Of a DNA stretch of 63,133 nucleotides, positions 1 through 63,133 are shown one piece after another. Source of the stretch: a virus; the IMG/VR virus record IMGVR_UViG_3300005534_000015, positions 1-63,133 of that record; one strand, given 5' to 3'. Every line of letters begins with the position of its first letter. Positions within the stretch are counted from its first letter, which is position 1. The translations under genes were made by a program, and so were the position numbers. The notes under the pieces were generated by a model. That model was not told the DNA's origin. It worked only from the letters and a program-made list of their open reading frames with translations, and did not search any database.

Positions 1-255
1 GACTTCGGGAACGCGGCCGTCGCCACCGTCCGTGCGACCGCCGATCTTGTTCATGGCGATTTGGCCCTCCATGGCCCGCGCCTTGTCTTTGCCTTTCTTG
101 GGTTTTGATCCGCCTTTGCGAATGCGGCCCGAGTAGGCAATCGGTTTGGCCTTGTCGTTTGCGACGTCGATGGCTGCTTCGGAGCGTGGAGATGCGCTGA
201 AACCGACGTCGCCGGCATCATCCTGAACGTAAAGGGAATCGTATGTGTGGCCCAT
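1..255 (-). CDS. Small basic protein with LYxQD-type N-terminus, 3' end cut by window edge
   Basis: The reading frame opens at an ATG at 255 and runs off the left edge, leaving 85 residues without a stop. The N-terminus has a Y-x-x-L-Y-x-Q-D pattern, followed by an acidic/Gly stretch and then a basic segment of the form R-I-R-K-G-G-S-K-P-K-K. The same two elements recur in the products at 1686-1937 and 5528-5782, and the N-terminal tag alone at 5784-6017, so this belongs to a paralogous family in this phage. Function is unknown. The basic tail suggests nucleic-acid or assembly contact, which is inference only. Confidence 0.7.
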   Translation of the reverse strand, partial: MGHTYDSLYVQDDAGDVGFSASPRSEAAIDVANDKAKPIAYSGRIRKGGSKPKKGKDKARAMEGQIAMNKIGGRTDGGDGRVPEV

Positions 256-259
256 TAGG

Positions 260-484
260 TCATCTCCGGTTGTCTAGGGCGAACTTCAGTTTGTTGGCCA
301 ATTCGTCGCGTTCGGCGGTTATCAGGCGCACAGCGTTCATTCCTGCTTCCACACAGTGGTTTGTCGCTGAAAACAGACAATTCGATGCGAGTTTGTAATC
401 TCCATCGTTTATCGCTTGGGCGGCTTCTCGAAGGGCCTGTGAAGCTCGGTAATGATATAGCTTCAACTTGTCGAGGTCAGTCAT
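260..484 (-). CDS. Hypothetical 74-residue helical protein
   Basis: Predicted product is mostly helical and charged, with no recognised domain. Its ATG overlaps the stop of the upstream gene in an ATGA arrangement at 481-484, which supports translational coupling in a minus-strand operon and fixes the start. A pattern of Ala, Leu and charged residues resembles small phage helical-bundle proteins. No function can be assigned. Confidence 0.7.
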   Translation of the reverse strand: MTDLDKLKLYHYRASQALREAAQAINDGDYKLASNCLFSATNHCVEAGMNAVRLITAERDELANKLKFALDNRR

Positions 485-693
485 CCAGTTCTCCCCGTAA
501 TCGCCCCGAACCAGTATGCTGCGGTCTCGCTGAAACTATCGGCCTGATCATCGTGACCTGCCTCCATTGCCGCATCGTGGCGCACTACTGCGGCCTCGAA
601 GAGGTGGATGGCGCTCTCGATCAGGCGGTCGATGCGGGCCTGCTCTTGTCTTTCTTTTTCTTCATCTTTCGGGACCTTGAGGCGGGTAAACAT
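481..693 (-). CDS. Hypothetical 70-residue protein
   Basis: A longer open frame extends upstream to 864, but the ATG at 693 is preceded by a good AGGAGA ribosome-binding site, so the shorter form was chosen. The product starts with a charged region rich in Lys and Glu, followed by a helical segment with an Ala/His-rich core. It overlaps the following gene by four bases (ATGA). No family is recognised. Confidence 0.65.
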   Translation of the reverse strand: MFTRLKVPKDEEKERQEQARIDRLIESAIHLFEAAVVRHDAAMEAGHDDQADSFSETAAYWFGAITGRTG

Positions 694-901
694 TGTCGTC
701 TCCTGGTAGAACAGAACGGATGGCGTCGCCGACGTCTTCCCAACCGGATCGCAGGGCTTCTTCGTTGTTTTGCTGGAGTATCTTCTCCAGACGGGATTGG
801 TGCAAGGCGCCGCCCAGATCAAGGACAGAGGCGACGCCGATCCAGAACGGATCGTCAAAACCACTCATGAGCCGGTTAAACCACCCAGATGATCGCTTCA
901 T
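662..901 (-). CDS. Hypothetical 79-residue protein
   Basis: The frame overlaps the start of the next gene by about 32 bases, more than its neighbours do, and no strong ribosome-binding site precedes either ATG (901 or 868). It is kept because it fills an otherwise empty stretch of a tightly packed operon and has a sensible composition: a hydrophobic segment followed by a Gln/Glu-rich helix. Function unknown. Confidence 0.5.
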   Translation of the reverse strand: MKRSSGWFNRLMSGFDDPFWIGVASVLDLGGALHQSRLEKILQQNNEEALRSGWEDVGDAIRSVLPGDDNVYPPQGPER

Positions 902-908
902 TGCGTGT

Positions 909-1109
909 CTAACGTTCTCGTAGGACCCTCACATCGAAGTGGTAATTCGGATCCTCGTTGAACGCCGCTAACTCTGCATCATAGATGGCGTACTCGGTGG
1001 TAGGGTCGGTGGTCCATGGGATCTGAACTTCAAAGAAGGTGATGGTCCGTGTCTCTTCGCGGGTGACGACGACGCCCGGTATCTTCTCTAGTCGTTCTCG
1101 CAGTGTCAT
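909..1109 (-). CDS. Hypothetical 66-residue protein
   Basis: The ATG at 1109 overlaps the stop of the upstream zinc-ribbon gene (ATGA at 1106-1109), which selects this start over an upstream in-frame ATG at 1319. The product begins with a short helix (T-L-R-E-R-L-E-K) followed by an alternating hydrophobic/polar region likely to form beta strands. No recognised domain. Position suggests cotranslation with the zinc-ribbon protein. Confidence 0.6.
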   Translation of the reverse strand: MTLRERLEKIPGVVVTREETRTITFFEVQIPWTTDPTTEYAIYDAELAAFNEDPNYHFDVRVLRER

Positions 1110-1474
1110 TGGATGTAACACGTTTCCATGCAAGATTCGCACCGATGTTGTGACCCCTGGTAATAGTCGCCCACACCTTCTTCGACGAGCAGGCCCTTCG
1201 CGCCGCAGTTCGGACAGAACAACTCCGTCGTCTCCCAAACAGGCTCGTAAGGGACGGTTGGTGTCTCCATCGCTTGCTGCAGCAGTTCGCTGCGGGTCAT
1301 GCCCGTTTTCTTCAACCATTCGGCGGTGATGGATCGGGAGAGAAGGCTCCAGATATCTTCGCGAGGGTGTTCGGCTGATTCGAAATGTTTGCTCGTTATA
1401 TCTTCTGAGATGGGCGCGGCACCAGGGACAAAGAAGATCGAAGGGTTTGGTTTGGTTGATTGGCTATCGTTCAT
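1106..1474 (-). CDS. Zinc-ribbon protein, function unknown
   Basis: The 122-residue product ends in a four-cysteine zinc ribbon: C-P-N-C-G about 85 residues in, then R-C-E-S-C near the C-terminus. The start at 1474 shares bases with the preceding stop (TAATG), which supports it over a longer frame reaching 1573. The N-terminal half is polar and carries a W-L-K-K type helix. Zinc ribbons of this kind are common in small phage proteins that bind nucleic acid or RNA polymerase, but nothing here shows a target. Confidence 0.65.
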   Translation of the reverse strand: MNDSQSTKPNPSIFFVPGAAPISEDITSKHFESAEHPREDIWSLLSRSITAEWLKKTGMTRSELLQQAMETPTVPYEPVWETTELFCPNCGAKGLLVEEGVGDYYQGSQHRCESCMETCYIQ

Positions 1475-1680
1475 TAGAAGGTCACGTTCCTTATGCGGCG
1501 AGCTTCTCGCTGCTCGATAGCTAACACTTCGGCACTGGTCAGCCGTCGCCATGGATCGAGCATCTGGTCGCAAACGTCGTCCGCTTCGTCGGTGTCGCCG
1601 CGCCCAGAAGCGATCAGATCATCGAGGCGTTGCAGTAACTTTTCAAAGAGAGCAGCGTCAGGGTTCACCGATTCTGTCAT
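1474..1680 (-). CDS. Hypothetical 68-residue acidic helical protein
   Basis: Short protein with an N-terminal helix, a Gly/Asp-rich turn and a C-terminal helix ending in basic residues. It follows the LYxQD-family gene by five bases and overlaps the next start (TAATG), so it lies inside the operon. No domain recognised. Confidence 0.6.
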   Translation of the reverse strand: MTESVNPDAALFEKLLQRLDDLIASGRGDTDEADDVCDQMLDPWRRLTSAEVLAIEQREARRIRNVTF

Positions 1681-1685
1681 TCTAC

Positions 1686-1937
1686 CTATCCCATCGCGCT
1701 CGGGTTGGAATACTCCGGGTCATCGGTCAGCGACCGAGGGCTTTTCGGCAGAACAGGCTTGCCGACTTTCGCTGGCTTGCTTCCGCCTTTCTTGATCTTC
1801 CCCTTATACTGAGGGGGCTTGCCTTTTGGCCCGGCCATGCCGATGGGTGTATTGTTGGTCGCGGAGATTGTCGTGTCATACTGGCCCCCGCTGCCGCTTG
1901 AGTCGATGTCTTGATACAGGTCTAAGAAGTCGCGCAT
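1686..1937 (-). CDS. Small basic protein of the LYxQD family
   Basis: The 83-residue product starts M-R-D-F-L-D-L-Y-Q-D and has a central basic element G-K-I-K-K-G-G-S-K, matching the order of elements in the products at 1-255 and 5528-5782. The rest is Ser/Pro/Gly-rich and probably disordered. A GGAGGGG ribosome-binding site sits directly before the ATG and a promoter-like sequence (TTGGAC, 18 bases, TACAAT) lies just upstream. Function unknown; a virion-internal or targeting role is one inference from the shared tag plus basic body. Confidence 0.7.
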   Translation of the reverse strand: MRDFLDLYQDIDSSGSGGQYDTTISATNNTPIGMAGPKGKPPQYKGKIKKGGSKPAKVGKPVLPKSPRSLTDDPEYSNPSAMG

Positions 1938-1956
1938 CGTCGTACCCCTCCAGCGT

Positions 1957-1986
1957 ATTGTACCGTGAAAATCGGGCTGGGTCCAA
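1957..1986 (-). promoter_or_regulatory. Sigma70-like promoter for the 1937-1 gene block
   Basis: On the minus strand TTGGAC and TACAAT are separated by 18 bases. The expected transcription start is near 1950, giving a leader of about 13 bases that begins at the ribosome-binding site of the gene starting at 1937. The TACAAT hexamer recurs at other gene starts in the window. Confidence 0.5.
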
Positions 1987-2061
1987 TCGGTATTAGAGTG
2001 TATGCTCGGTACAAATAGCTGTGGTACAGAGGAGGTGCCGGGAACTTCTTGGGTGAATGGT

Positions 2062-2221
2062 CGTCTGAGGATCAGGACCTTACCGGTGTCCGCGGGGTCG
2101 CAGCATCGAGGTTAGACCGGCTGGCGAGGGACGGGAGGGTGTCCAAGTCGCCCTCCCTCCCTCGCCCTGGTCCGCAAGAGCCTCAGACGAGCATCAGTGG
2201 ATCCCCCGACACCCGTCCCTC
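2062..2221. other. Structured intergenic region with competing hairpins
   Basis: No convincing gene lies in 1987-2336. Arms at 2062-2070 and 2181-2189 are perfect 9-base complements, extended inside by a GGACC/GGTCC pair (2075-2079 with 2169-2173). Within them 2123-2139 pairs with 2151-2166 over 16 bases with one bulge. A second arm at 2208-2221 can pair with the same 5' arm (from about 2126), so two structures exclude each other. The plus strand is G-rich here. It may be a noncoding RNA or a leader/attenuator of the minus-strand operon; direction is not decided by the sequence. Confidence 0.4.
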
Positions 2222-2336
2222 CTCCTGCAGACGGATGTCAGTTTACCAGGGGATGGACGTCGGGTCAATGCTTTTGACAAACCTAGCATCAAGGCCGCGC
2301 TTGACCGGCCCTTTTTGGGCAGAGACGGTACTTGAC

Positions 2337-2483
2337 CTACTCCTCGCCGCGGAACCAGCGGAACAGGAAGTGGTAAAGGCACCAGGTTACGGCGTTACTG
2401 ATACCCTCGAAGAAGCGGTCCACGCTCCAGAGCAACCCCGCCACGCCGCGTATCCAGAGGCGGATGAGAACGGCATAGATCAT
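2337..2483 (-). CDS. Small 48-residue membrane-associated protein
   Basis: An ATG at 2483 overlaps the TGA of the upstream gene (ATGA at 2480-2483) and opens a 48-codon frame ending at 2337. The product is hydrophobic and aromatic: it starts M-I-Y-A-V-L-I-R, has two hydrophobic stretches rich in Trp, Leu, Val and Phe, and ends in R-W-F-R-G-E-E. A membrane or membrane-peripheral location is likely. Start/stop coupling and composition support a real gene; function is unknown. Confidence 0.55.
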   Translation of the reverse strand: MIYAVLIRLWIRGVAGLLWSVDRFFEGISNAVTWCLYHFLFRWFRGEE

Positions 2484-2707
2484 GGCTGGTCTTCGGCCAC
2501 TCCAGAGGCAACGAGGCCGACGATTGCCAGTGCCTCAGCTAGGAAAAACGCGACTTGGAATTCAGTGTCGCCTCGCTCCAACCGTTGAACGACCCCCTTT
2601 AATGATAAGTAAAAGGCTTCTCGCTGCTCCTGAAGCATCCGTTCCAGCCTTTCCGTCAGGTCAAGCACCATACTCCCTTTGGGGGTGATTGTATAACAGG
2701 GTTTCAT
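2480..2707 (-). CDS. Hypothetical 75-residue protein
   Basis: Product has an N-terminal L-x-x-R-L-E-R-M helix with coiled-coil character and a hydrophobic C-terminal helix rich in Ala, Val, Phe and Leu that could insert in or lie on a membrane. It precedes the small membrane protein at 2337-2483 with a four-base overlap. No family recognised. Confidence 0.6.
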   Translation of the reverse strand: MKPCYTITPKGSMVLDLTERLERMLQEQREAFYLSLKGVVQRLERGDTEFQVAFFLAEALAIVGLVASGVAEDQP

Positions 2708-2720
2708 TTACTTAGTCCTC

Positions 2721-3323
2721 TTAAGGGGAAGGAGTGGCTGGGTTGGTTGGCGCGGCGGCAATAACTGGCCCGGCGCCGGAAGCGACGAGGACCCAGTTAT
2801 TGGCTGGCTGCGCGTAGAGCTGGAAGAAGGCGGGGCCAGAGCCGACGACGGCGGCGGGGACGATAATGGTGACAGCCGTGTTGGTCCAGCTCTTCACGAC
2901 GGCGACGACCCCATTCACCTGAACCCGGTTGCCGCCGACTGCAGGAGTGCCAAAGCCGGCCCCTACGATGACCAGGGTGTCGCCGGGAGACACCTGCGCG
3001 AGGGGTTGGCCCGCAGGCGTCTGGAAGCCCGTGATTGAGGTCGTGGGGGCGCTTGGTGGGGTTACTGGCGGCGTGACCGGAGGAGTTGGGGTAGGAGTGG
3101 GAAGCGGCGTGACGGCCGGCGACGTCCCTGACACTTGAACGTAGGTGAGGGTCCAGGTGTCGGTTCGGGTCTGGTTCCACTTGACCCCGTTGGCGTCGGT
3201 GAAGAGAACGGTGGTCGTCGTCGTGCCTTGCTGGTTGCAGGCCCCGGCAGGGGTGGACTGTGCGAACGAATGGGCGGGAAACAACAACGATACGGTGAGA
3301 AGGCAGATAAGAAGAAGCTTCAT
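2721..3323 (-). CDS. Secreted IPT/TIG-domain protein with Pro/Thr linker
   Basis: The 200-residue product has a clear signal peptide (residues 1-21: K at position 2-3, Leu/Ile core, A-H-S-F-A cleavage region), a Thr-rich segment, a linker at about 71-95 made of T-P repeats, and one Ig-like IPT/TIG domain at about 97-190 (I-T-G-F, G-D-T-L-V-I-V-G-A-G-F-G and V-x-V-N-G-V signatures). It should leave the cytoplasm. Secreted single-TIG proteins are unusual in an early-type phage operon; a cell-surface role such as superinfection exclusion is inference. Four-base overlap with the upstream gene. Confidence 0.7.
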   Translation of the reverse strand: MKLLLICLLTVSLLFPAHSFAQSTPAGACNQQGTTTTTVLFTDANGVKWNQTRTDTWTLTYVQVSGTSPAVTPLPTPTPTPPVTPPVTPPSAPTTSITGFQTPAGQPLAQVSPGDTLVIVGAGFGTPAVGGNRVQVNGVVAVVKSWTNTAVTIIVPAAVVGSGPAFFQLYAQPANNWVLVASGAGPVIAAAPTNPATPSP

Positions 3324-3763
3324 TGGTTTCCTTTGGCATCACATCTAATCGGATACACTTGCCAGAGACAGGCATGACAACCCGGTCGTCCGTCGGCGTT
3401 CGCGGGTCCGAGGGTTCCGAACTTGCCGCACTTCGGGCATGGAGTGCCGCGCAGATCGTGCTCGGTCCCGTCCTTGAGCAGCCAGAGGGGCTGTGGGCGT
3501 ACCGAGACGACGGATGCGGTCTTGTTTGGATCGGCGGGGATATCGACCTTCTGGGTCGGGATGCCGCCTAAATTCGAAAACACAAGAGAAGAGGGATTGG
3601 GTGGTTCAGTGATCGCGGGCAATTGAGCGATCTTGCCTCGCATTTCCGACACAATGGTTCTGCAGTCGGAACATACGTTGAAGCGATATCCTCCAAAGTG
3701 CGTCTTTCCGCAAGCATAAACATTGGGCCGCTCACAGAGTTCGCAGAAAACGGCAGAAATCAT
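3320..3763 (-). CDS. Double zinc-binding protein
   Basis: The 147-residue product carries an N-terminal C-E-L-C ... C-S-D-C pair (residues 7-34) and a C-terminal C-P-K-C-G ... C-H-A-C ribbon, joined by a Pro-rich linker. Both ends look like treble-clef or zinc-ribbon folds. It overlaps the secreted TIG gene downstream by four bases and the phosphoribosyltransferase upstream by one base. Role unknown; nucleic-acid binding is the usual inference. Confidence 0.6.
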   Translation of the reverse strand: MISAVFCELCERPNVYACGKTHFGGYRFNVCSDCRTIVSEMRGKIAQLPAITEPPNPSSLVFSNLGGIPTQKVDIPADPNKTASVVSVRPQPLWLLKDGTEHDLRGTPCPKCGKFGTLGPANADGRPGCHACLWQVYPIRCDAKGNQ

Positions 3764-4131
3764 CAGGGCTCCTCCATTGTGAAGAGGGATTTAATCCAGG
3801 GTTGCGTGATGGGGCGACGAGCAAATAGAACGTAACCGCGCGCCGGGCGATGTCTCCGCAGGGTTTCCATCGATGCACCCGTTGTGTACACATCATCAAT
3901 GATGAGTAATCCGTCCTCATCTCTTCCGGTGGCCCCTGAATGCAGTATATCCGCCAGTATAATGCCGCCCTTCGGGACGCCTTCTACGAAACCATAAGGT
4001 TCGGTTCGGCGCTTGATCTCAACAGCGAGGGCACACAAATCGTAGAACGACAGGTAATCACAATCAATCTTGAAGCAGGAGATTTCGCCCGAATGAAGTT
4101 TGAAACTACCGGTGTTGAATAATCCCATCAT
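3763..4131 (-). CDS. Short orotate-phosphoribosyltransferase-like protein
   Basis: The 122-residue product carries the PRPP-binding signature of type I phosphoribosyltransferases at residues 75-87 (L-L-I-I-D-D-V-Y-T-T-G-A-S) and an N-terminal F-N-T-G-S-F-K-L-H-S-G segment typical of PyrE. A second conserved loop (G-V-P-K-G-G) is at 51-56. PyrE enzymes usually have about 180-210 residues, so this is a compact or trimmed version. It could act in nucleotide salvage or orotate use, or bind PRPP without catalysis. It sits between a DUF4177-like gene and a zinc protein in the same operon. Confidence 0.7.
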   Translation of the reverse strand: MMGLFNTGSFKLHSGEISCFKIDCDYLSFYDLCALAVEIKRRTEPYGFVEGVPKGGIILADILHSGATGRDEDGLLIIDDVYTTGASMETLRRHRPARGYVLFARRPITQPWIKSLFTMEEP

Positions 4132-4418
4132 TTTCCCTTTGGGGGTCGTCCCCGGCGCGGCTTGGTTGGCGCTTCATCGCTGCAGCCATCGCCGATAACC
4201 ACGACCTGTCTAATCGGCGTTGGCAACAATCGTTTGAATGCCATGCAGGAGATGTTGTTGATGCCATTGGCATTGACCATCTCCCAGCCTTCTCGGCCCA
4301 ACTCGTTGAGGATGGCTGACAATTCATATTCGCTTCCAAGATTGGGTGCGCCGCCATCGGCCATCCATTGTCCATGATAGCTGGAGTATCGGACGATGAG
4401 GTATTCCCATTTTTGCAA
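4128..4418 (-). CDS. DUF4177-like small protein with basic tail
   Basis: The start has the W-E-Y-L-I-V strand and the centre the L-N-E-L-G-x-E-G-W-E-M-V motif of the DUF4177 family, a small alpha/beta fold of unknown function seen in many bacteria and phages. A C-terminal extension ends in P-R-R-G-R-P-P-K-G-K, which resembles an AT-hook and could bind DNA. It overlaps the phosphoribosyltransferase start by four bases (ATGA). Confidence 0.65.
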   Translation of the reverse strand: MQKWEYLIVRYSSYHGQWMADGGAPNLGSEYELSAILNELGREGWEMVNANGINNISCMAFKRLLPTPIRQVVVIGDGCSDEAPTKPRRGRPPKGK

Positions 4419-4440
4419 GGGTAATTCTCCGTAAACGCGG

Positions 4441-4467
4441 AAATGACCGGCAGGGAGCCGGTCATTT
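4441..4467. terminator. Perfect 11-bp hairpin, possible weak terminator
   Basis: Arms 4441-4451 and 4457-4467 are perfect complements with a five-base loop. The hairpin lies between the minus-strand genes 4501-4716 and 4128-4418. No run of T follows on either strand, so termination would be weak; it may instead be an mRNA-processing or stability element. Confidence 0.4.
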
Positions 4468-4500
4468 GCAGTTTACCCGAGGGTGGAGGCGTTCGTCAAA

Positions 4501-4716
4501 CTATGTGGTGGCTTGCGTGAGCAGTCGACCGGGTGGAATATTGTCGACGCGCTCGTTCTCCAGGACTTGATAGCTGTCAATGACGCTGGAGTGGGTTTCA
4601 CAGCTCTGGTTCCACTGGCGCTGCTGCTCTTCGAGGGCAGTGCGGTCGGGATGGACGATGCGGCCGACCTTGCGGGAACCGCGATACATGATCAGGACGA
4701 ATTCTGTCTTCTTCAT
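4501..4716 (-). CDS. Hypothetical 71-residue protein
   Basis: A small protein starting with a hydrophobic strand (T-E-F-V-L-I-M-Y-R-G) followed by a helix rich in Gln and Glu. The start overlaps the end of the GIY-YIG gene (ATGA at 4713-4716). No domain recognised. Confidence 0.6.
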   Translation of the reverse strand: MKKTEFVLIMYRGSRKVGRIVHPDRTALEEQQRQWNQSCETHSSVIDSYQVLENERVDNIPPGRLLTQATT

Positions 4717-5531
4717 GGGGTATATATTTCTTTCTCTTCGTTATCGACCCACTTCCAAGTGCGTCGGTTAACAACATTGCTTATTGCCCGCTGGTGTACT
4801 CTCATTTCTGCTGCGAATTGTCGCTGGGATACTATTCCGATAGGATATATTTCTCTGATTAAACGCACTTGTCCACGGGTAAGTTTGGAACAATGTTGTT
4901 GTTCTCCCTTGATAATTGCCCTTTTGGAACGTAGTTCAGGGGATGCCCATGCTGCTTTCGAAGCTTCGGATAGTTTTCTTCTGGTTTCCGGGGAAGACAG
5001 ACCTGCTTTAGCTGCCAACGACATTTTAGCTCTTGTTTCGGGAGATGATTTGGCTTTCTTTAGGATGTCGGACATTTTTGTCCTGTACTCGGTTGACGAT
5101 TGTACCGACGTAGATACTAACGACATCTTTTCTTTGAAAGCCTGGGTTTTGTATACGCAATCAGAGGACTCCAAATATCTCTTTCTTGCTTGTGATAGTT
5201 TGTTTCTGAGTTCCAAATTCGGATTGGCTATACCTTCGCCACCGTCAGTGGCGTTGGTTAATGGCGCTCCGCAGGCGCGGTAAAGCGCAATCCATTCTGA
5301 TTCACACTGATCGGTCCCAGAACCCAGAATCACTAGGGTCGGCTCAATTCCGTCGGCAAGTAGGCTTCGGATCCATTTTGCTTTGTAACTTTTTCCTTTC
5401 GTTTTGGCGTCTTGAAGGTGAGCTTTATATCGCGCACTTTCTGTTTTAGTAGTCCTGCCTATATAACGAACGGACAGGACTTCATCGGATATGCGCGGAT
5501 CAGCAAGAGCATAATGATTCCACAGCGTCAT
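4713..5531 (-). CDS. GIY-YIG homing endonuclease with NUMOD3 repeats
   Basis: The 272-residue product has a divergent GIY-YIG nuclease domain in about residues 15-100 (V-R-Y-I-G-R core at 21-26, catalytic-type Glu in C-E-S-E-W-I, closing N-A-T-D-G-G-E-G). It is followed by several NUMOD3 DNA-binding repeats of the form S-S-P-E-T-R-x-K-M/L-S and a C-terminal helix-turn-helix. This is the standard modular layout of freestanding phage homing endonucleases. It lies on the same strand as its neighbours and overlaps both by four bases, so it is well adapted to the operon. The gene is more AT-rich than its surroundings. Confidence 0.9.
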   Translation of the reverse strand: MTLWNHYALADPRISDEVLSVRYIGRTTKTESARYKAHLQDAKTKGKSYKAKWIRSLLADGIEPTLVILGSGTDQCESEWIALYRACGAPLTNATDGGEGIANPNLELRNKLSQARKRYLESSDCVYKTQAFKEKMSLVSTSVQSSTEYRTKMSDILKKAKSSPETRAKMSLAAKAGLSSPETRRKLSEASKAAWASPELRSKRAIIKGEQQHCSKLTRGQVRLIREIYPIGIVSQRQFAAEMRVHQRAISNVVNRRTWKWVDNEEKEIYTP

Positions 5532-5782
5532 TTGTAAGAGTCGAATCCTGGATGTGCCTTGTGGGCATCAGCGGGGTCCATGCGGTCGTCTGGACCGGCG
5601 GTTGTCGTTCCTTCCTTCGTCTTCTTGGTGCCGCCCTTGCCGATCTTATCTTTGAAGGGGGCCTTCAAGTTCTGTTTGGGCTTCTTCGGCTTACCGACCT
5701 TATCGTCCCCAGCAGGGAACTTGTCGAGCGTTTCCTTGCTCATCCCCTCATCCTGGGTGTATAGATCGAGGTACGTTGCCAT
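5528..5782 (-). CDS. Small basic protein of the LYxQD family
   Basis: Start chosen at 5782 because M-A-T-Y-L-D-L-Y-T-Q-D matches the N-termini of three other window products; the longer frame reaching 5974 overlaps the adjacent paralogue. The 84-residue product is Lys-rich with the element K-I-G-K-G-G-T-K and no hydrophobic core, so it is probably disordered. Together with the gene at 5784-6017 it forms a tandem pair with one base between them. Confidence 0.7.
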   Translation of the reverse strand: MATYLDLYTQDEGMSKETLDKFPAGDDKVGKPKKPKQNLKAPFKDKIGKGGTKKTKEGTTTAGPDDRMDPADAHKAHPGFDSYK

Positions 5783-5783
5783 T

Positions 5784-6017
5784 TTAGGTCTCCTGTTTGG
5801 GCGGCGTTCCGGCCATCGACAGAGGATGGGACACGCCGTCGACGGATGGCTTACCGCTGGGTGACGGCGAAGTGCGAGTAAGGCGCTTCTTCTTTTTGCG
5901 CGAGGCAGCCGACGAGACGCTGGCCCGCTCTGCAGGTGACATCCCCAGGCCGCCATTCCCCACCGTAGTTGCATCGGCTGCGCCTGCGTCCTGATCGTAA
6001 AGTTCGAGGTAGTTCAT
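5784..6017 (-). CDS. Small basic protein of the LYxQD family
   Basis: The 77-residue product begins M-N-Y-L-E-L-Y-D-Q-D, then Ala/Gly-rich sequence, a strongly basic patch (S-R-K-K-K-K-R-L) near the middle and a Ser/Pro/Gly tail. It shares the N-terminal tag with the products at 1-255, 1686-1937 and 5528-5782 but its body differs. Function unknown. Confidence 0.7.
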   Translation of the reverse strand: MNYLELYDQDAGAADATTVGNGGLGMSPAERASVSSAASRKKKKRLTRTSPSPSGKPSVDGVSHPLSMAGTPPKQET

Positions 6018-6045
6018 GGGTTGCCTCCTCCTTTATGGTACCCGA

Positions 6046-6519
6046 TTAATCAGGAACGTCGTCAATCGGGGTTTCAGGAGGACCTAGCCAACTGTATTTG
6101 GCCCGCTGTTCTCGCTCGTAGGCGCGACCTTTGTTCATGTCGTCGTAACTGTACTTGACGTGGGGCAGGTATTTACGGGCGCATTCTTGGGCCTCGTCGC
6201 GCTCATTTTGCAGTTTCTCAGAAACGACGCAATGATCTTCGTAGGACACCCATTCGCCGCGGTTAGCCAAGGCTTTGCGGAGGGTGTTTACCTCCGCCTG
6301 CAGTTCGAGGATGGTCTTCAGGCGGTCGCTGGCTGATTTGTAAACACAGTCGAACTCCTTCTTCTGTTCCTCCAGTTCGTCCCGGTAATCTTCCGCTTCG
6401 CGCTGCGCCTTATCCCGTTCCTCGATAATCTTCATCGAGCACCAATGGCAATGGCAAATCGTTTGATTGCAGAGGCGGCAGCCATTGTGGGTCATTTCTC
6501 GATTGTCTACTCCTGGCAT
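6046..6519 (-). CDS. Coiled-coil protein with N-terminal Cys/His cluster
   Basis: Residues about 14-27 hold a dense C-x2-C / C-x-C-x2-C cluster that could bind zinc. The rest (about 28-120) is a long charged coiled coil, with a Tyr-rich C-terminal part. The start at 6519 is preceded by GAGGAAG and overlaps the upstream gene end by 13 bases; an internal ATG at 6495 is the alternative. No family recognised; an oligomeric scaffold or adaptor is possible. Confidence 0.6.
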   Translation of the reverse strand: MPGVDNREMTHNGCRLCNQTICHCHWCSMKIIEERDKAQREAEDYRDELEEQKKEFDCVYKSASDRLKTILELQAEVNTLRKALANRGEWVSYEDHCVVSEKLQNERDEAQECARKYLPHVKYSYDDMNKGRAYEREQRAKYSWLGPPETPIDDVPD

Positions 6520-6713
6520 TGATCTTCCTCGGCCCGCACAAGGGCGTAGTATCGTTTCAAGCAGCCGGCGAAGAACTCTCGCGCGATCTCTTTGATCTCG
6601 TTGGCGAGGGTCGCGGCTTGCTTCGGGTCGGTTTGTTCGGCGAGAATCGTGTCGATGTTGGCGTTCGCTTCAGAAATGAGTTCGTTCAACTGTTGAGATG
6701 CGGGTTCATTCAT
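6507..6713 (-). CDS. Hypothetical 68-residue helical protein
   Basis: Entirely helical by composition, with an N-terminal Gln/Glu/Asn-rich half and a C-terminal aromatic/basic helix. It lies in the same operon as the coiled-coil protein that follows. No recognised domain. Confidence 0.6.
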   Translation of the reverse strand: MNEPASQQLNELISEANANIDTILAEQTDPKQAATLANEIKEIAREFFAGCLKRYYALVRAEEDQCQE

Positions 6714-6785
6714 AGTTTAAGGTTGCATCAGCGCGTCAGTAATTATTGCTGCCGGTTCGGGGTTGCTGATCGGATGGTATTCGGC

Positions 6786-6878
6786 TCAGAGGTTCCAACA
6801 ACGAGTTTCCTCTGGCCCAACATGGGCGGCGGCTTTGGCGAGGATGTCCAGATACTGCGATATCTTGTCGTCGAGCAT
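6786..6878 (-). CDS. Possible 30-residue small protein
   Basis: An ATG at 6878 lies eight bases after the stop of the coiled-coil gene ending at 6887; a GAGGAGG sequence overlapping that stop is about 12 bases upstream of the ATG. The product starts M-L-D-D-K-I-S-Q-Y-L and is helical. The rest of 6714-6885 shows nothing else. Real-gene status is uncertain. Confidence 0.35.
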   Translation of the reverse strand: MLDDKISQYLDILAKAAAHVGPEETRCWNL

Positions 6879-6886
6879 AATAGAAG

Positions 6887-7216
6887 CTATACCTCCTCGC
6901 TGTGGTCCATAGGATTTCGATTCTGAAAGATCGCGTAGGCGGGTAAACCTCCTTGCGACTTTCGTAACTCGTCTATTTCCTGCTGTTTCTTGTCGCGGCA
7001 GCGACGAAGCGCGTTGTTCTCTTGCTTCAACATCAGAAACTTCCCATGCCAGAGGACGATTGCCGAATCTCGCCGGGCGAGGGCGGATTCCAGCAGCCTG
7101 ATGCGGGCCTGATAGACGCTTTTAGAGCGGTCCAGGGAATCCCGTTCCTGGGTCACCTGTGCCAGTTGATTCTGCAGGTCCTGCAGTCGCTGGGAAAGTT
7201 CTGTCTCGTAAGTCAT
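6887..7216 (-). CDS. Coiled-coil protein, 109 residues
   Basis: Residues about 1-90 show continuous heptad-like spacing of Leu with many Gln, Glu, Arg and Lys, typical of a parallel coiled coil. The short C-terminal tail is polar. An AGGAGT site precedes the ATG. The upstream zinc-finger frame runs 95 bases into this gene, a larger overlap than elsewhere in the operon. Function unknown. Confidence 0.65.
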   Translation of the reverse strand: MTYETELSQRLQDLQNQLAQVTQERDSLDRSKSVYQARIRLLESALARRDSAIVLWHGKFLMLKQENNALRRCRDKKQQEIDELRKSQGGLPAYAIFQNRNPMDHSEEV

Positions 7217-7352
7217 ACTCCTGGTTACTCCTTTCCAAACAGTCGCAGCAGAGCCACATCACAGCCCAGTGATAGCGCGAGACGCGCTGCACGGATTGAC
7301 GGCACTGCTCGCAAATGATGTCGGGCGGGGGCTGGTCGTAACTCTGGTTCAT
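7122..7352 (-). CDS. Small zinc-finger protein overlapping its neighbour
   Basis: The ATG at 7352 overlaps the stop of the upstream 50-residue membrane protein (ATGA at 7349-7352). The 76-residue product has C-E-Q-C then W-L-C-C-D-C spaced as a four-cysteine zinc site. The last third lies in the coding region of 6887-7216 in another frame and is Thr/Gly/Pro-rich, so the tail may be a by-product of the overlap. An in-frame ATG at 7403 with an AGGGAGAA site is an alternative start. Confidence 0.5.
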   Translation of the reverse strand: MNQSYDQPPPDIICEQCRQSVQRVSRYHWAVMWLCCDCLERSNQEYDLRDRTFPATAGPAESTGTGDPGTGFPGPL

Positions 7353-7501
7353 CGGTTGCGCCACCACCGCTCCCATTTCCATTCTGTATAGCGAATCAGC
7401 CATTCTTCTCCCTGGATCAAGGCGAGGACGAAGAGGGCGACGCCGGCCAGCGTTCCGAAGACGAGACCCGCTGAGGCTTCGAAGAAGTGGAGGAAGATCA
7501 T
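7349..7501 (-). CDS. 50-residue single-pass membrane protein
   Basis: The frame opens at 7501 with an ATGA overlap on the stop of the gene at 7498-8055 and closes with another ATGA overlap on the next gene at 7349-7352. The product has an N-terminal hydrophobic helix of about 22 residues (rich in Phe, Leu, Val, Gly, Ala) and a short cytoplasmic-type tail with five Trp and several Arg/Lys. Such Trp/Arg tails suit interfacial binding. Function unknown; an inhibitor of a host membrane process is possible. Confidence 0.6.
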   Translation of the reverse strand: MIFLHFFEASAGLVFGTLAGVALFVLALIQGEEWLIRYTEWKWERWWRNR

Positions 7502-8055
7502 GTCGAAACAAAACCATCCATGCGTGCGTTTAACTCCATCAGGGCCAGCATCGAAAAGTCGAGGGCCGCATCGTGCATCTGCTGCATCTCCTCCAGCGGC
7601 TGCGAGTTCCCCATCCCTCCCCCGCTTACCGAGAACAGGAATGCCTTGACGGCCAGGTTGTTGCGGATCTTCTCAAACTGACTGCAGGCGTGGCTGGCCC
7701 GCGCCTTGAGGAGGGGGATGTTCCGGGACAGTGGCCCGAGGTTTAGGTGTTTGCGATATCGCTGGTCGTAGAGGGTGCAAAACCAGTAAAGGCGGGGGTC
7801 GGCGACCAGATCGATGACGCGCTGCCCGTCCCACCGCGGCCATAGGTCCTTGCCGTTCGGGGCAATCAGAATGCAGTGGCGGGCATACAGGTCGATGGAG
7901 GGCGGCGGAATCTTGGTGCCCTGTTCCTCGTGGCGGGCGGCGAGGAGGTCATAGGTCTTGCGGCCCTGGATCTTGGCGAGGGTGATGGCCCGGCGAAGCT
8001 CCTGGTCAGTGAACCGCGTCCAATCGGGTGAAGCTAAAAGAAGGTTGTCATTCAT
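7498..8055 (-). CDS. Hypothetical 185-residue protein
   Basis: Soluble, mixed alpha/beta protein with a D-L-x-A-A-R-H helix, a central W-P-R-W-D-G segment and a C-terminal helical part containing a G-G-G-M-G loop and several Met. No catalytic motif or known family is evident. It lies in the operon between two small genes with tight spacing. Confidence 0.65.
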   Translation of the reverse strand: MNDNLLLASPDWTRFTDQELRRAITLAKIQGRKTYDLLAARHEEQGTKIPPPSIDLYARHCILIAPNGKDLWPRWDGQRVIDLVADPRLYWFCTLYDQRYRKHLNLGPLSRNIPLLKARASHACSQFEKIRNNLAVKAFLFSVSGGGMGNSQPLEEMQQMHDAALDFSMLALMELNARMDGFVST

Positions 8056-8058
8056 TGT

Positions 8059-8250
8059 CTAATTCGAAGTTCCCACTTTAGGTAAATGGCCGTCGGTTTC
8101 CAGGGCGATGCGAAGGGCCTCCATCAGGGACATGGCGCTTTCGGGCGAGAGGGTCACCATATACTCTTCGTCGCCGGAGAGAAAGGAGATTTCGATATCC
8201 CCGGCGCGGGTGGGTCGCTGCGCCGAATGTCCGACGTCGTGCTTTGCCAT
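8059..8250 (-). CDS. Hypothetical 63-residue protein
   Basis: Small protein with a predicted strand pair (D-I-E-I-S-F and Y-M-V-T-L-S) followed by a Met/Leu/Ala helix. It is three bases upstream of the 185-residue protein gene. No recognised family. Confidence 0.6.
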   Translation of the reverse strand: MAKHDVGHSAQRPTRAGDIEISFLSGDEEYMVTLSPESAMSLMEALRIALETDGHLPKVGTSN

Positions 8251-8277
8251 GGATGGACCCTTTCGTCCGTCGACAGT

Positions 8278-8535
8278 TTATGCGGGGAAAGACCGATTCG
8301 TCAAAGTGCGGACTTTGCGCGGTCGGTGGCCCACGACGGCGTAACCTGCGACCTCTGTGCGACTGACGATATGGACTGGCCCGATCTTCCGGGCCGTCAA
8401 CCGCCCCGCCTTGATCGCTTTGCGGATGGAACTCTCGTTGACGCCGATCAGGCGCGCTGCTTCCGCGACGCTGATCAGGTCGGCGAGGACGGCGGCGCGC
8501 TGCTCTCGCTCTCGTTGTTCACGGCCCTTTGGCAT
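8278..8535 (-). CDS. MerR/excisionase-type helix-turn-helix protein
   Basis: The 85-residue product contains L-I-S-V-A-E-A-A-R-L-I-G-V followed by a recognition helix and a wing (G-R-L-T-A-R-K-I-G-P), the layout of excisionase-family winged helix-turn-helix domains (about residues 19-67), with basic residues at both ends. It is the first gene of the leftward operon and faces the rightward genes starting at 8618, so it is well placed to regulate the divergent promoters. Whether it acts as excisionase, repressor or activator cannot be told. Confidence 0.8.
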   Translation of the reverse strand: MPKGREQREREQRAAVLADLISVAEAARLIGVNESSIRKAIKAGRLTARKIGPVHIVSRTEVAGYAVVGHRPRKVRTLTNRSFPA

Positions 8536-8552
8536 CGGTTTCCCTCGTCTTC

Positions 8553-8558
8553 AGTATA
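8553..8558 (-). promoter_or_regulatory. -10 element for the leftward operon
   Basis: TATACT on the minus strand, about 17 bases before the ATG at 8535. The expected leader is about 11 bases and contains only the GAGGGAAA ribosome-binding site. No clear -35 hexamer is seen. It is about 50 bases from the plus-strand TATAAT at 8609, forming a divergent promoter region. Confidence 0.4.
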
Positions 8559-8608
8559 GCAAAGCGAAGCGGAGAGAGCCGCTGGATTTTCTTTGGTTTC
8601 GGAGGTAC

Positions 8609-8614
8609 TATAAT
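8609..8614 (+). promoter_or_regulatory. -10 element directly before the GTG start at 8618
   Basis: A perfect TATAAT ends three bases before the GTG start codon, so transcription would begin at or just inside the codon. A GGAGG sequence at 8601-8605 lies upstream of the -10 box. Either the mRNA is leaderless or the -10 match is coincidental and transcription begins further upstream. Confidence 0.4.
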
Positions 8615-8617
8615 GGG

Positions 8618-8959
8618 GTGAAAAAGGCCGATTTGATCAAAAGACTTTTGGAAGTGACGGAACAACTGCACGCGTTGGAGACGGAGGTCGTCTCCCTGGA
8701 AATTCGCCGCCAGGAGCAGGAGTTCATGGTGAAAACGCGGGAGAGCGCCCTGCTGGCCGACGAGAGCGGCGTGATTACGGGGCGGAATGCGGAGACGCGG
8801 GCCGCGCAGCTCTGGGGGATGACGCAATCCGAGAAGGTCCTCGTGCTGGATCTGGAGGCGCAGGTGATGCGCGGGAAAGCGGATTTGAATCACCTGCGGA
8901 CCTTACACAAGTCTCTTCTGGCGATAAGCGCGTTGCTTTCGCCTTCTTCGTTACAATAA
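8618..8959 (+). CDS. Coiled-coil protein with GTG start
   Basis: The conserved-looking part begins V-K-K-A-D-L-I-K-R-L-L, preceded by GTG at 8618; the frame upstream is antisense to the helix-turn-helix gene and reads as non-protein. The 113-residue product is a long helix with heptad Leu/Val spacing, then an Ala/Leu-rich second helix. It is the first rightward gene. Function unknown. Confidence 0.6.
   Translation: MKKADLIKRLLEVTEQLHALETEVVSLEIRRQEQEFMVKTRESALLADESGVITGRNAETRAAQLWGMTQSEKVLVLDLEAQVMRGKADLNHLRTLHKSLLAISALLSPSSLQ
8952..8957 (+). promoter_or_regulatory. -10 element TACAAT before gene 8982
   Basis: TACAAT overlaps the stop codon of the upstream gene and gives an expected start near 8964, leaving a leader of about 18 bases that holds AGAGGAGGG. 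No good -35 box. It is one of a recurring set of TAYAAT sequences at gene starts. Confidence 0.35.
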
Positions 8960-8981
8960 GGGTACAGAGGAGGGATGCGAC

Positions 8982-9284
8982 ATGGACGGAATTGGTGGCG
9001 GACTCGACAAGCAGGGCTGGTATTCGCCGTCGGGTGGTAACGGCCCGGTGGCGGAGATGGATGGTCGAGCGAACGGCTGGGCGGGGCTGGAGGATCAGAT
9101 CCCCGTGGGGCCGCACGATGGCTTCGGGATGAAGTCGTGGCCGATTGGCCCGCACCCGCAGATGGACTACGGCTCCGGCCTTGCGGAAGGCACGCAGCGC
9201 GGCGACACCATTCTCTCGGCCGTTGAGGGCTGGGATAAGGGCTGGCACGCCGAGGCGTGGGGCGGAGACGGAGACCTCGGTTAA
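8982..9284 (+). CDS. Glycine-rich hypothetical protein, 100 residues
   Basis: The product is rich in Gly, Trp, Asp and Pro with no hydrophobic core, so probably extended or disordered. It has a strong AGAGGAGGG ribosome-binding site, and its stop shares bases with the next start (TAATG at 9282-9286). The adjacency and strong signal suggest an abundant product, possibly a minor virion component. No family recognised. Confidence 0.6.
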   Translation: MDGIGGGLDKQGWYSPSGGNGPVAEMDGRANGWAGLEDQIPVGPHDGFGMKSWPIGPHPQMDYGSGLAEGTQRGDTILSAVEGWDKGWHAEAWGGDGDLG

Positions 9285-9568
9285 TGTTTTTCGGGCGCCT
9301 GCGTCGGATTGAGGCGAGACTGGCGCGTTTAGAGGAGGAGATGATGACACAGGCAGATTTTCAGGCGGTGCTGGCCTCGCTGAAGCAGGCGGTGACCGAT
9401 GTGGGAACGCGCGTTGCGGCGAAGTTGACGGAGCTGGAAGGGCAGATCGCGGCGAATGTGCCGGTCGACCTGTCGGCGGAAGCGGCCTCGATCAACGAGG
9501 ACATCGCTTCCCTGAGTCAGATCGTGCCCGCGCCGGCCCCGGTGGTTGAACCGGCTCCGGCGGGTTAG
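9284..9568 (+). CDS. Coiled-coil protein with Pro/Ala tail
   Basis: The 94-residue product starts with a basic amphipathic helix (R-L-R-R-I-E-A-R-L-A-R-L-E-E-E), then a long helical region of heptad type and a tail of alternating Pro, Ala and Val. The start at 9284 is coupled to the previous stop; an in-frame ATG at 9341/9344 behind GAGGAGG is an alternative. The pattern resembles small phage structural or baseplate-wedge accessory proteins without a specific match. Confidence 0.6.
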   Translation: MFFGRLRRIEARLARLEEEMMTQADFQAVLASLKQAVTDVGTRVAAKLTELEGQIAANVPVDLSAEAASINEDIASLSQIVPAPAPVVEPAPAG

Positions 9569-9575
9569 AGACGCG

Positions 9576-9737
9576 ATGCTGATCTTGTTAGCGGCGGCAA
9601 CGGGAGTGACGCTGACGGAGGTCTGCGCGGCACTGGTTGCGGTAGCCGGAGTCGCCAAGGTGGTTTACGAAACGGCTAAGGTCAGGGAAGAAGTGCGTCT
9701 GGCTGCGGCAAAGGCGAATAAGGAAACTGGAGGATGA
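9576..9737 (+). CDS. 53-residue membrane protein, possible holin-like
   Basis: An N-terminal hydrophobic helix (about residues 2-28, rich in Leu, Ala, Val) is followed by a charged helix rich in Lys, Glu and Ala. The single-helix layout fits very small holins or other phage membrane proteins, but the amidase gene is 12 kb away, so holin is only a suggestion. Start at 9576; weak ribosome-binding site. A hairpin follows the stop. Confidence 0.5.
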   Translation: MLILLAAATGVTLTEVCAALVAVAGVAKVVYETAKVREEVRLAAAKANKETGG

Positions 9738-9741
9738 GTCG

Positions 9742-9762
9742 GGGCCGCTCAATGAGCGGCCC
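9742..9762. terminator. Hairpin between convergent genes
   Basis: A 9-bp perfect GC-rich stem (9742-9750 with 9754-9762) with a three-base loop sits between the rightward gene ending at 9737 and the leftward HNH gene ending at 9771. T-rich sequence follows only loosely. Likely a bidirectional stop for converging transcripts. Confidence 0.5.
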
Positions 9763-9770
9763 TGATTCGG

Positions 9771-10571
9771 TTACTTCTTTGTAGCACGCTTGGCTTTTTG
9801 TTCCAGATATATTGCGTTGCAGCAGGTGATGCAGCGCGAGTTGGGAACGACTTTTCCATATTTTGTAGTGACGGGATAGAATAGTTCATTGAGTTTAATC
9901 TTATGGCATCGCCCGCATTCTCGTTTCTTTTCGCCCTTGAAGAGTTTTTGATATCTTCGCTTGCAATCTGACCGTTGATGCATTTCTTCGGAGTCGCACT
10001 CCTTACATTTCGGTCGGTTGGGCTCCGGTCCTGGCTTTCCAGAGGGATGGAATTCGGAGCGAGACTTGATCTTGTGACAACCTGAGCATTCCTTTTCAGT
10101 TGCGGACTTGAAGTATCTTTTCTGGGAATGAGTGGTGAGAGCTTTTTCAGGATCGATGCCTTTTCGAATTCTTCTGATCAGTTGTTGGTGGCTGATGTTG
10201 AACCGTGGATCTTTTACCCAATCCTGAACACATTTGGTTTCACCAAACGCGGTTACAATGATGTTGTTTCGTTTGTTGCGACTTTGTTCTCGCCGCGTAG
10301 ACCAGCGACAGTTCTCGGGGCAGTAATTCTTATCGTTGTCGATCCTGTCAATGGTCAGGCTGGGGTCGTAACCGTGGGTGACCGCCCAAAGGCGAAATGC
10401 CTCGAAATTATCGCGCCATTCGTCGCACATGACGATGCCTCGCGCGCCGTAGTTCTTGTAGGGACGGTGCGTCGGGTAGTAGCAGCGCATGTGGATGAAG
10501 GTCCAGATGCTTCGCAGGCGAAGCGCCTCGTCACTGTCAACCGGCGGCGAGGAGATATCGGCACGGTTCAT
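9771..10571 (-). CDS. HNH homing endonuclease with CxxC zinc modules, antisense
   Basis: Residues about 15-100 show the phage HNH layout: W-x-x-x-x-x-R-C-Y-x-P, Y-x-x-Y-G-A-R-G-I-V-M-C-x-E-W, then T-I-D-R-I-D-N-D-K-N-Y-x-P-E-N-C-R-W-S-T. The central region resembles a NUMOD DNA-binding segment and the C-terminal part carries two C-x-x-C-H-K-I-K zinc modules with partner C-x-x-C pairs. The gene runs against the flanking rightward genes, is AT-richer and has its own consensus promoter upstream, all signs of a mobile insertion just before the portal gene. Confidence 0.85.
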   Translation of the reverse strand: MNRADISSPPVDSDEALRLRSIWTFIHMRCYYPTHRPYKNYGARGIVMCDEWRDNFEAFRLWAVTHGYDPSLTIDRIDNDKNYCPENCRWSTRREQSRNKRNNIIVTAFGETKCVQDWVKDPRFNISHQQLIRRIRKGIDPEKALTTHSQKRYFKSATEKECSGCHKIKSRSEFHPSGKPGPEPNRPKCKECDSEEMHQRSDCKRRYQKLFKGEKKRECGRCHKIKLNELFYPVTTKYGKVVPNSRCITCCNAIYLEQKAKRATKK

Positions 10572-10634
10572 GGAACGCCTCCCTGTCGTATATACGGGAA
10601 AAGGAAAGAGGAACAGGTTTCATCTGTCCCTATT

Positions 10635-10663
10635 AGTTTATCGGAGTAGTGACGAAATGTCAA
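10635..10663 (-). promoter_or_regulatory. Consensus promoter for the antisense HNH gene
   Basis: On the minus strand a perfect TTGACA and TAAACT are separated by 17 bases, about 60 bases before the ATG at 10571. This is the best sigma70 match in the window and would let the endonuclease be expressed by host polymerase on its own. The rest of 10572-10729 contains a small CAACCC/GGGTTG hairpin and nothing else recognised. Confidence 0.6.
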
Positions 10664-10729
10664 CCCCCTTCGGGTTGGTATTTGTAGGCTAAAGTTCGGC
10701 CTAGAAGAGGAATTGTTACAGCCGTCGAA

Positions 10730-12532
10730 ATGATGGGGGCGCCTTTCCAACCCTTCCCAGACCCAGGAAAGAAACGAGGGGTAATATCAAAGCTTGGGAG
10801 CAAGATTCTCAAAGTTTTGCTTCGCGGAGATGTTACGACTTATCCTCAGCTTTCGGGGAAAAATACCTCGGAATTAGGTGCAGGCGAGGCGGCATTCAGT
10901 TCATTTTCCTCGACCTACTGGAAAATTGGCTGGGATAGGAGGGCGGTCTATTCAGATTTGCGCGAGATGGATTCATCAGATCCGCTCATCTCAACGGCCC
11001 TTGACATCATTGCAGATTGTGCTACGGGCTACGAAGATACCTCAGTAGATAGCTTCGAGTGGCTCATGGACCGCAACGATGACCAGGCCAAAGCCGCCAT
11101 GGTCATCTTGAACGAGATGAAGCTGCGCCTGGAGTTGGGCGCCGAGTGCTGGCAGATCGTGCGCGGTTTCGTGCGCAACGGGGAGGAGTTCCGCGAGGTC
11201 GTCTGGGATGAGAGCGGCATCGCTCGCCGGCTGAAGCACCTGCCTTCCTATCAGATTTCCCCGATGTTGGATGGCTTTGGCAACAAACAGCCGGGCTATC
11301 AGCAGCGGCTCGACGGGGCGCAGTACGGGAAGCCGATTGATTTCCCCGAGTGGGGCATGATCTCCTTCGTCTACGGGGCGCGGCGCGGCTGGCAGGGGAC
11401 CGGGCTGATGATGCCGGCCCGGCGCACCTGGAAGCGCCTCGTCAAGATGGAAGACGGCATGGCGCTGGCCCGTCTCATTCGCGCCTACGACAAGTACCTT
11501 CACAAGGTGCCCGTCAAGCCGGAATGGGACCTGGACCGCAACATTCGCGCTATCACCGAACACAAGCGGCAGATGACGAAGCGGTACGGGCTCGACGAGA
11601 ACAACCAACTGTTCACTCGCGAGCGGCCGTTTCAGGTGGAGACGGACATTTATCTTCCCGACGACGGCTCAGGCAAGGGTGGTGTCGAGCTGCTGTCCGC
11701 TCAGAACCAGCAGTTGATGAACGTGGATGACGTCCTCTATCATCAGGCGCTGCTGATGGCCCGTCTCAAGGTACCCAGCAAATATCTGAACCTCGTGCGC
11801 CGCAGTGGGGCGCTGACGGATGCGGGCCTCTCGGCCGAGGACATTCAGTTCGCGCGCACCCTGCGGCAGGTGCAGGCGGTGCTGCGCACCGGCCTCCTGA
11901 AGCTGGCCCATTACCAGCTCGCGTTCCAGGGTTGGGACTCAGACGAGTTGGGTGTCGGCCTGAACCTCCCCAAAGTCTCGACGGACGACCAGTATCAGGA
12001 CGCGAAGGTGCTGTTCACGATGGCGCAGGCGGCGGACCTGTTTGCGCAGGTGTTGGGCGGTCTCCCGCCCGAGCTGGTCGCGACGATGTTCATGAAACTC
12101 AAGAGTGACCAGCAAGAGGTCTTGATGGAGTGGGTCAAGGAGAACGAAGAAGAGCAGGAGGAGCTGCGGCGGCAGATGGCCATGGCCGGGAAGCTCGTGC
12201 CCGAGTTCGCCGCCGGGGCCGGCGGAACGGGAACGCCGAGCCGCCGCGGCGGAGACGGGCGCTTCCGCGTGAATGTGAACGGCAAGCTGTCGAGCGGTAA
12301 GGGTGGCAACACGGACGACGCCGGTGAGGCAGGTACGGACAGCGGGCCGGAGGACCAGGGAGTCCCGGCGGGGCTGCTGGTGAGTACGCTGACGGATCTC
12401 CAGATGTTGGTCCAAAGCGAACTGGAGAACCAGGGTCAAAGCTTCCGCATCGGCCGCGCCGAACGGCTGCACCGGACGAGAGAAGCATTGTTCGAGCGGA
12501 TTTCCGAGCAGAGAAACGGTTTCCAACTCTAG
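10730..12532 (+). CDS. Portal protein (T4 gp20-like)
   Basis: The 600-residue product matches the gp20-type portal family: R-A-V-Y-x-D-L-R-E-M-D followed by D-P-L-I-S-T-A-L-D-I-I-A-D, a central barrel region, and V-P-V-K-P-E-W-D-L-D-R-N-I. Portals form the dodecameric DNA channel at one head vertex and nucleate assembly. After about residue 480 there is a Glu-rich helix, a Gly/Arg-rich linker and a C-terminal helical tail beyond the core. It starts the late module; two ATGs (10730, 10733) are possible and no strong ribosome-binding site is seen. The terminase normally found upstream is not in the window. Confidence 0.85.
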   Translation: MMGAPFQPFPDPGKKRGVISKLGSKILKVLLRGDVTTYPQLSGKNTSELGAGEAAFSSFSSTYWKIGWDRRAVYSDLREMDSSDPLISTALDIIADCATGYEDTSVDSFEWLMDRNDDQAKAAMVILNEMKLRLELGAECWQIVRGFVRNGEEFREVVWDESGIARRLKHLPSYQISPMLDGFGNKQPGYQQRLDGAQYGKPIDFPEWGMISFVYGARRGWQGTGLMMPARRTWKRLVKMEDGMALARLIRAYDKYLHKVPVKPEWDLDRNIRAITEHKRQMTKRYGLDENNQLFTRERPFQVETDIYLPDDGSGKGGVELLSAQNQQLMNVDDVLYHQALLMARLKVPSKYLNLVRRSGALTDAGLSAEDIQFARTLRQVQAVLRTGLLKLAHYQLAFQGWDSDELGVGLNLPKVSTDDQYQDAKVLFTMAQAADLFAQVLGGLPPELVATMFMKLKSDQQEVLMEWVKENEEEQEELRRQMAMAGKLVPEFAAGAGGTGTPSRRGGDGRFRVNVNGKLSSGKGGNTDDAGEAGTDSGPEDQGVPAGLLVSTLTDLQMLVQSELENQGQSFRIGRAERLHRTREALFERISEQRNGFQL

Positions 12533-12546
12533 GGGGAGAAAACACT

Positions 12547-12831
12547 TTGACTGAAGAAGGCAAGCTTCTTCCGGCGGGGAGTTTGAAACGAATTCATGTC
12601 AATAAGCAGGTGATCGCGTCTAATCGTCTCCATGGGACGAACGATCCTGTGTTTACAACCAAATGGAAAGGCCGTACTTATCGAGCCCAGAAGGTGATCG
12701 TTCATGGCCCAAGTCAAATGATTAACCCCGAGAAGCCGTTGTCCTGTGGGGCTCGGGCTTGGGTAGAAACGCATTCCGCTGTGTCGTTGATCCCTGGGAG
12801 TGGCAACTTGCGCACGACAGACGATGTTTAG
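12547..12831 (+). CDS. Conserved phage hypothetical, TTG start
   Basis: The 94-residue product starts at TTG 12547 behind GGGGGAG. Its body (K-R-I-H-V-N-K, H-G-P-S-Q-M-I, P-L-S-C-G-A-R-A-W-V-E-T) resembles a small conserved hypothetical family that I associate with phages and prophages from memory; the function is not known to me. It sits between portal and the MuF-like gene and overlaps the latter by eight bases. A head-assembly link is suggested only by position. Confidence 0.6.
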   Translation: MTEEGKLLPAGSLKRIHVNKQVIASNRLHGTNDPVFTTKWKGRTYRAQKVIVHGPSQMINPEKPLSCGARAWVETHSAVSLIPGSGNLRTTDDV

Positions 12832-13822
12832 CGGCTGGACGCCGCCGCAGTTGCAGTGTCTCCATTCGCAGGTGACGGAGCTTTTGCACGGCTGCCGTTT
12901 GCTGCAGGCGAAGCGCCGCGAAAGAGGCGCGTGGGTCAAGCCGGGTCTTGCAGACAGCGCGGGCCAGTTAGAGAAGCTGCTGCTGGCCTCCTACCATCGT
13001 CTCGAACGCGAGGTGATGGCCAGCCTCTCCGGGCGCTCCGATGACGTGGCGACCGGGCGACTGGCCCAGGCGAAGAAACCGAAGGCGGTGACGGATGCGG
13101 AAGAAGATGCGGCGCTGGCTTATTACGAACTGGGCGAAGATGACAAGGATTCTGCTGTCGATCATTCTCGCCTTGCTGCCATCCTGACCCTGCTCCTTCT
13201 TTTCTTGCGTCGGCATCGGGCCATCGCCGATGCGAAGGCGAAAGAGTTGTTCGAGATCGGCCGGAAGAAGGCGCTCGCGGAGGTGGGGAAAACGACGTTA
13301 ACAGAAGGCCCGATCTCGACGCGGCTCAAAGACGCCGTGCTGGGCGAGTTCGACGAGGATATCCGGCGGTTGGAAACCGGGCTGCGCGATGGAACGGCCC
13401 GTAGTCCGGGGCTGGAAGCGATTGTCAAGGATTCCATGACGGTGGGCGAGGCGGCGGCGCTGCTGCGGCGGCTCTTTGATGGCGAAGAGTTCCGGATCGG
13501 AATGCTGGCCGAAGCCCTGGTCTGGCGGGCATGGCTGGACGGGTACCGGGCCGGGGCGATTGAGGTCACAAGGGCAAAGCTGCAGGCGAATGGCGTTCAT
13601 CTGACCGACGACCTGGACGTCGGTGATCTTTCGGAGAGTGATCTGGAAGGAGTGTCTATGTATCTCTGGGTGGGACCGGAGGACGAGCGGACCTGCGATC
13701 CGTGCCTGGCCCGCTTTGGAGAGCCCGTGCTGGCCCTGGATGAGAACGATCTCCTTTCCCCCGAGTCCATCTGTGCCTATTCGCGAAGCTGCCGGCATGG
13801 CTGGGAGCGGGTCGAGCCCTGA
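12824..13822 (+). CDS. Putative minor head protein (MuF-like C-terminus)
   Basis: The 332-residue product is mainly helical, with a C-terminal region about residues 280-332 holding E-D-E-R-T-C-D-P-C-L-A-R-F-G-E-P and C-A-Y-S-R-S-C-R-H, which resembles the terminal domain of Mu gpF / SPP1 gp7 head-morphogenesis proteins. These enter the procapsid with the portal and act in ejection or assembly. The position directly after the portal agrees. A hydrophobic run (L-T-L-L-L-L-F-L) near residue 125 could contact membrane. The start overlaps the previous gene. Confidence 0.6.
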   Translation: MFSGWTPPQLQCLHSQVTELLHGCRLLQAKRRERGAWVKPGLADSAGQLEKLLLASYHRLEREVMASLSGRSDDVATGRLAQAKKPKAVTDAEEDAALAYYELGEDDKDSAVDHSRLAAILTLLLLFLRRHRAIADAKAKELFEIGRKKALAEVGKTTLTEGPISTRLKDAVLGEFDEDIRRLETGLRDGTARSPGLEAIVKDSMTVGEAAALLRRLFDGEEFRIGMLAEALVWRAWLDGYRAGAIEVTRAKLQANGVHLTDDLDVGDLSESDLEGVSMYLWVGPEDERTCDPCLARFGEPVLALDENDLLSPESICAYSRSCRHGWERVEP

Positions 13823-13840
13823 CGGAGAAAGAGAAGAGCG

Positions 13841-14428
13841 ATGGCTGGACATGTAGATCGTCAAGCGGCTTTAACTTTGAGCGATGGAACTCCCGTCGAT
13901 GCCACGCATGGGCTGCCGAGCACGCTGGCGAATACCCTGGACAATACCAACGACAGCATCGATGTCCCGCTGCATACGGTTCGTTTTGCTGGGAATCTGG
14001 GAGTAACGTCAGGCTCAGCTTATGCCACCGGGCAGTTGCTGGGCCTCGTTCAGACTTTTACCGGCGTGGTTCGGAATGCCGGTCTGGGGGCGGTCGTTGA
14101 TACGATCACCCTCTACGACAATTCGAAGCAGAACGCCGCCGTCGACGTCATCTTTTTTAACACCGCCACCATCTCGACGACCTACACCGACAAGGCGACC
14201 CTGGTCATTGCCGCCAGCGATGTGACGGCCCTGGCCGGGCATGTCAGCGTGTTGAGCGCCAACTATGCGTCTTTCAGCGCGAACTCCATCGCGACCCTCA
14301 CCAATGTCGGCCTGCGGCTGAAGCCGACGCCCGGCACGATTGGCTACGTACTGCTCGTTTGCCGGGGGACGCCCACGTATGCCAACTCGACGGACCTGTC
14401 GCTCGCCATCACACTCCGTCAGGATTGA
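13841..14428 (+). CDS. Virion structural/decoration-like beta protein
   Basis: The 195-residue product is rich in Thr, Val, Ala and Asn, with a pattern of short strands and the phrase D-T-I-T-L-Y-D-N-S-K-Q ... V-D-V-I-F-F-N-T, which I recognise from phage structural proteins of the head region. Good GAGAAGAG ribosome-binding site. It probably decorates the capsid or forms part of the fibre group that follows. No enzyme motif. Confidence 0.55.
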   Translation: MAGHVDRQAALTLSDGTPVDATHGLPSTLANTLDNTNDSIDVPLHTVRFAGNLGVTSGSAYATGQLLGLVQTFTGVVRNAGLGAVVDTITLYDNSKQNAAVDVIFFNTATISTTYTDKATLVIAASDVTALAGHVSVLSANYASFSANSIATLTNVGLRLKPTPGTIGYVLLVCRGTPTYANSTDLSLAITLRQD

Positions 14429-14434
14429 TCTGAA

Positions 14435-15583
14435 ATGGGCTCCCTCGTCAAGAACCGCATCTATCGCGCGTCGACCGGGCTGGTCAAGGTCGCGCCGCAT
14501 GGCTATTCCGCCGGCCCGCAGTCGCTGCCGTGGGGCGGCGCCAACGGTTATCGCGAGTTCGTGACGGTGGGGCACGCGTGGCGGATGCAGAAGAGCGGAA
14601 TTATCACCCAAGTCAAGGTGCAGGGGCCATCCAGTTTAACGGGGCAGGGATTCTATTTGCGAGTCTGGCGGCGCCGGGGCGGGGCGGGCAGCCTCTACGA
14701 CGGGATCTCGGCTTCCCCCGGAGCGAATCTGATTGGGCAGATCACCGCGGGCGCGGTCAGCACCGTGACGCTTTCGCCGGGCCTGCCGGCGGCCGAGGGC
14801 GACTACCTCGGTTACCGGCTCGACGGGAATGCGCCTGATCCCGGTCCCTGGACAGCGGCGGGCAGCGTGCCCAGCACCACCACGTACTTCACGAACAACG
14901 TTACTCCCGGTGCCATCGGGTTTGCGTGGGAGGCGCAGTTTGCGCTCGCGGGCGACACGCTGCCCATTGAGGTTTACATGAGCGCGCCGACGGCAGTGAT
15001 CATCGGGGACTCGATTGTGAGTGGCTTTCCGAACCACGTCTCGTTTTTGGAGACGACGGAGACGACGAACCTGGAAGTCCCGATCAGCACCTATCTGATG
15101 CCGACGCTGCCGAGCGTCCTGAACGCGGGCATCAGCGGGAATCTGACCAGCGATATCGTGGCCCGCTTCACGACCGATTGTCTGGCGTACAATCCCCGGT
15201 ATGCCATCATCGAGGGCGGCACGAACGACATCGCGACCGGCGTCTCCTCGGCAACCATTCTCGCGAACTGGACCACCCTGCTGACGGCGACCCAGGCGGC
15301 AGGGGTGCAGGCTGTCATCCTCCTGATCCTGCCGCGCACGACGCTGACCAATGGGCAGTCGCAGCAGCGGGACAGCATCAACGCCTCCCTGACGGCCCTC
15401 GCCGCGACGTATGGAGCCATCGTGGTCAATGCCGACAGCGCGGTCGGTCTCTTCCGGGCCGGCGGCGACGCGGGAAACCACTGGGATATCCAAGCGGCCT
15501 ACGGTTATGGAGACGGCACGCATTACAATCAGGCCGGTCATACGAAAATAGCGCAAACGATTCTGACTGCGATGCGCGGCTAA
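14435..15583 (+). CDS. Virion-associated SGNH/GDSL hydrolase
   Basis: Residues about 1-180 are beta-rich and probably anchor the protein to the virion. Residues about 185-382 form an SGNH hydrolase: block I G-D-S at 191-193, Gly in N-A-G-I-S-G for block II, G-G-T-N-D at 261-265 for block III, and D-G-T-H at 360-363 for block V. Ser193, Asp360 and His363 would be the catalytic set. Such domains de-esterify (often deacetylate) cell-surface polysaccharide. It sits among head genes rather than tail-tip genes. Substrate unknown. Confidence 0.8.
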   Translation: MGSLVKNRIYRASTGLVKVAPHGYSAGPQSLPWGGANGYREFVTVGHAWRMQKSGIITQVKVQGPSSLTGQGFYLRVWRRRGGAGSLYDGISASPGANLIGQITAGAVSTVTLSPGLPAAEGDYLGYRLDGNAPDPGPWTAAGSVPSTTTYFTNNVTPGAIGFAWEAQFALAGDTLPIEVYMSAPTAVIIGDSIVSGFPNHVSFLETTETTNLEVPISTYLMPTLPSVLNAGISGNLTSDIVARFTTDCLAYNPRYAIIEGGTNDIATGVSSATILANWTTLLTATQAAGVQAVILLILPRTTLTNGQSQQRDSINASLTALAATYGAIVVNADSAVGLFRAGGDAGNHWDIQAAYGYGDGTHYNQAGHTKIAQTILTAMRG

Positions 15584-15616
15584 GGGTCTAAAACGGTCAA
15601 TATCTGACCCATGGGC

Positions 15617-15622
15617 TATCAT
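15617..15622 (+). promoter_or_regulatory. -10-like TATCAT upstream of gene 15683
   Basis: TATCATAAAG recurs at 30408 as TATCATAAAGG and resembles TACAATAAAGG at 42917. It lies in the 99-base gap 15584-15682, about 60 bases before the next start. No convincing -35 box. Confidence 0.3.
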
Positions 15623-15682
15623 AAAGACAGTGACTCTTTTGTAACCGTGAGTTCCGTCGGACGAGAGATACGGAGAATCGCC

Positions 15683-16006
15683 ATGGCCAACATCACCAAT
15701 CCCCTCGCCGTTGCCTTTGCGAACAATCAGGTGCGGCCGACTGCCGATTTGATGTCGCAGTTGTACTATACGGCCAAATCGATTGTCAATTACTGGAACG
15801 CCAATTCGATGAGCAGTATCATCCCCAATACGACGGATGTGATTGTCGACGGCGCGGCGACGGATGGGCGGCAGATTCTTACAGGGATTGCTGCTACAGC
15901 CATAATAACGGAGGCTATGGCTGTCATTACCCACTACGAGGCTTCAACGAACGCGGTTTTGAATCAAATCAAGCAGGTTGAAGTAAACGGCGGTGGGCGC
16001 TTCTAA
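15683..16006 (+). CDS. Small structural-like protein, 107 residues
   Basis: Start at 15683 chosen for its CGGAGAATCGCC upstream signal; the in-frame ATG at 15611 lies inside the promoter-like gap. The product is soluble and rich in Asn, Thr, Ala and Ile. It is likely a virion or fibre-accessory protein by position between the SGNH hydrolase and the beta-helix protein. No family recognised. Confidence 0.6.
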   Translation: MANITNPLAVAFANNQVRPTADLMSQLYYTAKSIVNYWNANSMSSIIPNTTDVIVDGAATDGRQILTGIAATAIITEAMAVITHYEASTNAVLNQIKQVEVNGGGRF

Positions 16007-16009
16007 GGA

Positions 16010-16015
16010 TATACT
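16010..16015 (+). promoter_or_regulatory. -10-like TATACT before gene 16042
   Basis: TATACT lies 26 bases before the ATG at 16042 and 11 before an alternative GTG at 16027. It has no evident -35 partner. It belongs to the set of short-spaced -10-like elements at gene starts. Confidence 0.3.
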
Positions 16016-16041
16016 AGTAATTCTTCGTGAGGCATACTTCG

Positions 16042-16347
16042 ATGACGGAACCTGTCGAGCATCTTTTGTGGTGGGAGGCCCCATGGACTGCACCGCCTGA
16101 ACTCATTCGCGTCCAGGTCAGCGAGGGACAGGCCGTGCTGGAGTTGGTGCAGGGCGCCGTCAACCCGAAGAGTGTCACGCTCACGCTGACCGCCGAACAG
16201 GCGCAGGGCCTGGCGATGAAGTTGCACGAGGCGGCGATTCGGCTTTCTCTGCCGGCCGCGCAGGCCCACGGTTTGTCGTGCTGGCTGCGAGATAACCTTT
16301 TGAGTGCTTCGGGGGCGAATGTCCCGAGCTGGCTGCGCTCCCGGTGA
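16042..16347 (+). CDS. Hypothetical 101-residue protein
   Basis: The product starts T-E-P-V-E-H-L-L-W-W-E-A-P, then has a strand-rich centre and a Gln/Ala helix. The start may be the ATG at 16042 or the GTG at 16027; neither has a strong ribosome-binding site at normal spacing. It precedes the beta-helix protein by eight bases. No recognised family. Confidence 0.55.
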   Translation: MTEPVEHLLWWEAPWTAPPELIRVQVSEGQAVLELVQGAVNPKSVTLTLTAEQAQGLAMKLHEAAIRLSLPAAQAHGLSCWLRDNLLSASGANVPSWLRSR

Positions 16348-16355
16348 GATAAACC

Positions 16356-17786
16356 ATGGCGATCACTGCTGCCGCCGTCGGCGAAGTACGGCAAGCCACC
16401 GGGAACGACAACTGGGGCGGCTTTTTCATCGCGGGTGCCAGCGGCACCGACCGCAGCCAGGCGAACGCCGCCTTTGTCGTCATCGACAACTCGACCATTA
16501 CAACGAGCATTACCACGAACGTCATTACGTTTACTGGCGGCTATACGCCGACTGCCGCCGATATCGGAAACGTCGTGCAGATGCTGACCGGCACGAACGT
16601 TACGGCGGGTTTTTACAACATTACGGCGCAAACGTCGACGACCTGGACGGTTAACGGGAACGTCGTTACGAGCGGCACCACCACCAATGCTACCGGCAAC
16701 ATGGGTGGGGCGCTGGCGACCTTGACGAAGCTGTCCGGTGCGATGCTTGCCTCCAACAAGGCTTACGGCACAGGAAACTTTATCTCGACCGCGACCACGA
16801 CGTTCGCGCAAGCGGTCGCAAACACCTCCGCGGCCGCGCCGCCCACCCGCTTGATCGGTTACGGCAGCACGCGGGGCGACACCACTCATCTGACGGTCAC
16901 GCTCTCGACGAACACCGGTTTGACCGGCCTGAAGGCGACGGGAAACGCTTTCTTCTTCGAGCAGTGCGACGTGAACGGGTCGAGCCTGGGGACCTCCTCG
17001 GGGATCACCACGTTTACCTCGGGGTTCGTGATTCGATGCAAGGTCACCAATTGCACCACGGCGGGGATTACGTTGGGTACTTCTGCTTCCGCCGTAGAAT
17101 GTGAGGCAACCGGAAACTCGGGTGCGAATGGAGCAATCACCGGATCAGGGAACACTACCGGCCTTGTCACTCGCTGTTTCGTCCATGACAACACCAGCCT
17201 GGGCATTAATCTGGGAAGCGGGTTCGCCTGCACCTATAACATCGTCTGCAACAACAGCGGCGCCAGCTCAGACGGGATTTTCTTTTCCTCGGTGACGAGT
17301 ATCCTGAACAATACCGTCCATAATAACGGCCGGGACGGGCTGCGCGGCGCCACGAGCCAGCTCGGCATGACCATCCGCAACAACCTGCTGACGAGCAACG
17401 GCGGATTTGGCTTGAATCTGGACAATGCTGCCGCGCTGCCGGCCGCCTATCAATACGACGGCAACGCTTACTACTCGAACACCAGCGGCGCGCGCAATAA
17501 CGCCGACAGCACCGCCGGCATTTACGGCGTCAACCCTTACACGAATACGATGGACGTCACCCTGAGCGGCTCCCCGTACGTGGGACCGACCACGGGCACG
17601 AGCGCGAACTTTGCTTTGAACAACACAGCCGGGGCCGGCGCTGCCTGCCGGGCGTCGGGAACGCCGGGAACATGGCCCGGCAATACGGGGACGACGGGCT
17701 TCCTGGATATGGGGGCTGTCCAACACGCGGATACGAGCGGCAGTATTCTGGTCGCGCAGGGACTCGATGGGGGGATGAACGGATGA
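16356..17786 (+). CDS. Right-handed beta-helix virion protein
   Basis: The 476-residue product is rich in Asn, Thr, Gly and Ser. Its centre (about residues 190-400) has the repeating pattern of parallel beta-helix turns with Asn ladders, for example N-N-T-V-H-N-N-G-R-D-G-L followed by I-R-N-N-L-L-T-S-N-G-G-F-G-L-N-L. Such folds occur in phage tailspikes, depolymerases and polysaccharide-binding proteins. No catalytic residues can be named. The four-base overlap (ATGA) with the next gene suggests co-translation with the repeat fibre. Confidence 0.7.
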   Translation: MAITAAAVGEVRQATGNDNWGGFFIAGASGTDRSQANAAFVVIDNSTITTSITTNVITFTGGYTPTAADIGNVVQMLTGTNVTAGFYNITAQTSTTWTVNGNVVTSGTTTNATGNMGGALATLTKLSGAMLASNKAYGTGNFISTATTTFAQAVANTSAAAPPTRLIGYGSTRGDTTHLTVTLSTNTGLTGLKATGNAFFFEQCDVNGSSLGTSSGITTFTSGFVIRCKVTNCTTAGITLGTSASAVECEATGNSGANGAITGSGNTTGLVTRCFVHDNTSLGINLGSGFACTYNIVCNNSGASSDGIFFSSVTSILNNTVHNNGRDGLRGATSQLGMTIRNNLLTSNGGFGLNLDNAAALPAAYQYDGNAYYSNTSGARNNADSTAGIYGVNPYTNTMDVTLSGSPYVGPTTGTSANFALNNTAGAGAACRASGTPGTWPGNTGTTGFLDMGAVQHADTSGSILVAQGLDGGMNG

Positions 17787-20700
17787 AGCACCAACTGCAT
17801 CGCGGTTTGACCAGTAAAACCGTCAAGGTCTTCCTCCAGGATTCCACCTCTACGACCGGTGCCGGTCTGACGGGCCTGACGAGCGCCAGCAGCGGGTTGA
17901 TTGCCTATTATATTCGGGAGGGCGATAACGCAACGACGGCGATTACGTTGTCGGCGGGGACGCTCGGCACCTGGAGCAGCGGCGGGTTCGTTGAAGTCGA
18001 TGCGACTCACATGCCCGGTATCTACGAATTGGGGCTGCCGAATGCCGCCGTCGCCTCGGGGAACAGCGTGGTTGTCGTCATCCGCGGTGCGACAAACCTG
18101 GTGCCGCGGAACCTCGAAATCCAGTTGACGGATACGGACGTGAACGATGGGGTGCGCTTCGGGCTGACCGCGCTTCCGAACGCGGCGGCCGGTGCCACCG
18201 GGGGCGCGGACTGCACCGTGACTCTGGGTGGGACCGCCTCGGCGGGATCGGCGACCTCGATCACCTTAACGGGTGGTTCGGCAACTGATAACTACTACAA
18301 CCACCAGGTCGTGCAGATCGTGGGCGGCACCGGGGTCGGGCAGGCGCGGACCATCGTTAGCTATACCGGCAGTACCAAGGTGGCGATTGTCAATCGCGCC
18401 TGGCGCACCAACCCCGACAACACGAGTGTTTTCGCGGTTAAGGGGATCGATGTGACCCCCTCGATTGGCGTGCTAGGTGGCTTAGCCGTTGCGGCCACGT
18501 CGACCACGATCACCCTCACCAGCGCCGCGGTCGCGACGGATAACTACTATAACGGCTGCCTGATCGTCATTAGCGCCGGCACAGGGCTCACGCAAACCCG
18601 CGTAATCAAGAGCTATGTGGGCAGTACGCAGGTCGCGACGGTGGATCACGCGTGGACGACGACACCGGATACGACCAGTGTGTTCCTGCTGATGCAGACT
18701 GATCTGGCCGCGAAGGACGCCTCGCTGCAGATCGCGGCCAACGCGGTCAACGGAAACGTGACGGGCTCGGTGGGCAGTGTTGTCGGCGGGGTGACGGTGA
18801 CCACGAATAACGATAAGACCGGTTATGGTCTTTCGACGCTGGAAAGCTTCATCCTGCACAGTGGCACTGCGCAGGCAGCGACCTCGACCACGATTGCCCT
18901 GGCAGCATCGGCTTCCAGCGTTGACAGCCTCTACAATGGTGAGGTCATTAAGATATACGGTGGAACTGGGGCAGGTCAGGCCCGGATCATTACTGCTTAC
19001 ACCGGCGTCAGTAAGGCGGCCCTCGTCGACCGGGCATGGATCACCACCCCTGACGCCACCTCCCTCTATGCGATCCTCTCCCTCGATCAGGCAGCCACGG
19101 ATGCTAACCTGGCCATTGCCGCGAACGCTGTCAATGGAAACGTGACGGGTTCGGTGGGGAGCGTCACCGGGAATGTCGGGGGCTCCGTCGCCTCCGTCAC
19201 CGGTAACGTCGGCGGGAATGTCGTCGGCAGCGTGGGCAGTGTTACCGGGAACGTCGGTGGCAACGTGTCGGGGAATGTGACAGGGAGCGTCGGATCGGTC
19301 GCCTCCGGTGGGATCACCGCGGCTTCCTTCGGGTCGGGGGCGCTGGGCGCCGTCTGGGACGAGTCGATCTCCAGCCATACGACCTCGGGGACCTTCGGAC
19401 AGCGCCTGCAGGATGTTCGCTCCGGTACTGCCCAGGCGGGCGCGGCTGGCACGATTACCCTTGACGCCGGGGCCTCAGCGACGAACAGCTTCTACAATAA
19501 CTGCCTGATCTATTTGACCGGCGGGACGGGGGCCGGGCAATCCCGCTTTGTGACCGGCTACGTGGGCGCCACGAAGGTTGCCACAGTCAACGATAACTGG
19601 GTGGTGAACCCGGACAACACCAGTGTCTTCGTTATCCTGCCGTGGGACGCGGTAACGCAGGTGATCGGCGCCGTGGGCTCGGTCACCGGCAACGTGGGCG
19701 GCAGCGTCGGCTCGGTGACGGGGAACGTCGGGGGCAGTGTGGCTTCGGTGACCGGGAATGTCGGCGGCAGCGTCAACAGCGTGACGAGCCCGGTTCCCGT
19801 GCAGAGCGGCACTGGCGCCAATCAGATCAATCTCTCCAGCGGCAACGTCGGTGTCCAGAGCGGCACGGGGGCGAACCAGATCAGCCTGACGAGCGGCGCG
19901 GTGACCGTCGGCACGAACAACGATAAGACGGGCTACTCCCTCCTGAACGGCTCGGTGACCAGCAGCACTTTTGCCGCCGGGGCGCTCGGGGCCGTCTGGG
20001 ACGAGAGCCTGGCAAGCCACACGACCAGCGGGACCTTTGGGCAGGCGCTGCAGAAGATCCGGACGGGCACGGCCCAGGCGGGGGCCAGCACCTCGATCAC
20101 GCTTGACGCGGGTGCGAGCGCCACCGACAGCTTCTATAACAACGGGCTGCTCTTTATTACGAGCGGGACGGGCCAGCACCAGGCGCGGTTCATTACCGCT
20201 TATGTGGGGGCGACGAAGGTGGCGACGGTCGGCTCCGCCTGGGCGACCAATCCGGACAGCACCAGCGTTTTCGAGATCATCCCGTTCGATGCGATCTCCA
20301 TTCCTTCGGTGCCGACGGCCGCGCAAAACGCCGCCGCCGTCTGGAATGAGCCGCGCGCCAGCCACACGACGGCCGGAACGTTCGGCGAAGGGGTCGCGGC
20401 CGTTGAAGGGAACGTGACCGGCAGCGTCAACAGCGTCACGAGTGCCGTCACGGTGGGCACCAACAACGACAAGACCGGTTACGGCCTCTCCAGCCTGGAG
20501 AGCTTCCTCCTGCAGAACGGAACGGCCCAGGCGGGCGCCGCGACGACGATTACGCTGGCTGCGGGTGCTTCGGCCACGGACAACCTGTATGTGGGCCAGG
20601 TGATTAAACTGTATGGCGGCACCGGCAGCGGACAAGCGCGGGTCATCACCGGCTATGTCGGCAGCACGAAGGTCGCTACCGTCGACCGGGCATGGCAGAC

Positions 20701-21421
20701 CAATCCGGATAACACGACGACCTACGCCGTGCTGGCGTTTGATCTGGCGGCGACGGACAGCTCCCTGCGGGTGACGGCTAACTCCGTTTCGGGGGACGTG
20801 GCGGGCAGCGTGAACAGTGTGGCGACCGCCGTGACCGTGGGGACGAATAACGATAAGACGGGCTATTCCCTCTCGGGCGCCGGCATCGCCGCGATCTGGA
20901 ATGCACTGACCTCCGGCTTCTCGACCGTCGGTTCCATCGGTCTCAAGCTCGCGAACTGGGCGCTCGGTTCCGATAATCGCGCGCTCGTTTCGGCCGACAC
21001 ACACACGAGCGGGGAGACTGTAGCCGCCGTGACCGGCGCCGTCGGCAGCGTGGCCGGTAATGTCGCCGGCTCGGTGGGCTCGGTCACTGGCGCGGTTGGC
21101 AGCGTGACTGCCGCGGTGACGGTTGGCACGAACAACGACAAAACCGGCTACAGTCTGGCTACAACCCCGCCGACCGCCGCGCAGGTCGCGACGCAGGTGC
21201 TGACCAGCACGAACCTGTCCGAGAACGCGCAGGGTCTACCACCCGTTACGCCCACGCTGGCCGAACTGCTGATGTATTTCTACATGGAATGGCGCAACAC
21301 CGCCACCTCGACCGCCTCGCTGAAAGCGGTGGAGAATGACGCGGGGTCGGTCATTTCGAAGGCCAGTCTCAGTGACGACGGGACCACCTTCACCAAGAGC
21401 AAGATGCAGAGCGGGCCATGA
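17783..21421 (+). CDS. Large repeat-rich fibre/virion protein, 1212 residues
   Basis: Start fixed by the ATGA overlap at 17783-17786; the longer frame upstream is antisense-like. An N-terminal beta domain (about 1-140) is followed by six copies of a roughly 75-residue domain with the consensus G-T-G-x-G-Q-A-R and S-T-K-V-A-T-V ... W-x-T-N-P-D. These are separated by N-N-D-K-T-G-Y motifs, tracts of G-S-V-G-S-V-T-G-N-V type and A-S-H-T-T-S-G-T-F-G segments. Such proteins are long phage fibres or surface appendages. The gene lies in the head module, so a capsid fibre is as likely as a tail fibre. Confidence 0.7.
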   Translation: MKHQLHRGLTSKTVKVFLQDSTSTTGAGLTGLTSASSGLIAYYIREGDNATTAITLSAGTLGTWSSGGFVEVDATHMPGIYELGLPNAAVASGNSVVVVIRGATNLVPRNLEIQLTDTDVNDGVRFGLTALPNAAAGATGGADCTVTLGGTASAGSATSITLTGGSATDNYYNHQVVQIVGGTGVGQARTIVSYTGSTKVAIVNRAWRTNPDNTSVFAVKGIDVTPSIGVLGGLAVAATSTTITLTSAAVATDNYYNGCLIVISAGTGLTQTRVIKSYVGSTQVATVDHAWTTTPDTTSVFLLMQTDLAAKDASLQIAANAVNGNVTGSVGSVVGGVTVTTNNDKTGYGLSTLESFILHSGTAQAATSTTIALAASASSVDSLYNGEVIKIYGGTGAGQARIITAYTGVSKAALVDRAWITTPDATSLYAILSLDQAATDANLAIAANAVNGNVTGSVGSVTGNVGGSVASVTGNVGGNVVGSVGSVTGNVGGNVSGNVTGSVGSVASGGITAASFGSGALGAVWDESISSHTTSGTFGQRLQDVRSGTAQAGAAGTITLDAGASATNSFYNNCLIYLTGGTGAGQSRFVTGYVGATKVATVNDNWVVNPDNTSVFVILPWDAVTQVIGAVGSVTGNVGGSVGSVTGNVGGSVASVTGNVGGSVNSVTSPVPVQSGTGANQINLSSGNVGVQSGTGANQISLTSGAVTVGTNNDKTGYSLLNGSVTSSTFAAGALGAVWDESLASHTTSGTFGQALQKIRTGTAQAGASTSITLDAGASATDSFYNNGLLFITSGTGQHQARFITAYVGATKVATVGSAWATNPDSTSVFEIIPFDAISIPSVPTAAQNAAAVWNEPRASHTTAGTFGEGVAAVEGNVTGSVNSVTSAVTVGTNNDKTGYGLSSLESFLLQNGTAQAGAATTITLAAGASATDNLYVGQVIKLYGGTGSGQARVITGYVGSTKVATVDRAWQTNPDNTTTYAVLAFDLAATDSSLRVTANSVSGDVAGSVNSVATAVTVGTNNDKTGYSLSGAGIAAIWNALTSGFSTVGSIGLKLANWALGSDNRALVSADTHTSGETVAAVTGAVGSVAGNVAGSVGSVTGAVGSVTAAVTVGTNNDKTGYSLATTPPTAAQVATQVLTSTNLSENAQGLPPVTPTLAELLMYFYMEWRNTATSTASLKAVENDAGSVISKASLSDDGTTFTKSKMQSGP
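18209..20746 (+). repeat. Six copies of a ~75-codon domain repeat
   Basis: Copies lie at about 18209-18445, 18481-18699, 18853-19090, 19414-19651, 20053-20292 and 20509-20746. All share T-I-T-L at the start, G-G-T-G-x-G-Q-x-R in the middle and V-G-S/A-T-K-V-A-T-V with W-x-x-N/T-P-D near the end. Copies 4, 5 and 6 are the most alike, suggesting more recent duplication. Between copies are Gly/Ser/Val tracts at about 19138-19300 and 19672-19790, with another such tract at 21024-21120. Confidence 0.75.
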
Positions 21422-21636
21422 TCGATACCGCGCAGAAACGAAGATCAGCGCTGTCCCAGGGCGGGTGGGCTCACATCCTACCTCTCCCTTCCGGCACGGT
21501 CGATCAGGGCGCGCAGCAGGACGTGCTGTGGGTCTACCGGGGTATCCTGGCGGGGCAGTTTATCGTTCCGCCGCTGGTCAACTACGTCGCCACCGTCGCC
21601 GATCTCGGGCAGTATGTCGCTACGGTCGTGGGGTAA
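21418..21636 (+). CDS. Small structural-like protein, 72 residues
   Basis: The start overlaps the stop of the fibre gene (ATGA). The product contains P-L-P-S-G-T, a W-V-Y-R-G strand and a C-terminal V-A-T-V repeat. It may cap or assist the fibre; no family recognised. Confidence 0.6.
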   Translation: MIDTAQKRRSALSQGGWAHILPLPSGTVDQGAQQDVLWVYRGILAGQFIVPPLVNYVATVADLGQYVATVVG

Positions 21637-21642
21637 ACCATT

Positions 21643-22023
21643 ATGAGCGATTACAGCGATTTTTCGCTTTCGTTTACCCGCGGCGACACGCATCTGTTCC
21701 GCTTCACCGTGGTCGACAAATTGACGGGGGTCGTGCAAAACATCACGACGTGGCAGAAGTTCTGGGTGACGGGGAAGTTGCACCTGTCCGACAGCGATGC
21801 CAACGCGGTGTTCGAATTGACCCTCGGCAGCGGCATCGCCCTGATCGACCCGTCGCATGGCCTGGCCGAGGTCACCATCTCGCCGACCAACACCGCCTCC
21901 CTCGATTTTCGGAAGTATACCCTGTTTGGCGACATTCAGGGGAAAGATACCACGGGTAATATCTGGACGCTCGCCAAGGGGACGTTCGTCATTACCTCTG
22001 ATGTGACGCAGGCGACGAGTTAG
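21643..22023 (+). CDS. Beta-sandwich virion protein (BppU N-terminal-like)
   Basis: The 126-residue product begins D-F-S-L-S-F-T-R-G-D-T-H-L-F-R-F, followed by W-Q-K-F-W-V-T-G-K-L and a run of strands ending W-T-L-A-K-G-T-F-V-I-T-S-D-V-T. This order is typical of the small immunoglobulin-like domains at the N-terminus of baseplate upper proteins and of some head-fibre proteins. No enzymatic residues. It closes the fibre operon before a strong hairpin. Confidence 0.55.
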   Translation: MSDYSDFSLSFTRGDTHLFRFTVVDKLTGVVQNITTWQKFWVTGKLHLSDSDANAVFELTLGSGIALIDPSHGLAEVTISPTNTASLDFRKYTLFGDIQGKDTTGNIWTLAKGTFVITSDVTQATS

Positions 22024-22027
22024 GGGC

Positions 22028-22055
22028 AGCCGGCCCCTGGTCAGAGGGGCCGGCT
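22028..22055 (+). terminator. Strong GC-rich hairpin after the fibre operon
   Basis: Arms 22028-22038 and 22045-22055 form an 11-bp perfect stem with a six-base loop. No T tract follows, so termination may be partial. The remainder of the 134-base gap has a direct repeat of AACGCGCCC (about 22061 and 22079) and a second small hairpin near 22115-22131. Confidence 0.5.
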
Positions 22056-22157
22056 CTTGGAACGCGCCCTTCGATACGAACGCGCCCATCTTACCGGGAT
22101 GATAACGGCGCGTCAAGCGGGAAAGACCCGCTGCTGTTTCGAGGAAGAGAAGGCCCG

Positions 22158-22730
22158 ATGAATTGGATACCCGCTGTCAAGCGTTCCTTCGACATCGAGA
22201 CGTTCGAGCAGTATGTGCATGTGCTGCCGTTTCACGCATGGCGACCCCAGTTTATCGTTCTCCACAACACCGGCGTTCCCCGTCTCGATCAGTGGCACCA
22301 GTACCCCGTGGCGGTTCGCATGAACGGGTTGGAGCATTACTATCGCGACGTCATGCAGTGGCACGCCGGCCCGCATCTGTTCGTGTCGGACACGGAGATC
22401 AGCGTGTTTACCCCGTTGACGGTCCCCGGCGTTCATTCGCCGAGCTGGAACGCGATTTCGTGGGGTGTCGAAATGGTCGGCGACTTTACGGCGGAAGCGT
22501 TTGATCCGAAGGTGAAAACAAACGCTGTGGCGGCGATAGCCTCGCTCTGCGCGGCGATTGGGATGGACAGTCACACGCTGCGGCTGCACAAAGAGGACCC
22601 GGCCACCACGCATAAAGAATGCCCCGGTATTCATGTCGACAAACAGGAGATGATCGACGCGGTTCACGCTTTGATTCTGGCCCGTCACAGCGGCGAGCAT
22701 TCCGTCAGCGGTGCTCTGCCCAACCCTTAG
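22158..22730 (+). CDS. N-acetylmuramoyl-L-alanine amidase (endolysin)
   Basis: The 190-residue product is a single Amidase_2 (T7 lysozyme-like) domain: F-I-V-L-H-N-T-G with zinc ligand His36, a central H-A-G-P-H segment, a S-W-N-x-I-S-W-G-V-E-M-V-G-D-F block, and a C-terminal L-H-K-E-D ... H-K-E-C-P-G with His144, Lys153 and Cys155. It would cut the amide between MurNAc and L-Ala. There is no signal peptide, so release would need a holin or the protein may be packaged in the virion. No recognised holin adjoins it. Its place inside the head module is unusual. Confidence 0.85.
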   Translation: MNWIPAVKRSFDIETFEQYVHVLPFHAWRPQFIVLHNTGVPRLDQWHQYPVAVRMNGLEHYYRDVMQWHAGPHLFVSDTEISVFTPLTVPGVHSPSWNAISWGVEMVGDFTAEAFDPKVKTNAVAAIASLCAAIGMDSHTLRLHKEDPATTHKECPGIHVDKQEMIDAVHALILARHSGEHSVSGALPNP

Positions 22731-22741
22731 GAGAAAGTTTC

Positions 22742-23161
22742 ATGTGGAGTTTGCTCGTTCAAAAAATTTTAGGTGGTTTGGAAATGACCGGCGTGAAGTC
22801 TCTGATTCACCAGTTGGAGCATTTCGTGGCCCCTTACGCCGTGAAGGACATCAGCGGCGCGGTCGGCGATTTACTCGTCGAAGGGGTCAACGCGGCGGTG
22901 GCAGCCGCGGTGAACACTCTCGATAAGGATAAAGCAGGCGATTTTGCCCACGGCTATGTGGCGGAAATCGAACACGATTTACTGGCCCTGACCCAGGCGC
23001 TGACTGAATACGTTCCACTGCAGGTCGCGGTGGAAGACGCGATCAAACAATTCGGGTCCGGATCGAAAGAAGCGAACGCCGCCATTGATACGAGAAACGC
23101 CGGAGTCGACGCCATCAAGACCGACATCGCCGGTTTGTTTACTCACATGGTGAAGATTTAA
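22742..23161 (+). CDS. Hypothetical 139-residue protein
   Basis: Start at 22742 with AGGAGAAAG nine bases upstream. The product begins with a hydrophobic amphipathic helix (M-W-S-L-L-V-Q-K-I-L), then is Ala/Val/Asp-rich and helical with a D-K-D-K-A-G-D-F turn. It follows the amidase by 11 bases and precedes a terminator, so it forms a short unit with it and might assist lysis. No transmembrane helix or known family is evident. Confidence 0.6.
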   Translation: MWSLLVQKILGGLEMTGVKSLIHQLEHFVAPYAVKDISGAVGDLLVEGVNAAVAAAVNTLDKDKAGDFAHGYVAEIEHDLLALTQALTEYVPLQVAVEDAIKQFGSGSKEANAAIDTRNAGVDAIKTDIAGLFTHMVKI

Positions 23162-23193
23162 CTCCAAAAAGACAATTGTTTTGTGACAGCGGG

Positions 23194-23199
23194 TACAAT
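23194..23199 (+). promoter_or_regulatory. -10 element abutting a terminator
   Basis: GGGTACAATAA places TACAAT five to seven bases before the expected start near 23206, which is inside the 5' arm of the terminator at 23202-23231. Transcripts from here would lack four bases of that arm. It would drive the kinase/capsid operon. The -35 region is weak (GACAAT at normal spacing). Confidence 0.4.
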
Positions 23200-23201
23200 A
23201 A

Positions 23202-23231
23202 TCGCAGGGACTCTGAATCCCTGCGATTTTT
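23202..23231 (+). terminator. Intrinsic terminator before the kinase-capsid operon
   Basis: A perfect 9-bp stem (23202-23210 with 23218-23226), seven-base loop and five T's form a classic Rho-independent terminator after the amidase unit. Confidence 0.8.
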
Positions 23232-23255
23232 ATTGCCTTTTACGGGAGCGAATCA

Positions 23256-23834
23256 ATGGGTGCGGCGTTGGAGTGGAGCTTAAACCTCGTGAAGCCCGAT
23301 GCCGTCCGGCGCGGGCTGGTGGGCCGTATCATCTCCCGTTTTGAGGACAAAGGCTTGCGCTTGGTCGGGATGAAACTGGTCTGGCCGTCCCGCGCGATGA
23401 TCGAAGCGAGCTATACCGATAACGCCGAGGAAGAGTGGTTCCCGGCGCTGCTCGATTATATGACGAGCGGCCCGGTGGTCGCGATGGTGTGGGAAGGCCC
23501 GAATGCGAACGCGGCGGCGCGCCAAATCATCGGGAAGAAAGACCCGATGAAATCGGACGCGGGCTCTATCCGGGCCGATTACAACATCGAAATGGTCAAA
23601 ACGGTCGTTCACGGGTCGCGCACGCCGGAGGAAGCGGAAGCCGAAATCGGCATCTGGTTCTTCGGGCAGGGGCCAAAACCGATCTGGGACTGCATCCTGG
23701 GCACCGAAGCGGACAATCCGGATACCGGGGGTGACGGCGCGGACGACGACACCGAGACAAGTAACTCAAAGGCGCCCGTTATGCCGGGGAAGGCGATCCA
23801 CGCGATTGACCCCGGTAAGGAAGCGGGAAGCTGA
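23256..23834 (+). CDS. ndk: Nucleoside diphosphate kinase
   Basis: Residues 5-135 align by eye with NDK throughout: L-V-K-P-D-A-V-R-R-G-L-V-G-R-I-I (Lys13), G-S-I-R-A-D-Y with the phosphate-binding Arg106, and the active-site V-V-H-G-S with His119, followed by E-E-A-E-A-E-I. Two usually invariant positions differ: the Asn two before V-V-H is Thr, and the Asp after H-G-S is Arg. A 50-residue acidic tail follows the domain. The enzyme passes gamma-phosphate between NTPs and NDPs to supply dNTPs. Its stop shares bases with the capsid polyprotein start (TGATG), so it is made with head proteins. Confidence 0.85.
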   Translation: MGAALEWSLNLVKPDAVRRGLVGRIISRFEDKGLRLVGMKLVWPSRAMIEASYTDNAEEEWFPALLDYMTSGPVVAMVWEGPNANAAARQIIGKKDPMKSDAGSIRADYNIEMVKTVVHGSRTPEEAEAEIGIWFFGQGPKPIWDCILGTEADNPDTGGDGADDDTETSNSKAPVMPGKAIHAIDPGKEAGS

Positions 23835-26800
23835 TGCCGTACGCCAGCGTGAAGCAGCTTCCGGCCGCGGTAAAACGCCTTCCGGGGCACGCAAAGCGCA
23901 TCTTCCGCGCCGCCTTCAACTCGGCCTATAAGCAGCATTCGGGTGACGAAACGACGGCGTTCAAGATCGGGTGGTCCGCTGTAAAGAAGCAGTACCGCAA
24001 GCAGGGAGACCGCTGGGTGGCCCGGCAGCAGGACGCGCAAGGAGACAACGAGATGAAGCGGCTCTGGGCCGATTTGAGCACCGTTTACAAGAGTTACCTG
24101 GACCAGGCGCCGATGGGCGACCTGACCAACGTCAAGGACGCGCTGGAGCTGATCGAAGGGCTGAACCAGGCGGCGGAGCCGGAGATGGTGGCCCTGCGGC
24201 AGCTCGAAGAGACCTGTGTCCCCGCCATCGGCTTCGATCTGGAGCAGGACTATAACTACAACCGGTATAAGGAGAGCGGCCTCAACAACAGCGAGACGCA
24301 TCACAACTCCTACCCCGGCAGCCTGCAGCATCAGATTCGCTGTGTCTGTCTGGCCGCGCACGCGGACGAAGAGGTTTCCGAGTACCTGGGTGATTACGGG
24401 TTCATTCTCGCCGTTTATCCCAATTACATTATCACCTGCGCCGCCGACGATTACGAGGCTCAATCGGCCGACTACTGGCAAGTCGACTACACCTTCAACA
24501 AGAACACGTTCGCCGTCACGTTCGGTGACGCGAAGCAGGTCGATGTCGGTGTGGTCGTGGTCCCTAAAGGAACGATGCCGCAGGAAACTCCGGAGAAGGA
24601 AGCGGCGGAGAACGGGGACGGCGCGGATGACGACATGCAGGATCAGGACGCCGGCCAGAATTTCAAGACCGAGGGCGGCCAGAAGTTTTCAAAAGGCGCT
24701 TACCTGATCGTGCCGGACGCTGAGAAGCCTTCTACCTGGAAAATCCGTATCGAGGAGACGCCCGGCAAAGTCACCGTGCCGCAGTTGGGCCGCGCCTACG
24801 CGGCCCTCACCAAAGGGTTCCGCGGCAACAAGGTGCAGGCGTCCTCGGGCGACAAGAGCGCGGCCCTGGCGGCGCTGAAGGCCAAATACAAGGCGATGGG
24901 CGCCGATTGGCCCGGCAGCGAGAAGCAGGAAGCCGACGACACGCCCGATTGGGTGCTGCAGGGGCTGGACCCGCCGGGCGGCGACGAGACACTCGTCCAA
25001 TCGCAAACCTGCCTGCTGCAGGTGAAAGAGCTGGACGAGGAGTCTGGCATCCTGAAGGTCTCGGGGATCGCGACCACCGGCAACGTCGTCAACGCGAAGA
25101 ACCAGGTTTACCCGACGCAGGTGTGGCAGGACAACATGCCGCGGCTGACCCGGATGATCGAGCAGGGCAAACTGGTCGGCGAGATCCAGCACCCGGCGGA
25201 TGGGAAGCCGACGCTGGACCGGACGGTGATGAAGTATACGAAGCTCGAACTCGCGGGCGACGAACTCAAATTTGAGGCAGATATTCTTCCGACCGACCCC
25301 CACGGGAAGAATTTGCAGGTCCTCATTCAGAATGGCGTTTCGGTCGATATTTCCAGCCGGGGAGCCGGGAGTATGAAGGTGGGCGACTGGAACGGAACGC
25401 CAGGGGTCAGCATCGTGCAGCGGGGTTTCCGCAACGATGCGTTCGACGCAGTGATCTCTGGCGCAAGTCCGGGGTCAACCATTACCGGCTGGCAATTGCA
25501 GTCAGCGGACAATCAAACACCGGAGGATACGGAGGAAGAGATGGAACTGAAGGAAGTTGTTGAAAAGCTCGCAGCTTCGGTGGCGGCGCTGGCTGCGGGT
25601 CAGGAGAAGATCACCGCTGATTTGAAACAGGCGAAGGACACCGAGATCACGAAGGTCGAGGCCGTGAAGCCGGAAGAGAAGCCGGTGGAGCAGGGTCTGA
25701 CGACCGTGCATCCGGAGATCGAGCGGGCCTCGCAGATGGCGGCTCTGATGGAGCAGTCGCTCGTGCGCGGCCGGGTCGAGAGCATGGTCGAAGAGACCAA
25801 AGCTAAGGGTGAGTGGGCACCGGCGTTCATCAACGCCTACCGCAAGCAGTTGACCAATGCCAACTGCAAGACGCTCGCCGAGCTGGAGCAGACGAACGAG
25901 CGGGTGACGAAGCTGATCGCCGACATGGTGCAGGACGCGCCGAAGTTCCCCGGCAAGGGCTTCAGCGTGCAGAAGGACGTGGGCGAGCGGGGGCTGCAGA
26001 CGCCGCGCGAGGTGATCGAGGCGCTGGTCGCCGACCTCCCCGACGATCTGCCGGGAATGGACTCGGGGATGAAGCACTTCATCCAGCAGGACGAGAACGG
26101 TGAGCCCGTCGTCCCGAACCACCTGATGACCCCGCGCCGGCAGATGCGGAAGGTCCTGACGAACATGGCGAAGTTCCGCACCGCCGGTTTCGACGGCCCG
26201 GCGGCCATTCAAGGTCTGATGCTGCTGTCGCAGGGTCACGATCCGAGTTTTGTCGCGGAGCAGTTCCTGGACCAGTCCATTCCCTCGGGCGTGACGGCGG
26301 TCGGCAACTCGGGCGCCCCGTCTTCCGCGATCTTCATCTTCCCGCTGGTGCGGCGCGTCTATCCGCAGTTGATTGCGACCGAAGTGGCTTCGGTGCAGCC
26401 GATGGACCGGCCCGATGGGAAGATTTTCTACCTGGACGCGTATCGCCAGTCGCCGGGCACTGACTCGGTGGACATGGGTGGCAATACGGTCTCGGGCGAG
26501 ATGCGGATCGACCGGTCGGACTCGTTCTCCTCGTCCTACGCCAATAACCCCGGCGAGTTGAACACGGCGCAGCTCATCCAGCTTCGCCTGTCGAACATTT
26601 CGGTCACGGCAGACAACAAGAAGCTTTACGCCTCGTGGAGCATTGAAGAGCTGCAGGACCTCCGGGCTTACCACGGTCTCGACGCGAGCCTGGAGCTGGT
26701 CGGGTCGCTCGCCCGCGAGATCGCGCTGGAGTGGAACCAGATCGTGCTGCAGGAGATGCTGAACGGCGCGACGGCCGGTAACGAGAACTTCGGCACGACC

Positions 26801-27295
26801 GCTCCTTCGGGCTATACGCAGAAGGAGTGGGACGAGTATATTTCTCGCTACCTGGACAAGGCATCGAACGACATCTTCAAGAAGCGTAACGGCGATATGA
26901 CCCACGTGATCGCTGGCCCGGACGCGTGGCTGAAGCTGTCGGCGACGTTCCGCACGGGCACGGACCCGCGCAGCGGCCCGAACCCGGAGCAGTTCGCGGG
27001 CCTGACCCTGACCCCGTTCATGATGGGGACCGCGCCGGGGGTCAAGACGTATAAGACCTCGTTCTGGGCGGGGACGAACACGAACAAGATTCTGGTGCTG
27101 CGGCGCGGGCAGGACTGGTCGGATACGCCGTACGTTTGGGCACCGTATCTCGACTACGTTTCGCCCGTGCTGACGCTGCCGGATACTTTCAACCAGAAAC
27201 AAGGAATTATGTCACGTGTAGCACATCAGGTCGTCGTTGGCGACGCCATGGCTACTGTTTCTATCAACAGCGGTCAGACCGGAGTTACCCTCTAA
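23834..27295 (+). CDS. ChaB-prohead protease-scaffold-major capsid fusion
   Basis: One uninterrupted 1153-residue frame. Residues 1-62 form a ChaB domain (L-P-A-A-V-K-R-L-P ... A-F-K-I-G-W-S-A-V). About 115-250 is an unrecognised Tyr-rich domain, and about 280-360 a small phage domain of DUF6582 type. About 390-555 is a T4 gp21-like prohead protease with G-E-I-Q-H-P (His453) and V-D-I-S-S-R-G (Ser507/508). About 560-690 is a Lys/Glu-rich helical scaffold segment. About 700-1153 is a major capsid protein (P-R-R-Q-M-R-K-V-L ... Y-P-Q-L-I-A). Cleavage by its own protease would release the coat protein. A terminator follows. Confidence 0.8.
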   Translation: MPYASVKQLPAAVKRLPGHAKRIFRAAFNSAYKQHSGDETTAFKIGWSAVKKQYRKQGDRWVARQQDAQGDNEMKRLWADLSTVYKSYLDQAPMGDLTNVKDALELIEGLNQAAEPEMVALRQLEETCVPAIGFDLEQDYNYNRYKESGLNNSETHHNSYPGSLQHQIRCVCLAAHADEEVSEYLGDYGFILAVYPNYIITCAADDYEAQSADYWQVDYTFNKNTFAVTFGDAKQVDVGVVVVPKGTMPQETPEKEAAENGDGADDDMQDQDAGQNFKTEGGQKFSKGAYLIVPDAEKPSTWKIRIEETPGKVTVPQLGRAYAALTKGFRGNKVQASSGDKSAALAALKAKYKAMGADWPGSEKQEADDTPDWVLQGLDPPGGDETLVQSQTCLLQVKELDEESGILKVSGIATTGNVVNAKNQVYPTQVWQDNMPRLTRMIEQGKLVGEIQHPADGKPTLDRTVMKYTKLELAGDELKFEADILPTDPHGKNLQVLIQNGVSVDISSRGAGSMKVGDWNGTPGVSIVQRGFRNDAFDAVISGASPGSTITGWQLQSADNQTPEDTEEEMELKEVVEKLAASVAALAAGQEKITADLKQAKDTEITKVEAVKPEEKPVEQGLTTVHPEIERASQMAALMEQSLVRGRVESMVEETKAKGEWAPAFINAYRKQLTNANCKTLAELEQTNERVTKLIADMVQDAPKFPGKGFSVQKDVGERGLQTPREVIEALVADLPDDLPGMDSGMKHFIQQDENGEPVVPNHLMTPRRQMRKVLTNMAKFRTAGFDGPAAIQGLMLLSQGHDPSFVAEQFLDQSIPSGVTAVGNSGAPSSAIFIFPLVRRVYPQLIATEVASVQPMDRPDGKIFYLDAYRQSPGTDSVDMGGNTVSGEMRIDRSDSFSSSYANNPGELNTAQLIQLRLSNISVTADNKKLYASWSIEELQDLRAYHGLDASLELVGSLAREIALEWNQIVLQEMLNGATAGNENFGTTAPSGYTQKEWDEYISRYLDKASNDIFKKRNGDMTHVIAGPDAWLKLSATFRTGTDPRSGPNPEQFAGLTLTPFMMGTAPGVKTYKTSFWAGTNTNKILVLRRGQDWSDTPYVWAPYLDYVSPVLTLPDTFNQKQGIMSRVAHQVVVGDAMATVSINSGQTGVTL
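25541..27295 (+). CDS. Possible nested scaffold-capsid product from internal start
   Basis: Inside the polyprotein, GGAGGAAGAG at 25531-25540 immediately precedes an in-frame ATG at 25541 (residue 570), exactly at the start of the scaffold-like helical region. Translation here would give a 584-residue scaffold-plus-capsid protein free of the protease, at higher level than the full-length product. Nested scaffold starts are known in lambda-type heads (C/Nu3). This is inference from one ribosome-binding site and domain boundary. Confidence 0.5.
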   Translation: MELKEVVEKLAASVAALAAGQEKITADLKQAKDTEITKVEAVKPEEKPVEQGLTTVHPEIERASQMAALMEQSLVRGRVESMVEETKAKGEWAPAFINAYRKQLTNANCKTLAELEQTNERVTKLIADMVQDAPKFPGKGFSVQKDVGERGLQTPREVIEALVADLPDDLPGMDSGMKHFIQQDENGEPVVPNHLMTPRRQMRKVLTNMAKFRTAGFDGPAAIQGLMLLSQGHDPSFVAEQFLDQSIPSGVTAVGNSGAPSSAIFIFPLVRRVYPQLIATEVASVQPMDRPDGKIFYLDAYRQSPGTDSVDMGGNTVSGEMRIDRSDSFSSSYANNPGELNTAQLIQLRLSNISVTADNKKLYASWSIEELQDLRAYHGLDASLELVGSLAREIALEWNQIVLQEMLNGATAGNENFGTTAPSGYTQKEWDEYISRYLDKASNDIFKKRNGDMTHVIAGPDAWLKLSATFRTGTDPRSGPNPEQFAGLTLTPFMMGTAPGVKTYKTSFWAGTNTNKILVLRRGQDWSDTPYVWAPYLDYVSPVLTLPDTFNQKQGIMSRVAHQVVVGDAMATVSINSGQTGVTL

Positions 27296-27302
27296 GTTCC
27301 CT

Positions 27303-27340
27303 CTCCAGGGCTGGAGATTTCTCCAGCCCTGGAGATTTTT
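27303..27340 (+). terminator. Strong intrinsic terminator after the capsid gene
   Basis: A perfect 14-bp stem (27303-27316 with 27321-27334), four-base loop ATTT and ATTTTT tail. It begins eight bases after the capsid stop and will end or limit transcription into downstream genes. Confidence 0.85.
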
Positions 27341-27348
27341 GAAAGAGC

Positions 27349-27564
27349 ATGATGCCGAAGTTCGCCTGGGTGAAAAACGAGAGTAAGTGCCCGCAGCATT
27401 GGGGTCCGTATGGCGTTGAACCCGGCGCCGTTGGGCTTATCCCAGCGGAAGCCGTGACGGGGCGGCTGCCGGCTGGCGTACAGGTGGTTTCCAATAACCC
27501 GGACCTGTGGCTGTTCAAGCAGACGGAGCATCAGCCGTTCAATCCGCGATACACCAAACGCTGA
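27349..27564 (+). CDS. Hypothetical 71-residue protein
   Basis: Product starts M-M-P-K-F-A-W-V-K-N and is Pro/Val/Gly-rich with several Trp. It follows the capsid terminator by a few bases and its end overlaps the convergent gene at 27539 by 26 bases. Possibly a small head or connector protein; no match. Confidence 0.55.
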   Translation: MMPKFAWVKNESKCPQHWGPYGVEPGAVGLIPAEAVTGRLPAGVQVVSNNPDLWLFKQTEHQPFNPRYTKR

Positions 27565-28036
27565 GCTTCAGCCTTTCCTGAACCCGTTCCATCACAATCG
27601 GAAGGTGCTTGCGCGGGAAGCGGATTGAGACGCTGAACACGATACTCGCTGGACCGGGACGCGTAATGGCAACGGAATCACCGTCGTCATCGCTGTCCAT
27701 GTCTAAATCATCATGCGGGTGAATGCTGTAGATCCAATCCGATTTCAGGAGGCGGTCTTCTTCTTTCCGGTTGAATGGACGCCAGCAGCGGACGACGTGT
27801 TGATAAAAACTGTCATGGTCATCTTCGTACGGATTGGCGACGATATTGAGAAAGTTCTCGGCGTCCATAGCAGACAGAAACTCTATCCAGATGAACCCTT
27901 TCGGGACGTTGTTCTCGCATGAGTTGCAAGTGCCAATGTCGAGTTTCCAGAGAGACAGGATCAGGTCGGCGATTCCTTTATCGACGTCGGCGGCGTTGTC
28001 GCCGAATTCAATGTAACGGGTCTTGTGGGTGGTCAT
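27539..28036 (-). CDS. Hypothetical 165-residue protein, antisense island
   Basis: The product contains V-D-K-G-I-A-D-L-I-L-S-L-W-K-L-D-I-G-T-C-N-S-C-E followed by I-W-I-E-F, a pattern I recall from a small uncharacterised bacterial and phage family. The C-terminal half has an acidic loop (D-D-D-G-D) and beta strands. It runs against the head genes and overlaps the end of the endonuclease gene upstream of it by four bases, so it may travel with that mobile gene. Confidence 0.6.
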   Translation of the reverse strand: MTTHKTRYIEFGDNAADVDKGIADLILSLWKLDIGTCNSCENNVPKGFIWIEFLSAMDAENFLNIVANPYEDDHDSFYQHVVRCWRPFNRKEEDRLLKSDWIYSIHPHDDLDMDSDDDGDSVAITRPGPASIVFSVSIRFPRKHLPIVMERVQERLKLSVWCIAD

Positions 28037-28821
28037 TTGCTTACTCCTTTGTAGCCTTTGATGTCGCGTAGATCATCAACGCTGGTGTTTGGAAACGCTT
28101 TGGCATTGTGATTTAAGACGATTTTGCAGAGCGCGACGAACTGTCGGGGAGACATCGTATATTTCATCATGTTGACCAGTTGGCAACAGAGCACGACGTT
28201 TCCTTTCAGATAGCTTGTCGAGTGGTCAATTCGGTCCAGGCTGATTGAGAAGTGGCCCCGAGTCGTTGTCATAGGAAGTCCGGTGTAGTAACAAAGTCCT
28301 TTTTGTTTTTCTAGTAGTGACACTAAAAACTCGATGTCGAGGTCGTTATGAAGCATTGGGTTCTTCTTCGAGAATCTCGTGTTCCTCGACCTGTGGAGAA
28401 GCATCATCAGGTAGGCTCTTGGATTCGTAGTAATTCGCTCTTCTGCCGCCTTGTACCAGCAGATGGAGCATGTTGGTTTCCACTCTCTACTCATCGGATC
28501 AACCTGATAGATAAATTCTTCTGGTGGTAAAAGCTCGTCGCAGCCGTTACAGTGAAAGGTACCGCTTCCTGTATCTGGGCACGTTTTATAGTTGTGCCCC
28601 AGACCACCGCAGATTCTGCAGGCGTGTGCTTTTTCAGGGAAACACACGTAGCAAAGTGTAAACGTATTTGGTTGATACCTTTCGAAGCAACTATCATGCA
28701 TCTCGTAGTCGCATCCAGTGCATACATGCATGTTGTCGGGGTCTACCGGACATTTAGTTTTATTGTGACCCAACTTGCCGCAGTATCCGCAGCGTCCGAG
28801 TGATCCTTTAGGGCGTCCCAT
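28033..28821 (-). CDS. HNH endonuclease with CCHC zinc knuckles (copy 1)
   Basis: The 262-residue product has two C-x2-C-x4-H-x4-C zinc knuckles: C-G-Y-C-G-K-L-G-H at residues 11-24 and C-R-I-C-G-G-L-G-H at 68-81, plus further C-x-x-C zinc pairs. The C-terminal HNH domain (about 165-235) has L-C-Y-Y-T-G-L-P-M, S-L-D-R-I-D and N-V-V-L-C-C. Zinc knuckles of this type bind single-stranded nucleic acid in retroviral and cellular proteins and are rare in phage endonucleases. A paralogue lies at 29669-30379; both are antisense to the head operon and AT-rich. Confidence 0.8.
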   Translation of the reverse strand: MGRPKGSLGRCGYCGKLGHNKTKCPVDPDNMHVCTGCDYEMHDSCFERYQPNTFTLCYVCFPEKAHACRICGGLGHNYKTCPDTGSGTFHCNGCDELLPPEEFIYQVDPMSREWKPTCSICWYKAAEERITTNPRAYLMMLLHRSRNTRFSKKNPMLHNDLDIEFLVSLLEKQKGLCYYTGLPMTTTRGHFSISLDRIDHSTSYLKGNVVLCCQLVNMMKYTMSPRQFVALCKIVLNHNAKAFPNTSVDDLRDIKGYKGVSK

Positions 28822-28888
28822 ATTTTCTCCTTTTGTCAGGTGGACTGCTTGTGACGATGCAATATACGTGCCAATTCAGGATACCGAG

Positions 28889-29656
28889 ATGACTAACGAC
28901 AATATTCTCGACGCGGTGAGGGGAAGAGGTTATCCAGCCGATCCAGATTTAACTGACGACGAGATTATTGAATCTATCAATGGTGTCCAGCGCGACTTGA
29001 TGTATCACTACCCGATACAAAAGTCGGGAATGTTTACTATCTATGCGAATCAAAGTGTGTATGATTTGTTTAATCCGGTGCAGAACCTATCTGTTTCGCA
29101 AGGGGTGTTTCCAGGAGGGGTATCTGTTCTAGAATTAATATGGAGTCCTGCGGGCACCACTCAGGGGCTTTCTGTATTTGGGATAGCTCCTTTTCTTCAA
29201 GGACTCACGATTCTCCCAGGCGAAATAAGTGTCTACTCGTTCAACACTCCCTCAGACTGGTGGCAGTGGGATGCCAACTGGGACTCGTTTGTCAACCGTT
29301 TTGGAGCACAGCCGTTTCAGCACGTTCAGAACATTCCCGGCTCGCCTATCCGCGTCTACCCGGCGCCCACCGATACGCAGATGGCCTTCGCTCGCTACAA
29401 GGCTTATCGCGATCCGACGACCTTTCAAACGAGCGCCGAGGACGAGTCCAGTTTCCTGATGCTGGTGGAAGCCCACTGCTGTTGGACCGTGGCCCGCAAG
29501 CTGAAGATGGTGGCGGGTGCCCGTCTCGGTCGCCTGACCGCTTCCGAGAAGCCGGCCCTTTACTGGCAGATGGAAGGGGACCGGATGTACGCACTCGGGA
29601 TGAAAACCTTCTATGACCACTACTTTGAGATAGGGAGTGCAGTACAGAGAAGTTGA
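28889..29656 (+). CDS. Head-completion/connector-like protein
   Basis: Start at 28889 (ATACCGAG upstream) chosen over the longer frame, which runs antisense through the endonuclease gene. The 255-residue product begins with a helical D-A-V-R-G-R-G-Y-P ... D-D-E-I-I-E-S-I-N-G segment typical of small phage adaptors, then beta-rich sequence with many aromatics and a C-terminal helical part. It lies between two antisense endonuclease genes, the usual place for neck proteins after the capsid gene. Assignment rests mainly on gene order. Confidence 0.6.
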   Translation: MTNDNILDAVRGRGYPADPDLTDDEIIESINGVQRDLMYHYPIQKSGMFTIYANQSVYDLFNPVQNLSVSQGVFPGGVSVLELIWSPAGTTQGLSVFGIAPFLQGLTILPGEISVYSFNTPSDWWQWDANWDSFVNRFGAQPFQHVQNIPGSPIRVYPAPTDTQMAFARYKAYRDPTTFQTSAEDESSFLMLVEAHCCWTVARKLKMVAGARLGRLTASEKPALYWQMEGDRMYALGMKTFYDHYFEIGSAVQRS

Positions 29657-29668
29657 CGCACGTTTTCT

Positions 29669-30379
29669 CTATGACGCGTTGTTTTCGTGTATGATTCTGC
29701 ACAGAGTGAGGAATTGTTCGTCGTCAAGATCCTGTTTCATCTGGTTACAACGCCAACAACAGAGGACTACGTTTTCTGCAACATAGCCTTTGAGCGAATC
29801 CTTTCGGTCAATACTTATAGCCCAATCACCACAGTCGGTAGTCATTTCAATTCCTGAATAGTGACAGATCCATTGTTGGCGCTCTAGTAATTGAATGAGA
29901 AAATCAGGGTCGATGGCTGTTGGTAGATTTCGTTTGTCCATCGCCTTCTGTCCCGACTTTAGCATACGGCCAAACAACCAGTTCAAATCCTTGCGTTTTT
30001 CATCTCTGTTCCAAGTGCTGCATGTGCGACAATAACTGAGGGGATTACCGCTTTTCCTCAGCTTGTAATTCACTAATGGTAAGCGAAATCGACAGCGCGC
30101 GCACCAGTAAAGTCCGTCATCGGGCATTGGGCATGCGTTAATACGGTGTCCGACTTGACCACATCGATGGCAGCAGCGTCCGCGAAGTTCTTGGCAAACA
30201 CAGCAAATATCGCCATAACGACAGTTTCTGGGATCTTCATAGGTATAGAATCTGAATTCGGATACGCGGCGCGTTATACCACACTTTAAGCACGTTTTGT
30301 CGCGTAGAGGGCCGTTGGGGCAATTGCGTCGATAATGACCCTGTTGACCACAATCAGCACACCGAACGATACGAGGCAT
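29669..30379 (-). CDS. HNH endonuclease with CCHC zinc knuckles (copy 2)
   Basis: The 236-residue product repeats the layout of the gene at 28033-28821: knuckles C-A-D-C-G-Q-Q-G-H (7-20) and C-H-R-C-G-Q-V-G-H (70-83), extra C-x-x-C pairs, and a C-terminal HNH domain with I-C-H-Y-S-G-I-E-M, S-I-D-R-K-D and N-V-V-L-C-C-W-R-C-N. Core HNH and knuckle sequences are similar between copies but loops differ greatly, so the duplication is old or both came from related elements. It ends 13 bases after the stop of the connector gene. Confidence 0.8.
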   Translation of the reverse strand: MPRIVRCADCGQQGHYRRNCPNGPLRDKTCLKCGITRRVSEFRFYTYEDPRNCRYGDICCVCQELRGRCCHRCGQVGHRINACPMPDDGLYWCARCRFRLPLVNYKLRKSGNPLSYCRTCSTWNRDEKRKDLNWLFGRMLKSGQKAMDKRNLPTAIDPDFLIQLLERQQWICHYSGIEMTTDCGDWAISIDRKDSLKGYVAENVVLCCWRCNQMKQDLDDEQFLTLCRIIHENNAS

Positions 30380-30384
30380 TGTAA

Positions 30385-30413
30385 TTGTCTCCTTTCGAAG
30401 CTCTGTGTATCAT
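30385..30413 (+). promoter_or_regulatory. Promoter restarting the late operon
   Basis: TTGTCT and TATCAT are separated by exactly 17 bases, just after the antisense endonuclease start and 21 bases before the ATG at 30434. It would restore rightward transcription of connector and tail genes past the antisense island. Confidence 0.5.
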
Positions 30414-30433
30414 AAAGGTGCAAGAAACGTGCC

Positions 30434-30844
30434 ATGCCAAACACCATTGCGCAGCAGACAGGCTCCTATCTCGTCAACCTGGTCAACCGATTCTACTTTC
30501 AATTCGGCTGCCAGGGCTCGACGACCACTTTTGACCTGTACCGGCGGACCAACACGGGTCCGCCCGATGACCTGGGTGTTCCGTCGAACACGCTGCAGAA
30601 GCTTTACTCTGCCGTCCCGATTGCCTTCGCCGGGCTGATGGAAATTCGGGAGGGCGCGTTTGATGTCATTCCCGAGGGCCAGATTCAGTATCCGATGATC
30701 GATGCGATCACCGCCCTCATCGACGTGCAGGCGGGTGACAGCGTGATCCTGGCCATTGATGGCCGCGGCTGGGGTGTGGAGCGGGCGGAGCGGTTTGGCA
30801 CTCTCATGGTCCTGGTGCTGGACCGGGCGTCGTCGCAAATCTGA
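30434..30844 (+). CDS. Neck/connector-like structural protein
   Basis: The 136-residue product is beta-rich, with F-D-L-Y-R-R-T-N and a closing G-T-L-M-V-L-V-L-D. It overlaps the next start by one base and lies in the set of four genes between capsid and tail tube, where head-tail connectors are found. No sequence family is recognised with confidence. Confidence 0.55.
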   Translation: MPNTIAQQTGSYLVNLVNRFYFQFGCQGSTTTFDLYRRTNTGPPDDLGVPSNTLQKLYSAVPIAFAGLMEIREGAFDVIPEGQIQYPMIDAITALIDVQAGDSVILAIDGRGWGVERAERFGTLMVLVLDRASSQI

Positions 30845-31383
30845 TGGCCGACCCGATGGCCTCCATTGACGCGGCCAAAGCCACCTTCATGCGCGACGTC
30901 CGCGCGGCGATGTATGTTGCCTGCGACCAGGGCGCAGAGCTGCTGCTGGCGGAGATGAAGGCGCTGACAGCCCGCATCGACCACGACCTGAAGGCGCTGC
31001 GCGATCTGGGCCACCCGTACGGCTGGGGTAACGGGCGCGAGCCGGGGACGCCGCACGCCGACTGGATCGTTCACATGCAGGACGGCGAGCTGCAAGGGGG
31101 CCTGAAGAAACTGCCGCCCATGGTGTCGGGCTGGAAGGTGGAGAGCGACCTGATTTCGGAAGCGAAGCAGACCTGGTATCTCCTGCTAGGAACGAAGAAG
31201 ATGCGGCCCCGCGATTTCGTCTCGGCCGCGCTGATTATGCGCCGCGATGCCGTCGCCGCCCTCTTCGAGAAGCATTTCCTGGCAGTTCACGACCGCACGG
31301 TCGGCGTGCCGTCGACGGCGGCGCTGGAGATGGTGCTGCTCCCGCACGACGAGTTCCCTGCGCAGTTGCCGGGAGGCTACTGA
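30844..31383 (+). CDS. HK97 gp10-like tail-completion protein (tentative)
   Basis: The 179-residue product starts with a long helix, has a G-H-P-Y-G-W-G-N turn, then V-S-G-W-K-V-E-S and a region ending in R-P-R-D-F-V-S-A-A-L, similar in order to gp10-type proteins that cap the head-tail joint (R-P-R-x-F-l-x-x-A motif). It shares one base with each neighbour. The call depends on that motif and on gene order. Confidence 0.5.
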   Translation: MADPMASIDAAKATFMRDVRAAMYVACDQGAELLLAEMKALTARIDHDLKALRDLGHPYGWGNGREPGTPHADWIVHMQDGELQGGLKKLPPMVSGWKVESDLISEAKQTWYLLLGTKKMRPRDFVSAALIMRRDAVAALFEKHFLAVHDRTVGVPSTAALEMVLLPHDEFPAQLPGGY

Positions 31384-31820
31384 TGGCCGCATTAAGGCAT
31401 ATCGCGGCGATCCGCAGTCGCTTACTGCAAAGTGAGTCCCTTGTGCCGATTGTCGCCTTTACGCCGGACAACGTGCCGGCGATCTATGCGAGTCACGTTT
31501 GGGATATCAAGGAGCCGGCTTTTCCTTGTGTCACCATCTATCAGGCTGAGGCGAATCTCGGCGTGTGGGCGCCGAGGGTGATTGATTCAGGACGCATTCA
31601 GATTGACTGCTACTCGAAACTGAACAGCCGCCAATCGAATGAGATGGAAGAGATGGTCGAGGCGATGCTGCACACCCAGAATATTTATCTGAATGCGCAG
31701 AACCCTAACGCTGCCTTCGCTGAGTGTCGTAAAATAAACTGGGGCATGAGTATGTTTGAATCGGATACTCACGCCTGGCGAACCACAGCGATGTATCTCA
31801 TTCGCGTTTTCGTGTCGTAG
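31383..31820 (+). CDS. Tail terminator/completion-like protein
   Basis: The 145-residue product has the alpha/beta order expected for tail terminators: an N-terminal helix (I-A-A-I-R-S-R-L-L), F-P-C-V-T-I-Y, then I-D-C-Y-S-K-L-N-S-R-Q-S-N-E-M-E-E-M-V-E-A-M and a final strand. In phages with long tails this gene lies just before the tube gene, as here. No exact family assigned. Confidence 0.55.
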   Translation: MAALRHIAAIRSRLLQSESLVPIVAFTPDNVPAIYASHVWDIKEPAFPCVTIYQAEANLGVWAPRVIDSGRIQIDCYSKLNSRQSNEMEEMVEAMLHTQNIYLNAQNPNAAFAECRKINWGMSMFESDTHAWRTTAMYLIRVFVS

Positions 31821-31862
31821 CAAAGCAAATAGGGAACCCGAGGAACCCGAGGAGGAAGAAAA

Positions 31863-32471
31863 ATGTCAAGAATCAACACGACCAATATTACTCTGGGTCT
31901 CGGAGTCCTGGAGATTGGGTCGTACCTGAACGGCGTCTTTCAGTCATATCGCGATGCGGGTGCCATCAAGGCCGAGGGCCAGATTCAGATGCAGCGCCAG
32001 CAGGCGCGATTTGAGAGCGGTCGGCCGCTGGTCGTTCTGAAGAAAGAGACCACCCTGGAGTTGGTGACGATCCAGTTCACCCTCGCCGAGGTATCGGTCG
32101 CCAACATCAAGGACTGCATCGGTGGTGGCATCACAACGTCCAGCAACCCGAATGCGACCTTCCTGGACACGACCGGCGTGGCCCCGAAAGGTGATCTGAC
32201 CTCCAGCGTGGTGACGGTGGGTCTGAACAACCAGTTTACGCTCGGTGGCCAGTGCGACGTGTTCACGGTGGCCTTGCGGTTCACGCACCTGAAGTCCTGC
32301 TCGACCGGCAAGCGGCAGATTTTCGAAGGTTACCTCGCCTCCCCCATGGGCAACCTGACCATGCCTTTCCGCGAGACGGACTGGAACCTGTATCAGATCG
32401 ATTTCGAGCTGCTGGCGGACACGACCCGTGCAGCGGGCGCGCAGTACTTCCAGTTTATCGACGAGCTTTAA
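31863..32471 (+). CDS. Major tail tube protein
   Basis: The 202-residue product has the beta-rich composition of tail tubes: R-I-N-T-T-N-I-T-L-G at the start, a long loop, paired strands (T-L-E-L-V-T-I-Q-F-T-L and Q-I-D-F-E-L-L-A-D) and no charged tail. It lies between the terminator-like gene and the chaperone genes and is followed by a strong transcription terminator, both typical for this gene. No sheath gene adjoins it, pointing to a non-contractile tail. Confidence 0.7.
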   Translation: MSRINTTNITLGLGVLEIGSYLNGVFQSYRDAGAIKAEGQIQMQRQQARFESGRPLVVLKKETTLELVTIQFTLAEVSVANIKDCIGGGITTSSNPNATFLDTTGVAPKGDLTSSVVTVGLNNQFTLGGQCDVFTVALRFTHLKSCSTGKRQIFEGYLASPMGNLTMPFRETDWNLYQIDFELLADTTRAAGAQYFQFIDEL

Positions 32472-32484
32472 GTCTGGTTTCTGA

Positions 32485-32521
32485 CGGGCGGCGACGCACG
32501 CCGTCGCCGCCCGTTTTCTTT
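32485..32521 (+). terminator. Strong intrinsic terminator after the tail tube gene
   Basis: A 12-bp perfect stem (32485-32496 with 32502-32513), five-base loop and TTTTCTTT tail. It would lower expression of the chaperone and tape-measure genes relative to the tube. Confidence 0.85.
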
Positions 32522-32540
32522 CACTCGAAGGAGACCCTCT

Positions 32541-32990
32541 TTGGACGCGATGCCCGATTCCCTGAACCTCGACGAAGTAAGAGAAATCCCGGTGACCCTC
32601 GGTGGTCGGACGTTTATCCTCACCCAGCAGCGTCGTTCTCTCCTCCTCCGCATCGTCAAATTCGTCCAGAGCAACGGCGAGAGCGAGGGGAAGAAGCTGA
32701 AGGAAGGGGCCGATGACAGCGAGATCATGGAGACGAACTTCGAGAACTCGCTGCCGATCATTGCGTTGATGTTCGGGTTCGATACGAAGGATGAGGCCAC
32801 GAAGGAGACCATCGCCTTCCTGCGCGAGCACCTGAGCCCACAGCGGGCCTTGAAGGTCTTCAAGGCGTGGTGGGAGTTGAACGAGGTCGACGATTTTTTT
32901 ATTCGGCGGGGGAACATGCTGATGGACCCCGACATCGCACAGTGGATGAAAACGCAGCGACGCGCCATCGCGGCGGAGCCGCTGGCCTAG
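32541..32990 (+). CDS. Tail assembly chaperone (G-type)
   Basis: The 149-residue product is helical with an N-terminal strand pair (R-E-I-P-V-T-L-G-G-R-T-F-I-L) and a C-terminal W-W-E-L-N-E-V-D-D-F-F-I-R-R segment. Its position between tube and tape measure, and the overlapping second frame, identify it as the G-type chaperone that coats the tape measure during tail assembly. A T7 slippery run lies at 32894-32900. Confidence 0.65.
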   Translation: MDAMPDSLNLDEVREIPVTLGGRTFILTQQRRSLLLRIVKFVQSNGESEGKKLKEGADDSEIMETNFENSLPIIALMFGFDTKDEATKETIAFLREHLSPQRALKVFKAWWELNEVDDFFIRRGNMLMDPDIAQWMKTQRRAIAAEPLA

Positions 32991-33301
32991 ACCCGAACGA
33001 TTCGGATTTCGCGACGACTGTGCTCGATGTGGTCGAGGAGCTGGCCCATCAGTGGGGTAAATGGCCTGAGGAGATACTGCGGATGCCGTGGGTGAAGCTG
33101 AAACGCTGGATCGACGTCTATTTGAAACGGCGGCGCCGGGAGTGGAAGCTCCAGTGCGCGCTGACCTCGATGGGGGCTCGCAGTCAGATGAGCGGTATGA
33201 TGGGCGGCGGCGGCGGGGCGTACGAAGAGATGTCGGATGAGGATCGGCTCAGCGCCTTTGCGGAGTTGGATATTCCCGTGGTGAGACGGCGAGTGGATTA
33301 G
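32541..33301 (+). CDS. G-T fusion chaperone by -1 ribosomal frameshift
   Basis: A second frame, -1 relative to the first, is open from 32867 to 33301 and lacks its own ribosome-binding site. The run of seven T's at 32894-32900 places T-TTT-TTT in register for a -1 slip (next codon TAT at 32900). The fusion adds L-D-P-N-D-S-D-F and then the helical region V-V-E-E-L-A-H-Q-W-G-K-W-P, and ends in a Gly-rich tail. The 30 residues just after the slip look poorly conserved, so a different slip site is possible. Confidence 0.55.
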
Positions 33302-33313
33302 GAACACGGTTCG

Positions 33314-36300
33314 ATGGCCTTCGGGGAACTCATTACATCTGTCCACGCAGACCTGGCCCAGCTTGACAAGGACCTGAACACGGCCCGCGAAAAGCTGAAG
33401 AAGTTCTACGAGGACGCCAATCGGATGGGGGCTCGGCTCTCCGCTGGGGGAGCCGGGCTTTCTGGTGCCGGAGGTGGGGGCGGCCGTGGCGGACTTGATG
33501 TTGCCGGCGTCAACGCGCAAGGGCGACCGCTCTACATCCCCTCAAGAGTTGAAGAAAACGATGCGCGTCGCTTTCTGGCTGTAAAGAAGCGGGCCATCGA
33601 CGATAACCTGAAATTAGAGGCCGATGCTCGCAAGAGATCGGACGCTGAGAATCTGCGCCAGTATCGGTCCCGCATTGCCGATGAGAAGACTGTCGCCAAC
33701 TTCAAAGCGGATGCCGATAAGCAGGCCCTCGGTCTGGCACAGGCCAAGAGCGCCAAGATACAGGCCCTGACCAAGGAGGAGATGAAGCTTCGGCAGCAAG
33801 CCGATAAGGCCCGTCTGGACGCCGAGAAGGAAGTGTCCGTTCTGTTTGCGAAACAGACGAGCCAGAATCGGCAAGAGAACATTCAGAAGCTTCGTCAATA
33901 TCAGAAAGACCAGACAGTCGAACTGCAGAAATCGGCCCAGGCGGCGGCTCGCTTGAACCAGCACTTCGACAAGATGAAGGACTCGCTGGGAAACATCGCC
34001 AATCAGGCCAAAAACGTGGCCGGTTTCCTGGGCCTGGGTGCCTTCGCGGGGATTGGCGCGGCCGTTGCTGAGGCGTTCAACTACAACCGCCAACTGCAGT
34101 TGACGAAGCTCTCGCTGGCTACCGACCTGCAGTTGACGACGAAGATCGTCGATCAGCATGGTAAGCAGGTCAGTCGGCAGAAGGAACTGAACGTCAACCT
34201 CGCCGAGTCGCAAACCATCCTCAACCAGATTCGGAAAGAGGCGGAATCGACGACGCTGACCGAGAAGGAACTGCAAGCGGTGAGCCGCATCGGCCTCGCG
34301 GGTGGCCTTCGCGGCGGTGCGGCCCAGAACCCGGCGGAAGCCATTCACCTCGTTGCGCAGCTCGGGAACCTCGCCAAGATTTTGCAGCCCAACCTTGGCC
34401 CGGAGGCGCTGGTCGCCAGTGTCCGGTCGGTAACGGGCGCTTCGCCGGCTGTGCGGCGAACGGCGCTCGGACAGGTGCTTGACCTGGACCCGAAGCAGCT
34501 TCGCGCTTGGAAAGAGCAGGGAACCCTCGTCCAGCACCTGTTAGATATTCTCCATCGGGCCGATAATATTGTCAACCAAGCCAACGCCTCGTTTGAACAT
34601 CTCTGGTCCACCCTGATCTCCAAGGGGCAGCGATTTTTGCAGTTGTCAATAGATAAGGTGTTCGAAAAGATTACCGGTCGACTTCTGGACCTGAATAAAG
34701 AACTCACGGATGAAAAGATTGAAACATGGGCGAAGCAGTTTTCCGAAGAGCTGGTCAAAGCGTACGATGCGATCCAGAACTTCGGAAACAGCGACGGCTT
34801 CAAAGCCGTTCAGACGTTCTTCAAGTTTCTGGTCAATCACGCAACGGAGATTCTGAATGTCTTCCTCGCGGTGAAGGGCGTTCAGGCGCTGAAGACCGGG
34901 CAATCCATTCTGCAGGACGTGGCAACGGCCGCCGGGGGCTTTGCGAAACGCGGCGCGGGAGGGGCGGTCGCCGGTGTCGAGGAGGCAGGGGCCGTTGGCG
35001 CTGGAGCGGTCGCCGGTGGCTTACCGGCCTTTATGGGCGCTGTGGGCGGTTTGGCTGGCTTCCTGGCAGCGGCGGTTCCCGTGGTGATTGCCGGTCTGGT
35101 CGGTTACGGCATCGGCAACCTGCTGCAGGCGACGGTTGGCCCGTTGGCGGAAGCGGTCGGGCATTACTTCGGCGGGACAGGACGGGGGAACGCGTCACTC
35201 AATCGGTCGATTGCCGGGGGTGAGGGAGCGGTCGGGCGCCGGACTCCGCTGCAGCGACAGTTGGCTTCCCTGCGCGGCCAGGAGCTGCAGGATCGGCAGG
35301 CATTCATTTCGGCTCAAACGCCGGATGAGGTGGCCTCGACGGCAAATATCCTGCGCGGGACGCGAGCCAAGATCGCCCGGCTCGAACGGGAGGGAACGGA
35401 GACCGCGCATCGGGAACTGCTGCATCGAGTGGCGCTGGAAGGGGCCGTCGAGGATGAAGCGGCCCAGAAGAAGCGGCGCAAAGCGCAGGAGTTGGAAGCA
35501 TGGCTGCATCGTCTCCTCGCCAAAGGGACAGAGGATGAAGTCGAGCAGCTCAAACTGCGCTACAAGGCGGATGCCGAATCGGTCTACGCCAAGCTCGGTG
35601 TCACGAAGCGAGCAAATCAGGTGGTGGCGCAGCTTCATCAGCAACTGCTGGAGAAGATTCGCGACTATAACGAGGAGAGCGCCAACGAAGAACGGAAGCG
35701 CATCGCTGATCTGCGCGACGACAAGCTGGCGAAGCTGGAAGCCGAGTATCACGACAACCTGAAGACGATCAAGGACTCGGACGCTTCCGAGGCCGATCAG
35801 GCACGCGACCGATTAGCAGCGTTCGCCAAATTCCAGCGGGACAAATTCGATCAGCAGCGGGAATGGTCGGATAAGGCGCGAGAGCTGGCGAAGCAGGCGG
35901 TCGACGACGAGATCGAACTGCAGCGGACCCGCCAGAATCTCCTCAAGGAGACCGCAGAGCTTCAGAAAAAGTTCGCCAAACAGGCGAAGGACCTGGCTCG
36001 CGAGGAGGAAGATGCGGCACGGGATTATAGTCGCGCGCAGAAAGATCGCCAGATGGCCGATGCTCGATTGTTTGGGACTCCTTCCCTTAGCGAACCAGGA
36101 CGATTCATTCCGAACCCTACTGGAAACAGAGGAATTCCTTTAGGAACGCTTGGCCCATTGCAACCCACTCAACTTCCTGGGCCGGCCCAATTTGATCCGT
36201 TTGCGAACATGGAAGGAACTCGTCTTGCCAATGGCTTCCTCCTCCCGCCTCGGCTTCTTCGGGCAGCCCAGCCGGCATTTGTCGACGAACAAGAATCGAT

Positions 36301-37039
36301 TCGTACAGCAGCGGAACAGTTGTTTAATAGAAGTAATATTGGTGCCGCGTTAGCCCAACGTTTTCAGGGCCAAGGACAAACACAAGAATTCGCCCAGGCC
36401 AACGCTGGTCAGCAACTCCGCGAGTTGATCAACCAGGCGCAGCAGCCGGGTGGAGCTGGCGACATTCTGTCAAAACTGCGTGACCTGGGACTGCCGGCGT
36501 CTCCGGAGTTCGCGGCCCAGATCCAGCATCTTGGAACGCGGGCACTGAATCTACAAGGGCGAGAGGAAGAGGCCCAGCACGCTGCCGAACAGGAGCAGAT
36601 TAAGCGAGAGAAGGAAGATGCGAATCGGCCGGTCGAGGATGCTCGGCGACGCATTGCCGATCTCGCCGACCAGGAAGCGCAGGCCCGCAAGGACTATCAG
36701 GAGGGGATCAAGCGGATCCAGGACGAGTATAAGCAGCAGGTCGTCGACATCACCGGCAAGTTTACGCAGTTGGGGGTGGAGACGGCGAAGCTGACCCGCG
36801 AGATGGCGGCGAGCAATCAGCGCATCCCGACGGACCTGCGGGGGCTGCTGGCCCCGTTCCAGCACATGATGCAGGGGCAGGCCCGCGGGCATGTGGCGTC
36901 GGCGCTGGCCCCTGTCTACCATATCACCTTCGGGCCGGGTTCGCTTTCCGTGAAGGGATTGACGCTGGCGGAAATCAAGACGGCTTTGCATGACCTTCTG
37001 GTGCGCGAAGGGCGGGCGGCTGCGCCGCCGCGGAGATAG
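33314..37039 (+). CDS. Tape measure protein
   Basis: The 1241-residue product is the longest tail protein: a Gly-rich segment at 44-65, long coiled coils rich in Lys, Glu, Gln and Ala (about 90-230 and 700-900), and a hydrophobic central stretch (about 510-620) with Gly/Ala/Val helices likely to insert in membrane during DNA entry. Tape measures set tail length at about 1.5 Angstrom per residue, which would predict a tail near 185 nm. Start at 33314 follows the chaperone frame by 12 bases. Confidence 0.85.
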   Translation: MAFGELITSVHADLAQLDKDLNTAREKLKKFYEDANRMGARLSAGGAGLSGAGGGGGRGGLDVAGVNAQGRPLYIPSRVEENDARRFLAVKKRAIDDNLKLEADARKRSDAENLRQYRSRIADEKTVANFKADADKQALGLAQAKSAKIQALTKEEMKLRQQADKARLDAEKEVSVLFAKQTSQNRQENIQKLRQYQKDQTVELQKSAQAAARLNQHFDKMKDSLGNIANQAKNVAGFLGLGAFAGIGAAVAEAFNYNRQLQLTKLSLATDLQLTTKIVDQHGKQVSRQKELNVNLAESQTILNQIRKEAESTTLTEKELQAVSRIGLAGGLRGGAAQNPAEAIHLVAQLGNLAKILQPNLGPEALVASVRSVTGASPAVRRTALGQVLDLDPKQLRAWKEQGTLVQHLLDILHRADNIVNQANASFEHLWSTLISKGQRFLQLSIDKVFEKITGRLLDLNKELTDEKIETWAKQFSEELVKAYDAIQNFGNSDGFKAVQTFFKFLVNHATEILNVFLAVKGVQALKTGQSILQDVATAAGGFAKRGAGGAVAGVEEAGAVGAGAVAGGLPAFMGAVGGLAGFLAAAVPVVIAGLVGYGIGNLLQATVGPLAEAVGHYFGGTGRGNASLNRSIAGGEGAVGRRTPLQRQLASLRGQELQDRQAFISAQTPDEVASTANILRGTRAKIARLEREGTETAHRELLHRVALEGAVEDEAAQKKRRKAQELEAWLHRLLAKGTEDEVEQLKLRYKADAESVYAKLGVTKRANQVVAQLHQQLLEKIRDYNEESANEERKRIADLRDDKLAKLEAEYHDNLKTIKDSDASEADQARDRLAAFAKFQRDKFDQQREWSDKARELAKQAVDDEIELQRTRQNLLKETAELQKKFAKQAKDLAREEEDAARDYSRAQKDRQMADARLFGTPSLSEPGRFIPNPTGNRGIPLGTLGPLQPTQLPGPAQFDPFANMEGTRLANGFLLPPRLLRAAQPAFVDEQESIRTAAEQLFNRSNIGAALAQRFQGQGQTQEFAQANAGQQLRELINQAQQPGGAGDILSKLRDLGLPASPEFAAQIQHLGTRALNLQGREEEAQHAAEQEQIKREKEDANRPVEDARRRIADLADQEAQARKDYQEGIKRIQDEYKQQVVDITGKFTQLGVETAKLTREMAASNQRIPTDLRGLLAPFQHMMQGQARGHVASALAPVYHITFGPGSLSVKGLTLAEIKTALHDLLVREGRAAAPPRR

Positions 37040-37042
37040 GCG

Positions 37043-37483
37043 ATGCCCCTCAATACCCCGCTAAATGCCAGCGCCGTAACCCTCGCGGATTATCCAACGG
37101 GCCTGAATCTGGTGCGCCTGGACATCGACCCGACCAGTTATGACCCGTTCGCGATCCCTATTCGCGGCTCCTCCGGGCAAGCCCTGGACGGCTCAGTGAT
37201 CCACCAGGTCTTTGGCCTGAACATCGAGGACTTCACAATCACCTTGCGGGGCCAGATTACCGCCATTCCCACCCTGCAGGCGCTGTGGACCAAATACAAA
37301 CAGGCTGGCGGTGGCCAGGAGTTCATTTTCAACGACTGGTACACCAACTCTTTTGTCGTAATCTTCACGCCGGGCATCGATGCGTTTCACCCCGAATACT
37401 TACTCGGGACCGCAGACAGCTTCAATTACGTGATGAGCCTGAGGATCATTTCCATCATCAGTTGGTTCGGTGGGAGTTACTGA
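37043..37483 (+). CDS. Distal tail (Dit-like) protein
   Basis: The 146-residue product is beta-rich (L-V-R-L-D-I-D-P, F-T-I-T-L-R-G-Q-I) with a W-T-K-Y-K loop. It directly follows the tape measure, where distal tail proteins lie in phages with non-contractile tails. It ends the tail core module before the glycosyltransferase cassette. Confidence 0.5.
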   Translation: MPLNTPLNASAVTLADYPTGLNLVRLDIDPTSYDPFAIPIRGSSGQALDGSVIHQVFGLNIEDFTITLRGQITAIPTLQALWTKYKQAGGGQEFIFNDWYTNSFVVIFTPGIDAFHPEYLLGTADSFNYVMSLRIISIISWFGGSY

Positions 37484-37515
37484 GAAGAAATACGCCCGGC
37501 CCTTTTCCCTCTTCC

Positions 37516-37544
37516 TGACAGGCGCTCGCAGGGTCGCTATACTG
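37516..37544 (+). promoter_or_regulatory. Promoter before the glycosyltransferase cassette
   Basis: CTGACA and TATACT are separated by 17 bases; both hexamers match consensus at five of six positions. The expected start near 37551 gives a leader of about 12 bases containing GGAG. It marks a separate transcription unit. Confidence 0.6.
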
Positions 37545-37562
37545 TTCCTATGGAGATCGCGC

Positions 37563-38441
37563 ATGAGCTGTAGGAACTGGTACCTTTCGTACGGGGGAGG
37601 GTTAGGCGACGTCGTTTACGACTACCTGAAAGACCGTTCCGCCTGGCGCCTCGCCAGCCTTGTCAAAGACTACGGTGGGCGCGTTCGAGTCTACACCCTT
37701 TGCCATAACGACGGCGTGAATGACCTCTTTCGTCAGCACCCCTACATCGCGGAACATATCTCTGAACCCTGGCACCTCTCGGTCCCCGAAGACGCCGTTC
37801 GTTTCTCCAACCCTATCGACGGTTACCTGCCGCTCCAGCACGACCAGTACTTTCGGCGCGAGTTCGGCATGGATTTCCAACTGGAGCAGCCGGAAATCTA
37901 CCTCTCCCCGCAGGAGAAAGCGCAACTGGCGGCGCTGGGCGGTCAGCGACCCTTGATCGTGGCGCAGCCGTTCGCCGGTCTTTCAGATCGGGACGGATAT
38001 GATTCCGATAGCTTTGAAAAGCAGGTAGCGCAGATCGTTCGGTTGGACTCCCGAGCGCGCATTGTAGTGGTCGGAAAAAACCACGCCCGCACCCATAAGT
38101 ACGCCCCCGAGGTCCTGAACTTCAGTCATCCAAACGTGGTCAATCTGATCGACCGCGCCGGCATCAGATTTTGCTGGCATCTGGTATACCAGGCGGACGC
38201 GTTTTTGGGGTGCCACAGCAACCTGATACGGACGGCCTGGGATGCCCGCAAGCGAAACGCCTGTATCCTCCCATGGCCCCTGATGGAGCGGCACCTGTCA
38301 GAGATCGACGGCAAGTATACGTTTGGCTGGCGGTATTCGGAAAGCCGCCGTTTTACCTATCCGTTCGACGGGACGGGTCAACGGCAGTTCGATAAGCTGG
38401 ACACGGGCGGGATCGCCCGTTTCATTCTGGGGCGGGAATAG
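37563..38441 (+). CDS. GT-B/heptosyltransferase-like glycosyltransferase
   Basis: Start at 37563 behind GGAGATCG; the frame upstream overlaps the promoter. The 292-residue product begins Y-L-S-Y-G-G-G-L-G-D-V-V, the Gly-rich loop of GT9/GT-B transferases, has a central Rossmann segment (R-I-V-V-V-G-K-N-H) and ends with Y-Q-A-D-A-F-L-G-C-H-S-N-L, like the donor-binding region of heptosyltransferases. It would transfer a sugar, possibly heptose, from a nucleotide donor. It opens a glycosylation cassette between tail genes. Confidence 0.6.
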   Translation: MSCRNWYLSYGGGLGDVVYDYLKDRSAWRLASLVKDYGGRVRVYTLCHNDGVNDLFRQHPYIAEHISEPWHLSVPEDAVRFSNPIDGYLPLQHDQYFRREFGMDFQLEQPEIYLSPQEKAQLAALGGQRPLIVAQPFAGLSDRDGYDSDSFEKQVAQIVRLDSRARIVVVGKNHARTHKYAPEVLNFSHPNVVNLIDRAGIRFCWHLVYQADAFLGCHSNLIRTAWDARKRNACILPWPLMERHLSEIDGKYTFGWRYSESRRFTYPFDGTGQRQFDKLDTGGIARFILGRE

Positions 38442-38448
38442 AGAGACA

Positions 38449-38907
38449 ATGAAACCAATTTTTCGAATGGATGATCATCCTTTTGAAGTAGGCCAGATTT
38501 GGGCGATTCAGTTGTGGACTAAGAAGGAAGATCGTTTTGTGCCCGTCGATTTAACGCTTCGAATCCGCTCTTTGGATCGGGTGTGTCGCCGGGTGACGGC
38601 TTACTGCGACGAAGACCAGACGACGCGAGAGTATCTGTTTGATTATTTTCAGTCCTTCGGGAGACTAACCACTCGCCGTGACGTCTATTTGACCGACGAG
38701 GACATTCAGATTGAGAACGAGAAGGTTGGAAAAGAACTACGGCCGGGAATGATCGTGTGGCATATTCCGGAGGCGCCCACAGAGGCGGACGATCTTACCC
38801 TCGTTTGCATAACCGATATGGATCACCGCGACAGCAATAAAACATGGTGCGTGAAGGTCTCTGGAAACCCGGCGCAGATGTATTCGAAGCGGCGGTTGCG
38901 TCACTGA
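38449..38907 (+). CDS. Hypothetical protein with P-G-x3-W-x-I-P module
   Basis: Start at 38449 (GAGAGACA upstream). The 152-residue product has an N-terminal beta half and a C-terminal module R-P-G-M-I-V-W-H-I-P ... L-V-C-I-T ... W-C-V-K-V-S-G that recurs in the next gene. It may be a small binding domain; no family recognised. Confidence 0.55.
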   Translation: MKPIFRMDDHPFEVGQIWAIQLWTKKEDRFVPVDLTLRIRSLDRVCRRVTAYCDEDQTTREYLFDYFQSFGRLTTRRDVYLTDEDIQIENEKVGKELRPGMIVWHIPEAPTEADDLTLVCITDMDHRDSNKTWCVKVSGNPAQMYSKRRLRH

Positions 38908-38921
38908 AAGGATAATTCGAA

Positions 38922-39212
38922 GTGGACGAATTGATTTCCGTAACGGATGAAGAGATTGCCCAGCATAACGCGACGATGGAGGATGCCTTTAAGCCGGGAA
39001 CATTCGCCTGGTATATACCCGCTGGCGAAATTCGACGAAGCGACATTCAATTGGTTTGCGTCACGGCGCTCACTCCTGATGATGAGAATTTCGCGTACTG
39101 TGTCCTGGCAAGCGGGAGCACGAAAGGGGACTTGCCCTGGAAACGCCTGAAAGGAAACGTCATGCACCGGTCGCCAGGGCCGTGTTCCTTTAGCCTGCAG
39201 CGCGCCGTCTAG
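38922..39212 (+). CDS. Paralogue of the C-terminal module of 38449-38907
   Basis: The product (96 residues, GTG start behind AAAGGAT) carries K-P-G-T-F-A-W-Y-I-P, L-V-C-V-T and Y-C-V-L-A-S-G at the same spacing as the preceding protein, with a matching T-D-E-D/E-I segment before them. The two genes are therefore a tandem duplication of one domain. Function unknown. Confidence 0.55.
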   Translation: MDELISVTDEEIAQHNATMEDAFKPGTFAWYIPAGEIRRSDIQLVCVTALTPDDENFAYCVLASGSTKGDLPWKRLKGNVMHRSPGPCSFSLQRAV

Positions 39213-39215
39213 CGT

Positions 39216-40097
39216 ATGGGGTCGACTGAGTATCCGCTCTTCGACTCAATGCTGCGCGGTATAGGCCGAGCCATGCGGGCTCCGTTACTCCGGAAAATCG
39301 ATTCCGATCTTCGCCTCGCAGCCGGATTACTTTCTGACGAAGGAATCAATCGCTTAATGCTCGTTCCTAATCGCTGTCCCGCCTGCCTGTCTCATTCGAC
39401 CTACACCCTCGCCGGCAACGAGTTCCAGACCTGTGACCGCTGCGGCACCATCGCCGCTCGCAACCGGCGGACGACGGCGACGTACGATGCGGTCTACGTG
39501 GCCTCCCGGTATGACCGCTACCGGACGACGCGCCAGATGAGCCACCTGCGCCTCGCGGTGCTGGAGGGCGTCCTCCACCTCTACGAAAGCCTCGCGGAGG
39601 GCTATGGGACGGTCAGGAAGGGCCGTCTGCTCGACGTGGGGTATGGGAATGGGGACTTCATCCGGACGGCCAACCAGAACGGCTGGGATGCGTGGGGGAA
39701 CGACGTCAACCCGACGGTGTATGAAGGGGTGCGGAAGGCCAACCTCCCGAACCTGCCCGACTGGCCCATTCGCTACCGGGTCATCACGTTCTTCGACGCC
39801 CTGGAGCATTTCGAAGACCTTAGTCATGCTCGCTGGGTATCGCACGCGGCTGATTGGCTGCTGCTCTCTTTCCCGGCGGTGCCGTCGACGTTTCCATTCG
39901 ATACGACTTGGAAGCATTACCGCCCCGGTGAGCATCATCTGCACTTCGACCCGAGCCGTCTCGCGAACATCTTCAGTCACAATGGTGTGACGGCCAAACT
40001 GGTTTATCAGGGTCATCCTGAGGATCAGATTCGAAAATCGACAGGAGACGGCCCAAATATCTGGACATGCGCATTGAGGTGTTATGGTAAACGCTAA
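39216..40097 (+). CDS. SAM-dependent methyltransferase with zinc-ribbon N-terminus
   Basis: Residues about 46-75 hold C-P-A-C ... C-D-R-C, a zinc ribbon. The class I methyltransferase core follows, with motif I L-L-D-V-G-Y-G-N-G-D and a later F-F-D-A-L-E-H-F motif. The layout is that of sugar or natural-product C/O-methyltransferases found with glycosyltransferases. It probably methylates the sugar or aglycone made by the cassette. Overlaps the next gene by 14 bases. Confidence 0.75.
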   Translation: MGSTEYPLFDSMLRGIGRAMRAPLLRKIDSDLRLAAGLLSDEGINRLMLVPNRCPACLSHSTYTLAGNEFQTCDRCGTIAARNRRTTATYDAVYVASRYDRYRTTRQMSHLRLAVLEGVLHLYESLAEGYGTVRKGRLLDVGYGNGDFIRTANQNGWDAWGNDVNPTVYEGVRKANLPNLPDWPIRYRVITFFDALEHFEDLSHARWVSHAADWLLLSFPAVPSTFPFDTTWKHYRPGEHHLHFDPSRLANIFSHNGVTAKLVYQGHPEDQIRKSTGDGPNIWTCALRCYGKR

Positions 40098-40554
40098 TTC
40101 TCCTACTGTTTCCAGATTCATGAAGTTTGTTCGTCGTTGCCCAAGTGGGTGTTGGTTGTGGAGTGGATGTATACTTAAAAACGGTTACGGACAATTCTGG
40201 TTGAACGATAAGAATTGGAAAGCACATCGAGTTTCCTACTTACTATTCAAAGGTCGACTAATAGAAGGGCTGGTAATCGATCATCTCTGTCGCAATCGAG
40301 CCTGTGTGAATCCCGATCATCTGGAATTAGTTACGCACAGAACGAACCTACTCCGAGGCGAAACTCTTAATGCAAAAGAGCTGAATCAAACGCATTGCAA
40401 AAGAGGTCATCCTTTTGATGACGGAAACACCTATGTAGATCCTTCGGGAAGTAGATCGTGTCGAACATGTTTAAGAGCAAAATACAAAGCATATCGCCAG
40501 CGTAAGAAGGTGAATGCTGCGTCCCTTCGCTGCACAAAGGAGAACTCAAAGTGA
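40084..40554 (+). CDS. HNH homing endonuclease (HNH_3 type)
   Basis: The 156-residue product has G-C-W-L-W-S-G at 22-28, A-H-R-V-S-Y-L-L-F-K-G, and the catalytic region I-D-H-L-C-R-N-R-A-C-V-N-P-D-H-L-E-L-V-T-H, followed by a zinc-type C-x-R-G-H ... C-R-T-C pair. This is the small freestanding phage HNH family. It is on the sense strand, overlaps both neighbours and is AT-rich, suggesting insertion between the methyltransferase and the small gene at 40551. Confidence 0.9.
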   Translation: MVNANSPTVSRFMKFVRRCPSGCWLWSGCILKNGYGQFWLNDKNWKAHRVSYLLFKGRLIEGLVIDHLCRNRACVNPDHLELVTHRTNLLRGETLNAKELNQTHCKRGHPFDDGNTYVDPSGSRSCRTCLRAKYKAYRQRKKVNAASLRCTKENSK

Positions 40555-40757
40555 ACATCTTCGCCCTACTTCGCATCTTCGGTAAGGATTTCGTTTCCAA
40601 AGAGATCAAGTCGACACTCGATCATCACCTGTCTGCAGCCGGGGCCACGCAGTTGGCCGCGAGCCTGCAGGCGGCGGGAACGGCGCTCTCGGCCACGCCA
40701 CCGAACAATCAGGCGGCAGCCGATGCCCTGGCCGATGTCGTTCTGAGTATCCACTAA
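40551..40757 (+). CDS. Small hypothetical protein, 68 residues, GTG start
   Basis: The GTG start overlaps the endonuclease stop (GTGA). The product is Ala-rich and helical with an N-terminal amphipathic start (N-I-F-A-L-L-R-I-F-G) that recalls the protein at 22742-23161. No family recognised. Confidence 0.55.
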   Translation: MNIFALLRIFGKDFVSKEIKSTLDHHLSAAGATQLAASLQAAGTALSATPPNNQAAADALADVVLSIH

Positions 40758-40770
40758 GGAGGTGGAAGGG

Positions 40771-41004
40771 ATGAACCGTTCTGATTATTGGCTTGTTTTT
40801 CGAACCGAAAAGACTAACTGGAGGGTGTATTCCGATATCGGTGGAATCCTCATTCACTTCACCAGCAAAGAGGCAGCAGAGGAAGCAGGAAAACGGCTTC
40901 TGGAGAACGGTGTTGCAGAAGGTATCTGGATTCTCCATGCTCCTATGGCGTGGTACTGGAATAAGCCGCCAATGGAGGGTAATATCGTGTGCTCGAATGA
41001 TTAA
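40771..41004 (+). CDS. Hypothetical 77-residue protein
   Basis: Start at 40771 with AAGGAGG nine bases upstream. The product is an alpha/beta mini-domain with several Trp (S-D-Y-W-L-V-F, T-N-W-R-V-Y, I-W-I-L-H). Function unknown; inside the glycosylation cassette. Confidence 0.55.
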   Translation: MNRSDYWLVFRTEKTNWRVYSDIGGILIHFTSKEAAEEAGKRLLENGVAEGIWILHAPMAWYWNKPPMEGNIVCSND

Positions 41005-41025
41005 TTCAGTACCGAGGAGTTATCA

Positions 41026-41223
41026 ATGGCGATTCCGCTGACCTTTACGAACGGCGACGTCACGGTAGAGTTCTGGGCGACGTGGAGTTACAATCCCGTT
41101 CTGCGAAAGACGGAGATCAACCTGGTCGGCTATGCAAATCAGAGTGGAGAAGTGATTCTCCACTCTGAAGACGTGTCTGAGGTGGTGGAGCAGTTCAAGG
41201 AAGAGCAGTATCGGCCCGTTTAG
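41026..41223 (+). CDS. Hypothetical 65-residue protein
   Basis: Good GAGGAG site before the ATG. Strand-rich product (V-T-V-E-F-W-A-T-W, E-V-I-L-H-S-E) ending in a short helix. Unknown; precedes the second methyltransferase by eight bases. Confidence 0.6.
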   Translation: MAIPLTFTNGDVTVEFWATWSYNPVLRKTEINLVGYANQSGEVILHSEDVSEVVEQFKEEQYRPV

Positions 41224-41231
41224 GAGAAGCA

Positions 41232-41885
41232 ATGCTGACCGAAGCGAAACTGTTTGACGCCGAGACCGAGCGGTATGTGATTAACCGGTCCATCATCGAT
41301 AAAGTGGCCCTACCGGTGGGGGACCGGTACGATGACGAGCTGTTTCAGCAGTATTTTGCCGACTACTGTGGAGTAGCTAGACGCTATCAACCGAAGCGCA
41401 TCTTTGAAATTGGCGTCCGTTTCGGATATACGGCCATCGCATTCATGCTGGCCCTACAGTCGCTGCCCGATGCGCCAGAAGCCGAATACATGGGAATCGA
41501 TGATGAGAGTTACCATTTTGCTAGTTGTGCGCGCGCAAATCTGAACTTCGCGACGGCGCTGCCGAATCATTTCATGTCCGCAATCAAGCACAATTCCTTC
41601 AATGGATTGCCGGAGGGTATCGGAACGTTTGATCTCATCCACGTAGATGGCAATCATACGGCCGTAGGGGTGATGAACGACCTTAATCTCGTCTGGAGGA
41701 TTCTGAATCCCAGCGGAGTCATTATCATCGATGACGCCGCGCCGTTCGATGATCGGGGGCAACCCGGCGAAATCTACACGGCGGCGATGGAGTTTCTGTC
41801 GCGGTTCGAGAACTCGCCGGAACAGGTTGAGTGGCAGTATCAGCCGAACCAGAGGGGGCATCTCATCGTCAAACGGTGCGCGTGA
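41232..41885 (+). CDS. Class I methyltransferase (Methyltransf_24-like)
   Basis: The 217-residue product has motif I I-F-E-I-G-V-R-F-G-Y-T-A, a motif II with Y-M-G-I-D-D-E-S, and F-D-L-I-H-V-D-G-N-H with I-I-I-D-D, the pattern of the Methyltransf_24 family whose members act on small molecules or sugars. It lies between small genes and the heptosyltransferase-like gene, so a role in modifying a glycan is likely. Confidence 0.75.
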   Translation: MLTEAKLFDAETERYVINRSIIDKVALPVGDRYDDELFQQYFADYCGVARRYQPKRIFEIGVRFGYTAIAFMLALQSLPDAPEAEYMGIDDESYHFASCARANLNFATALPNHFMSAIKHNSFNGLPEGIGTFDLIHVDGNHTAVGVMNDLNLVWRILNPSGVIIIDDAAPFDDRGQPGEIYTAAMEFLSRFENSPEQVEWQYQPNQRGHLIVKRCA

Positions 41886-41887
41886 GA

Positions 41888-42910
41888 ATGCCATTTAGTC
41901 GGCCTTACCGAGTAAGCGTTTTGCGGCAGTTAGGCGGGGTGGGTGACCTCTTAATGCTTACACCCGTATTCCTTGGGCTCAAGGAGAAGTATCCGGGCTG
42001 CAAGGTTACTGTCGCGACGACCTGGGAGTATCAATCGGGCGCGCTGCCGCAACTCCTCCGCAACAACCCTTACGTCGACCATATCGTTCGCGTCGAGCCG
42101 ATGGAGTTTGCGACCGGGATGATGAAGCATGCCCGCTGGGAGTTCCGCGGCGTGCCGAACGAGCACATCCCCGACTGCGTGCAGAGCGCCGACCTGGTGA
42201 TCGAGCTGTCCGTCATCTGCGCCATGACCGAATCGAGAGAGATGGCTTCTCCGGAAGGGGTGCGCTCCCACCGAACAGACATCTGGTGCAAGGCGGCGCA
42301 CGTCAACCCCAGCAGCCATCGTCCCATCCTCTGCCTGACGAAGGACGAGATGGCCTGGGGCCGGCAGTGGTGCGATGAGAACCTGGGGGAAGGGATACGG
42401 GTCGGACTGCCGCTGAAGACGATGAGCGGAACGGTGATCGGCAAGGATGTCAGGGGCTGGCCCCACACGGAGGCGTTCGCTTACGATCTGCAGCGGGCCG
42501 GTTACCAGGTGGTCACGCTGGACGCCACGCGCCGCATTCACGATTCCATCCCGGCCTTGCTCGGCAAGCCCATCCGCCAGGTCGCGGCCGTCATCGCCCA
42601 CCTGGACGCTCTCGTGACGCCCGACACGGGTCTGCTGCACGTCGCGGGCGCAGTCGGGACGCCGATCCTGGGCCTCTTCGGTTCAACTGATGGCGACCTG
42701 CGGATGAGAGAGTACTGCGGTTCGTATACGATTTCCAAGCGCATCATCCCGTGCGGCAACTGCTTCTATGCTTATCCGTGTCTAAAGAGCCCGAAGCAGG
42801 CGGAACACGTCGCCTGTATGAAGCGGATTACGCGGGAGTTAGTGATGCACGAATTGGAGGTCCTACTGGAACGGTTTGGCCACGCCCTCCCTCGCGCCGT
42901 CACGGCCTGA
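41888..42910 (+). CDS. GT9 heptosyltransferase-like glycosyltransferase
   Basis: The 340-residue product has the full GT9 layout: V-L-R-Q-L-G-G-V-G-D-L-L-M-L-T-P at the N-terminus (acceptor Rossmann domain), a central linker, and a donor-domain signature V-T-P-D-T-G-L-L-H-V-A-G-A-V-G-T-P-I-L-G-L-F-G-S. These enzymes add heptose from ADP-heptose to lipopolysaccharide core or to other acceptors. Start at 41888 (overlap region with the methyltransferase stop). It pairs with ADP-heptose synthesis genes at 53614-55314. Confidence 0.85.
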   Translation: MPFSRPYRVSVLRQLGGVGDLLMLTPVFLGLKEKYPGCKVTVATTWEYQSGALPQLLRNNPYVDHIVRVEPMEFATGMMKHARWEFRGVPNEHIPDCVQSADLVIELSVICAMTESREMASPEGVRSHRTDIWCKAAHVNPSSHRPILCLTKDEMAWGRQWCDENLGEGIRVGLPLKTMSGTVIGKDVRGWPHTEAFAYDLQRAGYQVVTLDATRRIHDSIPALLGKPIRQVAAVIAHLDALVTPDTGLLHVAGAVGTPILGLFGSTDGDLRMREYCGSYTISKRIIPCGNCFYAYPCLKSPKQAEHVACMKRITRELVMHELEVLLERFGHALPRAVTA

Positions 42911-42916
42911 TGCCGG

Positions 42917-42922
42917 TACAAT
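42917..42922 (+). promoter_or_regulatory. -10 element placing transcription start at the ATG
   Basis: GGTACAATAAAGGT puts TACAAT six bases before the ATG at 42929, so RNA would start at the ATG itself. The AAAGG between them is too close to act as a normal ribosome-binding site. Confidence 0.45.
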
Positions 42923-42928
42923 AAAGGT

Positions 42929-43300
42929 ATGAGCGCGAGCCTCCAGTTCTTCGATTCGGACGGGGTAACGGTCGTAACGACTGTCAGCCTCGGCAATATC
43001 CCGACGCCAGGAACTTCGGCGCCGCGGAAACTGTTTCTCAATAACGCGGGGAACCAGACGGCGCAGAATGCGACGGTGGCCATTGAAGCCATCGGTACCA
43101 ACGATGGTTCAACGTACGCGCAAACAGCGCCGGACGTCAGCGGGTCGCCGGGCACGTTTGGAACGTCGACTTTGAATCTGGGGAACATCGCGGTGAGCGC
43201 CTCCGTCCCTTTTTGGGTTCAATCTGTTTTGATTAGCGGATTGACTGCAGATGGTAACCCTAGAAGGTACACGCTTCTAGGGAGTGCCCAGACCCTTTAA
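42929..43300 (+). CDS. Beta-sandwich tail protein
   Basis: The 123-residue product is rich in Thr, Ser, Asn and Val with immunoglobulin-like strand order (T-V-V-T-T-V-S-L-G-N, R-K-L-F-L-N-N-A-G-N, V-A-I-E-A-I-G). It lies at the start of the tail-tip/fibre block and converges with the LAGLIDADG gene, sharing the TTAA of both stop codons. No enzyme motif. Confidence 0.55.
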   Translation: MSASLQFFDSDGVTVVTTVSLGNIPTPGTSAPRKLFLNNAGNQTAQNATVAIEAIGTNDGSTYAQTAPDVSGSPGTFGTSTLNLGNIAVSASVPFWVQSVLISGLTADGNPRRYTLLGSAQTL

Positions 43301-44421
43301 CCGAAACGCAGTTGGTCGCGGTACTTTGGAAAGTTCTGGTAGTGATTGAGAACGATGTCGCGCTTACGAGGCAAGAAGGTCGCGGCGTCTTCATAGAGAT
43401 AGTTGGCGATGCGAAGACCTTGTGTGTTACCTGCGTAGCGGAAAGTAAACGCTTTGTCAGACCGGGGATGTGGCGTCAACTTGAGAGGATAGAGTTGACA
43501 TATGGTAGCCAGATGGTTTCTCGCGGACTCAAGGAACCATAGATTCCCAATTAGCGTGTAGGCCATCGAGCGAGTTTTGGTGCAGAAACACCCATCGCCG
43601 TCACTATAGCCGCGAAGATAGTGGCGAAAGGCCCACATCGGTAAATGCGGCCATCGAACAGAATTAGTTTTTCTTGGTCCAAGCCCTAGTTGTTTGAGGT
43701 CTGCCACCATTTGCGGGGAACGAATTTGTACGTTGCAAAAACTTCGATCTTCGTAGATATACTGATGTACGGGAAAGGTCGATTTCATGTCGACGCTCAT
43801 TCTTTCGAGATGATCGGTGTCATTTAACTTGAGGGAAATGGAAATAACATCATCGTCGAGAATGCATCCGTCTGCCGCTATAAATCCGAACCAGTAAAGT
43901 GAAATCGGATTCATTACATCGGAAAAGAAACTGTCATTGCATGTCCTAATACTGGCATAATATGCTTTTAAGCCATCTGGATCGTAAACATTCGGTAGCT
44001 TTAAGATGGTTGCTTTTGAGACGCCATATTCCTTTGCTAAGGTTCGACTAGAAATCCCTTGTTCGCGCTTCATTATGATATCTCGGGCTTGTTCAAAAGA
44101 TAATTTACCTACCATCGGTTTGTCCATCACTACGTTGTGGCGGCGTAAGGCTTTGTAGACCTGACTTCGATTGACACCTAACGATGCAGCGATTGTTATG
44201 GTGGAGTTGCCCGAACGATATAACGCGACAATACTTTCCATGCAGTCCTTTGTCAACGAACCTTCGTTGGATGGCCGGATTGGAATCTCCATCCGTCGCA
44301 GCCAGTCGCACACGGTTGTTGCCCAGATGTTGAAATCCTTGGCGATGGAGTGGGCGGACTCGCCAGCAAGGTACCGCTGGCAGACTTCTTTGATCTGTTC
44401 TTCCGTCAATGCTCTTTTCAT
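43297..44421 (-). CDS. LAGLIDADG homing endonuclease with HTH repeats, antisense
   Basis: The 374-residue product has three N-terminal helix-turn-helix-like segments (about 1-45, 56-95, 108-140), then a two-motif LAGLIDADG domain: L-Y-W-F-G-F-I-A-A-D-G at 175-185 and H-Y-L-R-G-Y-S-D-G-D-G at 267-277, with Asp as the catalytic residue in each. The C-terminal part completes the second half-domain. It runs against the late genes and is AT-rich, typical of a mobile endonuclease gene inserted between tail genes. Confidence 0.9.
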   Translation of the reverse strand: MKRALTEEQIKEVCQRYLAGESAHSIAKDFNIWATTVCDWLRRMEIPIRPSNEGSLTKDCMESIVALYRSGNSTITIAASLGVNRSQVYKALRRHNVVMDKPMVGKLSFEQARDIIMKREQGISSRTLAKEYGVSKATILKLPNVYDPDGLKAYYASIRTCNDSFFSDVMNPISLYWFGFIAADGCILDDDVISISLKLNDTDHLERMSVDMKSTFPVHQYIYEDRSFCNVQIRSPQMVADLKQLGLGPRKTNSVRWPHLPMWAFRHYLRGYSDGDGCFCTKTRSMAYTLIGNLWFLESARNHLATICQLYPLKLTPHPRSDKAFTFRYAGNTQGLRIANYLYEDAATFLPRKRDIVLNHYQNFPKYRDQLRFG

Positions 44422-44463
44422 ACTTTAGTCTCATGCAAGAAGCATTCCATTCAGGAGATCGAT

Positions 44464-44964
44464 ATGGCCGCAGGGTTTTCATGGAGCCAGCGTAACGGAG
44501 CGTCTGGGATTGTTACCGATCTTGGTAGCAGTGGCAATTTGTTTAACTTCAAGTCGAGCGACGACGCCACTGTCTCCGACTATGCTACATTCCCTATAAC
44601 TGCGGGCAATTCCTCGATGGAATGTTGGTTGCGAGCGCATATGACCGCAACTTTTAACCGTGTAGATGGATTTCGCGTATGGCAATCGGTCGATTTCTCC
44701 CCCAACACCGGCCTTGCTATCTTTTACAATGGCCAGCAGGTCACCTATCTGCAGCCCGCCGCAGGAACCTCCTCCATCGCCACCTCTTCGCTCCCGAAAG
44801 CCGACCCCGGCTCGACGAACGTGAGCATTGGTGGAAACCTGTCGGGATCGCTGGTGGCGCCGGGTTACTCGGATCACATCGTTTTGCAGTTGCGCACCGG
44901 GGCCAATGCGGCACCGGGTGACACGAGTTTGACGACGGTCTCATTATCATATAATGAGAACTAG
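44464..44964 (+). CDS. Beta-rich tail/fibre protein
   Basis: Start at 44464 behind GGAGATCGAT. The 166-residue product is rich in Ser, Thr, Asn and Gly and beta strands, with no catalytic residues. It lies between the LAGLIDADG gene and the HAD gene, so probably a tail or fibre component. Its end carries the promoter of the next gene. Confidence 0.5.
   Translation: MAAGFSWSQRNGASGIVTDLGSSGNLFNFKSSDDATVSDYATFPITAGNSSMECWLRAHMTATFNRVDGFRVWQSVDFSPNTGLAIFYNGQQVTYLQPAAGTSSIATSSLPKADPGSTNVSIGGNLSGSLVAPGYSDHIVLQLRTGANAAPGDTSLTTVSLSYNEN
44929..44955 (+). promoter_or_regulatory. Promoter inside the end of 44464-44964
   Basis: TTGACG and a perfect TATAAT are separated by 15 bases (short) within the last codons of the upstream gene. 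A perfect palindrome around the -10 box (44940-44960) could form a hairpin or bind a regulator. The next start is 35 bases downstream with an AGGAGA site. Confidence 0.5.
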
Positions 44965-44989
44965 ACATCTGTAATACACAGGAGAATCC

Positions 44990-45316
44990 ATGTCTGGTTG
45001 GTACGGAGTGGACCTGGATGGCACGCTCGCTTACTACAAACCGGGAATGGCCAGCGCCCTCCTCATCGGTGACCCGATTCCGCCCATGCTGGCGCGGGTC
45101 AAGCAGTGGTTATCCGAAGGGAAGACTGTCAAATTGTTCACCGCTCGCGCCTGCGATCCTGATCAGATCAGACCTATTCGCGAGTGGTTAAAAAAGCATG
45201 GTCTTGAGCAGATGGAGATTACGAACATCAAGGATTACAGTTGCATCGAAATCTGGGATGATCGGGCGGTGCAGGTCGTGATGAACACCGGTCTTCGTGC
45301 CGACGGCCTTCTTTAA
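44990..45316 (+). CDS. HAD-like hydrolase domain protein
   Basis: The 108-residue product has the HAD motif I G-V-D-L-D-G-T-L-A (Asp8 and Asp10), a later L-F-T-A-R segment that fits motif II, and I-E-I-W-D-D-R-A as motif IV. The domain is very small for a HAD phosphatase and lacks a clear cap. It could act on a phosphorylated sugar or nucleotide; because heptose enzymes are present, a heptose-bisphosphate phosphatase role is conceivable but not supported by sequence. Confidence 0.7.
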   Translation: MSGWYGVDLDGTLAYYKPGMASALLIGDPIPPMLARVKQWLSEGKTVKLFTARACDPDQIRPIREWLKKHGLEQMEITNIKDYSCIEIWDDRAVQVVMNTGLRADGLL

Positions 45317-45324
45317 GGAACCCT

Positions 45325-46035
45325 ATGTCAGAGACTCACACCATTAACGCCGACCGTAACTTTGAGGTCAAGGTAGCCCCTTGCCTTATTACCAAGCAGT
45401 TCGACCGCTGCATCGTCGTTAAGCTCGGGACCGTCGTCCTTCCCGCCGATGAGTTGAACGAGGAACGGGTCGTGGAGGTAATGGGGTCCTTCTCCCGAGA
45501 AGGGCTCGATACGCTGCGCCGCGATCTGGAATCGGTGCCGGACCCGATTGGCCTGCCGACGCAGGAAGCGGTCAACCGCGACACGCCTTATCAATGGGCC
45601 GTCGTCATGGAGGACGGCGAGCATTACCAGCAGTACCCGGTGGAAGGCGGCGAGACGCCGTTTTCCAGCATTCACCTGCCCGACGTCGATCAGTTCTGGA
45701 TCATGCCCCGCGAAAACCCGAACGCGCTCCCCTGGTATGGGTTGATGCGCGGGAAGGGCTGGTTCGAGCGCGGCACGGATGGGGTGACGCGGCCCATGAA
45801 CCTGCCGCATCCCGGTGACGAGCCGTTCGAATGGCATTACTACCGGCATAACGTGATCACCTTTGCAATGGGTGGGGGCGAGTGCGAGACGCTGCCGCCG
45901 CACGTCGTGCAGTGCCTTGGCTGGCGGCTTCCGCGGACGAACCAGGTGGATGTAGTCTTCGAGATCGGGGTGGAATTCGAGGGGAGCTGGCAGGTCTGGA
46001 AGAGAGAGCCGCTCGACGACCCGAGATGGGAATAG
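45325..46035 (+). CDS. Hypothetical 236-residue protein
   Basis: The product starts with polar beta sequence, has a Trp/Pro-rich central part (D-Q-F-W-I-M-P, N-A-L-P-W-Y-G) and no recognised motif. The gene lies eight bases after the HAD gene and 11 before the next fibre gene. It may be an assembly factor for the tail tip; nothing shows this directly. Confidence 0.55.
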   Translation: MSETHTINADRNFEVKVAPCLITKQFDRCIVVKLGTVVLPADELNEERVVEVMGSFSREGLDTLRRDLESVPDPIGLPTQEAVNRDTPYQWAVVMEDGEHYQQYPVEGGETPFSSIHLPDVDQFWIMPRENPNALPWYGLMRGKGWFERGTDGVTRPMNLPHPGDEPFEWHYYRHNVITFAMGGGECETLPPHVVQCLGWRLPRTNQVDVVFEIGVEFEGSWQVWKREPLDDPRWE

Positions 46036-46046
46036 GTCAGGTCTAA

Positions 46047-47072
46047 ATGGCAGCAGTGGAACAATTTGCGAACCTCAATGTGAGCCTTGGTCAGGCTCAG
46101 ACCTCGATCAATCAGGGCGGCGGCATCGGCTCCGGTGATACCTCAATGACGGTCGGAGGCCACACTGGCTTTCCATCCGTGGCCCAATATCGCTGCCTGA
46201 TTGAGAACGAGCTGATTCTGGTCACCGGCGGCGCTGGAACCAATACCTGGACCATTCAGCGGGGCATTGAGGGGACGACCGCCGCCGCGCACGCCAACAG
46301 CACGCTCGTTACCCACATCCTGACGGCCGGCGGCCTGGAAGGCGTCTGCGGGCAGACGGTCCTTTCCGATGTCTACGCCAACCTCCCTTCGGCCGGGACC
46401 GTGGGCAAGCTCTATCTCCCGACAGATGGCTACGCGCTGCAGCGCGATGGCGGGTCCGCATGGTCCCTCTTTGGCCCGATGTGGCCCCTGACGCTGCCGC
46501 CCGCCCTTGGAAGCTGGACGCAGGTCAACGGCACCGGGGCCACCTTCTCGACGTTAGCCGGGGCCATCAATATTCTGGCGAACGCCAACTCATCCAACGA
46601 CCGCAAGATTCTGGCGATGGCCGCGCCGGCAACACCCTATACGATTACCGCCCTCCTCGTCCCCGACATCTACGCCCAGCAGTTCAACGCCATTGGCGTA
46701 GGATGGCGCGACAGCAGCACGGATCACCAGGCTTTTATCTGTTTCAACGACGGGGGATCGTCCACAGCGGGCGGCGCGCAAGGAGAAATTGAACTCCGCT
46801 CGGTCAACTCTCTGAGTTCGACCGGGTTCTATTCCGGTTACGTGACGCTGGTGGCGTCGACGGTGCCGGCGTTCATCTGGCTGCGGATTCGGGACGACGG
46901 AACAAACCGCATCGTTTCCTATTCGCACGATGGGTTGTTCTTCCGCCAGATTCACTCCATTGCGCGCACCACCGATGTCGCTAACCCGAACCAGGTCATG
47001 TTTTTCGCCGAGAGCATTAACGCGACTTATCAGGCAGCCGTTACCCTCCTCTCCTGGGCTGTTACCAGTTAA
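46047..47072 (+). CDS. Tail fibre / receptor-binding-like protein
   Basis: The 341-residue product starts with a small beta domain (T-S-M-T-V-G-G-H-T-G-F-P), a linker, and a C-terminal jelly-roll-like domain (about 160-341) with F-I-C-F-N-D-G-G and W-L-R-I-R-D-D-G-T-N-R-I-V-S-Y-S-H-D-G-L-F-F, as seen in concanavalin-like lectin domains of phage fibres. It probably binds the host surface or another virion part. Confidence 0.65.
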   Translation: MAAVEQFANLNVSLGQAQTSINQGGGIGSGDTSMTVGGHTGFPSVAQYRCLIENELILVTGGAGTNTWTIQRGIEGTTAAAHANSTLVTHILTAGGLEGVCGQTVLSDVYANLPSAGTVGKLYLPTDGYALQRDGGSAWSLFGPMWPLTLPPALGSWTQVNGTGATFSTLAGAINILANANSSNDRKILAMAAPATPYTITALLVPDIYAQQFNAIGVGWRDSSTDHQAFICFNDGGSSTAGGAQGEIELRSVNSLSSTGFYSGYVTLVASTVPAFIWLRIRDDGTNRIVSYSHDGLFFRQIHSIARTTDVANPNQVMFFAESINATYQAAVTLLSWAVTS

Positions 47073-47086
47073 AGTGAAGGTGAACC

Positions 47087-47515
47087 GTGGCATTCACTGG
47101 AGGGCTGGGCACAGCGAGCAGCGGGCTGTCCAACATCGGGCTGGGATCGCTGGGGGGTTCAGCGACCGTCCGAACGGTCCAGGCGAAGGCCAACATCTAT
47201 GGTAAATCGACCCGCACCGTCCAGGCCCGCGCCCGCATCGGGTTCAAGACGACCACGCAGACGGTTCAGGCCCGCGCCAACATCCTCATTACGGTTACGG
47301 CGACCTGTGAAGTCGATTTCAATGTCTTCCCGACCATCACGCAGCGATGCCTCGTTCAGTTCAATGCCAGCGACAAGGTGGTTTCGTATCGAACGGTTCA
47401 GGCGAAGGCGCGAATACTGCAGACGACGACGGCGACGTTAGGCGTGACCTACACCGTTAATTACCCCATGCCGAACGGCATTTTCCGGCCAACGGAACGG
47501 ACGACGTTTAGCTAA
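47087..47515 (+). CDS. Tail protein with R-T-V-Q-A repeats
   Basis: The 142-residue product contains four copies of a 9-residue motif R/Q-T-V-Q-A-K/R-A-N/R-I, three spaced 14-15 residues apart and one later copy, after a Gly/Ser-rich N-terminus. The same motif is found at the N-terminus of the next protein, suggesting that the two share a fold, interact, or exchanged repeats. Probably a tail-tip protein. Confidence 0.6.
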   Translation: MAFTGGLGTASSGLSNIGLGSLGGSATVRTVQAKANIYGKSTRTVQARARIGFKTTTQTVQARANILITVTATCEVDFNVFPTITQRCLVQFNASDKVVSYRTVQAKARILQTTTATLGVTYTVNYPMPNGIFRPTERTTFS

Positions 47516-47660
47516 GGAGCCAACCGATGGCAACGCTGCGAACCGTTCAGAGCCGCGCAAACATCTTCGCGAAATCGACGCGTACCGTCCAGGCCCGCGC
47601 CCGGATTGGCTTTGCGACCCAGACCGCACAGGCAAAAGCGAACATTCGCCTGCCGCTGCC
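47165..47660 (+). repeat. R-T-V-Q-A-x-A-x-I coding repeats across two genes
   Basis: Seven copies of a short coding repeat (R-T-V-Q-A-[KR]-A-[NR]-I plus five variable codons) lie in the gene at 47087-47515 and at the start of the gene at 47527-49392. DNA copies share the core ACGGTYCAGGCG-type sequence. The repeats could allow in-frame expansion or fusion between the two genes. Confidence 0.65.
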
Positions 47661-49392
47661 CGCGACCGACGGCGGCTCTGTTTATCAGGTCATCGGCTGG
47701 AACGTCGAAGACGACCTCACCTCCCTTTGCCGAACCTTTAACGTCCGCCTGAAGGGCAAAGCGGATCTGCAGGTCGGCAGCCCGATCACGATCAAAGGCG
47801 GTTACGACAACAATAACGTCACCCTCGTCAACGGCATTGTCGATGAGGTCGTATTGGATACGGCCACGAACTCCCTGGAGACCATCGTTCAGGGGCGGGA
47901 CAGCGGCGCACGCGAGCTGCAGTCGATCCGCACGACCTTCTCCATTCCCTCCGAACCGCCGCTCGCGATGCCGCTGGCCAAAGGGGTGATCGGCAATGCC
48001 GTCGGTATATCAGGGCTGACGGTCGGGTCCCTGGATTTTCTGGATTACCCGCTCTTTGCCACCTACACAGCTATTGGCCGCACCGCGCCGGAAGTGATCG
48101 CTGAGCTGGTGCAGCCGTTCAACCAGTTCCCCAGTCAGCAGTATCACACCCGCATCGCGAACCGACTGGTTTCCGTCGTCGCCGTCAACTACAATCAGAT
48201 TTCCGGCTTTGGCGGGTTCGTTTCGGTTCCCCGGTCTCTCATCTATCGGATGCAGCGGCGGCAGCTTCTCTACCTGGACCAGCCGCGCCTGAACGAGATC
48301 CAGCAGATCGTCATCCGCGGCGCGGCCTACACCGTCCCGAAGACGAACCTTGGCACGGTGACCAAGAACGAATACTTCCGCACCACCGAGATGCAGGAGA
48401 TCGCGCAGGGAGTGCAGGGCCAGGTCATCGCGCCGGGCGACAGCGTGCAGACCGGGGCAAACCCGGCCGCCTATCAAGAGGTCGTCACCGAGGTCTCCAC
48501 GTCCAGTACCGTCTACGGCGACAAGCTCTTGAACAATACGGAGGAGATCGTCGTCAACGGCGTGCTCACGACGCGGACGACGGAACGGTACTGGTATACG
48601 GAACCGGGAAACATCACGCCGGCCGGTGGCCCGGTCGCTCTCGACGCGGCCTCGCTGGTCAATCAGAGCACGAGCCCTTCGGCGGACGCGCTGCTGTTCA
48701 TGACCTCCATCGTGCGCTCCGGATTGGTGGCCTCGGGCAGCGGCACCGTGTTTCAGGACCTCGAACGCTCGGTTAGAGAGTGCTTCTACGATGCGGCCGG
48801 CAACCTCGCCTGTGAGGCGACCACGACCCAGAGCTACGACACGAGCCTGCTGCAGTGGAAGCTCGCGGAGATGAGCGTGCGCACCCATGCCGAGGCGACG
48901 TCGGGGGCCGTCCGCACGCAGCTTTTGAATCTTCAATACGACGGCACGGTGTTCGAATTCAACAACAGCGCGACGCAGGTCGTCGCCGGCGGACGGCCCA
49001 GCACGACCCAGCGCGGCTCACGGCGCAGTGTGATCACCGTGCAGGCGCAGTCGCCCTTCGGGGAGCTGGACGGCAGCGGGAACCCGATTGACCCCGGTAC
49101 CGGCCTGTTCACCTGGTCCTACGAAAGCCCCTATCTCGGGCAGAGCATGTGCGACGTCGTGTTCGGGAACGCCGTCGAGGAGAAATCGCTGCAGTTGACA
49201 AACCCGCGCTGGGAACAGGTCGATCTCGAATGCCCGCTCCTGCCGCACGTCTACGCCGGACAGATTTTGCAGGTCGAGGTAACGACAGGCACCTTCCTCA
49301 CCTACATTCTGGATACGGTGGCCCATCAGTTCGAATCCAATCAGGCGGCGACCCGCCTATCGGGCCGGCGCATTACGACGACCCCTCTTTAA
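47527..49392 (+). CDS. Tail-tip hub protein (gp27/D-like) with repeat N-terminus
   Basis: After three R-T-V-Q-A type repeats (about 4-40), the 621-residue product has a hub-like region V-Y-Q-V-I-G-W-N-V-E-D-D with I-V-Q-G-R-D-S-G-A-R-E-L-Q, which is typical for baseplate hub/late control D-type proteins, then a long beta-rich body. It probably forms the tail-tip channel below the distal tail protein. It sits before a small OB-type gene as expected for hub and spike. Confidence 0.6.
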   Translation: MATLRTVQSRANIFAKSTRTVQARARIGFATQTAQAKANIRLPLPATDGGSVYQVIGWNVEDDLTSLCRTFNVRLKGKADLQVGSPITIKGGYDNNNVTLVNGIVDEVVLDTATNSLETIVQGRDSGARELQSIRTTFSIPSEPPLAMPLAKGVIGNAVGISGLTVGSLDFLDYPLFATYTAIGRTAPEVIAELVQPFNQFPSQQYHTRIANRLVSVVAVNYNQISGFGGFVSVPRSLIYRMQRRQLLYLDQPRLNEIQQIVIRGAAYTVPKTNLGTVTKNEYFRTTEMQEIAQGVQGQVIAPGDSVQTGANPAAYQEVVTEVSTSSTVYGDKLLNNTEEIVVNGVLTTRTTERYWYTEPGNITPAGGPVALDAASLVNQSTSPSADALLFMTSIVRSGLVASGSGTVFQDLERSVRECFYDAAGNLACEATTTQSYDTSLLQWKLAEMSVRTHAEATSGAVRTQLLNLQYDGTVFEFNNSATQVVAGGRPSTTQRGSRRSVITVQAQSPFGELDGSGNPIDPGTGLFTWSYESPYLGQSMCDVVFGNAVEEKSLQLTNPRWEQVDLECPLLPHVYAGQILQVEVTTGTFLTYILDTVAHQFESNQAATRLSGRRITTTPL

Positions 49393-49394
49393 CG

Positions 49395-49640
49395 ATGAAC
49401 ATTTTTGATCTCATTCAATCCCCTGAGAACCGGTCGCGGGTCGGGTCGCAGACGATGACGAACGGGACCATCATCGGGCCGGACGGACCCCGCTATCAGG
49501 TGACGGTGGCCGGCATCGCCTACACGGCCGATTCAGCGGTGACCGGGCTGCGGCCGGGGGACCGGGTGTGGGTCGTGATGGGCTGGGGCAGCCCTAAAGT
49601 GATCGGTCTCCTGGGGCCGGACCAGAACGCCAAAGCATGA
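49395..49640 (+). CDS. OB-fold tail-spike-like protein
   Basis: Start at 49395 (two bases after the hub stop). The 81-residue product has the strand order of a single OB domain (G-T-I-I-G-P-D-G-P-R-Y-Q-V-T-V-A, L-R-P-G-D-R-V-W-V-V-M-G-W-G-S-P). Similar small domains follow the hub in long-tailed phages and may plug or tip the tail. Overlaps the next gene by four bases (ATGA). Confidence 0.55.
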   Translation: MNIFDLIQSPENRSRVGSQTMTNGTIIGPDGPRYQVTVAGIAYTADSAVTGLRPGDRVWVVMGWGSPKVIGLLGPDQNAKA

Positions 49641-50662
49641 ACACCCGCGACCTGCTTCTCGGGGATGGGCCGGGTGATGAGCCCCGCGCGCGGCAGCGGC
49701 TCCTGCCGTCGCAGCCAGAGGGGACGGACCCGAACCGGGTCTATGTCGGCTCCGATATGGGGGAAATCGCCTACTCAGGAGAGAAGCCGCAGGCGGGCGA
49801 TATGATCACCATCATCGGGCAAGCGGCCCGGTTGGTGGCCCTGTCGCCGCAGACGCCGGGCCTGTCGATGCCGCTGTTCAGTAATCCCTGTTCCTGCAAA
49901 TGCCCCGGCAACAGCGGGGTCGCCTTTTACATGCAGAGCGCCTGCCGGAATTCGGTGATCGTGGCCCTCGACGCCCTGACGGGCGCGGTCCTTCAGGTCT
50001 TCGGGCTCGGCGATCTCTGGTATGGCCGCGGCATTGCCGTTGACAGCGCCAGCCCGCACAACCTCTACGTGCTGGATGATCGCCGGGTCTTGACGAAGCC
50101 GATCCTGACAACGGCCCTGACCCCGACGCGCGGCTACTTTACCCTGGTCGCGTTTACGCTGTCCGGAGGACAGTACCATGCGACGGCCTACACCGATCTG
50201 ACCGACCCGCTGCCGCCGCCTGCCGGCATCACCGGCTTTCCAGGGATCGCCTTCGAGACCCAGGACCAGGACCCGCCCGGCTTCACCCGACAGAGCCTCT
50301 CCGTTATTCAGGGCACGCTGCACCTGACGATGTATAACGCACCGGCCCGCTTCATGACTTTGAGCGGCGGGGTCGTCACCCCCGTCACCCTGAGCCAGAA
50401 CGGCGTCTCTGTGAACATGGGGCTGCGCGGTCAGATCGTGGCGATTAGCGACTCCCCCGCCCGGAGAACGAACCGGTACTGCATCGCGACGGATGGGGTG
50501 AACTATTTTGTGCTGGAGTTCAACGAGACGGGGGTTGTGACCAAGCAACTGGCCCTCGACGCCGAGCCGCAGCCCGCGCAGCTTGCCACGGTTTGCAATC
50601 AGATGCTCGTTCTTTCCACCGATCAGACGACGTTGATCCCTTCAACCGAAAACACTCCTTAG
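49637..50662 (+). CDS. Tail-tip protein with beta-propeller-like composition
   Basis: The 341-residue product has repeated strand groups with short loops (V-I-V-A-L-D-A-L-T-G-A-V, L-Y-V-L-D-D-R-R, Y-C-I-A-T-D-G-V-N-Y-F-V-L-E-F) that resemble beta-propeller blades, and a C-S-C-K-C cluster near residue 86-90. It may be a receptor-binding or assembly protein. No exact family recognised. Confidence 0.5.
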   Translation: MNTRDLLLGDGPGDEPRARQRLLPSQPEGTDPNRVYVGSDMGEIAYSGEKPQAGDMITIIGQAARLVALSPQTPGLSMPLFSNPCSCKCPGNSGVAFYMQSACRNSVIVALDALTGAVLQVFGLGDLWYGRGIAVDSASPHNLYVLDDRRVLTKPILTTALTPTRGYFTLVAFTLSGGQYHATAYTDLTDPLPPPAGITGFPGIAFETQDQDPPGFTRQSLSVIQGTLHLTMYNAPARFMTLSGGVVTPVTLSQNGVSVNMGLRGQIVAISDSPARRTNRYCIATDGVNYFVLEFNETGVVTKQLALDAEPQPAQLATVCNQMLVLSTDQTTLIPSTENTP

Positions 50663-51916
50663 ATGGCCAAAGAGATTCAGCAGATCGACTTTTGCAAAGG
50701 GCGATTGACCAAGATCGCCAAAAGCTTCGACCTGGCGGCGCCCGTCGACACGGCGCCGCTGCTGGGTCTGGCCTCCCTCGGCTGCCGTCCGCTGGTCTCG
50801 CATCGCCAGGATGCCGGCAGCGAAATCCTCTCCCGCTTCAAGCAGGATAAGGGGACGATCACGGAGCAGATTCTGACGACCCCGAATGACAGCGGGGTCA
50901 CCGGAACGTTTCCGAACTTTGAGGAGTGTTTTCCTTACGGCGCGCTCATCGCGGGCCTCGTGGGCAGCAACCCGATTATCGGCTCCGCCACAAACCCGTT
51001 CCCGACGACCGAGCCGAACCGTACCCTGCTATGGACGGTGGGGAACGCCGGCTTTACCTCCGTGGTGAATGGCACGCCGAAGTCCCTGACCGGCGATCCG
51101 ACCGCCTTTGATCGCGGCTCCAGCGCGGAAGCGCAGGTCGGTTTCGGAGGGACGAACGGCGGTGCCTCGGGCGGCAACATGCTCGTTCAGTTGCCGCCGG
51201 ACAATCGCGAGTATACGGGCGGCGTTCGTCTGCGGGCCAACCATCATTACGTTCCGTTTATCGAGCTGCCTTACTCCCCGCTCCTGCAGCCGCTTCTCTT
51301 CCAATACAGCTCGGCGTTCGGCTATTCGATCATCCCCGGCTTCTTTACGGGTGGCCAGGCGGTGATCGGGACCAACGGAACGTGCGATGTCGAAGGCTAC
51401 GGCGCTCCAGTCGCGCCGTGCCTCGTCTCTGCCAACGGCGATTTCGCTCCGGCGCAGAGCAACGAGCTGAACGGGCCGTCCCTCTCCCGTCAGTACAATC
51501 TGTACCGGCTGGCCCCCTTTACGCTGCCCGGCTTCGGCGGCAGCTTTAATCAGACCTTTGATGTGCCGCAGTCCAAAATTCGGGCTTACCTGTGCGTTTA
51601 CGTTGACAGCAGTCGGATCGACAGCGTGGTCTGTCACGAGGGGGCGAACGCCGGGACGACGGCCGTTTCTCTCCCGACGCCGGGGAACGGGCCGCCGTCC
51701 GCTTTCACTCCGGTTTTCCCCGGCATTGCCTTCGATACGGTCTATCAATTTGCCGTGGTGGGAAACGAAGCGACTTATACCTTCGACGTGACGCATGGAG
51801 CGACCACGATTACCACGACGGCGAGCGCCTTTTTCACTCTCGGCGGCACTCACATTCGCGCCTTCGAGGTCTATCTGGACATGCACAAAACAGGAAACCC
51901 GAGCCTCGTCTGCTGA
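50663..51916 (+). CDS. Virion structural protein, 417 residues
   Basis: Start at 50663 directly after the previous stop. The product is beta-rich with many Phe, Tyr, Pro and Thr and long loops, no catalytic motif and no coiled coil. By position at the end of the tail-tip block it is probably a host-contact or tail-tip protein. Confidence 0.55.
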   Translation: MAKEIQQIDFCKGRLTKIAKSFDLAAPVDTAPLLGLASLGCRPLVSHRQDAGSEILSRFKQDKGTITEQILTTPNDSGVTGTFPNFEECFPYGALIAGLVGSNPIIGSATNPFPTTEPNRTLLWTVGNAGFTSVVNGTPKSLTGDPTAFDRGSSAEAQVGFGGTNGGASGGNMLVQLPPDNREYTGGVRLRANHHYVPFIELPYSPLLQPLLFQYSSAFGYSIIPGFFTGGQAVIGTNGTCDVEGYGAPVAPCLVSANGDFAPAQSNELNGPSLSRQYNLYRLAPFTLPGFGGSFNQTFDVPQSKIRAYLCVYVDSSRIDSVVCHEGANAGTTAVSLPTPGNGPPSAFTPVFPGIAFDTVYQFAVVGNEATYTFDVTHGATTITTTASAFFTLGGTHIRAFEVYLDMHKTGNPSLVC

Positions 51917-51937
51917 TCGCCATTATGCGGGATCCGG

Positions 51938-51943
51938 TACAAT
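51938..51943 (+). promoter_or_regulatory. -10 element before the last late gene
   Basis: GGTACAATAA precedes an ATG at 51948 by four bases. That ATG opens an eight-codon frame ending in a TGA that overlaps the ATG at 51974. The main gene has its own GGAGAA site. No good -35 box. Confidence 0.35.
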
Positions 51944-51970
51944 AAACATGAGACCTGACCCCGGAGAACA

Positions 51971-52279
51971 ATGATGCGGCGCGACTTCACCGACTCCCTT
52001 AATTTGCAGATGTCCGTGAAGCTGGCTTTCTCGCTATTGGCGGCATGTCTGACGGCGGGAGCCGGGGCTGTCTCCTGGGCTTACGCCTTCCAGCAGCGCA
52101 TTGTGGATCAAACGGATCAACGCCAGGTGATGCGCCTGAAAGCCTATCCTTCTTCGATGGAACTGGAACGGATGTTTCAGATATTGGAAGGGCAGCAGCA
52201 AGTCAATTACATGGACCTGCGAAACCGGCTCGATGCGATCCGCACGCTCGTCTACCAGCGAACCGCAAATCACCGCTGA
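51971..52279 (+). CDS. Membrane protein with coiled-coil tail, lysis-like
   Basis: The 102-residue product has one hydrophobic helix (about residues 18-40, K-L-A-F-S-L-L-A-A-C-L) followed by a charged coiled coil. This N-in, single-helix layout fits inner-membrane spanins or some holins, but no partner gene adjoins it and the amidase is 29 kb away. It ends the rightward late region and its stop overlaps the convergent nuclease gene by ten bases. Confidence 0.5.
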   Translation: MMRRDFTDSLNLQMSVKLAFSLLAACLTAGAGAVSWAYAFQQRIVDQTDQRQVMRLKAYPSSMELERMFQILEGQQQVNYMDLRNRLDAIRTLVYQRTANHR

Positions 52280-52746
52280 CGTTCAGCCTTCAGCCATGGG
52301 GCGGTCCAGCCGACGGTCGGCACCCATGTCAGTTGACACTCCTCTTCGTCCAGCTCCCCGATAGTCCAGGTCTCCTGCGCTTTCATGCAGCAAACCGGCA
52401 GCATCCAGGCGCGGCTCTCGACGGCGCTGCCCATTTCGATGCGCACAACGCAAACGGCGAGGAATGGATCTCCTTGCTCGCGCTCATAAATCTCCAGGAG
52501 CCGGGGTAGTTGATGTCCGCGACAATGGAAGTTGCCGGGGTTGATCGCGACGTCGCCGGCGTGAAGCGGCTTCTTGCGCCCGTACTTCGTCAACTTGCAT
52601 TCGATGGGGTAGAAGTTGCCCATGTGGGCCATGCAGATGTCGAACGGCTTAACGACGGCTCTTGCCAGGTCAGGTATCTTGTAGACGAAGCAGCCCTGCG
52701 ATTTCAGACCGCGCATCAGACTGCTCTGGAAATCAACCTCTTTCAA
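52270..52746 (-). CDS. PD-(D/E)XK nuclease, RecU/VRR-type, TTG start
   Basis: The 158-residue product starts at TTG 52746 behind a strong AGGAG at seven-base spacing; upstream frame to 52839 overlaps the neighbouring gene. The core has K-P-F-D-I-C-M-A-H ... Y-P-I-E-C-K-L-T-K, the D ... E-x-K pattern of RecU/VRR-NUC nucleases. It probably resolves or trims DNA branches in replication or packaging. Confidence 0.7.
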   Translation of the reverse strand: MKEVDFQSSLMRGLKSQGCFVYKIPDLARAVVKPFDICMAHMGNFYPIECKLTKYGRKKPLHAGDVAINPGNFHCRGHQLPRLLEIYEREQGDPFLAVCVVRIEMGSAVESRAWMLPVCCMKAQETWTIGELDEEECQLTWVPTVGWTAPWLKAERQR

Positions 52747-52756
52747 TGGCTTTCTC

Positions 52757-53008
52757 CTAACATAACCCCTGCGCGAACTGCAGCTTTTCGGCTGCTGCGG
52801 CTTTCGCGACTGCCTCGCGCAGCGAGCGGCCCACGACATGGACGCGTCCCTGCATCTTATCGCCGTGCCAGTAGGAGACGGCCCAGTAATCGCCGTCTTC
52901 TTCGCCCGAGGGTTGCGTGCCTTCTGGCTTTTTGACCCACCGCTCGACGGTGGCCCGGCGCTGGTCGATAAACGCTTGGGCTGCCTCTTCCGATTCAGGC
53001 CCGGTCAT
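52757..53008 (-). CDS. Hypothetical 83-residue protein
   Basis: Start at 53008 overlaps the cupin stop (ATGA), chosen over the longer frame to 53074. The product is Glu/Gln/Ala-rich with a W-A-V-S-Y-W-H-G-D strand and a helical C-terminus. No family recognised. Confidence 0.55.
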   Translation of the reverse strand: MTGPESEEAAQAFIDQRRATVERWVKKPEGTQPSGEEDGDYWAVSYWHGDKMQGRVHVVGRSLREAVAKAAAAEKLQFAQGLC

Positions 53009-53379
53009 GGCATCGTCCACCACAACTTGGCATCGGCTACAGGATCGAGTGCGTGGCTTTCGTTGATTCGGCAAACGTCTTCATCGGAATGTTGAGTGGA
53101 CACTTCTAGAAGAGTCATTCCCGTTAACGTCGCGAAACAATGCGGCGTACCGCGGGGGACATGTAGAGTCTCTCCGACTGACACCGGCCATAGGGTGGAT
53201 CCGACGACGATTACGCCGGAACCCGCAACGACGTGAAAACTCTCGGCCTTCTTTGGGTGATAATGAAGAGAGCAAACATATCCCGGAGAAATATAGAGCC
53301 ACTTCGAACAGAATTCGGGACGATTCGTAATGTAAACTTCTTCACCCCATATTTTGGTAACAACCCGTCCCTCATCCAT
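53005..53379 (-). CDS. Cupin-domain protein
   Basis: Start at 53379 behind GGAGAG. The 124-residue product is a single cupin: motif 1 with S-L-H-Y-H-P-K-K-A-E (His39, His41, Glu46) and motif 2 with G-E-T-L-H-V-P-R-G-T-P-H (His80), enough to bind one metal. Cupins of this form include sugar-phosphate isomerases/epimerases and binding proteins. Its neighbours are heptose genes, so a sugar substrate is likely. Confidence 0.75.
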   Translation of the reverse strand: MDEGRVVTKIWGEEVYITNRPEFCSKWLYISPGYVCSLHYHPKKAESFHVVAGSGVIVVGSTLWPVSVGETLHVPRGTPHCFATLTGMTLLEVSTQHSDEDVCRINESHALDPVADAKLWWTMP

Positions 53380-53617
53380 TTTTACTCTCCTTCTCATCGG
53401 GAACCCACTGTTTCTCCGGTTTCGGCTGTTCGACCTTTGCCTCTTCCAGTATCTTGCGGGCGCCGGCCCGCAGAAGATCAGCGACGGTCATGTTGTTCTT
53501 CCGCGCAAACTTCATGAAACGCATCCATTCGTCCGGTTCAACGCTGGCCGAGACACGCACCGTATTCTGGTGAATCTTAAACTTGCCCCAATCCTTCAGG
53601 GTCGGGTCTTTCATCAT
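53372..53617 (-). CDS. Ribbon-helix-helix-like DNA-binding protein
   Basis: The 81-residue product has a strand V-R-V-S-A-S-V followed by two helices (E-W-M-R-F-M-K-F-A-R and M-T-V-A-D-L-L-R-A-G-A), as in CopG/MetJ-type repressors, then a Lys/Glu-rich tail. It may regulate this operon. Confidence 0.6.
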   Translation of the reverse strand: MMKDPTLKDWGKFKIHQNTVRVSASVEPDEWMRFMKFARKNNMTVADLLRAGARKILEEAKVEQPKPEKQWVPDEKESKNG

Positions 53618-54126
53618 CGTCGCTTCCTCCTCTTCGCCCCAGGAAGGGCCTGCAGCCGCTCCAGGAGGACCGTTGTGCGATGTTCCGAGAGGTAGGGCAG
53701 GGTATGGACCTCTCCCCCGTATTTTTGGACCACAGCGGCTTCAGGGAGGTCCTCGATGCGCCGATCCGGCCCCTTCACGTAAGCGTGCGGCTGGATCACT
53801 TCAAGAACGCCTTCCGGTGTGTCGTCATCGAAGACGACAATGGTGTCCACCGCCTCCAGGGCCGCCAGCATCAGCACCCGGTCCCGGACGGCGAAAAGAG
53901 GACGCTCTTTCCCTTTGAGGCGGGTTACGCTCGCATCGGAATTCAAGCAGACAATCAGGTGCGTTCCATAATGACACCGGGCCTGATGGAGGAACAGGAC
54001 ATGCCCTGGATGAAGCAGATCGAAGCAGCCGCTCGTCGCGACGATATGGTTGCCTAGCGACCGGAGAATCTGACAGTGCTCGCGGATCTGCGACAGGCGA
54101 ACGACCTTATGTTCGAGGCGGAGCAT
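53614..54126 (-). CDS. hldC: D-glycero-beta-D-manno-heptose 1-phosphate adenylyltransferase (HldE C-domain/HldC-like)
   Basis: The 170-residue product is a cytidylyltransferase-like enzyme: S-G-C-F-D-L-L-H-P-G-H at 32-42 (H-x-G-H at 39-42), N-S-D (62-64) and L-K-G-K-E-R-P, matching HldE's second domain and HldC. It would make ADP-heptose from heptose-1-phosphate and ATP. It shares the operon with the kinase at 54283-55314. Confidence 0.85.
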   Translation of the reverse strand: MLRLEHKVVRLSQIREHCQILRSLGNHIVATSGCFDLLHPGHVLFLHQARCHYGTHLIVCLNSDASVTRLKGKERPLFAVRDRVLMLAALEAVDTIVVFDDDTPEGVLEVIQPHAYVKGPDRRIEDLPEAAVVQKYGGEVHTLPYLSEHRTTVLLERLQALPGAKRRKRR

Positions 54127-54299
54127 CAGGCATCGACTCCCGCGCCAGCGCGGAGACCGTCGACAACCTCCTGGGGCAGGGAGATGAGGTGATCGCAGTA
54201 CTCCCAGGCGTAGTCGTTCGTGCGGGAGTAATAGTAGACGGGGTTGCCGCGATAGAAGACGCCCTCGACGGGCACCCAGCAGTTATAGAGTGACGGCAT
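54126..54299 (-). CDS. Hypothetical 57-residue protein between heptose genes
   Basis: Start at 54299 chosen for operon fit; the longer frame runs antisense-like through the kinase. The product has many Tyr and Trp (Y-N-C-W-V-P, Y-Y-Y-S-R-T-N-D-Y-A-W) and overlaps the kinase end by 17 bases and the adenylyltransferase start by one. Unknown function. Confidence 0.5.
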   Translation of the reverse strand: MPSLYNCWVPVEGVFYRGNPVYYYSRTNDYAWEYCDHLISLPQEVVDGLRAGAGVDA

Positions 54300-55314
54300 C
54301 GGTCGATCCCTCCGGCGTTGTTTCAGGGGCCGCGAGCGCGGCGGCTTGCAGCGGCGTTCCACAGCCGATCTGCGCGCAGCAGTGCGCGGCCCAGCGTTGC
54401 CCTTCGTGTATCCATCGTTTGACCTCTTGCTCCTTCGATCCGGCGTGACCCGCCAACTGCGGGCGCCGCAGGACGCTGTAAGCGAAGCCGGCGGTGAATG
54501 CGTCACCTGCCCCGGTTACGTCAATCACGTTATCGGCAAGAGTCGGCTCGTGGAGCATCCTCCGAACGGTGGATTCCGGTTCCATCGAAAGATTACAGTA
54601 AACGCCGCCCGACCCCTGAGTAACGACACGGCATCGCGACTGGAAGAGAGGCCAACGGTCGTTCTCCACAACTTCCTGCCAATGAGTGTCAGCCTCCTTG
54701 TGGTTGCAGATGAAGGCTTCGAGACAGGCGTCCTCCCAACGCTGCGGGACCTTTGAGTTGACAATGGTCGTGAGGCTCGGATAGAGGGTTCCTATCCAGT
54801 TGATGAGCCGCTGGCCCGCTCGGCCCTGAAACATCCCTTTATCGTAGTCGGCCACGACGACAAGATCGAAGATACCTTGTAAAAGCACCTCCCGAAGAGA
54901 GGCGCACTCTTGTTCGTCCAGAATGCAATTCGTATCTTCGTCGCAGCGAACCAGTTGCCTGACAAATTCTCCCGACTCAGAGGCAAGGCAAATCCTCTCT
55001 TTGCGGGTCGTGCGGAATTGACCTGGCGGGCGCAAGCAGCGCCAGGAGAGAGCAATGTTGTTACGCGCGCAAAGGTCGCTCAAATCGCCACCCGTTGCAT
55101 CCGTCGTCCAGTGACAAAAGAGAGTGACAGCAACGTCTTCCTGCGCTGCCAGCCACCGGGCGACGTTTGCCGCGCCTCCCAGCTCAATTTCGGTCTTCAT
55201 GTTGGACAGGACGCGGCAGTCGGGGTCCTCGGGGCTATCTCGGAAAGTAAAGCTATAACGACGGACATCAACCATCGCGTCACCAATGACGGCAATACGA
55301 TATGGATAGGACAT
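54283..55314 (-). CDS. hldA: D-glycero-beta-D-manno-heptose-7-phosphate kinase (HldE N-domain/HldA-like)
   Basis: The 343-residue product is a PfkB-family kinase: G-D-A-M-V-D at 11-16, substrate loop G-G-A-A-N at 46-50, V-A-D-Y-D-K-G (D156, K159) and the catalytic D-V-T-G-A-G-D-A-F at 265-273 with Asp271. The overall order and first motif fit the HldE kinase domain. It would phosphorylate heptose-7-phosphate at C1; the next enzyme adds AMP. In many bacteria these domains are fused; here they are separate genes as in HldA/HldC. Confidence 0.85.
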   Translation of the reverse strand: MSYPYRIAVIGDAMVDVRRYSFTFRDSPEDPDCRVLSNMKTEIELGGAANVARWLAAQEDVAVTLFCHWTTDATGGDLSDLCARNNIALSWRCLRPPGQFRTTRKERICLASESGEFVRQLVRCDEDTNCILDEQECASLREVLLQGIFDLVVVADYDKGMFQGRAGQRLINWIGTLYPSLTTIVNSKVPQRWEDACLEAFICNHKEADTHWQEVVENDRWPLFQSRCRVVTQGSGGVYCNLSMEPESTVRRMLHEPTLADNVIDVTGAGDAFTAGFAYSVLRRPQLAGHAGSKEQEVKRWIHEGQRWAAHCCAQIGCGTPLQAAALAAPETTPEGSTDAVTL

Positions 55315-55319
55315 TGAGG

Positions 55320-55865
55320 CTACGGTTCCTTTCGAAGGGCCTGATCGAGTTCGTCCAGTGTCTGGCGAAAGAAAGGTGTCTTCTTCCCATCGGCGCTGAT
55401 AAAGTCAGGAAGCCGATGGATCGATTTCATGTCTATCCGAGACATGGTGTAAACGTCAAGGAACCGAACCTGCACGGCGGCTATTTTATCTGCGGTCATG
55501 GTTTCGGCGCCATCTCCCTTATCGACCCGTCGCCGCATCCGCGCTTCGACTGCTTCCACCGCATCTCCCATCAGAAACAGACGGCACTCCATCACACTCA
55601 TAAAGTGGTCGAACTTCCCCAACTCTCGATCCGAGAGCACCCCGCCGCCGAGACACCCGTTATAGGCATAATTGGAAAGGTGCGCCCGGTCGATGATGAA
55701 GTGGCGACTGCGGCGATACTGTTCAAGCAGCCCGTCGCGGAAGTGCCGATAGGCGTCGGGCGGCGGGACGTTGAACTTCAGGATAGGCAGGTCCAACGCC
55801 TCGCCGATGGCGGCGGCAAGGGTGGACTTACCCGTCATGTTGAGCCCTTCGATCAGTAATATCAA
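55320..55865 (-). CDS. P-loop deoxynucleotide-kinase-like protein
   Basis: The 181-residue product has Walker A G-L-N-M-T-G-K-S-T at 7-15, a D-R-A-H-L-S segment (position of the DRX motif in thymidylate/deoxynucleoside kinases) and a later R-M-R-R-R lid region. It likely phosphorylates a nucleoside or dNMP. It lies between the polymerase and heptose genes. Confidence 0.7.
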   Translation of the reverse strand: MILLIEGLNMTGKSTLAAAIGEALDLPILKFNVPPPDAYRHFRDGLLEQYRRSRHFIIDRAHLSNYAYNGCLGGGVLSDRELGKFDHFMSVMECRLFLMGDAVEAVEARMRRRVDKGDGAETMTADKIAAVQVRFLDVYTMSRIDMKSIHRLPDFISADGKKTPFFRQTLDELDQALRKEP

Positions 55866-55877
55866 CGATTTCTCCTC

Positions 55878-58800
55878 CTACTCGATACTTCGCAGTTGCT
55901 CTTCGAGCCGGGTCAGTGCGCCGCCGGGATAGGCCCGCGAGCGAACGGTTATCGGGTGCTGCGGGTTCTCCTCCAGGTCGAACAGGTCCCGTTTGCTCTG
56001 CTGCTCGGCGCGCTGCTTCTGCTGCTCGGCTTTCAGGGCAGCGCGGGTGCGGGCATGGACCACCCCCTTGCTCTCTCGGAAACAAACGATGTCTTCGCCG
56101 AACAATCGGGTCCCGTCATCCGAAATCACCGCAACGGCGTAGACGCTGTTGCCAATGCCGTCGGTTGGGCCGCGCAAGGGATCGCGGCCCCGCTTGATCT
56201 CGGCCCACTTCCACCCCGAGAACCAGACGTCAACGGAGCCGGTCTCGTCCGTGATCGTGATCAGGAGCCGCTCGTTCGTCCCGCTCGTGACGCCCGGCTT
56301 CCCTTGCTTCTTGGTCGTCGACAGTTGGACGTCCGTGATCCGCCCAACAATACGCACGGCCCGCTGTCCCCCGCCTTCCTCCATCTGCGCGTGAATGTTT
56401 CGGATCGTCATCGCTTTTTTCTGGGCGGCGGCGGTTCGCTCGATGGGCAGATAGTGGACATTGACGAACCAAGGGGCGATGACCAGAGCGCAGTCGAGGT
56501 CAAGGTCTCCCGTGTGCGCGCCGACCGCCTGCAGATCGTAGGCCAGGGAGGAAGGACAGTTCAGCAGGAAGTGCGTCCAATCCCGGTAGGGCCGTTTTGC
56601 GATCATCTTCTCCGCATGATTGGGGCCAATGCCTTTGATCGTTTGGAAGCCGCCAAGGATGGTATTGGGCTCAGGCGATGAGAACTGCCGCTCACTCAGG
56701 TTCGGGTCCAGGAGAATGAGTCTGCCGCCCTGCTGCCGGAACTCGCGAAGAATCTGCCGCTGGAATGCTTCCTTCTTCTCGTGATTGGCCATGATGCAGG
56801 CGAACGTGGCGGGATGGTGACATTTGAGGTAAGCCGTCCAATAGGCGTGGAGAGCATACATCGCCCCATGCGCTTTATTAAAGATGTAATTTCCGGCTTT
56901 CTGGCACTGGATCCAGAGGTGGTCGGCTTCCTTGGGAGGCACGCCCGCCGCTTTCATCCCTTTCAGGTAAAGCGGATGATACTTTTCCAGTGCGGCGGTG
57001 CCGCCCGATTTGCTAACCAGCTTGCGCACCTTATGAACGTCGGGCCAGTCGAAGCCGGCGACCCGCATCAGGCCCATGACCTGCTCCTGATAGAGGATGA
57101 CCCCGTACGTTTCGCCGAGCACCTCCATCACCTTCGGATGATACCGCGGCATCGCCATGCGGCCGTGTTTGCGTTCGATGTACTCCGCCGCGCCGCCCGA
57201 CTGCAAGGGGCCGGGCCTCCCGAGGGCGGCGAGGGCCACCAGGTCGTTGATATGGCTCGGCTGCAGCTGCAGCAGGAGCTTGCCGGTGGAGTGACCCTTC
57301 AACTGGAAGACACCCATGTTCCGGCCCTTCGATAGCATCTCGTAGGTGGGCACGTCGTCGAGCGGCAGCCGGTAGAGCCAGTCGAAGTCATGACCCAGCG
57401 TGTCGAGGATCTCGGCGACACCCGACATCATCTCCACCGAGAGGGCGTCGATCTTCAGGAAGCCCTGCTGCGCGGCGAAGTTCATATCGCAGGCGATGAC
57501 CCGCGCCTTGTTGGGGATGGCCTCGACGCCGACGATGGTCTCCAGCGGTTCCTGATCCACCACGAAGCCCGCAGCGTGGAGCGACTGGGACCGTATCTGC
57601 CCCTCCAGATCGGCGGCTATTTTCAGCGCCGGCCAATCTTTCAGCAAACGCTGAGCCCCCTCACTTTGCTGAAAAAGTGCGGCGAGCTGGCCCTTGTTCT
57701 TGATACCCCCTTCGTTGTCTAACTCCGGAAGCAGCCGGACCATCGCCTGCCCGACCCATTCAGGGATGTCATAGACCTCGCAGACATCCTTGATGCTCTG
57801 GCGGGCGCGGAAGGTGGAGAGGGAGGCAATCTGGGCGCAGTGCTCCTTCCCGTACTTCTTCTCCAGGTAGGCGAAGCACTCGTCCCGATAGCGAGCATCA
57901 AAGTCCAGGTCGATATCCGGCATGTCGGAGCGGCTCTTGTCGATGAACCGTTCGACCGGCAGCTTGAACTGGATCGGATTTATCTGCGTGATGGAGAGAT
58001 ACCAGCAGAGTAAACTGCCACCACAAGAGCCCCGAGCAATACACCAGTACTTGTTCTTATTGGCCCAGCGCACGATATCAGCTACGAGCAAAAAGTAGTT
58101 CGAAAAAGCATGGTGGCGGATGATGTCAAGTTCGTACTCGGTCCTTTCTTCATATTCTCGCCATTCATCGCTGGCGAGCGGAGGTAACAGTCCCAGACTG
58201 CGACGATAGGCTTTCCCTTCCTCGACCCATTGTTTCAATAGATCGAAGGCCGTCAAGCCCTCTGGCACCTGAAAGAGTGGACCGCGCCCTCGGGGAAGTT
58301 CAACGTCGCACGATTCCGCGATCTCGACCGACCGCCGGGCCGCGGCGATCAAATCGGCTTCAGGAACAGAAGGAAGGACCTCCCTCGCGCGTTGAAGAAT
58401 CTCCTCCCCGCTGCAGCGATAATGATAGGCGGGGATGCGAAGCTTCCGCTGCTCGTCCTTCTTCTTGTTCCCCATCGATATGCAAAGCATGGCGTCTTCG
58501 CATTCGTGGTCTTCCGGGCGCGGAAAGTGGGCGTCGTCCGTCAGCACGGTCGGCAGTTTCAGTTCTTCGGCGATCTTCCAGAGAGTGCGGCAAGCGGCAT
58601 AAGAGATCGGGAGGCCGGGACAGGGGACGATTTCAATAAACCAGTTCTCGATATGGTTCCGCAGATAGTCGCACCATTGGAAGGCAAGGTCGGCCTGATC
58701 CTTGTTGATGAGCCGGGACACCATACCGCCTACGCAGCCGGAGAGAACAATCAGCCCTTCCTGGTGTTCGACGACCGCCTTCCAGTCGAGGGAGGGCTTA

Positions 58801-59183
58801 TAGTAGAATCCTTGAGTGAAAGACTTCTGATACAACTTTAAGAGATTCTGATAGCCCATCTGATTCTGGGCGAGAACGGTCAGGTGGGCAATCTCGACGG
58901 AGGCGGCACCGCGCTGCTGCTTGGTCCCTTTCTCCTTGCCGCGCTGATGCATGTTCTCACGATGGTAGAACTCGCACCCGGCGATAGGCTGGAGGCCACG
59001 CGCTTTCAGGGATTGGAAGAAGGGCCAGATTCCAAACAAGGTACCGTGGTCAGTAAGAGCGCTGTGCTGCTGGCCCAGTTCAACCAAACGGTCAGCGATC
59101 TGATCCGTGTCGCCGGCACCGTCCAAGCGACTATACATACTGTGGGAATGTAGCGCCGCGTAGGGTATTCTTTCTATTGACAT
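55878..59183 (-). CDS. dnaE: DNA polymerase III alpha subunit (DnaE-type, family C)
   Basis: The 1101-residue product starts with a PHP domain (A-L-H-S-H-S-M-Y-S, L-T-D-H-G-T) whose metal-ligand His/Asp residues are largely kept, so intrinsic proofreading is possible. The polymerase palm has P-D-I-D-L-D-F-D near residue 420 and a third Asp in F-L-K-I-D near 576. A helix-hairpin-helix region (G-I-G-P-N-H-A-E-K) and an OB domain (I-V-G-R-I-T-D-V-Q) follow. It is the phage's replicative polymerase. Confidence 0.9.
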   Translation of the reverse strand: MSIERIPYAALHSHSMYSRLDGAGDTDQIADRLVELGQQHSALTDHGTLFGIWPFFQSLKARGLQPIAGCEFYHRENMHQRGKEKGTKQQRGAASVEIAHLTVLAQNQMGYQNLLKLYQKSFTQGFYYKPSLDWKAVVEHQEGLIVLSGCVGGMVSRLINKDQADLAFQWCDYLRNHIENWFIEIVPCPGLPISYAACRTLWKIAEELKLPTVLTDDAHFPRPEDHECEDAMLCISMGNKKKDEQRKLRIPAYHYRCSGEEILQRAREVLPSVPEADLIAAARRSVEIAESCDVELPRGRGPLFQVPEGLTAFDLLKQWVEEGKAYRRSLGLLPPLASDEWREYEERTEYELDIIRHHAFSNYFLLVADIVRWANKNKYWCIARGSCGGSLLCWYLSITQINPIQFKLPVERFIDKSRSDMPDIDLDFDARYRDECFAYLEKKYGKEHCAQIASLSTFRARQSIKDVCEVYDIPEWVGQAMVRLLPELDNEGGIKNKGQLAALFQQSEGAQRLLKDWPALKIAADLEGQIRSQSLHAAGFVVDQEPLETIVGVEAIPNKARVIACDMNFAAQQGFLKIDALSVEMMSGVAEILDTLGHDFDWLYRLPLDDVPTYEMLSKGRNMGVFQLKGHSTGKLLLQLQPSHINDLVALAALGRPGPLQSGGAAEYIERKHGRMAMPRYHPKVMEVLGETYGVILYQEQVMGLMRVAGFDWPDVHKVRKLVSKSGGTAALEKYHPLYLKGMKAAGVPPKEADHLWIQCQKAGNYIFNKAHGAMYALHAYWTAYLKCHHPATFACIMANHEKKEAFQRQILREFRQQGGRLILLDPNLSERQFSSPEPNTILGGFQTIKGIGPNHAEKMIAKRPYRDWTHFLLNCPSSLAYDLQAVGAHTGDLDLDCALVIAPWFVNVHYLPIERTAAAQKKAMTIRNIHAQMEEGGGQRAVRIVGRITDVQLSTTKKQGKPGVTSGTNERLLITITDETGSVDVWFSGWKWAEIKRGRDPLRGPTDGIGNSVYAVAVISDDGTRLFGEDIVCFRESKGVVHARTRAALKAEQQKQRAEQQSKRDLFDLEENPQHPITVRSRAYPGGALTRLEEQLRSIE

Positions 59184-59659
59184 AGCTTACGAAGATTCTT
59201 TATTGCGCCGAGAATCGCCTGGCTGACATATTGCTGCCGCATTCCCAATCGTTTGCTTATCTCTACTTGCGTGAGGCCCTCGCAAAAATACAGAGACGCG
59301 CACTCCTTCTGGCGCCCTCGCAGTCTTCCCAACATCCATTCGACCCAGCAGTCGCCGATAACGAATTGACAGTTGTCTTCCTCGCCCACTGTTTCATCCA
59401 CAAGGGGATTACCCTCTTCATCGACAAGGTGGGCCTCATGAGCACCGATGTTTTTCCGCGAGCGCGACAATTGCCTGAGCCGACGACTGATGGCCCGTCT
59501 GACTCTGAGGTCCTGTTCCGGTCCCTCGTTTGCTAACTCTTCCAAAGCTGCGAGAAACGCTTCTTGCTTCATGTCTTCATGCTCTGCCGGAGGATGGTAT
59601 CGCTTCAGGTGCCAGAGTATCATTGGTAGATACTTTCGAACGTCGGTCTCATCAGCCAC
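59174..59659 (-). CDS. Sigma70-family-like factor (ECF-type)
   Basis: GTG start at 59659 overlaps the deaminase stop. The 161-residue product has a region-2-like D-M-K-Q-E-A-F-L-A-A-L-E and a region-4-like helix-turn-helix L-T-Q-V-E-I-S-K-R-L-G-M-R-Q-Q-Y-V. Length and layout match ECF sigma factors or phage late-transcription sigma-like proteins. It may read the TAYAAT-type promoters of the late genes; this is not shown. Overlaps the polymerase start by ten bases. Confidence 0.7.
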   Translation of the reverse strand: MADETDVRKYLPMILWHLKRYHPPAEHEDMKQEAFLAALEELANEGPEQDLRVRRAISRRLRQLSRSRKNIGAHEAHLVDEEGNPLVDETVGEEDNCQFVIGDCWVEWMLGRLRGRQKECASLYFCEGLTQVEISKRLGMRQQYVSQAILGAIKNLRKLCQ

Positions 59660-60125
59660 CGTACAACTCTTCCCACGCCTCATGGGTGTAGGGGACGCGC
59701 TCGACATCGCATCCGTACTTGTCCCAATAAGCGTCGTCGCAGCAGCCGCGATGTCCGTGAGCGGTTGGCCCGACCCAGTAGACAATCCGGGCTAACTTGG
59801 CCTGCATAACATCGAGTCCGCAGTCGTTGCAGGGAACGCCGCTGACGTAGAGGGTGGCGCCTTTGCAGCGTTCACGGCCGGCGAACATGATGGCGTTGCT
59901 TTCGGAATGAAGGCAACAATTTTCCTTCGGCGCATTGGGCGGTAGACCGACCCGGTAGCAAATGTGGTCGTTCTGGGAACCGGCGGGCTTCCCGTTGTAG
60001 CCCGTGGCGATGATATGCCCTTCTGGATGGACGATGACTGAACCATACTGAGCCCGAAGGCACTTGGAGCCTTTGGCGATCTCGAAGGCTAGGTTGATAT
60101 AGTAGCGGTCCTGTTTAAGAATCAT
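59652..60125 (-). CDS. dCMP deaminase
   Basis: Start at 60125 (TAATG overlap). The 157-residue product has the zinc/catalytic motif H-S-E at 73-75 (His73, Glu75) and P-C-N-D-C at 98-102 (Cys99, Cys102), with N-terminal K-C-L-R-A-Q-Y-G-S-V-I-V as in ComEB-type dCMP deaminases. It makes dUMP from dCMP for thymidylate synthesis. Confidence 0.9.
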   Translation of the reverse strand: MILKQDRYYINLAFEIAKGSKCLRAQYGSVIVHPEGHIIATGYNGKPAGSQNDHICYRVGLPPNAPKENCCLHSESNAIMFAGRERCKGATLYVSGVPCNDCGLDVMQAKLARIVYWVGPTAHGHRGCCDDAYWDKYGCDVERVPYTHEAWEELYGG

Positions 60126-60358
60126 TAGTGTTCTTTCGAATTCGGATGTGTCTTTAACCACTTCCATAAAGCAACAGTTAGTTCTTCAACCTTTGATCGT
60201 TCAAGCCAAACATTCGACCCCTCAAGAACGTATCCACCATCGGTTAGACACAAACGTAAACCATGTGTGTCATCCGTAATTAACTCGACACATAGGTAAT
60301 CGCTCAATGAGATTGTGGCATGCACATTAACGTCATCTCCAATCCATTCTTCTGTCAT
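60125..60358 (-). CDS. Hypothetical 77-residue protein
   Basis: Mixed alpha/beta product with D-V-N-V-H-A-T-I-S and a closing W-K-W-L-K helix. Its stop overlaps the deaminase start (TAATG). Unknown. Confidence 0.6.
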   Translation of the reverse strand: MTEEWIGDDVNVHATISLSDYLCVELITDDTHGLRLCLTDGGYVLEGSNVWLERSKVEELTVALWKWLKTHPNSKEH

Positions 60359-60374
60359 AGTTCTCCCTTATGTC

Positions 60375-63133
60375 TTAATCACGAATCGGTGCTCTCTTCC
60401 TTGGCTCTGCGGCCTGCTGCCGATCTTCTGCCAGCATCTTCTCCAGCATGGTACAGAACGGCGCTGTTTTCGCTGCCGCCTCCAGACCTTTGGAATGGGC
60501 GATGCAGTTGTTGGCGAGCAGGACCGACCAGAGCGTCTGCGCGGCGAACCGTTCTCCCACCAACTCCTCCAGCATCGTGCGGGTCAGCACCGATTGCGTC
60601 AGCAGTTGACGGACGAGCGCCCGCCGGGGAACGCTGACGATCTGGCCCAGCGCCTGCAGGACGGCGGTCTCGTCGGCGATGAAGCTCCGCTCCTTCTCGA
60701 TGGCGGAGAAGGCCGCGTAGCCCATGTCTTTCGAGTCGTAGGTTTCTTCCAGATGCGCAACCGCGTAAGCGACGTGCGGGGTGTCGACAACTAAGACAAC
60801 CTTCTCTTCATTCGTCCGAAAGGCCCCACTTAGGGCCGCTACAGGCACCGAAAGCTTAGCTAACTTGTCAAAGGCGCGGCCTTTTTCCAGCAAAGGAATC
60901 ACCTCGCTGTACTTACTCGTCAACTCCTCCGTCTTCCGCCGGAGCAAAAGCTGCGCATCCTCGGTGAACTCCACCTGGTTCGGAGCCAACGACCAGGTGA
61001 GGATGGCCAGGCTGTTAAAGTGTCGCCTTACGCCGTCTCGCTGCAGCCGGGGACGCGGTTGGGTAATTGTCGCGACGTCTACGCTGTCACTGGCGACGGC
61101 GTAGACCTTACAGAAGCGGGCCACGTCCTGACGGCTGTTGATCACGGCCTCAATGGCGCGGCAGGCCCCGTTATAAGTGGCGATGGCCCGACCTTCCTGC
61201 GGGTTGGTGAGCCAGAGGAGGCGAACCTTGGTAGGGGTCTTGGCGTTGTGGATCTTGGTGATCTCGGCCATTCCCGAGCTGCGCAGCGCGGTCAACTGCG
61301 AGATGATGTCTTTGTTCTTGGTCTGCAGGGCATCGATCTCGTCCAGCACGACGAAACCCCCGTGGTTCCGCGGCAACGCGCCCCATTTGGTGACGGGGAT
61401 GCGGTCAATGAATTCGATGCCGCCCACCAGGCCCGCAGCTGAGACGGTCTCACCCGAGATCAACTCGCCCACGTTGACCATCTGCATGATTCTTTTTGCG
61501 GTCGTTGACTTACCGGTACCGGTGTCCCCGATGACGAGCACCTCGACCCAGCCGTTTTCAATCGTATGGTTGCCGCAGGAGAACTCCAGCACCGAGTAGA
61601 TGCACTCCAGCACCGCCTGCTGGATCCCGTACTGCCCCCAGATGCCGGTGTCCTCTTCGATGACCCGGTGCAGGCTCTGGAAGTGGTCGGCGATGGTCTC
61701 GCCGTTCCGAGGCTGAAACCATTCGATGGCCTCATAGACGGCCTCGTTGACGACAAAGTTTTCGATGGCGCTGCGGGCCGGCTCGGCGCCGTAGAGGTTC
61801 AGGACGGCGGATTGGCTCTTGGGGTCGGCCTGCAGGTGGCCCGAGAACCAGTAGTCGCGATTGTCGGTGATCGGTTCCCCATGGTAGTAGGCGGTCACGA
61901 GGCCGTTGTAGTCCTCGCGCATCTGGGCCAGCTCGACAGCGGGGGAGAGGAGAAGGTGCTGGATATTCTGTCGTTTGACGCTGGCAATCTGCACGACGTC
62001 ACAGCGGCGATTGATCCCCAGAATCTTACGGATGGATTGGTCCTGCTGCTCCTCCGAGACGCGAAACATCTGCAGGGCCTTCTCGTTGCGATAGGAGATC
62101 GGAATCGTCCACGGTTTCTCGGCCGCGTCCATCCGGTACAACTCGCATTTGTTACAGAGCTTCCCTTGACTGCGAGGGCAATCGATCAGGACCTCGGTCG
62201 GGACCTGATAGGAAGCCAGACCGTGGGATTTTCCCATTGCGTGCGCGAGAAAGCGGATCGGTACGCCGTAAAGGTCGTTGGCCTGCAGGTCGCGGAAGGT
62301 GATCTCGCGCGGCTCGCCCGCTTCCTCTCCCTCATAGAACGTGCCCGCCCGCGGCTCGACCTTCTCGGCCTCGGCCACGAGGGTGTCCCATTCCTCTTTC
62401 GTATGGCCGGCATCACACCAGTCGGTGTAGTCACCGTTCGCCGGCAGGCCCTCCGAGGGGAGGTGGATGATCGAGACCGCCTTGCAGACGGTGGCAAGGC
62501 GTTGGGCTACCTTGCGGGAGGCTTTCCTTCCGGCCTCATCCACGTCGAAGCAGACGTAAACCGTTTTGCCGCGAAAGAGTCGGGCAAAATCGTCGGGCAG
62601 AACGCCTTCCGCAGCCGTCACCGTGACCGCCGGCAGGCCATTCTGGTGCGCCCGCATCGTGTCCTTCTCGCCCGCCATGAAGAAGACCAGCGGCTCCTTC
62701 TGGAGGGTCGGGAGGGGAAAGATGCGGCAGGCGCCGTGTCCCGTCGCCCAGTGGATCATCTTCCGGTCGGCCTGGCGGTTATAGAGGCGGATATCCTCCC
62801 ACGCCTCGCTCTCACCCCAGATCGGAATGGTAAAGCGGCCCGGCTCGTTCTCGCCCCGTGAGACATAGCCGATCTTGAACCGCGTCAGAGTCTCGGGTTG
62901 CAGGCGAAACATCTCCTGGGCGCGCTGCAGGAGGGCGGGGCTGGTGAGGAGACGGTGATGATATCCCTCTACTTCCTTATCGGCAATGGGTCGGAGGAGG
63001 CCGAGTTCGAGGGCCAGTTGGCGGACGGCTTCGCCCTTTGTTTTGCAGCCTTTGGCCCAGTAGTAAAGGTCGATGGCGTCGCCCGCCTCGCCGCAGCTTG
63101 CCGACTGACACTTCCAGAGGCCGGAGTTGATGT
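60375..63133 (-). CDS. Primase-helicase: CHC2-TOPRIM-AAA+ (5' end cut by window)
   Basis: The frame stays open to the window edge, so the true start lies beyond 63133. The edge part reads G-L-W-K-C-Q-S-A-S-C-G-E-A-G-D-A-I, the second half of a CHC2 primase zinc finger. A TOPRIM domain follows (A-G-E-K-D, C-F-D-V-D-E-A-G at about 62540-62690). The C-terminal AAA+ part has Walker A G-D-T-G-T-G-K-S-T (about 61507-61533), Walker B V-V-L-D-E-I-D (about 61335-61355) and L-L-W-L-T-N-P sensor 1, resembling MCM-type helicases rather than DnaB/gp4 RecA folds. It would prime and unwind DNA for the DnaE polymerase. Confidence 0.85.
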   Translation of the reverse strand, partial: INSGLWKCQSASCGEAGDAIDLYYWAKGCKTKGEAVRQLALELGLLRPIADKEVEGYHHRLLTSPALLQRAQEMFRLQPETLTRFKIGYVSRGENEPGRFTIPIWGESEAWEDIRLYNRQADRKMIHWATGHGACRIFPLPTLQKEPLVFFMAGEKDTMRAHQNGLPAVTVTAAEGVLPDDFARLFRGKTVYVCFDVDEAGRKASRKVAQRLATVCKAVSIIHLPSEGLPANGDYTDWCDAGHTKEEWDTLVAEAEKVEPRAGTFYEGEEAGEPREITFRDLQANDLYGVPIRFLAHAMGKSHGLASYQVPTEVLIDCPRSQGKLCNKCELYRMDAAEKPWTIPISYRNEKALQMFRVSEEQQDQSIRKILGINRRCDVVQIASVKRQNIQHLLLSPAVELAQMREDYNGLVTAYYHGEPITDNRDYWFSGHLQADPKSQSAVLNLYGAEPARSAIENFVVNEAVYEAIEWFQPRNGETIADHFQSLHRVIEEDTGIWGQYGIQQAVLECIYSVLEFSCGNHTIENGWVEVLVIGDTGTGKSTTAKRIMQMVNVGELISGETVSAAGLVGGIEFIDRIPVTKWGALPRNHGGFVVLDEIDALQTKNKDIISQLTALRSSGMAEITKIHNAKTPTKVRLLWLTNPQEGRAIATYNGACRAIEAVINSRQDVARFCKVYAVASDSVDVATITQPRPRLQRDGVRRHFNSLAILTWSLAPNQVEFTEDAQLLLRRKTEELTSKYSEVIPLLEKGRAFDKLAKLSVPVAALSGAFRTNEEKVVLVVDTPHVAYAVAHLEETYDSKDMGYAAFSAIEKERSFIADETAVLQALGQIVSVPRRALVRQLLTQSVLTRTMLEELVGERFAAQTLWSVLLANNCIAHSKGLEAAAKTAPFCTMLEKMLAEDRQQAAEPRKRAPIRD

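Follow-up and report, generated by a model that had tools for sequence, protein, structure and literature searches.

Cyanophage 'LPS' clusters that carry the gene families treated here, and the linkage among these families, have already been published (PMC3037559, PMC7824862). Cupin-fold sugar isomerases, PfkB kinases and HIGH-type nucleotidyltransferases have been named in such clusters (PMC7824862), and a mannose-6-phosphate isomerase has been described in a cyanophage (PMC9602691). A literature search found no statement that a cupin replaces GmhA. Clusters of this type have been known from phages, and what seems to be new is the GmhA role that we propose for the cupin.

The window, meaning the whole stretch of DNA that was analysed, is a viral record of 63,133 bases without a host placement. 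A first-pass annotation had read two adjacent minus-strand genes as an HldA/HldC-like pair, and we recover both ORFs at the positions given there (170 aa and 343 aa) along with all of its claimed motifs (GGAAN, DVTGAGDAF and HPGH). On balance, we favour a reading in which this phage operon makes ADP-activated heptose, with a cupin acting in place of GmhA and a GT9 enzyme transferring the product. The genes concerned are as follows.

37470-38441, plus strand: gene earlier called heptosyltransferase-like, GT9 membership not established (weak partial profile alignment)
39216-40097, plus strand: methyltransferase (Methyltransf_23) near the GT9 gene (PF13489, 42.9 bits)
41232-41885, plus strand: methyltransferase (Methyltransf_24) adjoining the GT9 gene (PF13578, 59.8 bits)
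41831-42910, plus strand: GT9 (heptosyltransferase family) glycosyltransferase, 359 aa (PF01075; profile alignment)
44990-45316, plus strand: HAD-fold ORF, 108 aa, candidate phosphatase (DxDGT motif; phage HAD profile)
53005-53397, minus strand: cupin of the type II mannose-6-phosphate isomerase kind, proposed GmhA substitute (PF01050, phrog_7851, phage-wide co-occurrence)
53372-53617, minus strand: 81-aa ORF in the same operon, overlapping the end of HldC (ORF list)
53614-54126, minus strand: HldC-like nucleotidyltransferase, 170 aa, proposed heptose 1-phosphate adenylyltransferase (TIGR02199, 5x9q, tree)
54126-54299, minus strand: 57-aa ORF between HldA and HldC, overlapping both (sequence and overlaps)
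54283-55314, minus strand: HldA-like PfkB-family kinase, 343 aa, proposed heptose 7-phosphate kinase (TIGR02198, PDB, fold, diagnostic residues)
55320-55865, minus strand: dNMP/thymidylate-kinase-like operon gene lying immediately upstream of HldA (phrog_761; PF02223, weak)

Gene organization

The putative heptose genes lie in a compact minus-strand operon that runs, in order, through a DnaE-like polymerase, the dNMP-kinase-like gene, HldA, the 57-aa ORF, HldC, the 81-aa ORF and the cupin, with neighbours that overlap or almost abut; the GT9 gene stands apart, 11 kb away on the opposite strand. The HldC frame has no stop as far as the stop codon of the kinase, which raised the suspicion of a broken HldE fusion. 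This was discarded because the 57-aa ORF, in another frame, covers the gap; it overlaps HldA by 17 nt and HldC by TGATG, so HldA and HldC are truly separate genes, as the first-pass annotation had held. The dNMP/thymidylate-kinase-like gene probably functions in DNA precursor metabolism, and the 81-aa ORF had no match in a family-model search. A promoter and terminator scan gave no excess over chance, and a tyrosine integrase was sought in the record and not found. The polymerase has one close relative (56%), on a contig that stops just past the polymerase, before the position of the heptose genes.

Several other features of the record were observed. A sigma-70-like protein (regions 2 and 4) is encoded beside the polymerase operon (59174-59785, minus strand), with a deoxycytidylate-type deaminase near it (59652-60167). 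One 1153-aa ORF (23834-27295, plus strand) matches a head maturation protease (399-627) and a major head protein (905-1131) in a single frame, and HNH/homing-type endonuclease genes occur at five or more separate places in the record (4713-5531, 9771-10571, 28033-28821, 29669-30379 and 40084-40554).

The HldC-like and HldA-like proteins

The HldC-like protein matched TIGR02199 at 162.1 bits (E 7e-48) over positions 6-143 of 144, which is below the curated NCBIfam cut-off of 181.5, a cut-off also missed by the phage relatives from P-SSM2 and LR756511; the TagD-type glycerol-3-phosphate cytidylyltransferase model scored 28.7 bits against 162 for TIGR02199. The protein also matches phrog_7878, and its full-length domain match includes HPGH at residues 39-42, the HxGH nucleotidyltransferase motif. 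Its closest solved relative is PDB 5x9q (108 bits), deposited as a 'putative cytidylyltransferase', which we take to be B. pseudomallei HldC. In our tree the protein nests in bacterial HldC domains, with identity of up to 49% (an actinobacterial HldE domain), and we consider its assignment to HldC secure at the family level.

The kinase is very divergent, and its nearest family is HldA by profile, sequence and fold. It reached 86.6 bits (E 1.6e-24) against TIGR02198, whose curated NCBIfam cut-off of 345 it falls below, while the next specific sugar-kinase models (ribose-1-phosphate kinase, fructokinase and ribokinase) gave at most 24.4 bits. PF00294 matched at 62.6 bits, with DVTGAGD at 265-271 (PfkB fold, GAGD catalytic motif), and the sole PDB sequence match was Burkholderia HldA (4e84). 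We derived a set of HldA-diagnostic residues from our own alignment, rather than from mutagenesis, taking positions that hardly vary among 73 bacterial HldA/HldE kinases and that do not occur together as a set in seven other E. coli PfkB kinases (RbsK, YeiI, PsuK, FruK, KdgK, PfkB and Gsk). All seven residues, R31, K106, R108, R118, D120, D151 and Y152 in E. coli HldE, are kept in the window kinase as R25, K105, R107, R123, D125, D156 and Y157. With the predicted structure (pLDDT 83.7), a fold search returned HldA in the first seven PDB matches, and the best HldA E-value was better than that of ribokinase by four orders of magnitude, with a mild bias in that the alignment behind the prediction is rich in HldA relatives. 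Our tree places the kinase on the HldA side of the outgroup (98/95). Its branch is long, however, at 3.0 changes per column, and a basal position was not rejected (AU p 0.41). A direct search of phage records with this kinase gave no match and single-protein viral scans returned almost none; the profile scan alone was productive.

Since both proteins score under the curated NCBIfam equivalog cut-offs, we name them HldA-like and HldC-like. Grouping with ribokinase/fructokinase or with TagD/GlmU was not seen for either, though the long, deep branch of the kinase keeps trees from placing it firmly. ADP-heptose activation by HldA/HldC-like enzymes, the central claim of the first-pass annotation, is well supported by profiles, PDB matches, fold, diagnostic residues and the HldC tree.

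The cupin beside HldA and HldC

The window cupin, a third gene that the first-pass annotation had missed, matched PF01050 at 28.7 bits, above the gathering cut-off of 23.6, as well as phrog_7851, and is 32-38% identical to cupins adjoining HldA/HldC-like genes in the cyanophages P-SSM2, S-CAM1 and P-TIM68. A profile scan for HldC relatives yielded 80 viral and 80 bacterial loci. Among those with both HldA and HldC, 46 of 54 viral loci and 0 of 72 bacterial ones had the cupin at a distance of no more than 8 kb, whereas GmhA was present within that distance in 1 of 54 viral and 48 of 72 bacterial loci; these contrasts have Fisher p values of 2e-26 and 2e-15, respectively, both overstated as the loci are related and the counts therefore non-independent. 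None of the 54 viral and 72 bacterial loci had cupin and GmhA together. The cupin profile was seeded from phages, and even with iteration the search detected no cupin in the bacterial loci. Across phages, cupins stand where bacterial loci have GmhA, and they accompany fused and split HldA/HldC alike as well as the separate lineage of this window. The cupin, kinase, HAD phosphatase, HldC and an HldD-like epimerase occur together in 22 of the 80 phage loci, which makes one gene for each of the five steps of a pathway in which step one would otherwise have no assigned enzyme. One viral locus alone carries the bacterial-type set of HldC, GmhB, HldA and GmhA (coordinates 1971-6434), without the cupin.

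The cupin fold is a poor guide to function. A mannose-6-phosphate isomerase model was matched by 12 of 41 phage cupins and a D-lyxose isomerase model by 8 of 41; D-lyxose isomerase chains from the PDB align over most of the cupin profile, with other cupins scoring equally well or better. The best fold match of the window cupin is an archaeal phosphomannose isomerase, with many unrelated cupins nearly equal. Several ManC isomerase domains were among the bacterial genome matches of the cupin profile. The strongest match in the 12 bacterial genomes searched was in an Acidobacteriota MAG, where a long ORF (locus coordinates 1462-3300) ends in a cupin domain scoring 79 bits against the phage cupin profile.

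The conversion of fructose 6-phosphate to mannose 6-phosphate is the six-carbon analogue of the GmhA reaction, in which sedoheptulose 7-phosphate becomes D-glycero-D-manno-heptose 7-phosphate. Given this analogy and the exchange of GmhA for the cupin across phage loci, replacement of GmhA would be the simplest reading of the gene. The window gave no match to PF13580 or a GmhA profile, the SIS-fold family to which GmhA belongs, and we propose that the cupin works like GmhA, not that it is a member of that family. If it does, the isomerase need not be host-derived; the first-pass view that the host supplies it is made doubtful by this sugar-isomerase-type cupin in the operon, of the family that stands in for GmhA in phage clusters. 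More tentatively, we suggest that phages may have swapped GmhA for an unrelated cupin isomerase of the kind that acts on mannose 6-phosphate, and may so have gained a route of their own that leads from a pentose-phosphate intermediate to ADP-heptose. The window would be a divergent example of this, unlike the cyanophages and paired with a heptosyltransferase-like gene.

Proposed pathway and heptose transfer

The data show to which families the kinase, adenylyltransferase, cupin and GT9 enzyme belong, how compact the operon is and that phages at large exchange GmhA for the cupin in these loci. In the proposed pathway, for which we infer all substrates and the order of reactions, the cupin would replace GmhA in converting sedoheptulose 7-phosphate to D-glycero-D-manno-heptose 7-phosphate, and the HldA-like kinase would then form the 1,7-bisphosphate. 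The 7-phosphate would be removed by a phosphatase, which may be the HAD-fold ORF of the phage or may come from the host, after which the HldC-like enzyme would add AMP to give ADP-D-glycero-beta-D-manno-heptose. The GT9 enzyme would transfer the heptose, probably without epimerisation: an HldD epimerase was sought in the record and not found, which would leave the donor in its D,D form. The kinase, nucleotidyltransferase and cupin set that recurs in cyanophage clusters and the GT9 gene speak for this pathway. Against it stand the Hld scores under the curated cut-offs, the very long kinase branch with its possible basal position, the low specificity of cupin folds, the weak phosphatase assignment, the missing HldD, the distance and opposite strand of the GT9 gene and the relatedness of the loci counted.

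Scored with the phage HAD profile, the HAD-fold ORF ranked first among 254 ORFs of similar size; it carries a DxDGT motif and has no Pfam match. It could be the pathway phosphatase, but small HAD proteins of this kind may have no tie to heptose. Two heptosyltransferase-like genes had been reported by the first-pass annotation, at 37563 and 41888. The latter is a GT9 member at the family level (PF01075 at 51.2 bits against a cut-off of 22, with 303 columns covered in a profile alignment), scoring below the NCBIfam equivalog cut-offs for WaaC/WaaF/WaaQ, while the assignment of the former is not established, as 37470-38441 had no Pfam, NCBIfam or PHROG match and aligned with GT9 only partially and weakly (hhalign, 84% probability, 132 columns). 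The two methyltransferases by the GT9 gene may take part in glycan modification. The phage may have a dedicated glycosylation system, as envisaged earlier, and a host-surface or cell-wall glycan appears slightly more likely as the acceptor than a virion protein.

Alternative explanations

The phage might instead encode only the kinase and HldC steps to ADP-heptose, with isomerase and phosphatase supplied by the host, as the first-pass annotation held, and the cupin doing another job, such as modifying the activated sugar or acting on a different sugar phosphate. The presence of GmhA near HldA/HldC in two-thirds of the bacterial loci (48/72) fits this, as do the functional diversity of cupins and their unspecific fold matches. 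We nonetheless find it rather unlikely, since the phage clusters with their own phosphatase and epimerase (22/80 loci) would then oddly lack the first enzyme alone, and since the cupin matches aldose-ketose isomerase families. It is more doubtful still that the divergent kinase and the nucleotidyltransferase make another NDP-sugar from a different sugar phosphate, for example one produced by a cupin of the mannose-6-phosphate isomerase type. The scores under the curated HldA/HldC cut-offs, the long kinase branch and the resemblance of the cupin to mannose-6-phosphate isomerase would all be expected in that case; against it, every HldA-diagnostic residue is kept, HldC nests within bacterial HldC, HldD-like epimerases go with the phage module elsewhere and the record has a GT9 gene.

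The genes directly follow a DnaE-like polymerase and a dNMP-kinase-like gene, with a deaminase nearby, which could point to heptose-bearing hypermodified bases in the DNA of the phage itself. We regard this as very improbable: no thymidylate-synthase-type or Tet/JBP hydroxylase gene was found in the record, and with no base-hypermodification synthase found there, DNA is an unlikely acceptor. GT9 enzymes are not known to be DNA glycosyltransferases.

Heptose made by the phage operon through the cupin remains our preferred reading, and the phage may both make and attach its own heptose. ADP-heptose is an innate-immune ligand and a building block of the outer surface, and phage control of its supply could alter the surface of the host, the attachment of phages later on or the decoration of virions. 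Should the cupin prove to be the isomerase, phages would have put together an ADP-heptose pathway of their own that begins with an unrelated enzyme, and two labels would be corrected: 'cysteine dioxygenase', which these cupins bear in cyanophage records, and 'phosphoheptose isomerase' in P-SSM2. The latter label is found on proteins of both P-SSM2 and S-CAM1 (locus coordinates 10113-10457 and 8083-8406); the P-SSM2 protein matches HAD phosphatase models (EcbF/BcbF type), not GmhA.

Comparison with known systems

The bacterial GmhA-HldE/HldA-HldC-GmhB pathway with GT9 shares its kinase, adenylyltransferase and GT9 families with the window, but bacterial loci commonly have GmhA and never this cupin, and their HldA and HldC are mostly fused. 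The C-terminal type II mannose-6-phosphate isomerase domain of ManC/AlgA resembles the window cupin in its fold, and the HxH metal motif region and a C-terminal acidic/Arg stretch align; the window cupin differs in being a stand-alone 130-aa protein that has no GDP-mannose pyrophosphorylase domain and is linked to HldA/HldC genes. The uncultured huge phage LR756511.1 (595 kb) likewise encodes HldA and HldC domains, fused in one HldE-like protein of 472 aa (locus 6993-8411), and has a GT9 gene elsewhere in its genome, but no cupin in the 16 kb examined. Closest to the window are the cyanophage 'LPS' clusters of P-SSM2, S-CAM1 and P-TIM68, which also have separate HldA-like and HldC-like genes adjoined by a cupin of the same family. 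These clusters add a HAD phosphatase and an HldD-like epimerase, whereas the window, in which no HldD was found, has a far more divergent kinase and a GT9 gene in the same record.
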